Shown piece after piece: positions 1 through 64,000 of a DNA stretch of 64,000 nucleotides (the first letter of the stretch is position 1; each line of letters opens with the position of its first letter). This stretch comes from Clitopilus passeckerianus. Its lineage: Eukaryota; Basidiomycota; Agaricomycetes; Agaricales; Entolomataceae. The stretch lies in the NCBI GenBank assembly GCA_944990035.1, contig CALYLX010000160.1:124001-188000 (forward strand). Direction: 5' to 3'. The translations under genes were made by a program, and so were the position numbers. The notes below the pieces were generated by a model. That model made no database searches. It worked only from the letters and a program-made list of their open reading frames with translations, and had not been told where the DNA came from.

Positions 1-428
1 TTCATACTGCCAAGCTGAAGGACGGCTGCTTCTTTCTTCTTCTCCACCGGGACTCGAGTCTTCCGTAACAATTTCACTAGCTCGCTTCGAACGCTGTCAG
101 CCACTCCCAACAAATCCGCTGCGGAAATCGTTATCTGGGTGTCTAATAGCTTAGCTACCAATTCCTGCGAACCAAATTCCTTCTCAATCGGCGCCTTACT
201 GCGTGACTGAGGAATTTGATTGGCATCCCCTTGGTTGGGTTGAATCGGTCGCTGATTCGCCTCGTCTGTCAATGCTGGTACTTTCTCGAACGGTAAGTCC
301 AAGAACCGTACTCTCTGCTCATCTCTCTTCTCTTTATCTGGTTCCAGGGATTTATTTAAAGGTCTCTCAGGCGTCTCGGGTTTCCCTCCGTCCCTTGGCA
401 CGCTCTTAGCCTTTCTAGACGCCTTCAT
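1..428 (-). CDS. pol: N-terminal part of a protease/pol-type polyprotein of retrotransposon A (partial)
   Basis: The minus strand is open from ATG at 428-426 to the window edge, about 142 codons, starting MKASRKAKSVPRDG. It is charged at first and then carries a helical stretch around LVAKLLDTQITISAADLLGV. Segments of that kind precede the aspartic protease in basidiomycete Gypsy polyproteins; this is from memory of the family. The catalytic protease motif would lie beyond the edge. The same frame is open upstream into the end of gag, so expression could be by a -1 shift at the gag stop as well as by a new start. Confidence 0.55.
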   Translation of the reverse strand, partial: MKASRKAKSVPRDGGKPETPERPLNKSLEPDKEKRDEQRVRFLDLPFEKVPALTDEANQRPIQPNQGDANQIPQSRSKAPIEKEFGSQELVAKLLDTQITISAADLLGVADSVRSELVKLLRKTRVPVEKKKEAAVLQLGSM

Positions 429-436
429 CGAGTTCT

Positions 437-2077
437 CTAAAAATCCTTGGTATTGTGTTGGCGCACCTCCTCGGAATTCGAGGTGCTCCTGGTATTCGCT
501 AACGCTGATACTAAGTTAACTAACTGGTCCAACTTTTGGTCGGTGTCAGTACGCTTGTCATGTTGCGCATTGCTAATATTCTCCAGTAGGTCGTCACGCC
601 TATCCCGAACTGCGTTGGTGAACGTAGAATAAATTGTGTTGTCACGGTCGTCGCCCTCCTCAATCCATCCATAGAATGCTGCCGCCTTCTTGTCAGCTAA
701 ATCATTTACACGATCTCTGGGACTCAGACTAGCAGGTTCTCGAGGAATGAAATCCCCGTTGGGTAGGCGAGGTTTTCCGTCAACTAACTTCAATTTTCCT
801 TCAGTCACTTGCGCTCGTAACTCCTTGCAATCGGCAATGCGATGTCCAGCTTGGCGACAATGGAAACAAGTCAAGTTGTTTCCATAGCCTCCACTAGACG
901 GTGCTTCGGCTCGAACGTTCAAAACAGCGTTGCCTCGACTAGTAACAAGTTGATTAACGGATCGAATGTCATTCTGCATAGTTTGCATGAACGACCGAAT
1001 TCCGGTCATCTCTTTAGTGAGTGCGTTAACGCCGTCTTGAAGACTGGCAAGTGTTTCTTCGGCAGCAGAGTCTTCGACTTTGACCCTAACGTGCGATGAC
1101 TCTCTTTTAACAGGAGATCTGTCTTCGCTGGCACCGTCAGGTTCATCGTCAAGAAGCCTCTGAACAATTTTGAAGACTTCAGATAAGTCATATTTATCAT
1201 TCCTGTGTCGTTGTCTATCCCCATATGAACCATAGGTCATCAACAATCGATCCTGAACCAGGGAATGGAACGTAGGGGTAAGGCATTTCATAAATTTGTC
1301 GACTAGGACAGCATTACTATAGACCTTAGATAGCTTCTTGGCCTCTGCACGGAACTTTCTAATCAAGGAATGAAGTTCTACCTCGTTGCCAGAGCCGAGC
1401 CTGGCATGCTCTCGACAAATCTTGTCAAGGTGAGCCATGTCTCCTTCTCCATTATCGGCTTCGGGGTATGATTCATAAACCTCTTCTAGAAATTCTTTCC
1501 AGGAGCCAGTATCGAAGGTATCGAACCCTTTCCATTCATCATTGGTCTGAGCATCGACGTATTCAATGATCTTATCTTTCTTCTCCCGACTCTCAGTGAT
1601 TCCAGCGGCTTTGAACAAAGCCTCCATCTTCTGAACGAATCTTCGAACTTCAGATGGTTGAGTATGCACAAACTTAGGTGCGTCTCGACTGGTTGAGAAC
1701 GGCATGCGGAAAGTATCAACTCGTTGAATCGTTTGAACTGCAGGTTGAACGGCGGGTACGGCTGCAGGTGCAGGAGCAGCTCCAGTTGCTGGCGCAGGCG
1801 TCGGGCCTGGCGGTGGAACTGGGTCTGGCTGCTGTTGCTGCGCCTCGTCATTGTTTCCTGAGCTCTGAGATGAGCCTGGTTGTGGACCAGACGTCGACAT
1901 ATTCAATGCTCCGGGGAACATCGAAGATACAGGTGGGTCGCGTGGTCGATTAGAAGGTTTATAAGAAACTTTCTTTCTCGAAGGCGGTTTTGGTAACGGC
2001 GGCAAATCGAATAGGTTTTCGAAAGCCGGCGTTTGTTGGCTGGTTTGAGATTTCCGCTTGCGCGTAGGTTGCTGCAC
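437..2077 (-). CDS. gag: Gag polyprotein of retrotransposon A
   Basis: An uninterrupted 546-residue frame. The first 115 residues or so are rich in Pro, Gln and Ala and look disordered. Residues from about 125 to 310 form a helical capsid-like region with repeated Leu/Lys-rich helices. A CCHC zinc knuckle, CFHCRQAGHRIADC, matches C-x2-C-x4-H-x4-C and would bind the element's RNA during packaging. The tail is highly charged. The frame stops at TAG (439-437), and the next frame starts 9 bases downstream in a different phase. The lack of stops suggests a young copy. The product would form the virus-like particle of the element in the cytoplasm. Confidence 0.8.
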   Translation of the reverse strand: MQQPTRKRKSQTSQQTPAFENLFDLPPLPKPPSRKKVSYKPSNRPRDPPVSSMFPGALNMSTSGPQPGSSQSSGNNDEAQQQQPDPVPPPGPTPAPATGAAPAPAAVPAVQPAVQTIQRVDTFRMPFSTSRDAPKFVHTQPSEVRRFVQKMEALFKAAGITESREKKDKIIEYVDAQTNDEWKGFDTFDTGSWKEFLEEVYESYPEADNGEGDMAHLDKICREHARLGSGNEVELHSLIRKFRAEAKKLSKVYSNAVLVDKFMKCLTPTFHSLVQDRLLMTYGSYGDRQRHRNDKYDLSEVFKIVQRLLDDEPDGASEDRSPVKRESSHVRVKVEDSAAEETLASLQDGVNALTKEMTGIRSFMQTMQNDIRSVNQLVTSRGNAVLNVRAEAPSSGGYGNNLTCFHCRQAGHRIADCKELRAQVTEGKLKLVDGKPRLPNGDFIPREPASLSPRDRVNDLADKKAAAFYGWIEEGDDRDNTIYSTFTNAVRDRRDDLLENISNAQHDKRTDTDQKLDQLVNLVSALANTRSTSNSEEVRQHNTKDF

Positions 2078-2347
2078 TTCTGACGTCGGTCTTGGTACAG
2101 TAATCCTGGGGTCACAAGGCGAAGAACCTCTAGGTGCAAAACTAATGTTTGCTTTTTATAAATTCGGACTTCGTGGAACGAAGACCAAGAGTTTCTCGAC
2201 GTTGAGAGTGTTTTCTAGTTGAAGCCCCTCGCGGTGGGCTCCAGATGAAGAGGTAAGCGGCGGCTAGATAAGATAGCGAGAGTCGAGCTAAGTCAACCTC
2301 ACTAACAACTCAAACCACAACCAACGACTCCGAATTCGTGGGCCTCG

Positions 2348-3125
2348 TGTAGAATATCACTCTTAGACACCGAAATTCCCTTAGGTAGCGATGTAAATGT
2401 ATATGTGTGTGTAGAATTGAATATATTTCAATTGGAATCCCTCAGTAATCAAATGATCACAAAACTAAACTAAGTCTCGAGATCGAAGCGTTCACACAGT
2501 CGCAAATCTAAGTAGCACACCCGCAGTTGTGATACCGAATCTGGGCTATCGAATACTTCCATTCCGCGCAATGTACTAACTACAACTTTTATACTACAAA
2601 GAACTACGCACAGACCATGTAAAATTTAAGATCTTGGCATTCGGCAACTTCGGCGGCCTTCCTTATATGTTAGGAAAGGTGCGGGAATAGTTTATGAGAG
2701 GTCCAGAATGACGTGCTCTCGAAAACTTGGAAAAACATTCAAAGTTCCGGCGTTGAATAGTAGACGCGATGGACTTTGCCGGTCGGTCCGTGAAGTTGAT
2801 TGATCTCTGACGCGCGCCCGGGCGAATGGGATGTTACCCATCAGTCGGAGCTCGAATCCACTTCGAATGCCTCATTCTCGACAATGGTCTTCATCTTTGT
2901 CGGAATTGTTCTACATTCTGGTGAGTTCCGTTTGCCTTCAAACCACTCGTAGTAGGTAGATAACGCTCATATGTATTCATTAAAATCGTTAAATTTCAAT
3001 AAATATCGGCTATATACAGCGGCAGCCGTGTCACCAGATCGGACTGCAGCCGAACTGCTTAGTCTCCAAAGAACAGAAGGATTCAACTCAACTTCAACTA
3101 TATCGGCCGCAAGGTCAGTGTAACA
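2348..3125 (-). repeat. Putative 5' LTR of retrotransposon A
   Basis: The right border is fairly clear, because the minus strand begins TGTTACACTG at 3125. The left border is a guess placed at the TGT of 2348 (minus-strand ...CTACA). A TATAAAAG-type TATA box sits on the minus strand near 2587-2595, which fits a U3 promoter. The second LTR copy is outside the window, so the borders cannot be confirmed by comparison. No convincing tRNA primer-binding site was seen next to 2348. Confidence 0.4.
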
Positions 3126-3824
3126 TTGTTGGCCGCAGTTTCTAGCTACTTAAAACAGGGTCAAGATTGACTAATGGGCGATTGCAGGCAGCGGAAGGTT
3201 GGAGTGGCAACAAGGAAGTCTACCAATGCACCATTTGTATGGAAAATTCAAGAATTCGGTTTCTAACTCATCATCATCGACCCAAGAGAATCTCCACAAA
3301 ACTGCAGGTCCTATCCCCTTCTCGAGATAAAACAGGCGTCGTGAACAGTGTATCCCGCCACTGCATCTGGACATGCCCAGGTTCTGGATGTTGGAGCCAA
3401 CGATAAGGCCTCTGGCCGCCGATTCTTCGATGACTGTGGAAGCAGAAAATTCCTTGCGGATGACCGCTCGTTCTGCTCTCAGAAGACGAGGGTGAAAGGA
3501 ATAGAAAGCTCCGTTGTCTACCCAGATCATCTCACTGGTGAGGTTGACACTGAGTATGACGGGGATTGCGGTTATCTGATTAAAATAAAGGATCTTGACG
3601 TTGAAAGATCTCTCCTGATGAAAAATCGTTGAGCATAGAATTACGAACAACTCAACTGGCTTTCTTACCGGATGGAATACGCGTATAACGGAAACCTTCT
3701 TCGTGTGACCGGTGAGGTTGAGCTCCAACGGATCAGACTCCCACCCTTCATCGTAAATGCTGTCGTACTCTTGTCTAAATGATCTTGTCTTGGTAGGCGC
3801 AAGTAAATAGTAAAGTCTTCTAGC
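3126..3824. other. Region between retrotransposon A and the dioxygenase gene; possible minus-strand gene fragment
   Basis: The minus strand is open from 3728 to 3171 for 185 codons. Within it, a GTAAGA...CAG stretch near 3670-3617 would also splice in frame. The translated product (for example the segment SVNLTSEMIWVDNGAFYSF) is not one I recognise, and no domain is visible. It may be a fragment of a host gene or a chance frame downstream of the dioxygenase gene. Nothing else in the stretch is supported. Confidence 0.2.
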
Positions 3825-5710
3825 CTAGTAGTAAATTTGGTTCAATTGAGCGCCTTCAGGCATTCCGTAGAAGGCAAATTGCTGTTGAATAGCAGTCTGA
3901 ACTTGGTTGCGAAGGGTTTCACGATACTGGTTGTGAACCTCCCAATCGGTGTATCGAGCCCAGGACGGAGGTCTAATACCCATCCGCTCCTGGACAGCGT
4001 CACGCATATAGTATGCGAAGCAGACCCGATCTCCAGAATGGCGGGTAACAGAATGTCGGAGAACTTTGCCAGCAATCCCGATGACTGTTCCGCTGTTGTA
4101 TTGGAATTGAAGTCCAGTGTCGGGAAGATTGAACGTTGCGCCAGAATATTTTCCGACACTGAGCAAGAGATCAAACCAAGATGGGCGGCTCTGATGATCA
4201 CGGTGCTCAGGGCACTCCCGATTGCAGATGAGGCTGAAGCCGGTGAACGGGGAAGACCATAGTAGCAACACAGCATGAACTTGCTTGCCTTCCCTGACTA
4301 GCTCGGGATCGGTCCAAAGTCGGTCAATCGCTGCCATCCCGGCATTGTAGAGTTCTGGATGTATGATGCTTGTAATGGCCCCCAAAAGGGCAGAGACGTA
4401 CAGACAAGTGTCCAAAAATGGATGGGTGAGCGTTGTCTGGGGGGGATCACGAAGTGACTTCGAGATTTGCAGTCGGTAACGATTACTCTGCAAGTTGCCC
4501 GACATCAATTTCTGAATCCAACGAGTGTCGGACCTCCGACGTACCTGATGACCTTGCTCAAACCAACTTGGGCTGATATTCACATTTCCTGCTGAGACTT
4601 TCACCCCCTCTGTAAACAAAGACTTGTTGGATCGCCATCCTGCCGATGTTTCCTTCTCTTTCACGCCCTGTCCGATGAGTTTGTTCAGCTCGGGGATAGC
4701 AGTCATCAAGGTTTCCTGTTGCCACGTCATTTCTCCGATCACGTCGGGACTTTGAGTTTAACTCACCTGATGAACCGAGGCCAAGACATTTGGGAGATAC
4801 CACAGCAAAATATTCATGTGGCGATCATGAACAGTAGCGGGTTTGCTTATGAACCTTTGGTCATAATCTTTCTTGTATTTTGCGCATAATTCTGCTTCGC
4901 GTTGTGGGCTCATCTTTGCTGTCTTATTGAGGTTATCTGCATAACGTTCGATGTCCCAGCTCAATGGAACTAAGGTGTGAAAAAATCAGCACATCATCAA
5001 GATCCCAACCACCTGACCCCCTACCCCGAGAGCGAAACGCATGGACAAGAATGTCATTGGCGTGTTGGAGATCGACAAGCTGCTCCATGGAGATTTCGTC
5101 TGCGGATGGAGTAGGGGGGGCTGGATTTCCCGCGATTGACGCCTCAAACATGAGGCCCAGGTGTCGTGCAAGTGTGGCAGTCATACATGCAGCAGGAGAA
5201 TGATATGCTGACTGTTTGGAGAACATGGTGGTTTACACACAATGAACAACGTAGAACTAGGACCCTGTACCATCACTTCCCATTCGCAGCCCGTACTAGG
5301 CTGTTCATTGCCTGGATTCCTTGGACGATTTCACGATTGCGCTCTTCAATCATACGCTCAAGTAGTGTAATCGTCTTGTCCAACGACTCCCGACCGCTAA
5401 TGATGGTGTCGGGAAGTGGCCTGACGGGCTTGATGGGGATGATGGTCCCGCTGGGTCCGACCTTTTGAAACATCAAGGTTCAGCTACAGATGCAGAGTTG
5501 CTGTGTCGGGTACACACCTCAGTCCGATAGAGCCTGATTGCGTCCTCCAGGGGCTTGCTTCCGACTGCGTCCGATGAGCCCATATTGAGCGCAGGATTCC
5601 CTGGCTTTCCTTGCAAGTATTTCCACCACTGATGAGTGTACTCTTGAAGAACCCTCGTCGGATCCTCGTCGTCAGCCTCAACAAATAGCGCCGCTGCCTC
5701 TATTGCCGTT
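3825..5710 (-). pseudogene. 2OG-Fe(II) dioxygenase-like (TET/JBP-related) gene, 3' part, cut by retrotransposon B
   Basis: This is the downstream part of the gene that starts at 14268. Four coding blocks can be followed: up to LYRTE near 5522; VGPSGTI...RAANG (about 5464-5280); SAYHSPA...WDLDD (about 5210-4990); and WDIERYAD...SVHQ (4964-4770). A clear GTGAGT...CAG intron leads to the last exon (about 4717-3825). That exon holds HRD (H-x-D metal ligands), then an LRHSV His and a GDR Arg about 12 residues later, the spacing of the distal His and 2OG-binding Arg in double-stranded beta-helix dioxygenases. One base is out of phase near 4975-4990 between the third and fourth blocks. The substrate is unknown; DNA 5-methylcytosine is inferred only from resemblance to fungal TET/JBP-like proteins. 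Confidence 0.6.
5706..5710. repeat. Target-site duplication CCGTT, left copy
   Basis: CCGTT directly precedes the TGTTAAGG end of the left LTR and is repeated directly after the right LTR at 12958-12962. A 5-bp duplication is normal for Gypsy integrases. Confidence 0.9.
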
Positions 5711-6196
5711 TGTTAAGGCAGAGCCTAACAACTTAGGTAATACTGTTTACGCTCGATGTCTTTTGATAAACAAAGACAGAGATTTGTCAGCAGCTGCGGC
5801 TGTACTGACGACCTGGTGAGATTGACGAAGCAAGGGACTTAAAGGCGAAGTAAAGAACTAAGCAGTTAGGTAGATTGCCTAGGTCAAGCTGAGGAGCCTC
5901 GACCAAATGGTACAGGTTTATATACCTATCTAGTAGTTCTAAATATAGCACATGCGCAGCATGCTGAGTAAGTAATGAGTCATGCGCAGCATGATGAGTA
6001 AGTACATGAGTCAGTATGACTCAATGCGAGTCAGAAAGAGTCAGATAAGGTATAAGTCTCTCACGATCGTGAGAGATGCGGAGTAAGCATGGAAAAAGAT
6101 GAAAAATGCGCAGTGATGCGCAGCATATGTGAGTAATCGTGCATAGGTAAGCGGGCCGGGGTATGTAAGGAGAAACATGTAAGCAAAATCATAACA
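5711..6196 (-). repeat. 3' LTR of retrotransposon B
   Basis: 486 bp, with ends TGTTAAGGC...ATAACA. I could find no difference from 12472-12957. It contains a perfect 18-bp palindrome, CTCTCACGATCGTGAGAG, near 6058-6075, short repeats of ATGCGCAGCATG, and a cluster of TGA(G/C)TCA sites. Confidence 0.95.
5917..6023 (-). promoter_or_regulatory. U3 promoter of LTR B: TATA box with upstream TGA(G/C)TCA cluster (3' LTR copy)
   Basis: On the minus strand TATATAAA lies at 5924-5917. About 50-100 bp upstream of it are TGAGTCA at 5976-5982 and 6007-6013 and TGACTCA at 6017-6023, with further GAGTCA half sites at about 6028 and 6039. TGA(C/G)TCA is the known binding site of fungal Gcn4/AP-1-type bZIP factors. 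Regulation by amino-acid starvation is an inference. Confidence 0.5.
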
Positions 6197-6229
6197 TTAC
6201 CCTCTCGCTATCGTTGAAGTCTCCTGACT

Positions 6230-7083
6230 TCAATTCCTTCCTTTACCCCAGAAGTGACGGTCTATGCCCTTGTGGTAGCGTTGTGGGCAGCTAACCGGGT
6301 AATGGCCTGGGCCACGATGATGGCACAGACGACACACAAAACGAAAGCAATGACACTGTCGGTGTCTGCCTCCACAAATGTAGCATCTGAACCATCTGGG
6401 TGGTGTTGGTCTGTTGGCAAGGTATCCGGTGCGCGGCGCCTTCTGGGACGATACTGTCGAGGGGGAAGGTTCACCAGCGTTGGTGAGTCGGACTCTGGTG
6501 GGCTTTCGAATGCGGAGAGGTATGGCGTTGGAGGGTTTGCCATTGGGATTGATGTTTTCCTTGTTGTCGTTCTGTTCTTTTTTGACGAAGGGGTTATGTT
6601 TTATTTTTGCGGCGGTGTGTAAATTGGTGACGGGAGGAAATGCTCGTAGGGTTCCGCAAACTTGACGTGCAGTGAGGATCGTGACTTCCTCTTCTTGACT
6701 TTCCTCAGGCCCCGGGATTGGAGGCAAGGGTTTGAAGTCTGTCTCCTTTGGGTTGTTGAACCAGTTTTGTCGTTCGGGAAGAATTCGTCGAGGAAAGCTG
6801 TTCCTCCAATAGCAAAGAAGAGGTCTGTGAGGGTCTCCTCCGTTTCTCGATCAACTTTGTCCAAAAGTTGATCAAGATCGTCAGTGGTTTTCGCAAATTG
6901 GTGGCGCAGGCAGCCACTTCGTTGCGAGTTTCGGTTCGTCGGTTTTGGTAGAGGTTCCTTGTTCTCCCACAGCGGTGAGAGGGTTGTCGTTGCTGCTCCA
7001 GGCAGTATGCGTACGGAGCGCCGTAATAGCGGTATCGGATTTGAAGGTGTTGCGGATGATGGTGCGGTCGTAGGAAGAGGCAT
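6230..7083 (-). pseudogene. Accessory Cys-rich frame downstream of integrase in retrotransposon B
   Basis: Two overlapping minus-strand frames, 7083-6601 and 6727-6230, read as one protein broken by a single frame shift near 6700. The first part is basic and Pro/Ser-rich, with an acidic helical piece DDLDQLLDKVDRETEETL. The second part ends in a compact Cys/His cluster: CYICGGRHRQCHCFRFVC, then CHHRGPGHYPVSC a residue or two later, which could bind two zinc ions. It has no protease, RT or integrase motif. Extra frames after the chromodomain occur in other Agaricomycete Gypsy elements as far as I recall. A nucleic-acid-binding role is only a guess. Confidence 0.55.
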
Positions 7084-7131
7084 TTTGAGACATTGTTATA
7101 TAGTGGATGTGAGTGGGTTTGCTATGTGGTG

Positions 7132-8769
7132 TCAGGTGAGTTTCTTCCTCTTTTTATACTCGGTGAGTATTTTCTTGGCGTTCCGCAGTTCTGACTCGGG
7201 CATCCATTCGTTGTCCGCTGATGGCCATCCCTTCCATTTTACGAGGTATCTGTGTCGCCCTTTGCCTTGTTTCTGATGGGCCACAATTGCTTCTATTTCG
7301 TATTCTTCTATTCCGTCGATTTCGTCAGGTGGCGGTTTAGAGAAGCTGGGTCCATGCGCTTTGGTGGAGATGTAACGGGTGAGAAGTGACGCGTGAATCA
7401 CCGGGTGGATCTTCCATCGTCTTGGCAGGTCGAGTTTATAGGTCAGGTGTCCTTTACCTCAAGTATCTTGAAGGGTCCTTCTCGTTTGGGTGCTAGTTTC
7501 TTGGAGATGTTTCTGATTGAGATTTGTGGCTTCTAACCACACCTTTTCTCCGACTTTGAATGGGGTGAACTGTCGTGTGATCTTCTCTGCCATGCGTTGC
7601 GCAGCAAGTGCATGTGCAGCATTTGCTTCATCGCGTGCTAGCAGAAGTTCCTTGATCCGTTTGTCAACTGCGGGAATTTTGCTAGTGGGAGCAACTGATG
7701 GGAGTGCAGGTGGTTCGTATCCCATCATTAGGTAGAATGGGGTTCGTTTGGTGACAGAGTGTGTTCGGCTGTTGTAGGAGAATTCTAGAGTGGTAATCCA
7801 TTTGGACCAGGATTCGGGGTTCTGTGCACAGAAGATGCGGAGATAGGCATCAATCTCCTGATTGATCCTTTCTGTCGCACCATCGGTTTGTGGGTGGTAG
7901 GCGGTGCTCATGTTGAGCTTGATTCCAAGGAGTCGTCCCATTTCTTGGAAAACTTTAGAGTCGAATTGAGGTCCTCTGTCTGAAATTCCTTTGTCGGGGA
8001 GTCCAAAGCGACGGTAAACGTTGTCAATGTAGGCGTTTGCAGTTCCTGTGGCGTCGATTTTCTTTGTGCAAGGGATGAAAATTGCCCCCTTCGTAGCTCC
8101 ATGGTCGACCACGGCCATAATGCTATCGAAACCATCACTCTCTGGGAGATCCGTGTGAAAATCGTACGTCACTAGCGAAAATGGCCTAGTGGTTTCGGAT
8201 TTGATGGGCATTAATGGTGGAGCGGTGGGGTGGCGATTGATTTTCATTTGCTGGCACATTGCACAGCCCTGCACAAAGTTCTTGATGAACACTGACATCC
8301 CTGGCCACCAGTAGTCCTTCCGGACTTTTTCCAGTGTCCCAAATTGTCCAGGGTGTCCTGCGCTGGGTAGATCGTGATAACGTTGGACTATCTTCCTTCG
8401 GAGGTCTTCGTCATCTGGTACCACACACTTGTCCTTGTAGTACAAGATGCCATTGTCAAATTTCCAGTCTTCCAGGTTTGATCGGATTGGTGGGGGTCCG
8501 TCTTCTTTGGCGGTGCGAATGGCGTCAACAATCAGTTTGTCATTGACCATCTTGTGTACAATTTCGTCCTTTAGTTCAATGTCAATTGAGCGAAGGAAGA
8601 GCTTGTCGGGGAGGAGAATGATGTCTTCGTTGTCGGTGTCTTCACCTGGGATGTGGTCTGGTCGTCGAGATAGTGCGTCAGATTGTATCATCTTTGCACC
8701 AGGGGTGTGTACAAGTTTGATGTTAAACTGGGATAGCATCAAATTCCATCTTGCTTGTCGTCGGTTCAA
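7132..8769 (-). pseudogene. int: Integrase and chromodomain of retrotransposon B
   Basis: The frame 8769-7459 carries the HHCC zinc-binding region (HDLPSAGHPG...CAMCQQ) and the DDE catalytic core, seen as TYDFHTDLP, then SDRGPQFDS, then ERINQEIDAYL. These cut the host DNA and join the element ends. The frame breaks near 7500. After a second break near 7445 a frame (to 7132) encodes the linker IHASLLTRYI and a chromodomain, EYEIEAIVAHQ...YLVKWKGWPSADNEWMPE, with the aromatic residues expected for methyl-lysine binding. In chromoviruses this domain steers insertion to heterochromatin marked by H3K9 methylation. The breaks mean this copy does not encode one intact integrase. Confidence 0.9.
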
Positions 8770-10303
8770 CTTCCGGGCTTCTCGGAAGTATGTGAGGTTT
8801 TGTGATCGGATAGAATCACAACTGAATGTTGGGATCCATGGAAGTAGTGTCGCCAGGTTTCTAATGCGCGGATAATGCCTAGAAGTTCTCGGTCGTAGAT
8901 TTCATAGTTCCGTTCTGTTTCCGAGAACGATTTAGATATGAAACCACATGGGTGCCATGATCCGTTGGCGTCACGTTGTTGTAGGACTGCTCCTGTTGCA
9001 TGTTTTGAGGCGTCGCTTTCCACCACAAATGGCTTCGTGGGGTCAGGCATCAGCAACACAGGCGCTTCCAGGAATTTGTCTTTCAGGGTAGTGAAAGCTT
9101 TGTGACATTCATTGGTCCATTCCCACTTCTTGTCTTTCTTGGTGAGTTCGTTCAGCGGTTTGGCAATTTCCGCATATTGTCCAATGAACCTGCGGTAAAA
9201 GTTTCCGAATCCTAGGAATGATCGGACTTCCTTTACTGTAGTTGGCGTAGGCCAGTCGCGCATCCCTGCAAGTTTGACAGGGTCCATGGAGATCTTGTTT
9301 GGTTCAATGATGAACCCGAGGTATTCCACTCTTGTGGTGTCAAATTGGCATTTCTCTGCTTTGAGGTAGAGATCGTTGTCTTGTAGTCTTTGTAAGACTC
9401 TGCGTGTGCGTTCTCGGTGTTTTTCTGGATCGTTGGAGAAGATGAGGATGTCGTCCATGTAGATGATGACCCATCCTTCGTCTATCATGTCTCGGAAAAG
9501 GTGGTTCATCATTGCTTGGAAGGTACCGGGTGAGTTCATTAGTCCAAAGAACATCACCATTGGTTCAAATAACCCTCGGTTGGTCTTGAACGCTGCTTTC
9601 CATTGGTCACCATCTTTGATGCGGATGTTGTGATATCCCCATCGAATGTCGAGTTTGGTGAAGACAGTTGCTCCTTTGAGTTTATCGATGAGTTCGCTAG
9701 CCAGCGGTAAGGGGTAAGCGTTAGGTATTGTTCCTTCGTTGAGTCGTCGGTAATCCTGACATGGTCTTAGGGCTTCCGAGTCTTTCTTTGCAACAAAGAA
9801 GAACGGAGATGCTTGTGGGGAGTTGGATTCTCGGATGTATCCTTTGGCTAGATTTTCCTGAGAAACTCGTCGAGTTTTTCTTGCTCTAAGGGGCTGAGCG
9901 GATAGACCTTGCAGTCTTTTGGCACGAAATCTGTCTTCAGATCTATGGCGTGATCCCAGGGTCGGCTTGGTGGGAATCGTTCGGATGCTGCTTTCTCAAA
10001 GACTTTTCTGTAGTCTTGAAGATAGTCGGGGATGATTTCGTCAAGGGATTTCTTTGGTTCCTTATCTTCTCGTTTATGTTCCAGAGCTTGCGAAATTGAT
10101 GTTTTCGCACGTATCCACACCTGCTGTGTGTGGTGTCTGGTTGCTGGATGGTGTGTTACCACCGTCTGTCGTATTGTGGTAGTTGGCCTGATTGGCCCGT
10201 ACACAAGGTAATCCTTTGTGTGTTCCTGCGTAAGTGGGGTTCCTCTTTGGTGAATATTCCGACTGCCGGTTCGTTCTGGCAGTATGCGATGAAAAATCTT
10301 CAT
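8766..10303 (-). pseudogene. pol: Reverse transcriptase and RNase H of retrotransposon B
   Basis: The N-terminal block (10303-9848) ends in [14 protein letters not shown], the usual lead-in to Gypsy reverse transcriptases. A single-base break near 9860 moves the frame, which then stays open to 8766 and contains FFFVAKKD, the palm motif YMDDILIF (catalytic YMDD) and the connection domain. RNase H follows, with [14 protein letters not shown] and the [13 protein letters not shown] segment. Near 8790 one A appears to be missing from a run, so the frame stops instead of passing into the integrase. Together these would copy the element's RNA into DNA inside the particle. Confidence 0.9.
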
Positions 10304-10859
10304 TGATCTCTTCTCCGTCTTCGACTATTCGGAAATAGTCGCTAAGTCCTTCTGATTTTCCGGGATTCTCTTCGGAACAATCAGGTGCTGGGGTAGGTGG
10401 CGTGTTTTCCTCTAGTAGTTGTTCTCGGATGGCTCTCATCCGCTTGATGTCTACTGCTCGCATCAATGTTTGCGACAGTCGTTGGGTAATGCGTGATTCG
10501 TCGATTTCGAGTGTGCCGTCGCTCCACGATATGATTGGATCTACCCGTTTTAGCCAGGGTAATCCAAAAATCAGGTGGTCTTTCCCGAGTCCAGTGACAA
10601 AGCATCTTTCCTTGATGATGGCTGTCCCTATCTTGGCAATGACCCAGGTAAAGTGGGTAATAGTTCCTTGTTTGTTCAGGGTGCCATCAACGTTTCGTGC
10701 TGTAATCGGTTGTCGGAGTGGGAGTAGCGGGAGGTGATGTGTCTTGGCAAAGACGGAGTCGATAAATGACCCTTGCGCTCCAGAGTCAATGAGAGCTTTT
10801 GTGCCGGCGATTGTTGTATTTCCATCTAGGGGGTCTTGTAGAGAGATTGGGATACGCAT
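10074..10859 (-). pseudogene. pro: Aspartic protease region of retrotransposon B
   Basis: The frame starts MRIPISLQDPLDGN and contains the retropepsin catalytic triplet in ALIDSGAQGSFID, followed by the GLPWLKRVDPIISW segment that normally closes the protease fold in Gypsy polyproteins. It would cut Gag-Pol into mature proteins. The reverse transcriptase follows in another frame, so a shift must lie between about 10300 and 10110. The last 40 codons or so of this frame are probably out of phase. Confidence 0.85.
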
Positions 10860-11034
10860 AGATTCAGCATAAAAATCAGTAGCTACAAGTACACTGGAAA
10901 TATCAATCGGGCGAGGAAGTACTGACGTCGGCTTTGCAGTCTTCCTCTTTAAAAACCCTCAGCCTCTGCTTCGGTGTAGAATTCAGCGGCTTCTTCTTGG
11001 GGCATGTCAGCTAGGACTGCTCTGACATATTTGA

Positions 11035-12438
11035 TCAACTCGGCTCCTTCTCAGGTTTCTTGTGGAATCGGCTGTCGTTGTTGCTAGGGTAGGTTCTTCC
11101 AAAACTCTTCCTTTGAAGACATTGTTGGATCGTGTGACCTTTCTTGGAGCAATAGTAGCACAAGTTGTTCTTCTTGTGATGTTCTCTTTCCTCCTGGGTG
11201 AGGCGGCGTTTGGGTGGATCAGTGGTGAAACGATCAACATCCATAGCCATTGGGTCTCGGGCACCGGTAGGTGTTTTGTAAGCACCTTTGACCATATCAG
11301 ATGTTTTGATGATACGGGTATGTCCCATGATTGTCTTGGCACGTCGCCAGTTGTTGTCAAACTGGACGGCTTTCTTGACCCAATCGTCAAATGTGGTAGG
11401 AGGAATCGGAAAAGAGAATTTTCTCTCGGAGTTTGGGGGTAAGTCCTTCCATGAAGATCTCGATCTTTGCAGTGTCACCGCTGAGATCAGTTCGTGCAAG
11501 AATATTCTTGAAGACAGTGACAAATTCGTCAGCTGTCCCATCCTGTCGTAAGGCTTTGAGTTGGAGAAGTGCGGCAGCTTTGTCGTCGGTAGGGGAAAAG
11601 GCTTCTTTGAATTGGCTGATAAATTCAGCGTAGGTGGCTTTCCTTTCAGCTGCTGAATATTTATCGTGAAATTCTAATCCCCATGCTGCTGCAGTTCCTT
11701 CTTTGAGGAAGGATAGGGCGATGCGAATCTTCTTGTCATCTTCGAGTTGGTTGAGGTTGTTTAGGATGAGGTAGTCTTCAAGTTCCTGAATGAACTTTCT
11801 GGTCTTGGATCGGTCTCCGGAGAACGTTTGGGGTTTGGCTCCAATGTCCTTCTTGTTGTTGTTGTCTTGTGACATTTCGTAGTCGAAATCGAAGTCGGTC
11901 TCTGGTTCAATTGTTTCTGCACTGGGGCGCTCCTCTGGCTCGGCTGTGGGGCTCTCCTCTAGCTGTTGTTGTACTTGGTGTTCTTCTTCTTCCTCTTCGG
12001 GCAAGACAGAAGCGCTGGTAGACGGGACTAGTGATGGGTTCCTGGATATTGCTGTGGGTAATGGTGCGAAGCGTCGCTGTTCCTCCTCGTCTACTTCAAT
12101 GTCGTGTTCTCGTTGAGCTCGGACAATAGCAGGGGTCTTATGAGGTCGTTCAGGGGTAGGGAAGTCTAGAGCGTGGAAGTGTCTGTTTTCAACGGCAACG
12201 GTGGTGAATGTGAATTTGCCAAGAGAGAGAGCGTAGCACCAGCGGTTATTGTTGTGATTAAAACCGCAGTAGCTTCCGTTGGTGAACTTGTAGACGTTGT
12301 TGGTTCCTTCTACTAGAGTGGTATTTCGTGGCGGGTGGTCTGCCCTGTGTACGACCGTGGTGACTGAGTGGTAGCCGCAACGGCAATCGGCCTGTTGCGT
12401 GCTTCTGCTGTGTTGTCGTGGGGTGGGCCTGCGCTAAC
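11035..12438 (-). pseudogene. gag: Gag of retrotransposon B, frame-broken
   Basis: The minus strand is open from about 12438 (after a TAG) to 11387. The first plain ATG is at 11875 (MSQDNNNKK), but the frame upstream looks coding, with a Cys/aromatic-rich stretch (SYCGFNHNNRWCYALSLG) and FPTPERPHK. The capsid-type domain follows (TFSGDRSKTRKFIQELEDYL...). A T appears to be gained in a TTTT run near 11,400, and the frame continues as PPTTFDDWVKKAVQ... with a CCHC zinc knuckle, CYYCSKKGHTIQQC, to 11035. The true start is uncertain, because the long upstream part has no in-frame ATG. Confidence 0.8.
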
Positions 12439-12471
12439 AATGAGCGGGCCTTCTTGAACAGCTTGACCTTT

Positions 12472-12957
12472 TGTTAAGGCAGAGCCTAACAACTTAGGTA
12501 ATACTGTTTACGCTCGATGTCTTTTGATAAACAAAGACAGAGATTTGTCAGCAGCTGCGGCTGTACTGACGACCTGGTGAGATTGACGAAGCAAGGGACT
12601 TAAAGGCGAAGTAAAGAACTAAGCAGTTAGGTAGATTGCCTAGGTCAAGCTGAGGAGCCTCGACCAAATGGTACAGGTTTATATACCTATCTAGTAGTTC
12701 TAAATATAGCACATGCGCAGCATGCTGAGTAAGTAATGAGTCATGCGCAGCATGATGAGTAAGTACATGAGTCAGTATGACTCAATGCGAGTCAGAAAGA
12801 GTCAGATAAGGTATAAGTCTCTCACGATCGTGAGAGATGCGGAGTAAGCATGGAAAAAGATGAAAAATGCGCAGTGATGCGCAGCATATGTGAGTAATCG
12901 TGCATAGGTAAGCGGGCCGGGGTATGTAAGGAGAAACATGTAAGCAAAATCATAACA
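12472..12957 (-). repeat. 5' LTR of retrotransposon B
   Basis: 486 bp, the same length as and apparently identical to 5711-6196. As the element reads on the minus strand, this is the promoter-bearing LTR. The TGA(G/C)TCA sites fall at 12737-12743, 12768-12774 and 12778-12784, and the TATA box at 12685-12678. Confidence 0.95.
12678..12784 (-). promoter_or_regulatory. Active-copy U3 promoter of retrotransposon B
   Basis: Same architecture as in the other LTR: TATATAAA (minus strand, 12685-12678) with three TGA(G/C)TCA sites 50-100 bp upstream. This copy would drive the element's full-length RNA. Confidence 0.5.
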
Positions 12958-12962
12958 CCGTT
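12958..12962. repeat. Target-site duplication CCGTT, right copy
   Basis: CCGTT follows the ...CATAACA end of the right LTR and matches 5706-5710. Confidence 0.9.
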
Positions 12963-14268
12963 GAGTGCATTTCGGTTGGACTACTGCCAACATGTTTTGT
13001 CAGTAGTCGGACGAAATCCATGGCAAAATGGTTCGGATATTCGACAGGCAGACGTGCAATCAGTGCCCGACCGAAGAACGCAGCGAGGACCTTCTGTAGA
13101 GCTGTCGGAATTGGTTCTGAACGTATTCATGTAGTGCTTACCGCTTCCTTATACATTCTGGCAACCATTCCAATCATAGCATTCTTGCCAGCGGTCGTGT
13201 CGGAGTAGTAGAACTTGTGAAGCGCGTCCACTTGCGCTCGTGCTCGAGAGACAAGTAAGTTGATGATTTCCTGAGCGGATTCATAGTCAACGGCGGGCTG
13301 CTGTTGAATCGCAATTAGGAGCGGGTTCAGGGATAAGTCGACTTTCTTGATGTTAATAGTAAAGACCATCTTCAATTGTTGAGTACAAGTACGAAATCAT
13401 TATCTACTTATCGATCGGAATTCGCGAGAATCACGGGAATTCGGGCATACCCCTCAAATCCAATCAAAGACATCCCAAGATCCGATTTCGTTACGAGCTG
13501 TCGGATTTCTACCCGAGTCAAATGTTCATCCGCAATCTCGAGCTCAGTCATGGCTGTCGCGATATCCCGTGAATTGCGATTCAGCCAGCTGTTGGCCATG
13601 TAGCTGACCCCATTCGCAACGTATACCTAAAGAACAGCCTTTCAGTTGACTACACTTAGATAGGGCGGAAAACTTTACGTCGGCACGGTGGTACATGACG
13701 GCTTCCAAGAGATCGAACCCACTATAGTCGGGATCGGGATCTCTCCACCACGGATATTCATATCCGTAGACTTTGTTGAGGCGAGTGAAGCTCTCTACGG
13801 GGGTGTGGAGTTCGAGGGCAAAAACTTGCTCGATCCAGGCGTTGGTTGACAAATCCGTCGAGCGGAGGATAGATGACAACTTTCTGATCACGGTGGGGAT
13901 TTGAAGATAGAGATGGCTGCTTGCTGTATGGCCGATCATCTCTTCGGTCGCGATCTACAAGGTAAATGTGCAGTGCGTAGTCAGATCTGTGTAATATAAC
14001 TCACAATTTCGGTTATCATTGCATCCCTCCATCTTTTCGAATAGATATCCCAATGCTCAACGGTGTAGCCCATGGATCGCCAGTCATCGGGGATCCGATT
14101 TTGATCATGAAGCACCTTGAGATTAGCGAAGGTATTCAAGGCGGCATGGGCGCGAGAGCCCATATAGAAGGCGGCTTCCTGGAAAAAGCTAAGACCTTGA
14201 AGGATCCGTATTTCTTCAGCGTTAAGTTTGCGAACAAATGCTTCAGCCTGTTCAGTTGGTGGAGCCAT
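12958..14268 (-). pseudogene. 2OG-Fe(II) dioxygenase-like gene, 5' part, cut by retrotransposon B
   Basis: The gene starts at ATG 14268-14266 (MAPPTEQAEAFVRKLN). Exon 1 ends at 14005 (GTGAGT) and exon 2 runs from 13954 to about 13669. Exon 3 (VYVANGVSYMANSW...) ends in the region of 13405, where a donor looks mutated (ATAAGT in place of GTAAGT). The next exon reads MVFTINIKKVDLSLNP... and meets an in-frame TGA at 13129-13127. Beyond it the same frame stays open through LQKVLAAFFGRALIARL and DFVRLLTKHVG into the CCGTT duplication. Across the retrotransposon it resumes in frame at 5710 (AIEAAALFVEADDED). The N-terminal region is helical and its function is unknown. Nonsense, splice and insertion lesions all point to a dead gene. 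Confidence 0.6.
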
Positions 14269-14390
14269 GGTGCAAGTTGTCGGAATCGATCGGATTCGTA
14301 AAAATTCCCGACAAAATGAGATCGGCTGAGCGACCGAACATTTGCTTAGCATCAGCTGACCGTTCCGCTGATTGTCTCCTGTCATGGGCC

Positions 14391-14836
14391 GTTCAAGCTT
14401 GATAGGACTGCGTAACCAATAGCAATTAGCCGGCACAACTAGAATTTCCGACCACGCATGGATTCTACATCCGATAAGTGTCTCATGGCGAGAATGACGG
14501 GGGCACTGAACCCAGGCACATTATTCGATGTGCCATCGGTCGGGATCAGCTGCCACAGCTTCGTTGGTCTCTAATGTGGGCTGATCCAAGCCTAGTAGTC
14601 ATGCTAACAGCCATCGGCTGGCGGTCATGCCTGACATGGGCCCATTCAAGCCTGATAGGACTAGAATTTCGGACTACGGATGTAAGGAATGATAGGGCCA
14701 CTGAAGCCAGGGCACATTCAATATTACAGCGGCTTCGTGCTTCTTGGGCAATCGGAGAATATGGATACATGCGCTATTTCATTCTTTAATGTGTCATCGG
14801 CCAGGATCAGCTGCTCCATCGTTGTTGCTCTCTAAT
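14391..14836. repeat. Imperfect direct repeat of about 190 bp, two copies
   Basis: Copy 1 (about 14391-14575) and copy 2 (about 14634-14836) share the ordered blocks ATGGGCC..TTCAAGC.TGATAGGACT, CTAGAATTTC, GGCACTGAA.CCAGGGCACATT and TCGG.CAGGATCAGCTG.., with small gaps between them. They lie upstream of the disrupted dioxygenase gene. No frame or transposon end is visible in them. Confidence 0.6.
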
Positions 14837-16179
14837 CCGACATCAGCTCACACCGCTGGACCAATACTACATGCATATTCCCATTGTCCGCTACTCTAAT
14901 GTTCGTTGGTTCAAAGTCATGCCTCTATCTGGTGGAGATTGGTTGAGCCATCTTGTTGTGTATTGAAAATAGCGGTAAGGGAGCTTGTCGACGTAGTATA
15001 TTGCAGGCCTGCCTTAAATAAAAGGGCCACCCGGCTTTCATCGGCATCGTTATTGCAAACAGGAAGGGACAGCATGACCCGGCTTATTTCCGGTCTTCCA
15101 GGATTTGGCCTGCAGGCGATAGTCACTGCCGCGGCGCCGTGTGGAGGAGAATTGAACAGATACCTACAGTCTCGTCACTACAATAACTCGCGCTTAGGTA
15201 AAGGAGATATGTGAAGGGTCGGATATGTCTTGAGCGAGGCAAGTTACCGGAAGACCGAGCATATTTGATTGTTCATTGAAGCCGGGCGAATTGTAGCTTA
15301 AAGCTTGAAACTACGTCAGTTATATCAAATGAACCCACCCCACCAGGATCGACAGAAGTGTCTGCCGAGGGAATCCATGAGGTGCTTTGGAATGTCGGTG
15401 GAGGTTGAAAAGTCAGAGAGAAGTCGAATTGGGGGCATACCACCCGTTTCTGTGCTTGACTATCTTGTAACTTTAGGACCAAGGACTTCAACTTGAGGTA
15501 GAGGTTTCATATCCGAGTCGTCTTTCGGCTCGGTGACCTTGCGGGTGTTTTCTTCTTGACCGTCTACCTGGGAAGGAGAGGCCACGTCGTTTTGGAGCTC
15601 ATTCCTATAAGAAGAATGTTAGAGAGTGCGCAAATTGGAAACTTGGCTGCAGAGCTTACCCAACACGATAAGAGCCTGTTGTCTGATCTACGGCGGCTTG
15701 AGGGTTGGCCATAACATTGAATTAGTTACATGGAGAGCCGTTGCTACTCCACGGGTCCCTTCAGATTCGGTGCCGTGGTTTGATCAAAACAGAGAAGACG
15801 GTGCTGCGAGCATAATGGTTTAAAAGAGATCGGGCACTGAGAACCAACCAAACTTTGATTTGGATTTCATAGTCTATATTGTACACTAGCTGCAGCGGAA
15901 ATATTTAGAATGGCTCCTCAGGCTAAACCTGGAAAAAACCGCCTCCATACAAAATCAGATGAAACACGAATTTGGACGTTAAGGTTACAGAACAAGACCA
16001 CGGGAATGAGTACCGCCTTGCCAAAATATATACCATCTCGACCTAGAGGTCCGCAGAACACTCTTGCCTGCAATGGTGTCCATAAGAGTTGTAAATTTGT
16101 TTGTAGTTCAAAGTGTCTATATGGCTATGAAGCAGAAGTGACATGAGCTCTGGAAAGTTAAGGAAGGTATGAACTGACC
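14837..16179. other. Gene-poor stretch
   Basis: Only short frames without motifs or matching splice sites are present on either strand. I see no supported gene, RNA or repeat here. Confidence 0.5.
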
Positions 16180-18942
16180 TGATCTTCTCGTCAAAGGTGC
16201 CTCTGATCCGGTCTGAGACAAGCTTCAGGAACACCTCCATGACCGTTCGCTCTGACGTGTTCCAAAGATCTCGTAGGTGCTTGAGCCTGTCCTTGTACTT
16301 GACTTGGACCTTCCCAGCAATGAGAGGATGACACGGAACCCTATATGTCTCGGGAATGCCCCACCCGCAGACATAATGGGTGATGACCTCAGTGATCTGG
16401 GCATTGAGCATCAGAGATGAATGTATCAAGATCAGGACAAACCCACCAAGGCGGATGCGTGCGCGACGTCCCAAAGCCGCACCAATGATTTGGAATCATC
16501 TACCTGGCCAGTGGTAAGATTCTTGGGCGCTTCTTCCAACCATTGGTTGAGCAAGACATCTGGAACATCCAGATAGACGATGATGATGACATCTGCGAGC
16601 ATCTGCGAGCCAAAGTGGTGCCAAAGATCTTTGGCAGTGAAACCGAACAAGGGTAGGATGTGTCGGCACCGATGCGGAGCGTCTTGTGAGGCCTCCCCCT
16701 CCGCCTCCGACATCGCCTCGTCCACCTTAAGGCCTGGGTTAGTGATCCTCCAATAGGCGCCACCCTCTTCCTTAGGCCGCCCGGCCGACTTGATGTGAAC
16801 TACCTTGTAGATGGCGACGAGGTTTGCATCCTAGAAAAGTGGATATCAGTGAACGGCAAGCATCACATTCCAAACTGTCACTTACATCCGCAAATTTCTC
16901 GGAGAGGTCAACACCGAAAGAGGTGGCAGGAGTCATAGTGACGTGGAGTGCCAGGTCATGAGCCAGCAGAGCCGAGGCGACGGTCCCTATGCACTCTATG
17001 AATGACTTTGGCAGCTTCGGGATTGTCTTCAATTTAACAGGGCCCTTCGTCTGCTTCCAGCGAGCGAGTGCCTTGTCGAACTTTGCTTGCTCCACCGCCT
17101 TGAGGTTTGTGGCCAGGCGATTAAGTGTAGGCCCAACTACAGTGTTCACGGCGTCGAGAGCGTAATGAATCATGTGCCCTTGGATTTCCGCCTGTGGAGT
17201 TGATTTCAAGGCGTCAACCAGAAGCTTCCTTGGGAAAGCAGTTCAAGGTACTTACAGGAATCTTCTGGACATCTCCTTCCGTCTCCGGTGAGACGAAGAT
17301 GGAGAGCCCTTCGTTAAGCGCCTGGCGTGCTTCCTCCCAACACTGGACATCTTTCTGGAGGTGTTCGTAAAGGAGGAGCTGACTTTCGCTGCGGTTAGGG
17401 GTATCGTCGGGTTTGGGAGTTGGCGGTCGGTAATCCGGATACTATGTCCAAGCTCTATTCAGGTTTGAAAGGTGAAAAAGATTAGAACATCACGCACCGA
17501 TGGGGTCCGAAAATTCTCCCGTATATTGGAGATGGGAAGCCTTTCACTCCTGCGAGGTTTGACCTCCCAAAGGACGGCGTTCGGAGCGGTGGGCTGTGAC
17601 GCAGTGATCTCAACCTTAGGTACGGGTGCCGTGACCGTTCCAAATCTGGACTGGTCAACATGTCAGTGATAATGTACTGGTCATGGTTATCCAAGACAAC
17701 GTACACGAGTGTTTGGCCGTTTGGAAGATGATCCAGCTTGGGGAGACCCTTGTCGTTTGAGGGATACGTCCGCGCTTTGCTCAACGCTGGCCGAGCTGGG
17801 CTCCCCGGAAAAGCCCTCCTCAACGGACATCGACTCTACATTCTCGGACGAGTTCGCAGTAGGGGCTGAGGGAGGGAGGCTTTCCGTATTCGAGGGGCCG
17901 CTTGTTGCGGAGGTTGAAAGGGGGAGGCTTTCCGAGTTGAAAGGGCCACCTGTGGCAGAGGTCAAAGGAGGGAGGTTGTCTGAGCTCAAAGAGTCGCCCG
18001 TGGCAGAGCCTGAGGTCGAAGAGGGAAGGCTTTCCGGGTTTGGGGTGCCGGATGGTGAAAAGAGGAGGCTTCCTGAGTTCAAATTGCCGCTACTGGCAGG
18101 AGTCGGACCTGGGAATGCACCAAGGCCTGCGAAAGCCTGGAGGCGATTCAAGTTTGCCTCATAGCCATCCCCATGCTCCAGCCCAATGGAGCCCGAGCCC
18201 GAACCTGACGCCATGGTTCCTGCGCCGAATTGCGTTTGGGAGGGGGGGAAAGGCCTGAAAGGGAAAGCGGGGATGCCTGGTGCATACGCTGGTTGAGGAC
18301 CGCCGACATGGTATGATGATGGCCGCGTAGCGGGTATTGAGTGTGAACGGCGACCATATTCAGCTAGCAAATCTGGGTTGGACTTCGTTTACCAAGTCAA
18401 AACTTTTGTACTCACGGGTTGGATAGTTGAACTGTGGTTGTAGAAAGCCTTGACCGTACTGAAAGGGTACTCGCCCTCCGAAAGCTTGGTTGAACATCTG
18501 TGCTTGCGCCATCATATCTGTGGAGTTCTTCAGCCATGCATCATTGAGAATTAGTGAAACTGGTCGCTCACGAGGCATAGGCCAATCAGTCGAAGTTGGT
18601 GTAAGGGTTAGAGGCGTCGCATTGAAGCTGGTCCCGTGGGCCCGCCCGTGAATCCCACTGTCGTCCACTAATTTTCTAAGCCGTGAGCACGGGTCTAGTC
18701 ACACGAATACAAAGCATGTCCAACTCACACCTATGGCTGTCGTAACCTGGGCCTGTGACGGGGCCGGCGAAAGGAAATAAGTTGTCATGGCCGCCTGACG
18801 GTGGCTGCACGGTTTGGTGGCCCACGTTGGGGTCAATGCTGAGGGTTCGATGTGTGGCGGAAGTGCCGCTGGCAGTGGAGAGTGTGTGACCAAAGCCTTG
18901 GCCACCATGTACAGAGTTGAAGTCGTTCTGTGAAGTAGACAT
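16180..18942 (-). CDS. Hypothetical multi-exon protein with Ser/Pro-rich repeats
   Basis: Starting at ATG 18942, six or more exons join cleanly through GT-AG introns. They are MSTSQNDFNS...YDSHR; KLVDDSGIHG...; a Ser/Thr/Pro-rich exon with tandem repeats; SRFGTVTAPVPK...; YPDYRPPTPKPDD...; and AEIQGHMIHYALDAVN.... The C-terminal half is more globular (ESIHYALDA-type helices, then WHHFGSQMLADVIIIVYLDVPD, then VITHYVCGWGIPETYRVP). One base is out of phase near 16450, just before GFVLILIHSS, so the copy may be broken there. I do not recognise the family. The long disordered N-terminus and globular C-terminus recall uncharacterised transposon-linked proteins of mushrooms, but no function can be assigned. 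Confidence 0.55.
17860..18105 (-). repeat. Degenerate ~51-bp (17-residue) coding tandem repeat
   Basis: About four to five units encode variants of ATSGPSNTESLPPSAPT on the minus strand, giving a Ser/Pro/Leu-rich low-complexity stretch within the hypothetical protein at 16180-18942. On the plus strand the units share GGGAGG(C/T)TTTCCGAGTT-like cores. Confidence 0.7.
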
Positions 18943-19952
18943 ATGAAGCTGTGAGTTGAAGGCAAAGGCGTGAAAAACACTCTCCTTTTATACTGTGAAC
19001 CCCCTATACCCCTACGAATGTCGTGAAAGGGAGGGTTCTGTGCATCGAAAATATTTCGGGAGAGCAATGTGGCACATGGCAAGCATACAGAGTTCTGACA
19101 CGACAGCAGGGTGTTCGGGGTATTCTCATTTCGGATGTCGGGCCAGTGGTTTGTATTCTGATTCCCTGAGATAATTCAGGATTTGGAAGTGATAAACCAG
19201 ACTCCAGGACGATATGCTGAATGTGGGCAAGTTTGACAAGTGTGTAACCCACGTTTGACAGTAATTAGGGACCCCAGAAGGTCACGGTATGCAACGACCA
19301 TGTTGTGTTCATGAGAATAATTTTCCAGGATAATCGTACCGGGTGTGGAAAGGCGAAGCCATGAATATATTCGCAAAGTCAATCATGATCATTTTCGGCC
19401 AAGCCGCCGCGGCAGAGCATCGCTCAGGTTCACAACCAAGTTCCAGAAAACCGTTCCCTCACGCTGTCTCCGCATTCAAGATGAGCATCATCTTTTGAAT
19501 GCCGGATTTCTGGAGGAGCAAACAAAACATGTAGACCGGATGCATCGGCGGAGTTGTGCAAGTACACCAGCCACAGGCTACCATCTGACACCAAAGATCA
19601 ATCTCCGTTCTCGGTGGCTTTAGACACTCAGGACTGCGTAATTGTCAGAATGTCTAGTACAGATAGGGCGCAGGATGTCAATAATACATGGCAGGATGGG
19701 ACAGAGTGTCAGCCGTTTTTCGGCAGAGGAGTTAGTAAGGATGAAGGACACATCACCAAATGTTGATGACATTGGTTCATTCGGTTTGTTCTCACTGGAC
19801 ACTTTGAGTTACCGAAGACTTTAAGTTACCGAAGGTCATTGTCATCCCACCCAACTTGGCCTCCTCACAGTTTCTGCTGACTCGGAGTCTTCCAAGCCCA
19901 TCATTGTATACCAAACTCTTCAAGACGAACCTCTTTGACCATCCAAAACATT
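18943..19952. other. Intergenic region between divergently placed genes
   Basis: This lies between the start of the minus-strand gene at 18942 and the start of the plus-strand gene at 19953, so it should hold both promoters. A TATA-like TTTTATAC lies on the plus strand near 18986, about 40 bp upstream of the 18942 start on the minus strand. No gene is supported. Confidence 0.4.
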
Positions 19953-20925
19953 ATGCCTTCGTTTGGCGTCAAGCAAGGCATTCCCTTGCAAGCCTCAACA
20001 AGAGAAGAGCCTGAGCTTTCCACCGAAATACACCACAATCATAATTTAGAGGAAGGGCCTTATATCCGGCCTCTAAAGACCCCTCCACGTAAACATACCA
20101 GGGGTCGATCCCCCTACCGGAGAATTCGCTCCTCCACCGTCACCCCTAAGCAGTTGGATTCGCCAAAGCGAGGCCCTTCAACCAGGTAAGATTAAATTGC
20201 ACTAGTCGTATCACGATCTCTCGGCTGAATGGTTTGTCTATTCAAGCAGTAGGGGCGCTAACGTTGTTGAAAACCTCTCATTTTATCCATTTTTCTTCTC
20301 CAGCAAGTACTTCAAGCTGAAGCTGACCGACGATGTGGTTGCGAGGCTGGCACCTGAGCTGCCTCTGCACTCGGGAAAAGACTTAAGCTGGTTGTCGGTG
20401 AAGCTTGTAGGTCGTCCAATTGCCTTCTCTATAGTTGCGACTGATTTTCTCGCTTGGGATTAGACGGTGTTGCCTAACACCCCAGACGAGTTCTGTCTTA
20501 TGTTCCGAAAGGTTCTAGACATTCGGGACCGTCTTTGGCTCGAACACACGCTCTCCAAAGAGCTCAAGACTAACAGGTCCCTCCGAAGGGTCCTTAACAC
20601 TGGTCACTCCACGCGAAGGAGGCTTCGCTATTGGATGAACCAATCAGGGAAGCGACTCACCCTTCTCCGAGAGAATTGTCCGTACCCCATTGACTTCGGC
20701 TCGTTAACTCTGTATCGGTTCGAGCTATATCCTCTTTCTCACCCCATGGTAACCATCCAGGACGCCATACGTCCCACCAGGAATTGTATTCCGTTCTTCC
20801 ATGGCCTAGACAGCCTTCCCCTTGTAGAACTAGAGGAAGTCCTCAGTAGCTCAGATTCTGACACGACGGGGTCTGCGTCTGACTCTGAAGATGTCAAGGA
20901 GAGGGGTAGCACATGTTCTTTGTAA
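19953..20925 (+). CDS. Hypothetical 265-residue protein, three exons
   Basis: Exons 19953-20185, 20304-20406 and 20464-20925 are joined by GTAAGA...CAG and GTAGGT...TAG introns. The frame closes exactly (798 nt, 265 residues), starting MPSFGVKQGIPLQ. The first exon is basic and rich in Arg, Pro and Ser (HTRGRSPYRRIRSS), as in DNA- or RNA-binding tails. The second and third exons look globular and Leu-rich (YFKLKLTDDVVARLAPELP; FCLMFRKVLDIRDRLWLEHT), and the end is acidic and Ser-rich. I do not recognise the family. The clean splice phases are the main evidence that it is real. Confidence 0.6.
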
Positions 20926-21082
20926 TGCATCGTTCCTGTAGCTGTAGGTGTTTTCCGGACCTCTGCAAATACAAGTTGCATTCTACCCTTATATATAAGT
21001 TGGACAAAGAATGCACCAATGCTATACAACATTTACATAGACGATGGAATATGTACAGGTTATTATTGAATGGGAGATGTCC

Positions 21083-22205
21083 CTACAACTCCTGCTCCAA
21101 ACCAGACACAGATACACCGTCACCCTGCAGCTCCGCCTCGTTGCAGTAGTGAGTATAGGCGGCAGCACGAGTCATAATCCTATCACAGTTAAAGCATTTG
21201 ACAAAGAGGTAATCGAACTCATCCTGAGTGATTCCCTCGAATACTCTAATTCCATGAAAACGGCGGTAAATATTATCGCACACCCTAGTATGAGCCCAGC
21301 GAGGTTCGGGATCGGTGACGTCGATGCCGGCAAGAGCCAATTCTGTTTGAAAGTAGGGGTTTGCGCTATCATTGCTTCCAAGGCAAGGCCCTGGAAAGAC
21401 GTGAAACTCATGCGACCGCTGACTGAAATAGCGCAAGCAACCGGAACACTGGATGCAGAAGATTTGAAACTCCTCTGGGGTGATTCCGCTGCACCTTGCC
21501 CTACCCTCGACAGCAGCTTCAAGGATTACGTGTGTCCGCAACGTCTGGGGATCAAATTGAGAAACCTCAATGTCTAGCGGAATCTGTGAGCTTCGTATGA
21601 ATGAAGGTAAGCTAAGGAGCGTACTGAGGCCTGGTGCAAGAGTGGAGAATGCCTTCTTATAACCGTAACCGAGGCTTAAAGTCATAGGCTGAATTACTGC
21701 AAACGGGATTCACGCGCTTCAGCAATGGATATTTGAGGGAAGGGACCAATGAGCTCACCAAATTGAAGGCCATTGGGCTCAACTGAGCATTTACCATCCA
21801 GTGGAGTGCTACCATATGGTTCGACGGAAGCTGGGGGCATGATAGTCCCCTGAACCAATACTTCTTCAACACTGGATAACTCTGAAGCCTTTGAAGACTT
21901 CGGGCCTGGGTGAAAGGAGGTTAATAAAGAGGCTCTCGGAGGGGTATTGTGGACTCACTTCGATTTGCTCCATGTGCTTGGGTAGAACTGCGATAATCGT
22001 AAAAAGCGCCCTCACGCTTCAAGCGAGCGCAGTATGCATCCAGCGGAGAAGAACATCGGGAAGAGTCGGTAGAAATAGGTTCAACGAAGTTGAGAACATA
22101 TTTGCTTCCTTCCGAATTGACAGGCCTGGGTCTGACAACCGAGCCAGTGAACATCTCGTCATACGAGGGGAACAAAGACATGTTGGGCGGTGTGACAGGA
22201 GCCAT
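21083..22205 (-). CDS. Hypothetical protein with two Cys/His finger-like motifs
   Basis: ATG at 22205 opens MAPVTPPNMSLFPSYDEM. The exon ends at 21959 (GTGAGT) and resumes at 21905 with SPKSSKASELSSVEEVLVQG.... A TAA then follows near 21700, and the long downstream frame (21685-21083) is in another phase, so there is either a frame break or an intron I cannot place. The downstream part carries two similar motifs: CIQCSGCLRYFSQRSHEFH and CFNCDRIMTRAAAYTHYC. Each has a C-x2-C pair followed by a His 9-14 residues later, suggesting zinc binding. Each is preceded by a matching GITPEEFQ / GITQDEFD segment, so the protein is an internal duplication. Function unknown. Confidence 0.5.
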
Positions 22206-23096
22206 GGTATACGTTGAAGGTGGAATCGGTAGGAGAGGAAGTGAAGAAGGTAGACGATGTGACGACTTTGGGTTGAGGAGATTCGGATGCCGAAGCTGAC
22301 CAGCCTTTTATAGAGAGGAGCGTCATGCCTGGTATGGATTGGTATAATCTGAGCTGTTGTTATGACTAGGGGGACTAAAGGGTATGGTCACCGATATCTC
22401 GGGTATTAGTACACCGTGGCAGTATCGTCCGGGAACTTTCAAGGGAATTCGTCGCTGGAAGACTTTGAAAGACTTGTCGGTGATCAATCGATGAAGTTTA
22501 ATCGCCGTTGGGTGGAACTCAGTTGTTTGTTCATTGTTTGCTCAACATTGAGGTCACAAGCCGTCCTAAGCTGTCACAAGAAAGAGGCTGACCGCTATGA
22601 ACGCCGGAAGCTATGAATCTGCGGACCATCCTGATAATCTTCAATGAACTATGAGTCCGTCGGTCACCTTCCACTAGCCCGAAATCGAGTTACGCCTGCG
22701 TATACAGGCACGTTATTTGTCGCAGCAACACAAACGAGCAGAGCGCCGACTTGGCGCTGACCTCGTCCATTTTGACAAACTGACACCAATGGCCTCTCAT
22801 ACCAGGCAGAGCCCAGCTCAAATTTGCGTACATGACTATCCTAAGCGAATTGTAGCTTCGCCGAAGAAATTTATCGCTAGTATGGCGGAGAGTTTTTGAC
22901 TTTCGGTCGTAAAAACTGATGACATAAGAAGAAACTCGTCCATGAACGTCAAAGTCGGCCACTGGGCCAGTGCACACACATTTGCCTGACACGGTTTACT
23001 CCAAACTCTGTCGATCTGCCAGAGCGCAGATACGCCACCCCGAAACTTCCCAAGCTAATCAGCAGTGATCTTGTGACGTGACCGAACGCGTCTTAA
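22206..23096. other. Gene-poor stretch
   Basis: The minus strand is open for 100 codons (22992-22690, starting MSGKCVCTGPVADFD), but it lacks motifs, neighbours or splice partners and is probably chance. Nothing else is supported. Confidence 0.4.
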
Positions 23097-25104
23097 ATGT
23101 TGACCACCCTTCAAAATGTGCCAGCGCGTTCAGGTTACCGCTCTCTGCAGCTACCTCTATCGGCGGCCTCCTTCTTCAACCACCTCCATGCTCAGCAAAT
23201 TGCACAATGTGTGCATCAACTCACGCAACGTTGGAACGCCGGGTTGTGGAAAAAGGTAAGCCTGCAGACCGCTGTGCATTTCCCTCGTATTCGACGCCCT
23301 TTTGGGCTAGGAGTTGTACCCCTCTATGAACAGCGAAGCTACACTCAACGGGCGAGACTGCTGGAGCCGACCCTGGCACCGTTGTTCAAGCTGTTTGGTG
23401 GAATGTCCGTGTTCTATGGGGGAGCTGGAGCTTTTTTGTTTTATTCCCTTTTGCTTAGTTTTTTGTTCACTTTTTCGCTGCTTTTCTCCCTGCTGACCAC
23501 ACCCATAGACCCCATTGTGTACACGGCACCTCGCGGCGCTTCCATAGTTGGCAAGTCCATCTCGATTGAAGAGTTCCTGCACGACCGAGCGGCCAACGAA
23601 ACCTTCGATGAACCGCTAACTGACTACGAGTGCTCAGGCCATGACGACGACAAAAGCATGGACGAGGCTTTTGAACACGACGGCAGCGTGCTGCAGCCAC
23701 CCAACCAACCGCCGACCTCTGGGCATCCGTTGCCCAGTTTCTCACCACCACCTACGCGACTCCAAAAAGGGAAGGGTCGATATTTACGCCGGAGAAGAGT
23801 CAAACGGGCGGCTAAACAAGCTGAGGAGGGGACCAGCTTGAAGGGTGTGTCAAAGAAGCGACACGTTGAGGCTACGAGAGACGCGCTTAAACTTGACCTC
23901 ACCGCCGGTGCAGACGTTGAGGTTACGCAGCCTGGTTGGATGGGGAAGCGGGTGGGTGGTGTGCCCAAACGCGAGTTCACAAAGCGGGAGGTCTTGGACG
24001 TCTACGGGGTCATTTAATTTATTTTCCTTGGAAGGGAAGGTGCGCGGCTCGCTTTGTTTCCAAAGCTCCCAGGCTCACTTGTACACCTTCAGGACCACCC
24101 ATCTTCTTCAAGATAGGGACGAGCATGTCATAGGCGCCGTTGTTGGCTGTCCGCGGGACGCGGAGGGCTGGAATTAGGCTCACGACTGCGCGTTCCAAGC
24201 CCTGAGGTCAGCTGCCTCAAGGATGACCTACATGGACAAGGAAACCTTGCATCGGCGGGGCTCGTTTCCTGCAGTAGCTCACGGGATATCGTTTGGTGAT
24301 AGACAGGAGGTACGTAGGGGCCTCTGCTGCCCGCTCACGTCGCTAGTACTGACATCGCCTTGCCAGGCACCCCAACGCCTCAGAAGAAGGCTTTGATACT
24401 TGACGGCCTTATGGGGGAACCGTCTATCCAACGCATATGCTCTTTTGCTAGCAGTAAGCCGCCCGTGTCTTCTGAGTCTCTGGCCGTCGCTGATCAGCAC
24501 CAAGGTGTGTTTCAACCTTTAAGCGAGCGCAATTACCTTTACACGAAGACAACAATGGAGTCCCTTCGAGCAAAGAGCGATACCGCCACCGACCCAAAGC
24601 TCAAGCTGCGCCGACCTTACGACTCTGCCACCAGGGTGTTTCCCTGCCGCTCGCTCAACCTTGGCGAGCAATCCGTCTCTTTTCCACACGGATGAAGGCA
24701 ACTTTGCACAGTCGATGCTGCTCCATTACGCCTCTTGGGCGGTTCAACCCACGCACCGGCGGCCGCATTGTTCTCTGGGACTTCGGCCTTGTCATTGAGT
24801 TTCCTCTCGGTTCCGCCATCCTCATTCCGTCGGCCCCCATTCGACATTCAAACACCTCCATCAAGCCTGGTGAGGTCCGCTATTCAATCATACAGTACGC
24901 CTCATGGGGCTTTATCAATGGGTGAATAGCGTATTTATGTTGGAGAAGAGCTGGCTGGCGAAGGCCACCAAAAGCGAGGCGGAGAAGCACAAGCGGGAGC
25001 AGGAATCTCGCTATGTGGAGGGGTTGAAGATGTTCACCCGTCTGAATGAGTTGAACGGAAAAAAAAGAGAGCTCAAAGGGGGACCTCTTGTAGCTAGAGG
25101 CTGA
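23097..25104 (+). pseudogene. TET/JBP-like 2OG-Fe(II) dioxygenase gene, frame-broken
   Basis: The 3' half resembles the intact dioxygenase at 34335-35918: LHRRGSFPAVAHGISFG (24258), PSIQRICSFASS (24420), then LGRFNPRTGGRIVLWDFGL, VIEFPLGSAILIPSAPIRHS and GEVRYSIIQYASWG (to 24900). The distal His (IRHSNT) and the Arg (EVR) are present. The H-x-D motif near 24685 reads HTD only in a different frame from both flanks, so at least two small indels sit there. Earlier breaks fall near 24015 and at a TAG near 24175. The 5' part (23097-24017) is basic and disordered and includes a T-rich GT...AG stretch (about 23410-23510) best read as an intron. It lies in the same orientation as, and 2.3 kb before, the P2 transposase. 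Confidence 0.65.
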
Positions 25105-25486
25105 ACATGTACTTCTATATGGATCCTTATGGCTTTTGTACAAATTTCTCCTTGCTGAAACGGCGGAAGCGGTCGCACAAGGCCCGGGCGTAGCAGAGGA
25201 GGCTGTGCTGGCCCTGCGCACGTTCAAAGCAACCAGCATGACCCACAAACCTCTGCTCACTTTGAGCATCTCACCACTCAGGCTGTTGAAAGCTTGGTGC
25301 TTCAACTCCAGCAGGCCCATCTTGTTGTCTTCTCTGGTTAAATTGGGGAGGGCAAATGCCGTGACACATGTCTTAACGACTTCCAGATCCGTTCTAGGTA
25401 AGGTCCATCGTTAGCTTGACAACTCGAACACTCGCACTAACGTTTCTCTCTCCGACACTGGCAGCTTTCTTTCTGTATGCAACGCC

Positions 25487-26336
25487 TTGCTCTTTAGCAT
25501 GACAAGAGACCTCCCGGTTCTATCATGTCCTCCAACCTCAAGCAACACACCAACCTGCTTCACCGCCTCCGACCTGCAATGGGTGGTGGAGGTTGATCTC
25601 CTCCAGGTTTTGGAGGGCTTCGTGGCGTGTCTAGACACCGAGGACCAAATTTCTGACACTGCGTTTATCTGCCTGTGGAAGGGGACTCAATTTGGAGGGG
25701 CCTGTGAAAGGACACGAAGCATCGCAAGTGTACTTGAAGGTTAGTTGCTCGCTTGCCTATTTTCATTAGGATACAAGGTTGACTTTGGGGAAACAGGCCA
25801 GAGCCAGACGCAACGTCAGGAGTGCGGCATCTCAATTGACCTGGGTGGTGAAGACCCCAAACCCTCCTGTTTCGGGTACGAACGCACGCTCACGAGGGAA
25901 CAAGGTTCGAACGAGTGCAACGAGTGAGTCCAGACACCCCGCCGCTGACTGGTCCGTATAATTTATGCACCATTTCAGCTGCTGGAAAGGGACCTTCTCC
26001 ATCACTCCCGCCGGCGAGTCCAATGACACCCACGGTCCACTTCCTCTCACAGCGTTTTGCGCTGCCTCAGGACCTGACTGGGACCCCGTTTGTGGCACGG
26101 GACTTGGGCTTGCCAGCTCCCTCTTCGACACCGAAAACAGTAGCAACGGCACCTCCAAGTCACCAGAACCGACTGCGCTGGGATCATGTGCGCTTAACAC
26201 GGCTGCCCTACTTACCACAGGACGAGCCAACTGCCAGCCTGGGGACAAGCAAGCAGGCCGTACTACCCACAGCAGGGCCTACGCCTGTACCCCACGTGCC
26301 GCCTCAGGTCCTCCATCTGCAGCTCCTCTTAGTTAG
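25487..26336 (+). CDS. Hypothetical multi-exon gene between the dioxygenase pseudogene and P2 transposase
   Basis: Three blocks splice in phase: 25487-25739 (donor GTTAGT), 25770-25923 (donor GTGAGT) and 25979-26336. They give a Ser/Thr/Pro-rich protein with WVVEVDLLQVLEGFVACLD, KVDFGETGQSQTQRQECG and CWKGTFSITPAGESND segments. A further exon upstream (around 25197-25390, ALRTFKATSMTHKPLL...) probably belongs to it, but the junction could not be placed. A different frame of the last exon stays open to 26472, so the 3' end is not certain. I do not recognise it. Its position between a dioxygenase and a transposase in the same orientation suggests transposon cargo. Confidence 0.4.
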
Positions 26337-26472
26337 ACCCACGTGGAGCCTGGAGATCCAGCGAGATCCCATTCGGGAACAAGGCGTTCCACAGCGGGTC
26401 TACAAACCCCGTGGATACCTTCCGAAGCGTGCCTTGTGCAGGCGCGGTGTGCACTTCCAAGCTGTGGCGTAA

Positions 26473-27429
26473 TTGGGGTTGGAGGCGCCTAAAGATAGGC
26501 CCTGCCGCTTCGCCTCTATTCTTTTTATACCTGTGGCCACCACCTTAGTAGCTTCACAACGTACTACTGTTATGCACAGAACTTGTGTTCTGTCTTTTTA
26601 TTCAAACGCATGCTTAATATAGAACCAGTTTACGTTTTCGCTCCCAAGCTACCTTTCTGTCGTTGCGTACTTGTAGAAAGGGCACGGACTTTGTGAACGG
26701 CAGTAGCGAGTAATTTGATAAGTGACTTAACTTTTTTTTTAAACTTTTTCTACTTTTCACGCTCAAAAGTAGGAAAAGTACCAAAGGGTAATTTCCGGTT
26801 TGCTGATGTACACTCCGTTGCAAAGCCATTTGAAATCAAACAATGCTCCACGAGGATCAGAGGTTCCAAATTCGGCTTCAGGAAGGCGGGCTCACCAAGC
26901 CTCAAACTTTGACTTAAGAATTGATTCACCACCCTCACGACACGAACGCTTCCGTCTTCAAAGCTTCACGGTCGAACTTGCCAAACCACGTTTCTAGCCC
27001 GTTCCTCTTTCCAAGCGAGGCATTATAGGAACGGCCAGCCAGCAACTCGAACTTTTCGTGGTTGCTCTTGCACAACCTGCCCGGAGATCCACCGACCATG
27101 GCCTCTCGGTTAATGTTCCAGGCGGCACAGAGCTTCTTACAGATCCTGCCAGTTGATACTATTTGTATCAGGCTTCTGCCGCAGCTAGCGTGACCGTGAT
27201 CATGATAAACCCTAGCCTGCTTGTCCGCAAGTTGTCTAAGCCTGAGACCTCCGAGTCCGGCCACTTGCATAAACCACCGGCAACTTATCGTCCAGTCGGC
27301 CACTCATCCGCTGCGTCTCAAATGAGCCAAGTTCAAGTTCAACCACTGTCCACAGCATTCTTCCAGACCGACTCTTAGTAAAGTACTTTGAGGCGGGCAC
27401 TTCTCACCACCTTTCTCCTAAGGCCTACC
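26473..27429. other. Intergenic region before the P2 transposase
   Basis: Short frames only. It should contain the promoter of the transposase starting at 27430. A T-rich run near 26731-26750 is the only notable compositional feature. Confidence 0.4.
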
Positions 27430-28302
27430 ATGAACATCAACGACGACCTATCCTGCATTTGTGGTAAACGCTTTCAGCAATCAAATGCAGCCGCTCATCA
27501 TCGACGTTCATGCTCTCGAGGAAAGCGGAAGATATCAAGCGTTCTTGAACAAGCAAGGGAGGCAAGGCACCAAAAGCAGGCTAAAAGGCAGAAGATCTCT
27601 TCAACTTCTGTTCTGGAGCCTGTGGCCGTAGCTGGATCGAGTTTGCCCCAATCAGTGGGACCCAGCCGCGTCATTCAGGCAGAGATGGCACTCCAGGGGA
27701 CAATGTCTAGAAGTGGTTCATCGACATCCTCCTTCGTTGACAATACCCAACCCGTAAGTAATGAAATGTTCTATAGTGACCACAGCATTCAAATTTTGAC
27801 AGCCAACCTCTCGCGTTGATTCCACGCCGGCTGATAGCAACCTTGAAGACCTCCCCATTGCTCAACGGAGACCTCGAAGGTGCATACGGGAACCCGCCCG
27901 TTTGAAAGATTATCAACCGCATCCTCCTTCACCACTCCCCCTGCGATACACAAACTCAGGAGACCCACCACAGCCAAACTCTACCAGCACCGTTCCAGCC
28001 CCAAATTTAGGCAGCGCAGAATCGCCTACTGTCCGCTTGCAATCGTCAAGTAACGAATTCGGACTCTTTCGGCGCTATGTGATGGCAAAGGTTGCTGCTG
28101 GTTCGCCGCACGAGTCGTGTCCAAAGGAGGTTGAAGAGAATTTATCCGACATCCAGGTCGCACCCTCGTTTCTGTCAAATAATGGCCCTGTATCCCTCGC
28201 ACCTTATCCGAATCTGAGCTCGTTTTTACTTGGCGAGTGGTATTGGAATGGTAGTATCCAGAAGTCAAAACAGGACTTCGAGGGCTTAACCTCGTTACTC
28301 CA
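27430..28302 (+). pseudogene. Plavaka-class transposase P2, 5' part, interrupted by element P1
   Basis: ATG at 27430 gives MNINDDLSCICGKRFQQ with a Cys/His finger (C-x-C...H-H...C), the sort of zinc finger found at the N-terminus of Plavaka-type transposases. A GTAAGT...CAG intron (about 27752-27800) joins to PTSRVDSTPADSNLEDLPIA, then a Pro-rich linker, then FGLFRRYVMAKVAAG and YPNLSSFLLGEWYWNGSIQK. These are N-terminal blocks I associate with this family in Agaricomycetes. The frame reaches ...GLTSLL at 28300, where element P1 begins after the CA at 28301-28302. The rest of the gene is at 45579-49553, 17.3 kb away. If P1 were removed with one CA, the joined codon would be CAG and the frame would continue. 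Confidence 0.75.
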
Positions 28303-28318
28303 CATCAGCAAATACTGG
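28301..28318. repeat. Left target duplication (CA) and terminal inverted repeat of P1
   Basis: CA (28301-28302) is followed by CATCAGCAAATACTGG. The reverse complement of the right end reads CATCAGCAAACACTGG, a single difference. Confidence 0.85.
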
Positions 28319-28357
28319 GCCAATTATAGGTCTCTATGCGTCTCTATATAGCGGCAC

Positions 28358-28916
28358 ATAGTGCCCTAGCACCCCATAGTGCCATAGTGAAGGGTATCTT
28401 CTATATAGAACAGCCTGTTCTATAGAGAGCAGCATAGAAATTTGCCCTTTTGTAGAGAATTTCCATATCATAGAGCAATTCTATATTATAGAGAATGTGG
28501 GTGACATAGAGAAGTTCCATTTCATAGAAAAATCTACCACCATAGAGACCTTCATTTCCATAGACTTGTTCATCCCATAGAAAATTCCACTGCCATAGAG
28601 ACTTTCATTGCTATAGATACTATGTTCATCCCATAGAGTACCTCAATGCCATAGCTAATTTCACTTCTATAGAGTGGGCTGTTTACATAGGTCATCCCAC
28701 TCCCATAGAAATCACGAATACCATAAATTGCCCGTTATCCATAGTTGGCTTTGCTTTCATAGCACTTCTGCATGCTATAGAGGGCCTAGATCTCATAGAA
28801 GTCATTGTCATTATAGCAAGCACTGTTCTGCATAGAAGGACTATCTCCCATAGTAATACTTCATCCATAGATACAAGATAATTCATAGCTAGAGTAGAAC
28901 AAATAGACCATATAGA
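28358..28916 (+). repeat. 18-bp phased CATAG array (left subterminal repeats of P1)
   Basis: (C/T)ATAG recurs about thirty times. From 28470 the positions of its first A run 470, 488, 506, 524, 542, 560, 577, 595, 613, 633, 651, 669, 687, 705, 723 (CATAA), 741, 759, 777, 795, 813, 832, 850, 867, 885 and 903. The step is therefore 18 bp with only rare slips of 1-2. The intervening 13 bp vary, with a weak preference for TTC in the middle, consistent with an old 18-bp minisatellite of which only CATAG has been kept. No coding frame explains it. Confidence 0.9.
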
Positions 28917-29079
28917 AAAAGTCCGTTTGATGTGGGCAGTATGCCACAGCACCCCTCCGAGCCACCATACGTAACCTAATCATCATCAGAGAACCCAAGA
29001 AGGCCAACGGCGCCTGTCCAATCGCGCCTTGGTTTCTCCTTTTTGCCAGCCAGGTGGCGCTCCCTAAACCAAACAACTG

Positions 29080-32000
29080 TTAACTAGTATCCAAATGAAA
29101 TGATACCACGCACCATCCTTCGGCAGCCCATTCCCTGCGACGACGATTAAAGGCAGCTCTATGAGCGGGACGTTTCCATATTGCATCGATTGCCTCAGAG
29201 ATAGTGTCGTAGAGTTCCGTATATTCAGTCGATCGGAAATCGTGATCAACGTAAGCTCCTTCCCCGACAACGTAGCCATCGAAGACGTTTCGTATCTGGG
29301 AAAAGAGTGTTAAGCAGAAAGTTGTGCCGGCGAGTAAGCGATGAACTTACCACAGTCGCAACAAAGATGATCATAGAAATAGGAATTTCCTCACGAAGCC
29401 TGGTCGCATAAGATGCTGCAAGCGAATGTTTGCCTTCATAAAAGGCAGTGATAATTGTTTCCTTCAGAGCGGGATGAGCAAAGTTTTTACGAATACCCTA
29501 GACAAACATATGTATCAGCCGCCTTCAAGAATAGTGACATAGGAAGTGGCGTACATTCTCATCATCTTCGTCGAGATGGGCAAATTGCAAGCCCTCGCAG
29601 ATAGCCTCTGTACGTTCCAAAATAACGGATTGCAACCCTTTCTGGTTGCCTGCAAGTATCCTGTGCCGGTCACGTTGGTTCTCGTCGTCGTCGTCTTCAC
29701 TGTCGGCCGCAAGAGCTTCACCAGGTGAGAGAATGCGAAGATAGTATTTCTCCATCTGGAGGCGACACTTGCCCTTCACAAACCCTCGGTAGGTTGAGCT
29801 TTCGTTCCATACCTAACGTGACGTTATCGATAGCGAAACATGGGTGTTCCAAGATCACTTACCAAGGTATCCATATCTTCCGTGTGGCCGTGATCTAAGG
29901 GAGAACGCGCATCAAGGAGGGGCATAGCTTGGATAGACTCAAACATACCTTCGATCTCCAGATTGACACCTCGTTCCTCAGCGACCCCGATCGCGGTAGA
30001 AACCATCTCGTTTGCAAGGTCGGTGCTGGGTGATCTCACTGGAAACGGGTTTACACAAGCAATCTGCCAACGCATCATCACCTTCGCATCCACAAGCACA
30101 GCCTTTGTTCTGGGTTCGTAGAACGATAGAAGTTGAGGCCGAGGTTTCTTCCTTTTGTTAACGTCGTTGCTGTTCCGCGTATGCCTTTGACGATCGCGGA
30201 TTTTCTTGCCAGGGCGTAGGGCTTTTGCAACCGTTCCGGATGGTGTCAAATCTTCATCTTCTGGTTCGTGGGCGTCATCGTCTTCTTCTTGTGCGAGCTC
30301 TGCTTCAAGGTGCTCGTGTGAGATGTCCGGAGCCCTAATCCCAGATGCATCGGTTGTCAACACCGAGCCAATGGCAGGCGGTGGTGGCATGCGCGACTGC
30401 TGTCGGTAAGTGGCAAGGACGTCGGATTCTTGCATCTGCGCAGGGGTTGGTAGTCTGTGTTGCGACTGCTGCCGAAAAACATTTGGAAGCCCGTTAGAAA
30501 GGAACCATTAGCAACTAGTGATCTGAACACACCGGCTTGCCATGGCGGCTAGACACCTCCTTCTCATGGGTTTCCATGGCCCTTGCAACTGTAGTTATGG
30601 TGTTAGCGACAGAAACTCGGGGGGGAATGTATGCTTACTCACTATCTGCTTTCTGGGACCGAAGCTGGCTGATCTTCTCTTTGATCGCCCGTATCTTCTG
30701 CGGACCTTTGCTTGTGGTCGGCTAGAGTAAAAAGTATGTAAATGGTTTGTGAACAGATAACGCCCTGACCAAACCGACCTTCTCCTCAAGCCTTTTTAGC
30801 TCCTTTTGGCCTGCTGAAGTTAACTTCTGATGAAAACAGCAAGAACGGTTGCAACTCACTATCGCGTATACACTGGGCTATACCAAGATGCTGGAGCTGA
30901 AGAGTTGTGAAGACATAATCCTCTTCAGGCTCCTCGCCCCCAGTGCCGTGATCCTCATCTTCACCGACTGGGTTGCCTCGATTGTTATTATCCATGTCCT
31001 TCTCTGTTGCTAACTTTCATTGAACAGGGTGTTGCAATAGACCAGGAAGTACTCTTACCTCTGCCCTTTCCCTTGTCCTTTACACTCGTGGCGCCGTCAC
31101 GATTGGACTGTTGGCCGGTGAGCTGTTCATCTATGGTAGGCTTCCTTTAGACGACTGCCTTGAATGAGAGGAGAGGAGGCGCTTACGAGTGCCTTTCCTT
31201 CTACTCCCGGAACCTGACGCCTTGATCCTCCGTGGATGAGAAGTTTTGGTCTTCTTGACGGGAGGTAAGTCTTCTTCATTCTCATTGCTGGGTTGAACTC
31301 GTGAACGCTTGGGTTGTGCAGAGCTGGTAGGTTTACGTTTCTCTAGAAACAAAACATTAGTTTAGAAATGTCATTAAAACCGGCAAGCTTGCACCATTAT
31401 TGGGTTCGAGACCAGAATGGCTTCGATCTTCAAAATGACTTGACGATGCGCTACCGAGACCTATTGACATTCACGTATAGAAGAGGTCAGTTATAGTAAG
31501 GAAAGAACGAATACCTGAGTGTTACTTACCTTGAGTAGGCGCCTGTAAGATCTTGTTCTTGTGAATTTTCTGATGCGCTACAGAAAGTAGACCGTGAGTC
31601 CAAAAACGGCCGTTATCTATAGAACTCAATGCGCACCTTGCGATTTAGTCAGACTTTGCTTTTCTCTTGTTCTCTCAGGCTCTGATTTGAGCTTTTCCAC
31701 CCCACCTAAATGAGAATCTTCCTCATTTTCGTCATCCGTCTCCGATTCAGAGTTTGATCCGGCGGGGGGCATGTATTCTTCCTCGGTGCCATTTGCTTCA
31801 AATGGGTCTTCGCCTTCAAAGGCACCACTGCCTAGCGATCGATGGGACATCCTGGGATGCTTATGCGCAGGCTTGCTTGGTGGAGCTAGATGCAGGGACC
31901 AGTCAGTTGAGCGAATTGAAATACCAGAGGAATGTGTTAAGCGTACACTGTGGACCATTATTGGGCTCATCATCTGGTTCAAGGTTTCTTGGAACGTTGT

Positions 32001-33156
32001 TGCTGGCCTGCTGAGTGCGTCGAGGAGAACCTAGTAGTGATAAGAGGATACAAGTCAGATGGCTGTAAACGATAAAGGTGCACGAAGCATGAAGCTTACC
32101 AATCATTTCCTCGTCGGAATCTGGCACGCTCGCGGCGGTACCCTGAGGTGAAGTGGCCACTATGCTGCGCTGATCATCCTTCCTGGTGACTCCTTGCTTT
32201 CTGTTTGCCGCTTGAAGGTCAATAAACGGTCCTGCATTGGGTGGATTACTCTTGGTGGTTACGTGCCCTTGGGAGCTTAGGGATTTTCATTCTCACCTGA
32301 CAATTCTTTTCCAACATTTCCTGGGCTGGCGACTGGGCTGGCGACTGGAGAGGGAGCTCCATCCCGCAAGGCAGATAAATGCTTGGGAGCTTCTCAGAGA
32401 TCAGCGAAATAAACGTACATCTGGAAGCAATCTCAGCATATGTTGGCTGGCGCAGTTCTGGTGTTTTGGGCCTCGTATCTTTCTCGGATTCTTCGACCGC
32501 ACCTGTGGCTGCAACATCCCTCAGCATTCAGCCTTTTGGAAGCTTTACTGATGCAAAAGAAACTCACTGTTGACTTTGAACTTAGCCACGTTCGTAGGGG
32601 CAGGTGGGAAGACGAGGCCAAACCCCGCTGTACGATCATTTGCGATGATTAGCTTAGGGCCAGGGGGGTCTGTTTTGCCAACGCTGGAGCTTCTAGCATT
32701 CGCTAACTCTGTGCCGCTGTTGGCTTTCCTGGCAGCCGTGGCCTTTGTTTTATCAGCACCTTTACCTCCACCGGTGTTCTCAACGAGCTTGGCAGCTTTC
32801 TGTGATGGGGGCGTTAGGACTTTCGAAGCGATGATTGTCAGAACATGCACCTTCGATGTATGTTTCTTTGTAACCACGGGCGGAGCCATGTCATTCTCGG
32901 GGAGGTTGCTGGGAACTGCAGTCAAGGCCCCACGCTTTCGCTTCGTGGCTTTGGTTCCAGCCTCGAGCTTATCGGCGCATTTTTCTAACTGGTCGGTATG
33001 GCCACCTTTGCCAGCAGTCTGGCGCTTGGGCCGCCCACCAGGAGATTCTAATGGTGACGTGGCACCAGTTTGAGATGCAACGAGAGCCTTGGATAGAACT
33101 ACAGACATACCGTGAACTCCTGAATTCTCGACGTCACTAGCAGGCTGGGCAGGCAT
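29080..33156 (-). CDS. Acidic, multi-exon DUF6532-like protein (P1 cargo)
   Basis: The gene starts at ATG 33156 (MPAQPASDVENSG) and has about ten short exons. The N-terminal two thirds are disordered: Lys/Pro/Ala-rich, then strongly acidic with nuclear-localisation-like basic clusters (for example RKGTRKR, KRKKPRP). The C-terminal part is globular: YYLRILSPGEALAADSEDDDD, HPALKETIITAFYEGKHSLA, ATRLREEIPISMIIFVATVI, then IDAIWKRPAHRAAFNRRRRE, ending at TAA 29080. The pattern of a charged linker, a 'HP...I..AF..G' helix and a '(I/V)P..MI.FVATVI' helix resembles the fungal DUF6532 domain as I remember it. Function unknown; nuclear location is inferred from the basic clusters. No stop or frame break was found in the exons checked, but the middle exon borders are approximate. 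Confidence 0.5.
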
Positions 33157-33391
33157 GGTAAGCAATAGGCAGGTGAGTTACTTTCACAAATATTTGATAT
33201 GTTTCTCTACTGAGACAATGCGGGGACAAGCAGATGTCTGTTCGTGTTTCCTAGACTATTTGAAGCTCCCAGAAAGGTTTCAGGTCCGTTCAACTTTGAC
33301 GGCATGACTTTCAAATTTCAGGGCCCAAATAGAATAGATTGTCATGAAGATTTGAGTGACACTACTACAGGACGACATTACTAATTTAAAA

Positions 33392-34068
33392 CTAAGTTGA
33401 TTGGACCGTGGGCTGGGCTTTGAATCGTAATCCCTGTGTTGAGTAAGAAACGGCAAGAGAAGCAAGGTTCGAAGTGAACTCACCGGTAGGAGACTGCTGA
33501 GAGGGGAAGTTCCGGCGCGGTCGCAGGCGCTGGTATTCCAAAAGGCTCAGGGAAACGACCCCCATGCTGTGTCTTTCCAAACGGAGAGTCATGCGGCCCA
33601 TCGCCTCGTCGGCCTTGTGGACACGTTCCCGAGCAGCTAGGCATGTTCTCAGGATGGATCGCAGCTGTCGCTCTGCCAGCTCTCTGTGTCCTCGAGCTGC
33701 AATCTGTTCTAGGCGAATACGTTGTAGCGCCTGAAAGGTTTCCTCGTCGATGTTGAGGTCTGGTGACTGTAGGAGGGTAGCTAGTTAACTGCTGTATTCA
33801 AATCCAAGAGCGGTTTCCATACCCAAAATAGCATGTGTCTCCAATCTCTATCAGCATGCTCGTCGTTCAGAGTAGTCGTACTTGAATTGGATCCTTCCGG
33901 TTGTTCTTGTGTGGATGTCTGCAAGGCGTCGATGTCACCATTTGCCAGTGTGTCAACATTTGTCTCGAGCTGGGCCTGGGCTGCTGGGTAGGATGGGAGT
34001 CCGAAAATTTCTGCTTGACGCTCCTCTTCTGAGTCTGATACGTGTGTTGTTGTTGATCTGGCGGGCAT
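33392..34068 (-). CDS. Small coiled-coil protein (P1 cargo)
   Basis: Exon 1 starts at 34068 (MPARSTTTHVSDSEEERQAE) and ends at RHMLFW before a GTATGG...CAG intron. Exon 2 encodes SPDLNIDEETFQALQRIRLE and then a long Arg/Glu/Leu-rich helix (EQIAARGHRELAERQLRSI) of coiled-coil type. A GTGAGT...CAG intron leads to a short last exon ending near 33392. About 160 residues. I do not recognise it. Its place between the dioxygenase and the DUF6532-like gene, on the same strand, makes it part of the cargo block. Confidence 0.5.
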
Positions 34069-34334
34069 GCCTATATGACTTGGACAAGGACCAGAGAGTC
34101 GTTACGTTCAACTTGGAACTGCATTAGCACCAAATTGAAATACGGATGCCCTTGATTTGACGACTGTGGGAAAGGCAGTGTGATCTCACTAGATTCAAAG
34201 TTCATTCAAAGCAATTCCACATGCATTAGGTGCCGCATTAGATATATCACGACAGAAGAAAATAATGGTATGGAATATTGGTAATCTGAACATACGGATA
34301 AGCAATGACGAAAGTCCAGAGATGAGATATGTAG

Positions 34335-35918
34335 CTAATTCCACTTGACGTCATCCAAAGTAGAAATCAGGCCTAACCCTGCCTCCCATCGCAACGGCTT
34401 CAAGAGCTGTAGCCTCCGATATTCGGTCGGGTTCTCGAACTGAAGTCCAACTTCCGTCGAAAATCCTGCATCCACATATTGGAATAAGCCGCCGGCGCAG
34501 AATTGTGTGAAAGAGAGTCGTATATCCCCTGCTTGAACAGGAATATTTGAGTGCGTTAGAGTGGCTGACGGCACCAGGATGGTGGATCCATGAGGGAATT
34601 CAATCACGAGCTTGAGCTCCCATAGCACGATGTGTCCCCCTTTGGTCGAATCAAAACGTCCAAGAGCCGTGATGGCACAAAAGCCAAAAGGGACATTCAT
34701 CACATCGCGGTGCTTATAGCACCAAACATTTTCCGCAAAATTAAATGCGGCACAGGGGAAAACGGAGAGGTCGCCAAAGATCCTGGTCTTCTTCAAGTCA
34801 GGAAAGTGGTTCCAGAGCTTGTCGAGACGCTCAGCGTAGTACCTGTAGACGTTTGGTTGCCAGAGCTGGAAGACACCTGGTGAAGCAGTTAAAATGGGAT
34901 ACCCGGAGACGAAAAAGGTACTTACTGCTAGCATAAGACGCCAGTCTCCGAATGCTTGAATTGCGTAGAATGCCCCAGAGCATATCTGTGTAAGGATCCG
35001 TCTCTAGAAACCGGGGTTCTTGATGCCCAATTCCGTACGTTACTCCAATGTTGAGGGCCGGAAAACCGCCTCTTCGGTGAGTCTCGTCTTTCTTATTGAA
35101 ATGGGTGGAACGGGTAGCTTCTAGCATCACCTCTAGAGCCTCGTTGGTGGCGTCTCGGTAGGTGGATTCGTTGGGCATCCCGCATAGGGTGATGCAGATT
35201 TTGCCGTTTGAGTCGAGAATTGGACGGGGTTCGCTTGATGTTTGCTTTCAGTACGCAAGGATGAGCCCCGGATTAGATAAATCACTCACATCCCGTCCCA
35301 TCTTTCTAATCGAAAATCCGGGTGGCACTTGAGAAAATGGTCCAAGGATTTGTATTCTTTGCGAGCTTCGCCATCAGGAGCGGCAGGTTTGGACTTGTAG
35401 GCGCCTTTGAGCGCAGGCATATCGTTGGCGGTAAAATCGGAAGCCACTTCGGATGGCTCTGATAGTTGGACGTATTCTGCTCGAGTCCTACTGGAGGCTC
35501 TGCGGGTGAGTGGTGTCTTCTGAGAGGCCTGGTTTCGTCGGGCCCGGGAACGCTTAGCGTTTCGCCAGCTCTGGCGCGCACTTGCAGGCGGTGGAGATGA
35601 GGGATTGGCAGTATTGGAAGCAGCGCACGGAGGAGTGGAAGGGGTAGCCGCAGCTAGAGGAGCCAATCGATCGGTCTTTGTTGAAGAAGAGGTCGATCGT
35701 TCTACGATGGAGCTATCGATAGCGGCAGGTGCTAGGTTCAAAGCCGAGGCGTTCTCGAGGTTGTGCTTGCGTTTCTGTGAGCTAGGCCGGAGCTTTCCGA
35801 GGCCTAAATCCTCCTCAATGGTTAATGGTTCGTCCTCATAGGCCACCTGCAGCAAATCTCCTAGGTTCAGAGGGTCAACGGCAAATATGGCCCGAAGGCC
35901 GTTGAGAAATGAAGCCAT
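34335..35918 (-). CDS. TET/JBP-like 2OG-Fe(II) dioxygenase, intact (P1 cargo)
   Basis: Three exons (35918-35290, 35233-34926, 34876-34335) join through GTGAGT...AAG and GTAAGT...CAG introns and close exactly at 492 residues. Residues 1-190 are Pro/Ser/Ala-rich with basic clusters (NAKRSRARRNQ), likely disordered and nuclear. The catalytic part has YKHRDVMNV with the metal ligands His368 and Asp370, the strand LVIEFPHGSTILVPSATLTH with the distal ligand His421, and Arg432 in GDIRLSF placed to hold 2-oxoglutarate. From memory this matches the expanded Agaricomycete TET/JBP-like family, reported by Iyer et al. (PNAS 2014) to travel with DNA transposons. Family members oxidise 5-methylcytosine or thymine in DNA; activity here is inferred. 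No lesion was found. Confidence 0.75.
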
Positions 35919-36747
35919 GGATGCTGAGTGCTTGTTAGTCCGCTGAACAGGGTTTGAAAGTAGGCAATAGAAACTTACGTTGTGATGAGTGAAGTCTAAA
36001 GGGTGGATCCAGCGCTAATTGGTTTTGTGACGATTCGAATGGGAGTCGAGGGTTTGAACGTGGCAGATAGCCCAGAACGGAAAACGCGAGTGTTTATCGT
36101 CCGCTTTGATTGCTAACACCATAGTGGTAGGCCTGAAACCTTCCTGTGACTGCAAGTCAGCAGCCATATGGCTCCAGGGCGCGTATCAGAGAAGAAAAAC
36201 TACAACCTCCAGGAGCGTTATTTACAATGCGAACAAAGGCTACTCTACCCCGGATCCTGGGGGGGAATCCGTCTGTGTAGAGCTCCTTTGTTCACAGGGT
36301 AAATAGCGCCCATGGAGTTGAGTCCAGTAGTAGAATTTAATGCATTAGCTGAATCTTCTGAACGTGTCTTCAGGGGAGAATAGCAGGAAGGTGTGCGTGG
36401 CGCAGTGTGCTTACCTTTCTATTCTCACGATCTTTCATCAACCGCCGTTGAATTCGAATATTGACGACGCGTCTGACGCGTGCAATGAATAGAATCAAAC
36501 ACGCCCGGCGTGTTTCCGCTAGCTTATCTGACTGTGATCCTTGGAGCCCAAATTCTGGACGATCCTGGCGGATATACGAAGCTCCTACGTGTAATTTATT
36601 TCCAACGCATTTCATTAACACAATATATAACAACTGACAACTTGAATGGAGATGAAAGACGTCATTAAGAAATGTAAGTACAAAAGCGGTCTATATACCG
36701 AGCAGAGTCGGGGCACAGATGGGGATCAGAGAGGGTGATTTCGACTT

Positions 36748-39700
36748 TCAAGCCTCCAGATTGAGCTGGTTGAGGGCGTAGTAGAGCTCTTTCTCAAAAA
36801 AGGAGTTTAACCACACCTCTCGGCTGTAGGTTAGAATGTTTGATCTGGTTAGGCACCGGTTTGCAACAGCTCCAAAGCGAGGAACGAGGTCCACATGGGA
36901 GCGTAGGCTTGAAAGGAGGACAATGTCTCCCACATTTGAGCCATCCGCCCGCTGTGCACGTTTCAGAAGGTACATTGAGGTCGACGGCTCAGGAAAAGGC
37001 CCTGAGCGCCTCGAAAACCTTTGATTTAGCTGTGGCACTATGTCAAATCGCTGGACATAGGCTAGGAACCTGTCCGGCAGGTTGACTAGTCCAGGTGTGG
37101 GCACAATTCGAAAGATGAGCCGGGTTTGAACAACCTGGTGACCTAGAAGAGAAAAGGGGTCTGATTCTGATTTGGATAATTAAGAGGAATGTATTCACGC
37201 ACCACAAAGGCCAGAGCTTGGCCAGATCTTCTCTGGGTCGACATTCAGTATTGCAGCATCGTATCGACCCGCGGGGTCAGCGTCGTTTGGATCCGGAGGC
37301 GAGGCGTTGATTGTGCATGCCGGTAATGTTGAATAAGGCTTGTAATATGACTTCCCTTGAATGCGTACGCTTTTCCAGACCTCGATCAAAGAGAACGGAA
37401 GGCTGATTGGTTCTGGGACGGCATGGCGCCTCCCACCGACCTCTAATCTGGCCCCCAACCGGATGCGAGTGACGTACTCAGCCAGAGCTGGAATGAGGTC
37501 AGGGAGCTGGAATGTTTCGGATACTGCCTGGGGTTTGGTTCGTCTAATTGCGGGATCCCGGGATAAATGAAAGGCTATAGAATGATTCCGTGTGGTAAAC
37601 GTGCGGAGTGGTCGAAGGATATTCGATTCCTCCAATACGGAGTCTCGGAGATTGGAGGCGGAAAGCGCAAAGTAATCCAAACTGGACCCGGTTGGATCTC
37701 GCACATTAGCTTGTCGTCCTTCCGTCTCTCCGGGTTCCGAGTCCCCAAGTTGATGGCTGGACGGAGCATCCCAAAGAGAATCGAGGCTTTCTGTCGCCTC
37801 TCCCTTCAAGGTAGTTCCCAATTCAAAGCGGTCGCATTTATCAAGTCGGTCGAGATAGCGGCATATCTGAGCTTCGTACCCGGTATTATTCGATGCGCGA
37901 GCTGGATCTTTGACAGCACGAATGTGTGCATTCTCAGTAACCTCCGCGGTCCACTGCATTGGCACACCATTCTCCCGAATGTTTGCCACCACGCTCTGCA
38001 TGAATTCCAGTTTAGGAATATACCAATTGTCGATCATTTTGTTCTTCTTCCCTCGCCGCCCTCCATTTTCGGTAATCGAATCTTTATGCTCATGGAATGT
38101 GTCCAGTGCTTCTGAGATCCTGTCAAGGAGCGCTTCGCTTATCTCGGGAGCCTGCCCAAGATAGCGAAAATCCAAGAGGGATCGGACGGCGATTATGAAG
38201 TCTTTGGGCGCGGCATCGGCGATAATCGGTATGATGTACCTCTGCATTTCACGATGCTCTCGACAAGTTACTTGTTTGAGCTTGGAGATGCCTTCTTGGA
38301 ACTGTCGGAAGCCGGTATGTGGGTGCAGCACCGAGAAACGAAAATCAATCTCTGCGGCACCCACCACGTTGATGCACCATCTAGCATCGTGGTCCCACCA
38401 CATCTTGTGCCAATGATGCAGTGGTTCTGGCGTGAGGAATATCGACGGCTCTGCCAATGGCCAGTCGCGCCAAAACGGTTCATGTACGCCGTTCAGCCTG
38501 TATTTCTGAACCGCATTGATTCGATAGGCCTCGATGTCGTCCCAAGGGTCTGCCTCTTCTCGAAGTGCGTCCAGTTGCTCCAGGGTCTTCTCAGCCGTCC
38601 GCGGCGTGTGGCGGAATGGGTCGCCGAAGGTCTTATGGGAGGCCAAGGTAACAGATGACGTCTTTCCTGCTACTCCTGCTATTAATGCGGACTCTGGGGT
38701 GTCGACCACGCATGAAGCAATTGGAGTGAAGCAATATCGGGAAAATCCTTGCGGATCGCTCATCATTTTTCCGAACTCTGCAGCTTGCTTAAGAGGTTTC
38801 AAGATAAAGTCAAGGCACTCATGAAAGAGTCGATTTGCTAGTAAGCCGGTGATGTCCTTATTAGGGTGTATAAAAGTGGGGATTGGTAGTAGGCCGAGTA
38901 AGAGATACGCATTATTCGATGACTTTGAGCGATACTCTTTTGCCAGATTTGCCAGCGAGATGAAGAGGGGGTAAGCATTGCGACCTCCTGTCATAACAGA
39001 GATGTTTGTTTTGTCCGTTGAGAGAATCGTGCCCAACAGGGTAGCTCCTGAGGGAAGTCTCTCCTGCAGGCTCAGTATTAGTTTCTCGGAAAGATAGATG
39101 TTTGTCTGAGCTACGTACCTGCATTTCCCATGCTCTGTCGCCAGATAACCATTCTGAGTATATTCGCTGAGTCTTCTCGACTGTAGCGTACAGCCGATAT
39201 GGCTCCAGCCCTATGTGGTTCTCGATATTTGGCCGTTGGAGTATGTCTTGCAGACACTCTAGAGGGTCGCGGTAGTACAAGGCCACAGGTTTCTTAGTCG
39301 GAAATGAGGGCCGTGGCGGCCAGGCAACGGTCTTCCAGCGAGGGCCAGAGGGTAATATTTCAGCGCGACTCTGCAGAGCTTTTGCAGTTCGAAACGATAA
39401 ATTCAATGATTTGATCTACGAAATAGACAGTGTGAGCATTAATGGGCTAGCTATCGGTCATTGTAGGGTTGAACGCACCATATCAAGCTCAAGAAACTCC
39501 TGAGTGTCAGCAAGGCTGAGTTTAGACTTGAGTAGAAAACTCGCAAGCTGCCACTCCTCCTTCGATTGAAATGGGTAGTACGGAAGCTCGGATCTTTCAC
39601 CTTCATGTAGATCGGTATTGAAGACATCCATGAACGTTTGGCCATCGCCATATGTTAGAGAGGGCTTCGGGAACGGCTCCACAAAACGGTCGAATTCGTC

Positions 39701-40141
39701 GGTCTGGAGTTGAGTTTCTGTCGGTGAAGAAGATTGATAATTGAGATCTGAAGCTTCCGTACTAGAACGTGAGCGTGGATCGGTATCTCGATCGACCTCC
39801 ATATTCGCGTCACCGTAATCTGGAGTACCCCCTCTGCTGGTAGGCGCCACCTCGCTGTTGTCGTCGTCAACGGTCATTTGGTTGTTTTCCTGTTCATTCT
39901 CATTGGCGACCGTCCATCGACCTTCGTTGATGCTCTGATTGGTATGAATTGGCATTTGTGGTTGGTTTTCCGCATCAGATCCTTCACGAAGATCCTCTAT
40001 GGCCGCATTTCGTGACGACTGAGAGCCTTTATCGCGTTCTCGTTGAGCCTTACAATTGGAATGAGGTTGATTCATGTGTTGCCGTAGGTGTGTTTCCTTC
40101 TCAAATCGCGCGCCACAGAACATGCACCAAATTCCTGGCAT
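36748..40141 (-). CDS. Plavaka-class transposase of element P1, intact, 1071 residues
   Basis: Four exons (40141-39479, 39415-39119, 39063-37203, 37142-36748) close exactly at 1072 codons. The N-terminus MPGIWCMFCGARFEKE has a C2H2 finger (Cys6, Cys9, His22, His27), probably for binding element DNA. After an acidic linker come YYPFQSKEEWQLASFLL, PVALYYRDPLECLQDIL, RIYSEWLSGDRAWEMQ, GTILSTDKTNISVMTGGRN, FWRDWPLAEPSIFLTPEPLH, HKMWWDHDARWCINVVGAAE and a C-terminal RFLAYVQRFDIVP block. From memory these are hallmark stretches of Plavaka transposases, a CACTA/EnSpm-related group. The acidic residues of STDKT and WWDHD are candidates for the RNase H-like catalytic site. No stops or frame shifts were found, so P1 could be autonomous. 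An upstream in-frame start at 40183 is possible but less likely. Confidence 0.85.
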
Positions 40142-40598
40142 TGTTTCAAGTAAAGGTACAACAAAGATTGTGCTAGTCCACAAATGAAGAGAAGGGAGTT
40201 TAGGATCGGTTCCAGAATTTGACTCGGCGGTATGGGTTTGAAAGCGTGTGAACGCGCCTTGGAGGCTGAGCGCCGATCCTCACCACCACCAACCCAAACT
40301 TGAACTTGATCATTGTGATGTCGCCACCGCTCAGCCTTGCACTCTCAAGAGTACGAATGCGGATTGCTCACGCTTTCCGGCCATTTGCCAGCAACTCTTG
40401 GGGATTGTGCCGCCAATTTCATTCTGGCATGGCGACTCTTCTTTGAAACCCGTTAAAAGCTCCCTCGTACATGTTCACCCTCGCTTTTGACGTCTATACC
40501 TCATCTGGAGCAACTTCTATCGCACCGTTCGAATACGGAGTTGAATTCCCTTTCAACCTAATCAAACTGAAGGCTCCACCCGAAACCATTCGCAATGC

Positions 40599-43500
40599 AT
40601 GGTCACCGCTTCCCATATTCCTCGGCGTATGAGCGCAAAATGAAGAAGTGTAGTTCGGAATCCTTTCACCTGAGGAAATCGTGAGTTGCCATTTGTGTAT
40701 AGCATGGTGCACAATTACTCAGCTTCCATCTATCTAAAGCCTACTCAGCGTTCAGATAGAACATCCCAAGGTGACGGACGAGGCTACACACAAGCCCAAG
40801 ATTGGAGGACTCATAGACCCTCATATGAGAACCGTAAGCCGGAACTCAAGGTGTTAGACTTGCGATGAAAGGATATCGGAATGGCGGGGTCATTTCGGTC
40901 GCATTGAACGGCGTGCGAGCCAGTTTTCAATCGAAGTGAGTTGTTTTGGTCCTGTCGTCGAATTCATTAGTGACCATGGCCTTGTTTTTGCTTCCAGGTT
41001 TCATCATTAAAGTAAAGAAAACTCTGGAGAGTGCACCTGTGAATTTCAGGAAGCTGAAAGCAGATATCGTGAGTAGCGTCTCTCCTTTTTACTTGTTTCG
41101 CTTCCCCACACCCCGTTGTTCTGGGCTCTCTCCGTTATGGACTCGGAGAACCCTAACCTCGCACCACATTTGTTTTCTCGACAAGGGCGTTCAGCTAGCC
41201 GGGGTGGAGGATTGTATGGCACACGTTTTCAATCGCTTGAGCACGCAAAGACATGTGGCATGTTGTGCTCGGTGGAAGGGCCCGCCACGCACAGCTGTTA
41301 CGCAGCCTTGGCGTGTGCGCTCAGGCACTATTGAACTCGATCCTTCAACAAATCATGCATTATCCCTTTGATCACCACTGATTGTATTTCCTTAGCATTG
41401 AATTTTGGGCCACATGTAGATTCCGGCTTCGCAGACAAATTTCGCCACACCAAACCCCGAAAGCTCGCATGAGCATGATCTGGTTGTATTGCGAAACGAG
41501 AACCACCTGCGAGCACAACGACCCCAAAGAAGAAGGTGCTGAAGGTGAGGTCGAGGAGCTCAAAAAGGGTCACGGTGGATGCGGCCATATACAGCCTCAG
41601 ATCCGTAAAGAAGGACTGAAGTTGTTTTTGCAACACAGGTTTGTAGACCTGCCCTGGGATCCAACGTTACTTACTGGTCCGTTTCAGGAGGTCAAACCAA
41701 TGCAGCCTGATAAGTGTATGATTACACCTTCGGAAGTCGGCGCTGTCTTCAAGAAGATGTCGGATTTTGATCTGCATCTGCTCGGTCTCTCGGAGGAGGA
41801 GGCTGCTCGCCAAGAGTGGATGATCCTCAATGTCATGCCCGTGCCTCCTCCACCTATTTGTCCCAGTATTGCTGTCGACGGCGGTGCCATGTGCAGCAAG
41901 GATAGCTTGACGTACAAGTCTGGTGATGTCATCAAAACATTTGCTAATGTACGGAGATGCGAACAACTTGAAGTTGCTCCTGCCCACGTCATCTCAGAGT
42001 TTGAGCAATTGCTTCAGGTCAGTCGGTTGACGCGCTAGCTCTTTATATGATATTAACATGCTTTTCGCCAGTTCCACGTTGCTAATTACATGGATAATGA
42101 TATTGCTGGCATTCCTCAAGCTCTTCAGAAATCCGGTTTGCCTGTGAAGACAATTTGTGCTCAGCTGAAGGGCAAGGAAGGATGTCTTCGAGGCAATTTG
42201 ATGGGCAAGTGTGTCGACTTCTCGGCACGTCCTGCCATTACTGGTGACCCCAATCTGGAACTGGACAAGGTCAGTGTACCAAGAAGCATTGCCATGAATC
42301 TGACGTTCCCCGAGCGTTGTGAGTATCCATGCCTTGACGATATCAGCACTTGATCTGACGTATCCTATCCAGTTACTCCGTATAACATCGTCTACCTGCA
42401 AGAGCTGGTGCGGAATGGACCGACAGCATACTCTCGTGCTTGCTATGTCATTTGTGATGCTGGTGAACAGATATATTTGAGGTCCAACAAGTGTGCGGAT
42501 GCATTCCTGGAGTACGTTTGGGTTGTCGACAGGCATCTGAAAAACAGAGAGTAAGTACTACTAAATCTGGTATTCGGGGACGACAGGCTGATGAAGTCCT
42601 TAGCTTCGTGCTGTTCAATCGCCAGCCCTCCCTACACAAGATGAGTATGGCTGATACCGCACTCAAGTAAGTTTTTCTTATTGTATCTACTCGATTGACT
42701 TAATTTGTAATTCAGCCTTCCGTCTGAATCTCTGTTACCCCTCCCTACAATGCCGATTTTGATGGTGACGAAATGAACATGCGGTATGTCCGTTCAAATA
42801 TTCATCAACATACGGTTCCCTAATTTCATTACAGCGTTCCCCAATGTGAAGAGACTCGTGCTGAGCTAAGCCAGATAGCATGGGTTGCGAAACAGGTTGG
42901 TCTGTCGACTTGCTGGAGTTTTCACCTTCTAATCCAACAATTATAGATCATCTCCCCGCAGGCCAACAAGCCGGTTATGGTTATCGTGCAAGACACCCTC
43001 TGTGGCATTCGCAAACTCACCCTTGCAACCTCACCCTTCGCAACACCTTCCTTGACTGGAATCAAGTTCAGAATATCCTCCTATGGGTCCTGGAATGGGA
43101 TGGCACAATACCCACACCTGCTATCATCAAGCCCAAACTGTTCTGGACCGGCAAACAGATATTGAGCATGGCCATTCCTCGATGCATCAAGATCCACCGC
43201 GCACCTGAGCCAAAGTCATCTAGCCCAGTGTTTAATGGCGGCGTTCTCATCGGGAATGGCGAACTTATCTTCGACATCGTCGAGAAGAAGACCGTCGGAG
43301 CCTCGCAAGGAGGTCTTATCCATGTCGTCTTCCGCGAGGAGGGTCCGGAAGTCACACGTGGGCTCTTCACTGGACCCCAACAAGTAGTCAACTATTGGCT
43401 GTTCCACAACGGTTTCTCGATCGGAATCGGTGACACCATTGCGGATCCAAAAACCATTGCCTACATCACCGAGACAAACGCAGAGAAGAAGGCTAACGTT

Positions 43501-45240
43501 GCACAAATCATCAAGGATGCCAGTCACGATAGGTTGAAAGCCGCCCCTGGTATGACCATTCGAGAGTCATTCGAGTCTCTAGCCGAGCGTCAGCTCAACT
43601 TGGCTCATGAGACATCCGGTCAATGCGCACAGAGGCGTTTGACGGAGGACAACAACGTGAGGCAGATGGTGGTCGCAGGATTCAAGGGTTCATTCGTCAA
43701 CATCTCACAGAAGTCTGTCTGTGCCGGCCAACAATCCGTGGAAGGTCGTCGTATTCCCTTCGGCTTCAAGCATCGATCATTACCCCACTTCACAAAGGAC
43801 GACTTCAGCCCGGAGGCGTGCGGATTCGTCGAGAACTCTTACCTGAGAGGCTTGACCCCGCAGGAATTTTTCTTCCACTCCATGGCTGGTCGTGAAGGTT
43901 TAATCGATACCGCTGCAAGACAGCCGAGACTGGTTATATTCAACGTCGTCTCATGAAGGCTTTAGAAGATGTGCAAGTCTGTTACGATGGCACTGTCCGG
44001 AACTCCCTTGGCGACCTCATTCAATTTGTAATGGTGAAGACGGTATGGACGGCGCTTTCATCGAGAAACAGACAATCAATTCGTTTGGCCTCAGTAACAA
44101 GCAATTCGAACACGATTATCGAGTCGATTTCATGGTGAAGGGAGGTTATATGGATGGAGCCCTTCAAGTTGGACTCAAAGAGCTCTCAGTAGAGCTCCAA
44201 GCCAAATTGGATGAAGAATATGCAAGGCTTGTCGAGGATAGACGCCTCCTTCGCAGTTTCATCTTCCCTCACGCCCCTACCAACATTCCCGACTATCTCC
44301 CTGTCAATCTCCATCGTATCATCCAGAACGCGACCCAGATTTTCCATATCAACAGGCGGAAAATCAGCGACCTCAAACCACGTATCTTGTGGATGCTGTT
44401 CACGCTCTTGGTCAATGATTGATAGTTGTACGAGGTAACGACTCCCTCAGCAGAGAAGCCCAGGAGAACGCTACCTTGAATTTCCGCACGAACCTTCGTT
44501 CGACGTTTGCTTCTCGCCATGTCCGTTTAATTGGGTTCTTGGCGAAGTTGAAGCCAAGTTCAACCCCCTTGCCATACGCAACATCACTGTTCTTCGACAG
44601 GACAGGAGGACCGACATCTCCTACATACTCCCGGACCTCACCAGCACTCAACCTCACGTCACCAAACTATTCGCCAACAAGTCCTTGTTATTCACCTACG
44701 TCGCCATCATTCTTTCCTACGTCGCCGAGATGCAGCCCACAATCCCTTTCGTTCAGTCCAACATCTCCCAGGTATTCCCCCACCAACCCTTCATTCAGCC
44801 TGGCTTCCCCTCGGTACTCGCCGACTTGTAAGCACCCTGCCTCTTTACAAAGGTTCTGGATACTAATATCTTTTCAGCTCCTGAAATGGACGGCATCAAT
44901 CTCACGGCTGCCATGATCATTGACAGTGTTGATTTCCGCCGCACTTACTCCAACAGCTGCATTGAGATCTTCAGCATTCTGGGCATTGAAGCCGCTCATG
45001 CTGCCATTTTGAAGGAACTTTGTGGCGTCGTCGAGTTCGACGGTTCCTATGTCAATTACCGCCATCCCTCTCCTTTGTGACCTCATGACCCATTGTGGAA
45101 ACCTTATAGCTATCCCCCAACAGAGCCAACACTGGCGCCCTCATAGTGTGTATGCTCTCATGAGGTGTTCGTTTGAGGAGACGGTGGAGATTTTGATGGA
45201 GGCTGATGTGGTTGGCCGGAAGCCTGAGGATGGCTACTAA
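40599..45240 (+). pseudogene. RPB1: Captured, decayed copy of the RNA polymerase II largest subunit gene
   Basis: Blocks collinear with RPB1 run from FPYSSAYERK and FGILSPEEI (40610-40680) through [51 protein letters not shown] and the catalytic motif YNADFDGDEMNM (about 42755). They continue into a long open stretch (42880-43956) with [20 protein letters not shown] and [18 protein letters not shown]. Several introns with GT-AG borders persist, so this is a genomic copy and not a retrocopy. Frame breaks and stops occur at many points (for example near 40645, 40850, 42720 and 43930). After about 44560 the order is scrambled: ten CTD heptads come before a segment ([12 protein letters not shown]...[11 protein letters not shown]) that lies ahead of the CTD in normal RPB1, and the stretch between is missing. 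It cannot encode a working subunit. Confidence 0.9.
44614..44826 (+). repeat. Ten CTD-type heptads in the RPB1 copy
   Basis: Ten consecutive 21-bp units encode variants of TSPxYSP in unbroken register (for example [21 protein letters not shown]). This is the heptad of the RNA polymerase II C-terminal domain. They lie upstream of a core segment, not at the end of the gene. Confidence 0.9.
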
Positions 45241-45355
45241 CAATAGTTGGCGTAGACCTGACACCTCTATGGCGTGTCTATAGAAAGAGTAATGTCAATA
45301 GGTGTTTATGCATTCACTACGTAGGGACCCTTGCTCTAGAAATTTAATGTTCATA

Positions 45356-45556
45356 CTATGTTCACCTATGTGAAGTCTAATTGCTAGAGCAAATCTATGG
45401 CCATCTATGAGTACTCTATGCTCATCTCACTAATTTATGAGGACTTTCATATCTATACAAAGCTATAGGATACAGTCAACACTATGCTACACTATAGATT
45501 GATCAAATCTCTATGAGGTTCTATGGCTCTGACTGAAACATCTATGGGCTCTATGG
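45356..45556 (+). repeat. CTATG array, mostly ~10-bp spaced (right subterminal repeats of P1)
   Basis: CTAT(G/A) occurs at 45356, 366, 395, 405, 416, 453, 463, 482, 492, 511, 521, 542 and 551 (weaker forms at 377, 384 and 435), so steps are near 10 or 19. It is the reverse complement of the CATAG motif of the left array, which gives P1 inverted subterminal repeats. Confidence 0.8.
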
Positions 45557-45562
45557 CCAGAA

Positions 45563-45580
45563 CCAGTGTTTGCTGATGCA
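45563..45580. repeat. Right terminal inverted repeat of P1 and target duplication (CA)
   Basis: CCAGTGTTTGCTGATG (45563-45578) is the inverted partner of 28303-28318 and is followed by CA (45579-45580). Confidence 0.85.
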
Positions 45581-48500
45581 GAGCCAAGACTTCAGTCTTG
45601 ACGATGTCAGGAACGTTCCCTGGAGCAAGATAGATGAGACTCTTGGAGGGCCTGCACTGGATGGGGCCGGTGACGAGGCCTCTCGGGTTATGGGCCCGGA
45701 TTGGGTAAAGACCCAAGTCACCATCCAGGTCCCTTTTCACCATCGCTTGGGACGCGACATTACACCAGGCCCTAGGCCTTTCGTTGTTGGAGACTTCCAT
45801 CACCGAAGTCTTGTGTCTATCATCCGCGAGAAGGTCTCTGGGCCGGACAGTCGGCTTTTTCACTTCGATCCTTACGAGCTCTTCTGGCAACCACCTAGTG
45901 GCAGTTCACCACAGCGTGTTTATGGGGAATTCTACACCTCTCCTGCCTTTCTCAAGGCACATGAAGATCTCCAACTTTCCCCTCCAGAGACGGACTGTTC
46001 ACTTCAAAGAGTGGTTGTCGGGTTGATGTTCGCTTCTGACGAGACTCACTTGACGCAGTTCGGCGAGACGAAACTGTGGCCTTTGTACATGTATTTTGGA
46101 AACGAATCAAAGTATAGGCGGTGTAAGCCGACGGAACATCTGTGTCACCACGTTGGTTACTTCACAAAGGTGAGATGATTTGCAGCTGTCCGACCGTCGC
46201 TCTGACGCTCAAGTCTCTTTAGGTACCTGATAAGATCAAAGATTTCATCACCTTGCACACCGGTTCCAAGGGATTCAACTCAAGCCTGATTGCCCATTGC
46301 GTTCGAGAAGCGCTGCATGCTCAGTGGGGTATTCTCCTTGACGAAGAGTTTGTCCATGCATACTTGCACGGCATTGTGGTCACCTGCTGTGATGGAATCA
46401 AACGGCGCTTTTATCCCAGGATTTTCACGTATAGCGCGGACTACAAGGAAAAGTAAGTGTTCATGCTTGCCTTTCTGGATTCGAAATAAACATAGAGACA
46501 CATCCCAGGACTATTCTTGCCGGAATTCGTAACCTGGGAAATTGCCCATGCCCTCGGTGCCTTATACCGCTCAAAGAGGTACAAAACCTTGGGACGGAAG
46601 AAGATCGACGAAGAAGATCTGAGCAGGCAAGAGTTGATAATGACGAGTATCGCACACTGGTCGCAGCTGCAAGAAAGAATCTCTACAAGAAAAATTATGC
46701 GCTTGATGGAGACTACGTGGATGGCCTCCTAAAGGCACAATCGCTTACACCGGTCGAAGTAGGTCTCGTTCAGAATGACATCATATCGGAACTACGCTCA
46801 CATACCAGAAGAATGGCTTCTCATCTAGATTATCCCACCTTGGGGTAGACCTTTTCTCGATGTTTGTGATTGATCAGATGCATGAAATCGAATCTGGAAA
46901 CTGGAAGTCGCTCTTCATGCACCTCCTTCGGATTCTACATTGCCATAGTTCAAAAGTTCTTATACACGAGGTTGATGGCAGGTGAATTCTCATGCCTCTG
47001 TTGAGTCCTGTTGGTTATGGTACTAATGCCACATATTCAGGTTTCGCCAAGTGCCTACGTTTGGTAAAGACACTATCAGAAAGTTTCGGAAAAACGTAAC
47101 AGATATGAAGAATCTTGCTGCTCGTGACTGGGAAGACATGCTTCAGGTTTGCCTCCTGGTTGTACCTTCTACAAGTCACTCAACCTCTTTAGTGCGCTAT
47201 TCCTGTTTTCGACGGCCTGCTTGAAGAACCCCACAATTCGTGCATACTTGACCTACTTTTCCTTCTGGCTTATTGGCATGGCCTCGCGAAGCTGCGCATT
47301 CACACAGAAACCACCCTTGAGCTGCTTGACCAGCTTACGTCAGAACTCGGAGAACAGTTTCGTTACTTCAAGGCCACAACGTGTGCGGCGTTCAAAACTC
47401 AGGAGCTCCCAAGAGAGGCTGGCGCACGGTACCGAAGGCTTGCGGCAATATCTCAAAAGAAAGGCCAATTATCACAGAGCATAGGCGACGCGCCCCAAGC
47501 TCCTGTTGACAAATCCAAACCCCAGACTGTTGCTGCCGCTTCCGCCAACTCCGAAAAGGTTTCTGTGTCAAGAAACTACAAGTCTTTCAACCTTAACACA
47601 TACAAATTTCACGCCTTCGGTGACTATGTGCAGACGATTCGGACGTTTGGAACAACAGACTCCTACTCAACGGAATCGGTGGGCAGCAATCCATCGGTGC
47701 CATAATGATCAAGGTGACTAATGAGCGCACGTCCCCGTTATTTTAGGGCGAGTTGGAACATCGAAATCTGAAATCAAGATACAAGAGGACCAGCAAGAAG
47801 AACTTCGTCAAGCAGATCACTCAGATCGAGAGGCGTCAGGCTCGAATCCGGCAGATTCGACAAAGCTTGAATCGTCATGCGAGTGTGACTGTCAAAAACA
47901 TTACTCCTCCTTTGCCTTCGTCGCAGCAGAAACCTGTTTCCTCTCCAGAGCTTCGCTATGTCCTTGGGAAGTCGCAGAATGACGGGGTGCTTTTTTCTGA
48001 ATTTCTTCATAATGCCGCCTGCGACCCATCCGTAAAGGTAAGCACTCAATTCCAGACCTTCTTGAGACGGGACTAAGAGTTTGTTCCCTGGCTCTAGAAC
48101 TTTCTTCCTGACCTCAAAGCTCACCTACGTCCGCGTGCCCAAGTTTTGTTTAAGAATAGGAATCAGGAACAAGGTTGGAGCCTTGTGCGATGTCTTCACT
48201 CCCTATGTCTAACCGATGCATATACCACCAGATATGACTATCTTCTTCCAGCAGGATAAGCTATACAGGCATCGCATCCTTCGAGTAAACTATACCACCT
48301 ATGACGTACGACGTGACCAGGATATAATCAATCCAAACACATCGCACCGCAACATCATGATGGTTCGTAAAGCCACCGACCAACCACAACCCGCATCAGA
48401 CAGGTCGGATGTGCACCCTTTCCTGTACGCACGGGTGCTAGGTATCTTCCACGTAAATGTCATTCTTGGCGGTGGCGGATCTGACCGTCAAGGCCAAAGA

Positions 48501-49553
48501 ATGGATGTCCTCTGGGTTCGTTGGTACGACTATGTCCCAGCCAGCCGTGCACGTCGACTCCATTGCCTGCAATTCTTGCCGGTGGAGAGCGAGGGTGCTT
48601 TCGGTTTTGTTGACCCGAATGATGTACTTCGTGCTTGCCATCTGGTTCCATCATTTGCGAAAGGCAAGACCTCATACCCCAATAAAGGAGGAGAAAGGGT
48701 ACCTGAGGATGTCAGTTTCTACAACATCGAGAAGTTGACAATGATGGAGAAGTTGTCCTTGAGGAGCTTACCATTTTCGAAACTTGCAAAGGTTGACGAG
48801 GACTGGAAGCTCTACTACCTCAATCTGTGAGTACAGCTCTCCCTTTAGTCCAGGCTGAGAATTTACTGTAACATGCATACAAGGTTCGTCGACAGAGATA
48901 TGTTACTGCGGTTACATTGGGGGATGGGCGTAGGCCATGCCTACTGCAAATTGTTCTCGTATCCTTCGTCCACTCTGTTGGCGACGCCCCAGCTGCCAGT
49001 GCCTGCGGGGTCTTCGTCCGAGACTCTTATGGCGGAACCCAGGCATTCCTCCGACTCCGCTGACGTCGTTATGCCAACTACATACTGCCAGCCTGCTCAA
49101 GATTTGGCGTCCAACCTGTCACCTCCGGGTGTACGAATGTTTAACCCCCAATCCGGCGCTTCCTGTACGGAATCATCACAATCACACAATCACCCTCAGC
49201 CTCAAGTTGGCCAAAATTACCATTCAAGCGCCAGCGGAGACATGACAGAGTTTTTACCGGATAACGAGCTACGTCGTTTACATCCGATGGTCGATCCCCC
49301 CGGACCTGAGTGTGACTCCGGTACCAGGCAAGATTGCGACGTCGATCTTGCTGAGGGTGCTTACACCCTCAGAGACATGGAGGGCGATGATTTAGATCAC
49401 GACTTCAATGAGCTCGAAGGTGGTGGATCGGATTGTTCAGACCCCAGAGAAGACTTCGACTCGGATCTTGACGAGGATGCCGAACAAGCAATAGACGAAG
49501 AAATGGGTACAGAAACCAAAACATATGAAGTCTCATCCCAAGAAGAACAGTAG
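45579..49553 (+). pseudogene. Plavaka-class transposase P2, 3' part, after element P1
   Basis: This continues the gene begun at 27430, resuming with SQDFSLDDVRNVPWSKID. Exons joined by clean GT-AG introns encode VTIQVPFHHRLGRDITPG, VVVGLMFASDETHLTQFG, LWPLYMYFGNESKYRRC, CPCPRCLIPLKEVQNLG, VDLFSMFVIDQMHEIESG, YWHGLAKLRIHTETTLEL and KQITQIERRQARIRQIRQ, then a DNYTTYD-like block (ILRVNYTTYDVRRDQD) and FVDRDMLLRLHWGMGVGHAY. The C-terminal ~200 residues are acidic and disordered, ending at TAG 49553. The only place where the frame could not be followed is about 48100-48240, so one shift or intron may lie there. The acidic residues in FASDET and VIDQMHE are candidates for the catalytic site. Apart from P1 the gene looks nearly whole, so the P1 insertion is young. 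Confidence 0.75.
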
Positions 49554-51313
49554 ACGCAATAGACTACCGTGTATTACTTGTTACTCTTGTAGATTGGTGG
49601 TATCTACACATCGCCATTAGCTGTTCCAGACCCTAGTTGCGACTGCACCTTAGACTTGACACATCTTGCATCAATCCTCGGATCGGGAAAGTCGTGAATT
49701 ATCAAAATGAATGAACTTGGCCAGATCATCCTGGCTTATGTTGATTTCTGAAATTCTGAATAGAACTTGTCTTCAGTGCATTCTCCTTGACGTTCAAACA
49801 CAACACAACCGTCCGGCGGGTTGACGTAAAGATGGAGGAGGTTACATGGCTGGTAAACGACTTTACATGTAGGAAATGTTGTACCACTCTCCCGCACCCG
49901 AAACATGCCCAGTCACTGACGTTCTGGTATCCATTACTGGACGTACCCCACGTCTTATCGCTCACTGTTTACAATTGACTTTTTGAGAAAGCCTGTCGAA
50001 TCCTCGCTTCCTGAACAAGCCTTACCACTGTCGCGGGCATCTCGTCAGTCTGCAGGAAATTGGAAAGACTGGGATATTTTCCCAGATCCACCTTTGATTT
50101 GGCGTCAATATCGATACATATACGCCTTAGCGAAAGTTGTCAGTCGATGTAATTGTTGACAAGACAATATCAGCCTGTCACCTGACCACCAACGCTGCCT
50201 GGGAATACCGTGGGCGCCCGATTTTCCTGATGATAAACATATTCCCTTTCACAAGGACTACCATCAAGTTGTTAGTTTTCACGCTCTCTCATGGTCGAGG
50301 GCAGCGCACCAACTAAGGCACACGAGCACGCCACCGGAAAAGTCTAAATATATGTCTGCCGAAGACGCGTCGCGCTCTTCGAACCATTCTCGAATATTGG
50401 AGCCTGAAGTTGGCAATGTGGCATAGTTTGGCTTCCAGAACATGGTGAAACTGAGTCTATTCGATTATGACTGTGGTTTTCGACTCATCACACCATGGGG
50501 ACCTTGGGTATGTTCTGAAGGCGCATCCCACACCTGACCTATGCTAACAATTAATCCATGATCAGGTTGGTATCCGTCGGACACGATGTCTGCCGAGGGC
50601 CATTTAGGGGGACTCGTGGCTGGACGTATCTACCTGCCCATTTTTTATGTCGGTCTCTTCAGTAATTATACGAGATTAAGCGTGGATATAGTGAATGCTA
50701 AGCGGGCAGCACCTCGTACCCACCACGTTCACTTCGGGATCACGTATCGCATTTTCGGTGCGGTAGCTGTCCGGGATCGCCCTCGATAACCTGAAGGCTA
50801 TCGGAAATCTTCCCGAACCTGGTACGACATAGCCGACCTCTTTACGCATTCCGATGCTCATCACGATCTCTTGTTCATTTCACTTTAGCGCCTGCGAGGA
50901 TGGTTCAAGCCATTTAGTCCCAGTATCGCGGACTTTAGGTGCTCTCTACAACCTCTAGTCTCACGCAAATCCGATATTTGTATGGCACAGCTCGGTCAAT
51001 TTTCGAGCGAGCTGTAAGGGCTTCACCATGATCACAGCGAACCCGAATAGACTGGTGCTAAATTTTCGGCATGGCAGTTCGTTGCCGTACCTTACCACCA
51101 TTTGAAAGATCGATAATGCGTGCATCACTGACATGCCCAATGCAACGTGGCTTTGAGTTTGAGTTAGGCGCTGGGGAACACCAGGAGACAGGCTGGATGA
51201 TCTTCACATCGAATTGATACGAACGCTCTTGCAGCGCAAAGGTACTTAATAACCTCCACTCTCCGATTCTTCCTCTGCCTGACTTCGCCATGTCCGTAGA
51301 TTTCTTTCATCCC
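49554..51313. other. Gene-poor stretch after P2
   Basis: Short frames only, with no motif or splice support. The right end of the P2 element should lie in or beyond here, but I could not recognise inverted repeats for it. Confidence 0.4.
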
Positions 51314-54207
51314 ATGGCCAAAGTACTGACCATCTATGTTAAGGATATCAGCTGATCAGAAAACCGTGACTTTTGAACTCAGGAGTGGGTAGCTTTCTGG
51401 TCAAGTCGGTTGGTAGTCCTGACCATCATGTTGATTTAGTCGAAAGAGCAGACAATCTACCTCCCCGCTCAGGGGCCTGGAGGACGAAGTGGTACGCAGC
51501 AATGGACGTAGGGACCTCGCATCATCGGACTCAGACTCGAAATGCCCATAAAGATGGGTCTGTTGTATGGGACGAACCCTTCGTCATGTGGGTTTACGAA
51601 TTTACCTGAAGGCTTTTTGGAACGATTTACTCACGTACTGTTTGCAGCTCATTGTCGGCGGAAGCAGTTAGGGAACCCATGAAGATATTGATCTATCGCG
51701 TTCATTCCACACCGGGCTTGTCCGATAGCCAGTTCACGACTACAGAAGAGTTTGCCTTGGTGTCGTATACCAAATCCGATGGTCTGTAGTTTTAACATAG
51801 CCAACACGCTTGTGCTTACCGGGGTTTAGAAATGTCTTTGCAACTATGCAACCCTACATCACAGGACGGGTCCAGTGCTGGCCGTTTGCTGATGCGAAAG
51901 AAGATCAGTATTGCCGATCTTGCGTTAACGACGCACTTGCCAGCGTTTGGAGCTGAAGGCGTGGGCGAAGAACTCGAGACCCTCACTGAGATCCAGCTGA
52001 GGAAAATGAGAGGATTGCCGCAATCCTGGCAGGCTTTAATCCAGGCTCTTCAGTCTGTGACGAAAGTGGCCAGTCAGTTTGCTGAGGTATGGCTACACAA
52101 ATCTCGAAAACCTCTTACTGTATCACTGATCCCTCAACAGCTGGATGCCAAGGCTAAGATAGCAGTCGGAACCATTAACTTCGCCATACAGGTAAGCCTG
52201 CGACGAGTTCTATAATGAAGTTTGTGGGATCTCAAAGTCAAAAGGCTGTCGTCAAACAACTCGATCGTGATTCTCGAGTCAATGAACTCGTCGAAACAAT
52301 GAGAACTTTATCGCTTTTCTTCGCGGATGCAAAGAAACTTCACTCGGATCCGTTTCTAGTCGATGTCCTCAAGCGACTTCTGGGATTACTCTCCGATTGC
52401 ACATACTTCGTCATCCAATACCAAGAAACGGAATCGTTCTGTGAGTCATGACACCTGCTCATGGCAGCAATATCTGAACCGTGCTTTCAGTGCAGAGAAC
52501 GGCCGTGCATCTAGTCAGTGATGCCGATGCTTTTATATCTCAATATTCCACTACTTTCGGAAATCTTCGCATGGAACTTACACTTGGAGAGGCTTTACAA
52601 ACGGCTGTCAACACCGACTACATCCTTAATAAGGTCAACGCTATTGGTGAGCTTAATCCGGTTGCATCTTGAGAAGTTCCTGCTGATCGAGATCTCCGCC
52701 TTGAATATGTAGATGACACGCTGCATCTCAACTACCTACGCAAACTTGACGGGGCTTTCTGGGACATTGGCGAGCAATGTCTTCCTGGTACTCGAACAAA
52801 TACGATTGGCACGATCTACGAATGGGCGCCACGCATGGATCGTTCCATTTTCGTCCTGACAGGACCTTCTGGTTGTGGGAAATCGGCAATCGCTCACACC
52901 GTCGCAGGAACGTTTAAGGATATGGGCCGTTTGGGCGCAGCTGTATTCCTGAACGAAAACACTACCGGGCCAAAAACAGCTGATGCCGTCATGAGCACAA
53001 TAATCTTCGAACTCTCCGCCAGTTTTCCGGCTCTCAGAGGCAGCATCGCTTCGCAGATCCAGTCAGATCCAACATTGGGCTCTGCGGACATACGGCGACA
53101 ACTCGAATATATTCTCAGGAAAGCCACAGAGAACTTTGTGTGCATTGGGCCCATCGTCATTCTCGTTGACGGGCTCGAGGAGTATATGACCCCCCAACAC
53201 GCCGCCCGGCTTCATGCAGTATTTTCCAAAGCGGCCCTCACACTACCACCAAACTTCCGTTTCTTCATGACGAGCCGATCACGTCCCCAGAGTCTTGACA
53301 CCCGCGATGTTATCCATGAGATCGACTATGATCACACTGAAGAAGGCTGTCTTGGCCATCTTACACCGCAGGAGTACATCACTTTACGCACGCAAAAGAT
53401 CGTAGAATCTGGTATCTATATCGGCACTTGTTCCCAGGAAGAGTTGGCAGGAATGGTTGAGAAGAGCTCACTTAGTGCACGACCGTGGGTGAATCTATTT
53501 TTCGACGCACTCGAGTCTATGCCTGTGAAGTCCATACCCTTGATCGAATCCGTTTTTGCTTCCCCTCCCGCCTCGGCAACACCTCAGCATGCCTTTGATA
53601 GCCTCTCAAGTTCTATACAACGCATACTTCTCCCAACCATAGAAGAAACACTTCTACCCTCCATACGAGAAACCTATCTGCCCTCCGTGCAACGGGCACT
53701 CCTACCCTTCATCGAAAGGGCACTCCTGCCCTCCCTAGCTGACAAGCTCGTCACTTTTGTCAATAGCTTCCCTGATGTTCGGATGTCAGATGTCTTTATA
53801 ATAGGCGATCTATTAGCCTCTGGTTTTGTATGCTTGGGCCCTTTGAGTACTAAGGTGCAGTCAGGCACCAGAGAAGATCACTCTGATGTCAAAAGATATA
53901 GAATCCCCCCTGGGGTCATAATGGCGATGACTCGCTCTTTAAACCGGCCAGATTATATTGGAAGACCGGTACGTCCTCCATTCTAATGCAGGGACCTCGC
54001 AGCTCAGTGGAATTCTCAAAGATGGGTGCTCTCAAAGAGAAGTCTCTTCTTCAAGTCTGTCTACAAACTTATAAGCCCTTTCGAGGCAAGGAAGTCAAAA
54101 CGGAGGTCCAAGGACCCGTCTTCCTTCGGACGCTTGTGGACTCTGGGCTGAGTGGAGATGAGGTATATCAATTTCTGGATGGTGAGTTTATGTTGCACGC
54201 CTTCTAG
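51314..54207 (+). CDS. NLR-like protein 1: C2-like domain plus NACHT NTPase
   Basis: ATG at 51314 opens MAKVLTIYVKDIS, a C2-like first strand. A TGA then interrupts, and the C2-type continuation (SGAWRTKWYAAMDVGTSHH...VWDEPFVM) lies in another frame, so the 5' end is either broken or spliced in a way I could not solve. Next come helical exons (MSLQLCNPTS..., KAVVKQLDRDSRVNELVETM, LQRTAVHLVSDADAFISQ) and a NACHT domain with Walker A GPSGCGKSAIAHTVA (about 52862) and Walker B-like IVILVDGLEEY. The octapeptide repeats follow, then a region ending VRPPF* at 53986. A further in-phase block to 54207 may be its last exon. NACHT proteins of fungi act as intracellular sensors in self/non-self recognition and programmed cell death; the C2 part may contact membranes. 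Ligand unknown. Confidence 0.7.
53627..53746 (+). repeat. Five 24-bp coding repeats (octapeptide LLPSIxxT)
   Basis: Five units of exactly 24 bp encode LLPTIEET, LLPSIRET, YLPSVQRA, LLPFIERA and LLPSLADK, directly after the NACHT region of NLR 1. The Leu-Pro start and hydrophobic fifth residue are kept in all five. Confidence 0.85.
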
Positions 54208-54429
54208 TTTGGTTTGGTAGTGATGTCCGGAAAGTGTTGAATAGCACCCCAGTGTATGGAAACGGTCTTAGTACCTGGGAAGGCAATCTCTGCTGAATTG
54301 AGAAATTGCTGGAGAAAGCGCCAGCAGACGGTTGCGAGTGGATCGTCTACCACGACACCTTGATCTCGCAGGGTTCCTACAAGACTTTTATCGTCACCAC
54401 ACCGGTAAGAGCCCAAATTCTCACCTTGG

Positions 54430-54783
54430 ATGAGCGATACGATTAAAGAGCCCTCACAGCCACCCTCCCAGTCTGTTCTTGACCGAATTGCCTTGATTGG
54501 GGTGCATTGGAAAGATCTGGCGTATAATACCTCACTTCGCATTTTGAGGCATGGTGAGGGTGGGGCGATCGAAGTGGAAAGATGCTGGGCGACTTCTTGG
54601 ATCGAAGTTGTCGGTCAAGGAGCTGATTTGGAGCTTGTCAATGAAGGTGGGGAGCACATCAAGATTCAACCTGGAGACCGGCTTCAAGTCGGTCTGGACC
54701 ACTCTGTTTGGATTTTTGGAAAGCCCCTGATAGCGAAGGACTCGCCCATGCAATGCTGCCTCGCTCTCGCATTAAAATACTAG
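54430..54783 (+). CDS. Hypothetical 117-residue protein between the NLR genes
   Basis: A single open frame, MSDTIKEPSQPPSQSVLDRI..., ending at TAG 54781-54783. After a short polar start it looks like a small all-beta fold with alternating hydrophobic residues (LRILRHGEGGAIEVERCWAT; ADLELVNEGGEHIKIQPGDR; VGLDHSVWIFGKPLI). The spacing recalls cupin-like or FHA-like sandwiches, but I see no metal-binding histidine set and do not recognise the family. It follows NLR 1 by about 220 bp on the same strand and could even be a displaced C-terminal domain of it. Confidence 0.4.
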   Translation: MSDTIKEPSQPPSQSVLDRIALIGVHWKDLAYNTSLRILRHGEGGAIEVERCWATSWIEVVGQGADLELVNEGGEHIKIQPGDRLQVGLDHSVWIFGKPLIAKDSPMQCCLALALKY

Positions 54784-57696
54784 TTGTACCATTCTGGTCG
54801 ATATATGGCATCAGAATCAATCACATACTCTATAACGACAAAGAACATTAGCCTAGACGGCAAGGAGCAAGTTCGGGATCGTCACCGGTATGACAGTAGG
54901 GTTTGAAAGAAAAAGTCACAGAATCCGTCAAACCCATCCCTCGGAGAAAGATTGTGACGTAGTGGTGTAGTCTATCAAATATTCACCCATCTTTCATAGC
55001 CATCCTTCCGCATGTGCCATGTGATTTGGGAAGCATCTGAGTTGAGTTCAGCAGCGGAACCGCAACACCCGAAACAACGCTTCGACAAAATGGCCTCAGG
55101 CTTGATGATGATGGCCGCGCTTTCTTGCTACTCAGGCATCGGGATCGGGATTTTGTGAGGCCGCTTTCCTTGCTCACTGTCTCTCAGATGTGCATGTTCA
55201 CGCAATGTCTTTCACCCAACATTATATTGGGGGGTGTCGCATGCAGCAGACCAAAGGGTGGATACTATGCCAATGGACCATAATGCAGAGCTTACAGTGT
55301 CTTGTAATATATGCTTTTGATAATGACTTTGGCTGTTAGTTGTTTCCATTAGCTGGCCTGTCTCTGACGGAGATTTGGTATACTGTCACAGGTAGCTTCC
55401 CAGTAGCTTCCAAGTTATTCACGAAGGAATTTCTCGGCAGAAAGAGTAAATAAGTGTAAGTACGTAGAGCCTTTTTAGGCACTCTGAAATTGACTTCATG
55501 CGGTTCTCTTGAAAGCGTGGTCTTACAGATAAGGGACATGATATTCGTCGAGGCGCGTTCGAACTGAAAAAACGCGTCATAATGACTGATCACATGATCG
55601 CGTGTCCTGGACTTCTCCCAGGCGTCGGACTTCGGAAAGGTCGCCACTCTCAACCGGATGCCACAAGAATAGCAAGGCAAAGGGGTTTGGGCGAAGTTTC
55701 GAACACTGATTTGAACCGTAAGTACCGTGACATGAAGCAATTATCGAATCCACCTCACTCAATTTCCAGCCAGTTACTTCGACCCATTTTTTGCACCTGC
55801 TTGACCCACATACGCTTGACAAGAACATGAAGCGCATGCTTTGGGGACCACGGCCATTCTATGACGGCATCCGGCTTCTATCTCCTGCCACATCGTTCAA
55901 TCTCTCCCATGATACCCAATCCGTTGCGTGGTTGTGTGCATCACGAGCTCTCAGGTAAGTTGTCGCTTGTTTGATGATGGGTCATTCTCACCTCAGGACG
56001 ATATACCTTCAGTATCTGAATGTCTACTTCAATGAACGCGCTCGGCCGATGATTAGCAAGTGCTGATTGAGGAACCTTGGCCCTCGTCCACTATCGGCTG
56101 CCTTGTGGACTTGTGGTAGCACCTCCAAGTAGCAATGCTACACAGCTGCAGGCATCAGCATTTCTTGGAACAGCACCGTCAAATATAGGCTGTGGTGAGT
56201 TGTCCCTTGTGAAGTATTCGAGACCGGTTCTGATGTCCTCGTTTCCGTCAGATTCATCCCCGCTAGCCAGGGGCCGACCCCTTTCTGCAATCTACAACAT
56301 ACTCGATATGGATCATCATCGAGACCTCAGCTGCTGCTTCCGGAACTCCAGATGACAAGGTCTCGACTACAGCCTGTCTGGCTAAAATTCGACATCAAAA
56401 TCACAGCTGAAGGGCGCGAGGCGACAACTCGTATCTCCTGGCTGAACTGAAGGTACTTCGTATTTCTTATTTCTCGAGCTATCTGGTGGCTCACTCGTGG
56501 GTGACATCTCCAGGTGGCCACTGTTGGCGGTAAATCCGAAGGCGGAGCAGCGAAGGGACGCATATAGTCATGTGAAAATACGTTATCTGGGCCCCCGATA
56601 ATCAGCCAACTGGTAAGCCTTCTCTTTCTGGCCCATTGGCGCGGCGGAAACTAATGAGGGCTTTGCATCTTCAGCAGTAGTATCATGGGGATAACCGTGG
56701 TGACAACCGACCTCTCGCCGCCAATTTAGGAGCTCGACCGGACCCGCGATTCCAGCGCATATAGTGCCAAAGCTGATCCCGGAATTCGACCATCAGTTAA
56801 AGTGGTTTCAAGCTTGAGGTCAGGCTATGCTCGCAGCGCCTCAAGTGGCGATTGTTCCCTCTACCTACCAGCAAATTTCTGTAAGGCGCTTGTGAGTCGT
56901 AGGCGTGCCTGGTGTGGTATTGAGTCGGTATACGTTAGTTGGTTCCACCATCCCTACTGTGAGGATTTTACTAACACCCTTCACTCGTAGCACCAGCTGG
57001 GATCAAGACAGCCTTTCTGCTGGCTCTCAGTTTCTGTGTTGGGTGGGCGATACGTTCGTCGTATGTCCACCTGGGCGCTAATCCGGGTCCTTTTCTTTTG
57101 ACTAGCACTATTGGTTTGTGGCGGTACGATCGCGCTTGAACCCATCAATGATGAAAAAGCGATTCTTTGCTGGATTGCCTAGTTGACGTCCCAGAAACCA
57201 TGCCTGACTAGACGGTATGGTACATCTCCCCCCTCGTTTGGCATCTGAACTAAGGGTACCTTTTTTTGCATCCCGAGAAGGCGAGCATTTACTACCAGTG
57301 CCCTTGACGACGTCGACTGAAAATTGCTGCGATCAGAAAGGAATATACTTCAATCTTGTTTGCCGATCCAGCTTCAATTACCGGCTTTTTTGTTCCTTAC
57401 TGAGAAGAATATACACATCCTTTGATCAAGTTTGGGTGTTCTTGTTTGGCCAACACCTCCTAGAGAATCAGCATGTACCAACGAAGGAGCAATTTTCACG
57501 GGCGCCTGTGCTTGTCACATTTGACAGGCACAACATTCCGAGGTTGCGAAACGACTTCAACGAGCGTCAATCAATGGAGGCTGTTGGTCGATTTCACAGC
57601 AATAGGCTGTCCAGACGACAACAGCCTCAATGAGAATCTTAGCCCATTTAACAAAGAGTGAGCCACGCATCGACGCTTCCCTCCTAACTAGTAACA
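54784..57696. other. Degenerate stretch between the NLR genes
   Basis: No complete gene. A block near 55790-55953 (for example NMKRMLWGPRPFYDGIRLLS) ends at a good GTAAGT donor and looks like an orphan exon. An open frame at 57217-57633 has no motif. The sequence at 55585-55625 recurs in part at 59937-59975, after NLR 2. Confidence 0.4.
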
Positions 57697-59708
57697 ATGT
57701 CTGGAGCTGGAGACTCCGCAAACCGGGACGGAATGGTTTGTCTAACCGGTAAGCAAATATTATGCAGTCTTAAGTAAACAAACTCTCACTTCAATCCCAG
57801 TCAAGAGACTCAAGGGTTTGCCGTCACGCTCTTGGATACACTCACCAGGCAAGAGAAAATGGTATATTACGATGAATATCAGCAACTTCATCGGAAAAAC
57901 GCCCATCCAAACTCGCCAAACGGGCTCTGAATTTGTCAGTTGGGACCATCCCTTCCAATTGTAGGTTTGGACCCGGTTGTTTGTTGTATGTTTGACTGAT
58001 TCGATGAGAATAGCACTATCCCAAGCAAGATGGCAAAAGCTTCTCCTCAAGTGTCCCTCTACCGAGCTCACAAACACCGCAACGATGAGCTGGTTGCAGT
58101 GCTTGAGAATTTTGATCTCGTGAAACGATCAGAACAGAAAGGTATGATTTCAAGTTTTCGCCTGAGGACAAGCTTTCTGAATCGTTTTCGTAGAATTCTC
58201 AATCAAATTTTTCCGGACCTCGAACAAGGCGGCGGCCTTTGGGGATTTAGTCGCTAGTGTACGGATCAAGCTGCCAGTGCAGACTACGGGCCAAGGAAGC
58301 CCACCTTATTTGTCTGCGATCCAACTGCGAAAGTGCCTTGAAGCTCCTAAAGCCTGGCAATCTTTCCTGCGAGCTTTTCAACAGGCAATTGAACTAGCCC
58401 GTCCATTCTCAGAGGTGCGATTGCGTCAAGATCACACGGCTTTGTGTTGACACCCTTTTCAGCTCAACAATACTGCCAAAGCAGCGGTTGGGGTTTGCAC
58501 ATTTGTTTTTACAGTACGTTGTGGCTTTCAGCTACTGCTGGCGGATATCTTAACTTTCCTGTAGGCTCTCATGAACCAAATTGAACGTGATGCCCGCGTT
58601 GAAGAACTCCGGGAACAGATGACAACTCTATTGGAGTTCTTCACGGATGCGGGAACCCTTAGACTTGAAGCGAATGCCTTCCTGCGAGGCGTCTTAGGCC
58701 GTCTGATCCGTCAGGCATCGGAATGCACGTACTTCATCTTCCAATACCAGGAGATAGAGTCCTTCGGTACGTGTCTCTCCGGTGGATGTATAGAACCGAA
58801 GGGTCTGACCACCATCCAGTCCAAAGAACGGCAATACATCTCACGGGTGGAACCGACGATATCCTTGATCGGTTCTTTGCTACATTCAGCATTCTTAGGG
58901 CCGAGCTCGCATTTGGAATGTCCCTACAGGTTGCAATAAACACTGAGTACATTCTCAATAGGGTCGATGATATAGGTAAGCCTTCTATGGCTTTCATTAC
59001 AATCTGGAATTGAAACTGACATGACTGCGCTCTGAAGAGGACTTGTTGCTTATCGAGCCACTCCAAGCTCTGAAGAAATGCAGTTGGCGCGATGACAAGC
59101 AGTGCGCACCTGGTACCCGTGACCCTATCATCAACCAGATCCATGCCTGGGTTTCCGATTTCGAGCAAGGTGCCTTCGTGTTGATCGGGCCTGCTGGGTG
59201 CGGTAAAACAACCATTGCAAACACGGTGGCAGGACTATTCGATGAACTAGGACGACTCGGAGCTTGTGTGTTTCTAAATGAGCGCACTGAAGGAAGCAAA
59301 ACAGCCGATGCTGTAATGAGCACCCTGCTGCACTGCCTTGGGCGGTCAAATCCGTATCTCAAGAGGCGGATCGCCGCAGCCGTTGGCGTTCACCCCTCTC
59401 TCAACGGCACCAATGCAGGGCGCTATCAGAAGCTTCTTGCCGGCGTTCTGAGAGACTTAGTCCTCTATGGGCCACTGCTCGTTGTCATTGACGGACTCCA
59501 TGAACTAGAACCAAAAGATCAGCAAACGATGTACGCCATTCTTAACGAGTTGGCCCAATCCTCCCGGAGCAAACTACGAATTTTGGTCACGTCACGAGTG
59601 TGCCCACGGCCAATGAAACGCGGGAACGTGCTCTCGAGAATAAGGAACCTTACTCTGCAGCGGATCGCGCATCTGTTTGAAAAGGCCTTTTCCAAGGCTG
59701 CTAAGTGA
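57697..59708 (+). CDS. NLR-like protein 2: C2-like domain plus NACHT NTPase, short C-terminus
   Basis: ATG at 57697 (MSGAGDSANRDGM) is followed by an intron and a C2-like block (VKRLKGLPSRSW...WYITMNIS...VSWDHPFQL). Then come helical exons parallel to those of NLR 1: LRKCLEAPKAWQSFLRAFQQ; MNQIERDARVEELREQMTTL; RTAIHLTGGTDDILDRFFAT. The NACHT domain follows with Walker A GPAGCGKTTIANTVAG (about 59188) and Walker B-like LLVVIDGLHEL. The protein stops at 59708, about 40 residues after the SRVCPRP sensor-like motif, so it lacks the octapeptide repeats and the region beyond them seen in NLR 1. It could be a truncated paralogue, or a natural short form. The role is as for NLR 1, by family. Confidence 0.7.
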
Positions 59709-62700
59709 TACCAAGTATGAATTGCCTCAACATATACCTAGTATCTAGACTGATCTCGTATTTTTGATACATTTTCTTACTAAATATGGACATTTGAGAG
59801 AGACCTTTTTGTGGTAATAAGCTTATATGAATCAATAGTAAGTTTTTCGCTTAGAAATATTCAAAGATGGATGGCGAGTTTGCATTGAACATCTTCACTG
59901 AGTATTACTGTTTCAGAAAGATGCGTTGTTAAGAATGATCACATGATCGTGTGTACACAGGCGTCGGACCGGGACTCCGAAATATACTCACTACCGTCAA
60001 GACAGCGGCAGTCTAACTATGGCTGTGGGTGTGGAGCGATGTAGCTGAGTTTAAAACGATATACTGTATATAGTATATCAATATACTCTATATGGCAATT
60101 CTGATATACTGTTTTTGGACGCGTTGGGAGCGCGTTTGGATTCGACACGTTCTGGTGAGCTTCTAGGCAAAGTTTAAGTAGTATAAGTGTACATATCATA
60201 TAGATACACTGGAGTAGGCGCGCGAAGCGCGTTTTAGAAAATACTAAACCTGTTATTGGCTGAAAATCAGGCTTAATGGTGCGTTCATGGCCATATTCAG
60301 ACCAAAAGCAGGGATTTTTGGCCGTTTCCGAAAGTTCGGGACCAGGAGAACGGTGTGAAAGGTGGATAAAGACGACGTACTGCTAACCCAAAAGTGTTGA
60401 GCTCCGGAATGTGCTCGTTGTGTCCAAAATGAGCACTTTTGATGCGGGTGCAGCTCGAGGAAGAGGTCTCTCGGAACTATGAATTCGTTTGCCACAGCCT
60501 TGAAACTCAAGGAGCCAATGGGTTTGACTACTCGTATGCTGGGAACACTACCGAAGTAGCATTAATCCTGTTTGTTCCCGTAGAATTCGGCATTTCCCTT
60601 GTAGTTCCTGCCCACAATTGTGCATTCTGTGAAGTAGCTGATGGCCTGGTATATTCCCGTAATGAAGTTCGAGCAACGGAGAACTCATCGAAGGCATCCT
60701 GCAACTCTAAAGGCTCTTCGTTTTTGTGCAGTTTGATGAATTAGAATCTCCCCTGTATTTACTGGGCAATCTAGAACCTTGCAGACGGAAATTGGCCTCG
60801 TTGACCATGTTAGCTCACTTTTCACTCTCACACTGTCTATATTTACGCAAAACCTGGACAGAAAGTCGCTAAAAGGCGCACGGAATGCCTGACTGGCAAC
60901 CCGCCGTTCACACATACTCTCGATAATGCTCCTTGATTTCAGTAGTGGACCCTTGATCTGCACCGGCCTGAGAGTATTTCTACGAAATTTCAAGCTTTGA
61001 GTGGCCTTCCGCATATCCTTTCTCTTCCTCTCTTTTCTCCTCTTAATTAATTAATTAATTTTTCTCTTTTCATCCAGAGGCCCACATGTATAGTCAGAGA
61101 GCCATGCCCACATGATGCTAAAGTTACTCATGAACATCCCTCACGCTGACGATGCGCGTACGCCATTGAAACTATGAAATCTGCCGTAATTTCAATGCCA
61201 TACCACAACCCTCACTGAAATTTGGCCACGTTCTCATTGCAGAATGGCAATTGATTTATGTCAGGATGTCAAACGCACGACATTCTTACCAACACATGGC
61301 AAAATTTCACATTCCATTCTCTTGGGCCCTCAACATTTTTCAGGTCTTCCCCTTTCTCGGAACGAGGAAAGACTGATTCTGTCTCGCAAGCGCCGACGAA
61401 TGCAAATCATTCATCCTTGTCCATGCTTGGTTTCCTGCCGACGGTATCTCCGAACGCTACAAATGGTCTCAGGATAATTGAACCAATCGAGGTTGTATCT
61501 CGATCCCGCGACCACGACACCGCTCTTTTTCTCCAATTCTGGAGTCAAGTTACCTACGAGGACCGCCAATCCAGCAGCCCAGTCACTCAGTGTAGGACGT
61601 TCTGGGCACCCGACACCGTTTTAGGCATTAGGATACCCCTAAATGGCTGAAAAGCTCCGGATCAGGGGCAAACGCCGCAAGCAGTTTTGCTTAGAGTTAA
61701 ACATAGCGTTGCATTCTACAAACTCGCAAAGGGGTAACCTTCAGGCGGTCATCTTCTCGGGAGAGTACCTTTGCCCTCCCCCTGCGTCATTCATAAGCCA
61801 GTTCGAAGACAATCGATAGGATCCTCGGCCAGGAGGGCTGGAGCTGGATCCCAATCCCACAGCAATCTACTCTGATTTGGGGATCTGTTCTCCACCCTAC
61901 GTTTGGGGGCTTGGTTGCGATCACGAATTGTTTTGGGTCATCAAGGAATGCGTTCACGGAGGCACGTTTTATGCCTCGCGGTGGGCCACCATTGGCATTC
62001 GCAAACGGAGGCGCCTTCACAGCAGATGGAGAAACCAGTCTCCCAGGGATCCCATGGGGCCCCTTCGGTGATTAGCTCTCGTATTCGAACAGGCTCGGAA
62101 ATAAGTCAGGAGGCTACTCGTAGTGGGTGGTCTGACCACCAAACGAACATCTGTGGACCCTGAAAGACTGCAGAGAGGGCGCAACAACTCACGATGCGAA
62201 CCTTATGGAATTCCATAGAACCCAGGAGTTAATTGGACCTGCCTGAGACTACGAATTCATACGTCACATGCCCGATATTGCATCTTCGTCCGTATGCCCT
62301 TCAAACCCTAGTTTCGACACGGACCCGGCCATCCCCAGAATTGAAACAAAATGGGGTTAAATTCTCTCTGCCAGTGCAATTCCTCGTTACATATTGTGTC
62401 CGTGGCTGGCGGAGGGCTATCAATCAGATACGACCGCCCTTCATGTGAGCCCGGTGCACAGCACCCATCACGATAATTTCTTTCTTCCGTCTCTTGCACG
62501 TACCGTCGATGGAGAGGCTTATATGAAGAGAAGACCTTTTGAATCAATCAGAGTTACGCCCCATCTCTTCGTTCTTCCTGCCATATGCACAAACGGATTC
62601 TTAGGAGGACAGCTGCCAATGCTTCGCAAGCGAGATTTCCGGGTCCATGAACGCTCAGGGTAAGAGCATTCCATTTCGAAAATTGATTCCTGCGTCTAAA

Positions 62701-63119
62701 TATGCCCGGAATCGTATCAGATACGGAAAAACACACCTCCTTTGACATCTGAGCCTCGCGGAACCTGCGATTATCTTTCAGGAGCATGGATATCTCCTCA
62801 ACATGTCAAAGGAACTCAACTTCCGCATCTGAGATCTCCGGTATGGTCTAAACGCCGCCACGGCATCATTCCCTCGCCTGATACTTCCTCTAGAATGCCT
62901 TCCCCACACATCCCTCGCGATCTTTGCCAATTCTTGTGGACCATATACTTCTGCGTCAACGTCCTCGTTTTTTGATGAGTTTGTCCCTGGTTCGCCCATG
63001 CGGATTCCGAGGGTACTTAATAGAAGTCTCTCACCTCTTGGGGCTGGCCAGTATTTAACGCATAGCCATTCGACGTCTCTGTCGTTAACTTTTCGACACA
63101 CTTCAATCGCTCTATACGA
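59709..63119. other. Gene-poor stretch with AT-rich and simple repeats
   Basis: It contains a TATA-rich near-palindrome (60059-60110, repeated ATATACT/AGTATAT), a TTAA/TTAAT run near 61043-61060 and many short frames without motifs. Part of 59937-59975 repeats sequence found after NLR 1. No gene is supported. Confidence 0.5.
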
Positions 63120-63874
63120 ATGTCTCTACTCAAGATTCCGTTTCTCGTTATAGACGGTGCTTGCATGCATTTCTGCGCCACTCCTCCCAATCGACCGACT
63201 CCTCCGGATGAGCATCTGATCCCTGACTGGCGAGAAAAGTTCCTGAAGTCACTTGGAAAGCCTTGTGTGTTTCTCAGGGTGAGTTTCAGTTGCCATCTGT
63301 ACGACTGCATCTCAAATAGGTCACTTAGTTCCTCTACTACGTCACTTTGACATTCGAGATAATGTCAATTCTCGTGCACAACTATCCGACATCCGTAGCC
63401 GACTACCTTCGCCACCCGACCGTTGGCGGAACCTGCGCGTCTCGTCTAGAACTGACGCCCTTCTTCTTGCTAGGAATGTCTTTCGTCATCGGAGGGACAT
63501 TCTTGCGGCTGGACAGCTTCCGAGCACTGGGAAGGTTCTTTACCTTTGAGCTTCATCTCTTCAACGATCATGAACTCGTCGTTAATGGGCCCTACGGCTA
63601 CGTTCGCCACCCGAGCTACACAGGACTCATTATGACGGTTCTCGGAATTTGTTGCAATCGCCTAGTTGGATCATGGGCATGGGAGTGCGGAATGCTTCAG
63701 AGCGTTACTGGCAAGGCATTGGCCCTGATTTGGTTTTCGATCGCCATGTGCGTCATTGCAAGCCTTCTCTTGCGAATACCGCGCGAGGAGGCTATTCTGA
63801 AGGATCAATTCAGGGGAGAGTGGGCGGAATGGGCCTACCACGTGCCCTACAAACTTGTTCCAGGCATTTTCTAA
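63120..63874 (+). CDS. Isoprenylcysteine O-methyltransferase (ICMT/PEMT) family protein
   Basis: Exons 63120-63278 and 63329-63874, joined by a GTGAGT...TAG intron, encode 234 residues starting MSLLKIPFLVIDGACMH. Several membrane segments are visible (LELTPFFLLGMSFVIGGTFL; LIMTVLGICC; ALALIWFSIAMCVIASLLL). The signature GPYGYVRHPSYTG and the closing E-E-x-x-L-x-x-x-F-x-x-E-W (REEAILKDQFRGEWAEW) are those of the ICMT family, in which they bind S-adenosylmethionine. The classic member methylates the prenylated C-terminal cysteine of Ras-like proteins and mating pheromones at the endoplasmic reticulum. The usual fungal STE14 product is of similar size, but a paralogue with another substrate is possible. 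No lesion was seen. Confidence 0.8.
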
Positions 63875-64000
63875 AACGTTGGTATGCCCAGTATTCAGGC
63901 GTCGCTAAGTTTAATGTAACCTAACGTAGCTGGGGTCGCACTTTTCTACCATCCATTTCGTTTGAGCAGAGGGGTTGCGGTAAATTATGCTGGACCACCA
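63875..64000. other. 3' flank of the methyltransferase gene
   Basis: The last 126 bases hold no coding frame or clear poly(A) signal. Confidence 0.4.

Follow-up and report, generated by a model that had tools for sequence, protein, structure and literature searches.

Sequence evidence for a recently mobile PlavakaB transposon with a TET/JBP-like dioxygenase gene and RPB1-derived sequence in Clitopilus passeckerianus

A stretch of 64,000 nucleotides from Clitopilus passeckerianus (GCA_944990035.1, CALYLX010000160.1; C157:124001-188000 of an assembly of 64.8 Mb and 160 contigs), referred to here as the window, raised the question of whether a large interval interrupting an open frame is a transposon that has moved and what part is played by the genes inside it. 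The original prediction had placed a cargo-carrying Plavaka-class element at 28301-45580, a span that holds both copies of a flanking CA. The element proper, a Plavaka-class DNA transposon of 17,276 bp, was located at window positions 28303-45578 (Table 1). Plavaka was reportedly named by Iyer and co-workers.

Table 1. Features of the element, in window coordinates
Feature	Position	Strand	Evidence or remark
Target site duplication CA, left copy	28301..28302	.	Single CA at empty site C8:352786-353685
Left 16-bp terminal inverted repeat, CATCAGCAAATACTGG	28303..28318	+	Same terminal bases in 4/4 copies
Left subterminal repeat zone, CATAG x22	28303..28902	+	On average 0.65 and at most 5 in 2000 shuffles
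DUF6532 cargo gene	29083..30507 (approximate, modelled 3' exons; 5' end may lie upstream)	-	PF20149, 3.5e-27
Small cargo gene, 189-residue hand-spliced model	about 33392..34068	-	No family above cut-off
TET/JBP-like dioxygenase, 492 residues, HRD motif	exons 35918-35290, 35233-34926, 34876-34335 (34335..35918)	-	Three-exon model
Plavaka transposase, 1071 residues	exons 40141-39479, 39415-39119, 39063-37203, 37142-36748 (36748..40141)	-	PF18759, PF20722, N-terminal zinc-finger-like stretch
Captured copy of RPB1 with rearrangement, internal deletion and frameshifts	about 40366..45222	+	Alignment to host RPB1
Right subterminal repeat zone, CTATG (CATAG on - strand) x11	45229..45578	-	On average 0.40 and at most 4 in 2000 shuffles
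Right 16-bp terminal inverted repeat, CCAGTGTTTGCTGATG	45563..45578	-	Same terminal bases in 4/4 copies
Target site duplication CA, right copy	45579..45580	.	CA on both sides of element

Borders, copies and insertion sites

The terminal repeats formed an inverted pair with one mismatch. By itself this pair would not convince as evidence of borders: 35 inverted pairs of at least 16 nt were present in the region, the end pair ranking 23rd by length, and when up to three mismatches were allowed, two matches were also obtained in 15 of 100 shuffles. The borders were fixed because the assembly contains three other copies that start and stop at the same bases within unrelated flanks. A search of the assembly with the left end, allowing up to two mismatches, returned 88 matches compared to 30 for a reversed control pattern. 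With at most one mismatch there were 31 matches, eight of which were the ends of the four copies; a variant end, CATCAGCAAATCCTGG, accounted for 19 and probably belongs to related Plavaka families of the same genome.

The further copies lie at C11:188338-205243 (minus; C11a), C11:206448-223333 (plus; C11b) and C79:445182-470220 (minus). Their alignments to the window element start at base 1 and finish at base 17276, and the individual aligned pieces are 98.5 to 99.6% identical. Similarity ended at the element's two ends, and the copies were flanked by duplications of CA in the window, TA and TC in the C11 pair and TA on C79. None of the three outcomes that the original prediction had named as contrary to it (a locus with no empty site, copies with different ends or ends lying within a longer unrelated repeat) was found when the ends were compared in these four near-identical copies.

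Within C11:188338-223333 the two copies are arranged head to head with 1,204 bp between them and differing duplications (TA and TC), which looks like the product of a local hop; both have the same 322-bp deletion inside the RPB1 part. In the C79 copy there is an insert of 7.3 kb and, close to the left end, roughly 500 bp of different sequence. A 10-bp overlap of the alignments flanking the 7.3-kb insert may be the target duplication of this insert.

Empty sites with one copy of the duplication were found for all four insertions. Removal of the window element and one CA produced a sequence that matched C8:352786-353685 without gaps over 900 of 900 bases (99.3% identity). The C79 site had gapless matches on C8 (98.1%) and C125 (95.8%). 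Many LTR-like matches were obtained for the C11a site, and the four examined were all gapless across the junction, with query bases from 222-225 onward. For the C11b site, with at least 40 gag-like copies, the junction was gapless in both copies examined, with a 2-base gap elsewhere. As judged by repeat pattern and by eye, two of the three sites outside the window are LTR or gag-like retroelement sequence; the remaining site, on C79, lies in sequence with 16 genome matches. Mobility, which had originally been inferred, was thus borne out by four copies with duplications and empty sites for each. The inverted ends and CA duplication of the original prediction, and its borders to the base, stood likewise.

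The original prediction had also described restoration of the frame of an interrupted host gene. The frame across the site was open again once the element and one CA were removed, but the gene is another Plavaka transposase (PF18759, 2.3e-18) and not a host gene. Interruption of a host gene was therefore rejected; the insertion is nested, and the frame restoration is real but is that of a mobile element. A dioxygenase-like stretch (window 24716-24916, plus strand, and C8:356622-356822; 51% identical over 67 residues) lies beside the interrupted transposase, and the surrounding Plavaka element seems to carry a dioxygenase-like gene too. C8 shares window positions 14932-28302 and 45579-50233 at 99.6 to 99.7% identity, with one more collinear piece at 3033-3765. 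On the right, this similarity stops beside another TGATG (50220-50232), and for this reason C8 may represent either a sister haplotype or a further copy of the surrounding element. In both cases it is an empty site. The sequence GATTTTCCTGATG occupies 50220-50233, where the similarity stops, and is possibly the right end of the surrounding element. A left partner of this sequence was not found, and no inverted pair stood out as the ends of the surrounding element.

The transposase, the dioxygenase and the other cargo genes

The four-exon model of the transposase, with splice sites picked by eye and by script, was without a stop in the window copy, and the intact frame of 1071 residues proposed originally was upheld, as was the Plavaka class, by a PF18759 match on the main exon (3.5e-68). 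Protein relatives were numerous (316 found, 120 listed). No clear C(2)C was seen by eye in a 20-sequence consensus, C(2)C and H(3-4)H being expected between the second D and the last E. Two other features of PlavakaB were present: CATCA..TGATG ends in all four copies and a duplication of 2 or 3 bp (CA, TA, TC and TA), single at the empty sites. The transposase frame was intact in the window copy only, with a 1-base deletion in C11a, 16 lesion positions in C11b and interruption of exon 3 by the 7.3-kb insert on C79. Overall, these sequence comparisons indicated that the element is a real and recently mobile member of PlavakaB.

Arrays of CATAG, absent from the original description, were directed inward at both ends (terminal 600 bp on the left and 350 bp on the right), with two opposite-direction occurrences on the left and none on the right; expected counts were derived from mononucleotide shuffles (n = 2000). 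This layout is that expected of putative transposase binding arrays. Subterminal transposase binding arrays are known for CACTA elements.

The dioxygenase gene is located downstream of the transposase on the same strand and is followed by the 189-residue gene and then the DUF6532 gene. Its three-exon model was without a stop in the window copy; the frame was also open in both C11 copies and had one stop in the C79 copy. No Pfam family was detected above cut-off. There were 58 protein relatives among 7995 candidates scored, the named ones being from mushroom-forming fungi with Mycena among the best. In an alignment that took in 40 of these 58, a first H was conserved in 40, D in 38, a second H in 39 and R in 36. 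The window protein reads HRD and HSN, so that the HxD/E...H iron triad is present. HxD was found in 38 of the 40 relatives and HxE in none. A structure model of one relative, P0004 (48% identical over 66% of the query), was used in place of the window protein. This model (pLDDT 88.6) had CcTET as its best match, followed by NgTET, human TET2 and CMD1, all above FTO, and the structural alignment with CcTET had approximately 13% identity. A TET/JBP fold was thus predicted, in agreement with the intact TET/JBP-like cargo enzyme proposed originally. At the level of sequence, no match to CcTET was obtained at E values up to 10 with either a single-sequence query or a 40-sequence profile, and searches of PDB sequences gave chance-level matches only. 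In the passages drawn on here, the published TET/JBP enzymes comprise three types, PU, AG and PE; HxE is the hallmark of the PE type, and Plavaka is one of its carriers (Kojima 2025, PMC12730594). This hallmark is absent here, as HRD occurs in the window and E in none of the 40 relatives.

Twelve further loci in the genome matched the catalytic exon. Five of these had a Plavaka transposase match at a distance of 1.2 to 5.2 kb, two adjoin the interrupted transposase and its equivalent on C8, and five had no transposase match nearby, including the nearest relative (C126:720593, 79%). At C110:126877-141295, relatives of the dioxygenase (41%), the transposase (66%) and, about 11 kb further on, the DUF6532 gene (31%) were observed within 15 kb; this locus is possibly a distant relative of the window element. 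The fold, the HxD...H...R residues and the recurrence beside Plavaka transposases suggest that methylated bases (5mC, possibly 6mA) in the DNA of the element itself are the most likely substrate of the enzyme, whose oxidation of them would counter silencing.

Two further cargo genes had been predicted and were recovered, one with a DUF6532 domain and the other with no family above cut-off. The hand-spliced DUF6532 model has 421 residues and, despite the Pfam match, no relatives were found at an E value of 0.001 among 7991 candidates scored.

The RPB1 copy

A captured host polymerase gene had been listed among the cargo. RPB1-like sequence was indeed present but as a rearranged, frameshifted remnant with no working gene. 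DNA identity was 77 to 87% in an alignment that took in almost all of the host RPB1 gene region and also stretches between the host's open frames, indicating that RPB1 was taken up as DNA, by inference with its introns. There are two host RPB1 loci, C112 and C120, which are 96.3% alike over 9.7 kb and suggest that the assembly holds two haplotypes. The 3' part of the element copy had pieces missing, namely host positions 5787-6543 and 6884-7342 (numbering of host stretch L031), and others in swapped order. Compared to the long host frame, there were a 14-base insertion, three 1-base deletions, 3-base and 28-base deletions and one stop, and another stop was present in the zinc-binding region. 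Four of the five lesion positions checked were the same in all four element copies, and the fifth varied among copies. The NADFDGDEMN stretch was kept, and a 363-residue open frame contained Rpb1 domains 3-4.

Comparison of the element copy with the host gene over 529 codons gave a dS of 0.196 and a dN of 0.048 (ratio, 0.243), and comparison of the two host copies gave a dS of 0.107 and a dN of 0.004 (ratio, 0.037; 5 non-synonymous changes). If the element copy has been unconstrained since its breakage, that phase would fit only about a fifth of its divergence. The remainder would date from a time of constraint, before capture in another donor lineage or within the element itself, and this signal is the one hint that RPB1 may once have been more than a passenger. 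As the copy is rearranged, frameshifted and alike in all four elements at four of five lesions, it is best regarded as passenger sequence that has decayed.

Competing explanations and comparison with known systems

It is highly probable that the locus as a whole represents a recently mobile cut-and-paste transposon of the PlavakaB kind with an anti-silencing dioxygenase and with RPB1 as a decayed passenger. By analogy with the family, the DDE-type transposase would bind the inward CATAG arrays next to both ends, pair and cut the ends and join them to a staggered 2-bp cut, with copy number rising when an already replicated donor moves. The dioxygenase would oxidise methylated bases on the element's DNA and so counter silencing, the DUF6532 protein may have an accessory role, and RPB1 would have been taken up as genomic DNA, have decayed and then been multiplied as passenger DNA.

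Segmental duplication of a fixed locus could also produce four copies, the element then being a dead relic, and would be in keeping with an uninterrupted transposase in one copy only and with the closely spaced, head-to-head C11 copies and their common deletion. This explanation was rejected and is scarcely credible: it is largely refuted by the differing flanks, similarity stops at the ends, 2-bp duplications and empty sites accompany all four copies, and the C11 copies occupy distinct parts of retroelement sequence, where their duplications are TA and TC. RPB1 could alternatively be functional cargo, such as a decoy or an altered polymerase subunit, as the open frame with Rpb1 domains 3-4, the preserved NADFDGDEMN and a dN/dS ratio below 1 would allow. 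Against this are the stops, including that in the zinc-binding region, the frameshifting insertion and deletions, the loss of two host segments with reordering of 3' pieces, the lesions common to the copies and the lower ratio between the host copies, based on 5 non-synonymous changes; working cargo was rejected as the leading view and is very improbable. Action of the dioxygenase on protein or RNA rather than DNA is unlikely. A broader proposal is put forward tentatively, as possible but doubtful: the element may represent a branch of PlavakaB transposons whose TET/JBP enzyme, with HxD and no sequence-level match to CcTET, falls outside the PU, AG and PE types and travels together with Plavaka transposases as a module against silencing, and in which constraint acted on the RPB1 passenger while most of its differences from the host gene built up, perhaps with RPB1 as cargo that worked for the element, before decay and multiplication.

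On the preferred reading, a mobile PlavakaB element with a decayed RPB1 passenger, the locus is a clean example, documented by its borders, target duplications and empty target sites, of a transposon travelling with an enzyme that could in principle remove DNA methylation. Demethylases borne by transposons would be more varied than the three published types should the HxD enzyme prove to act on DNA. With copies so nearly identical, it can be tested directly whether the element keeps itself unmethylated, and the RPB1 remnant shows that several kilobases of a host gene can be captured and multiplied by a Plavaka element.

In December 2025, Plavaka elements were described that have a TET/JBP gene, ends of the form CATCA..TGATG and duplications of 2-3 bp (Kojima 2025, PMC12730594). 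The package as such, held by the original prediction to be worth naming, is therefore not new. The TET-bearing Plavaka elements in the passages of that source used here are all PlavakaB, from Agaricus bisporus and Gymnopus confluens, and share with the window element the transposase, the ends, the 2-bp duplication (2 or 3 there) and an internal TET/JBP-like gene. They differ in having an HxE-type enzyme in place of the HxD dioxygenase, and neither an RPB1 remnant nor a DUF6532 gene is mentioned in those passages. Kyakuja and Zisupton elements with an AG-type TET (CcTET relatives) are likewise DNA transposons of mushrooms, and their TET-like enzyme is of the HxD form with the CcTET fold, but their transposase class is unrelated and the window dioxygenase has no sequence-level CcTET match. 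CACTA/EnSpm elements have a transposase class described as related in the same passages of PMC12730594, along with subterminal repeat arrays and CA..TG ends, whereas the window element has CATCA rather than CACTA, a 2-bp rather than a 3-bp duplication and no CAC..GTG ends. Among the papers listed for RPB1 capture, DUF6532 and transduplication there was no case like this element. A host gene copy is carried and multiplied by Pack-type and CACTA transduplication in plants and by Pleurotus Helitrons (PMC4289320, in the part consulted); here the carrier is a Plavaka element and the copy derives from nearly the whole RPB1 gene. Compared to the published kind, this element is a new variant by virtue of its HxD dioxygenase, its DUF6532 cargo and its captured RPB1 remnant.
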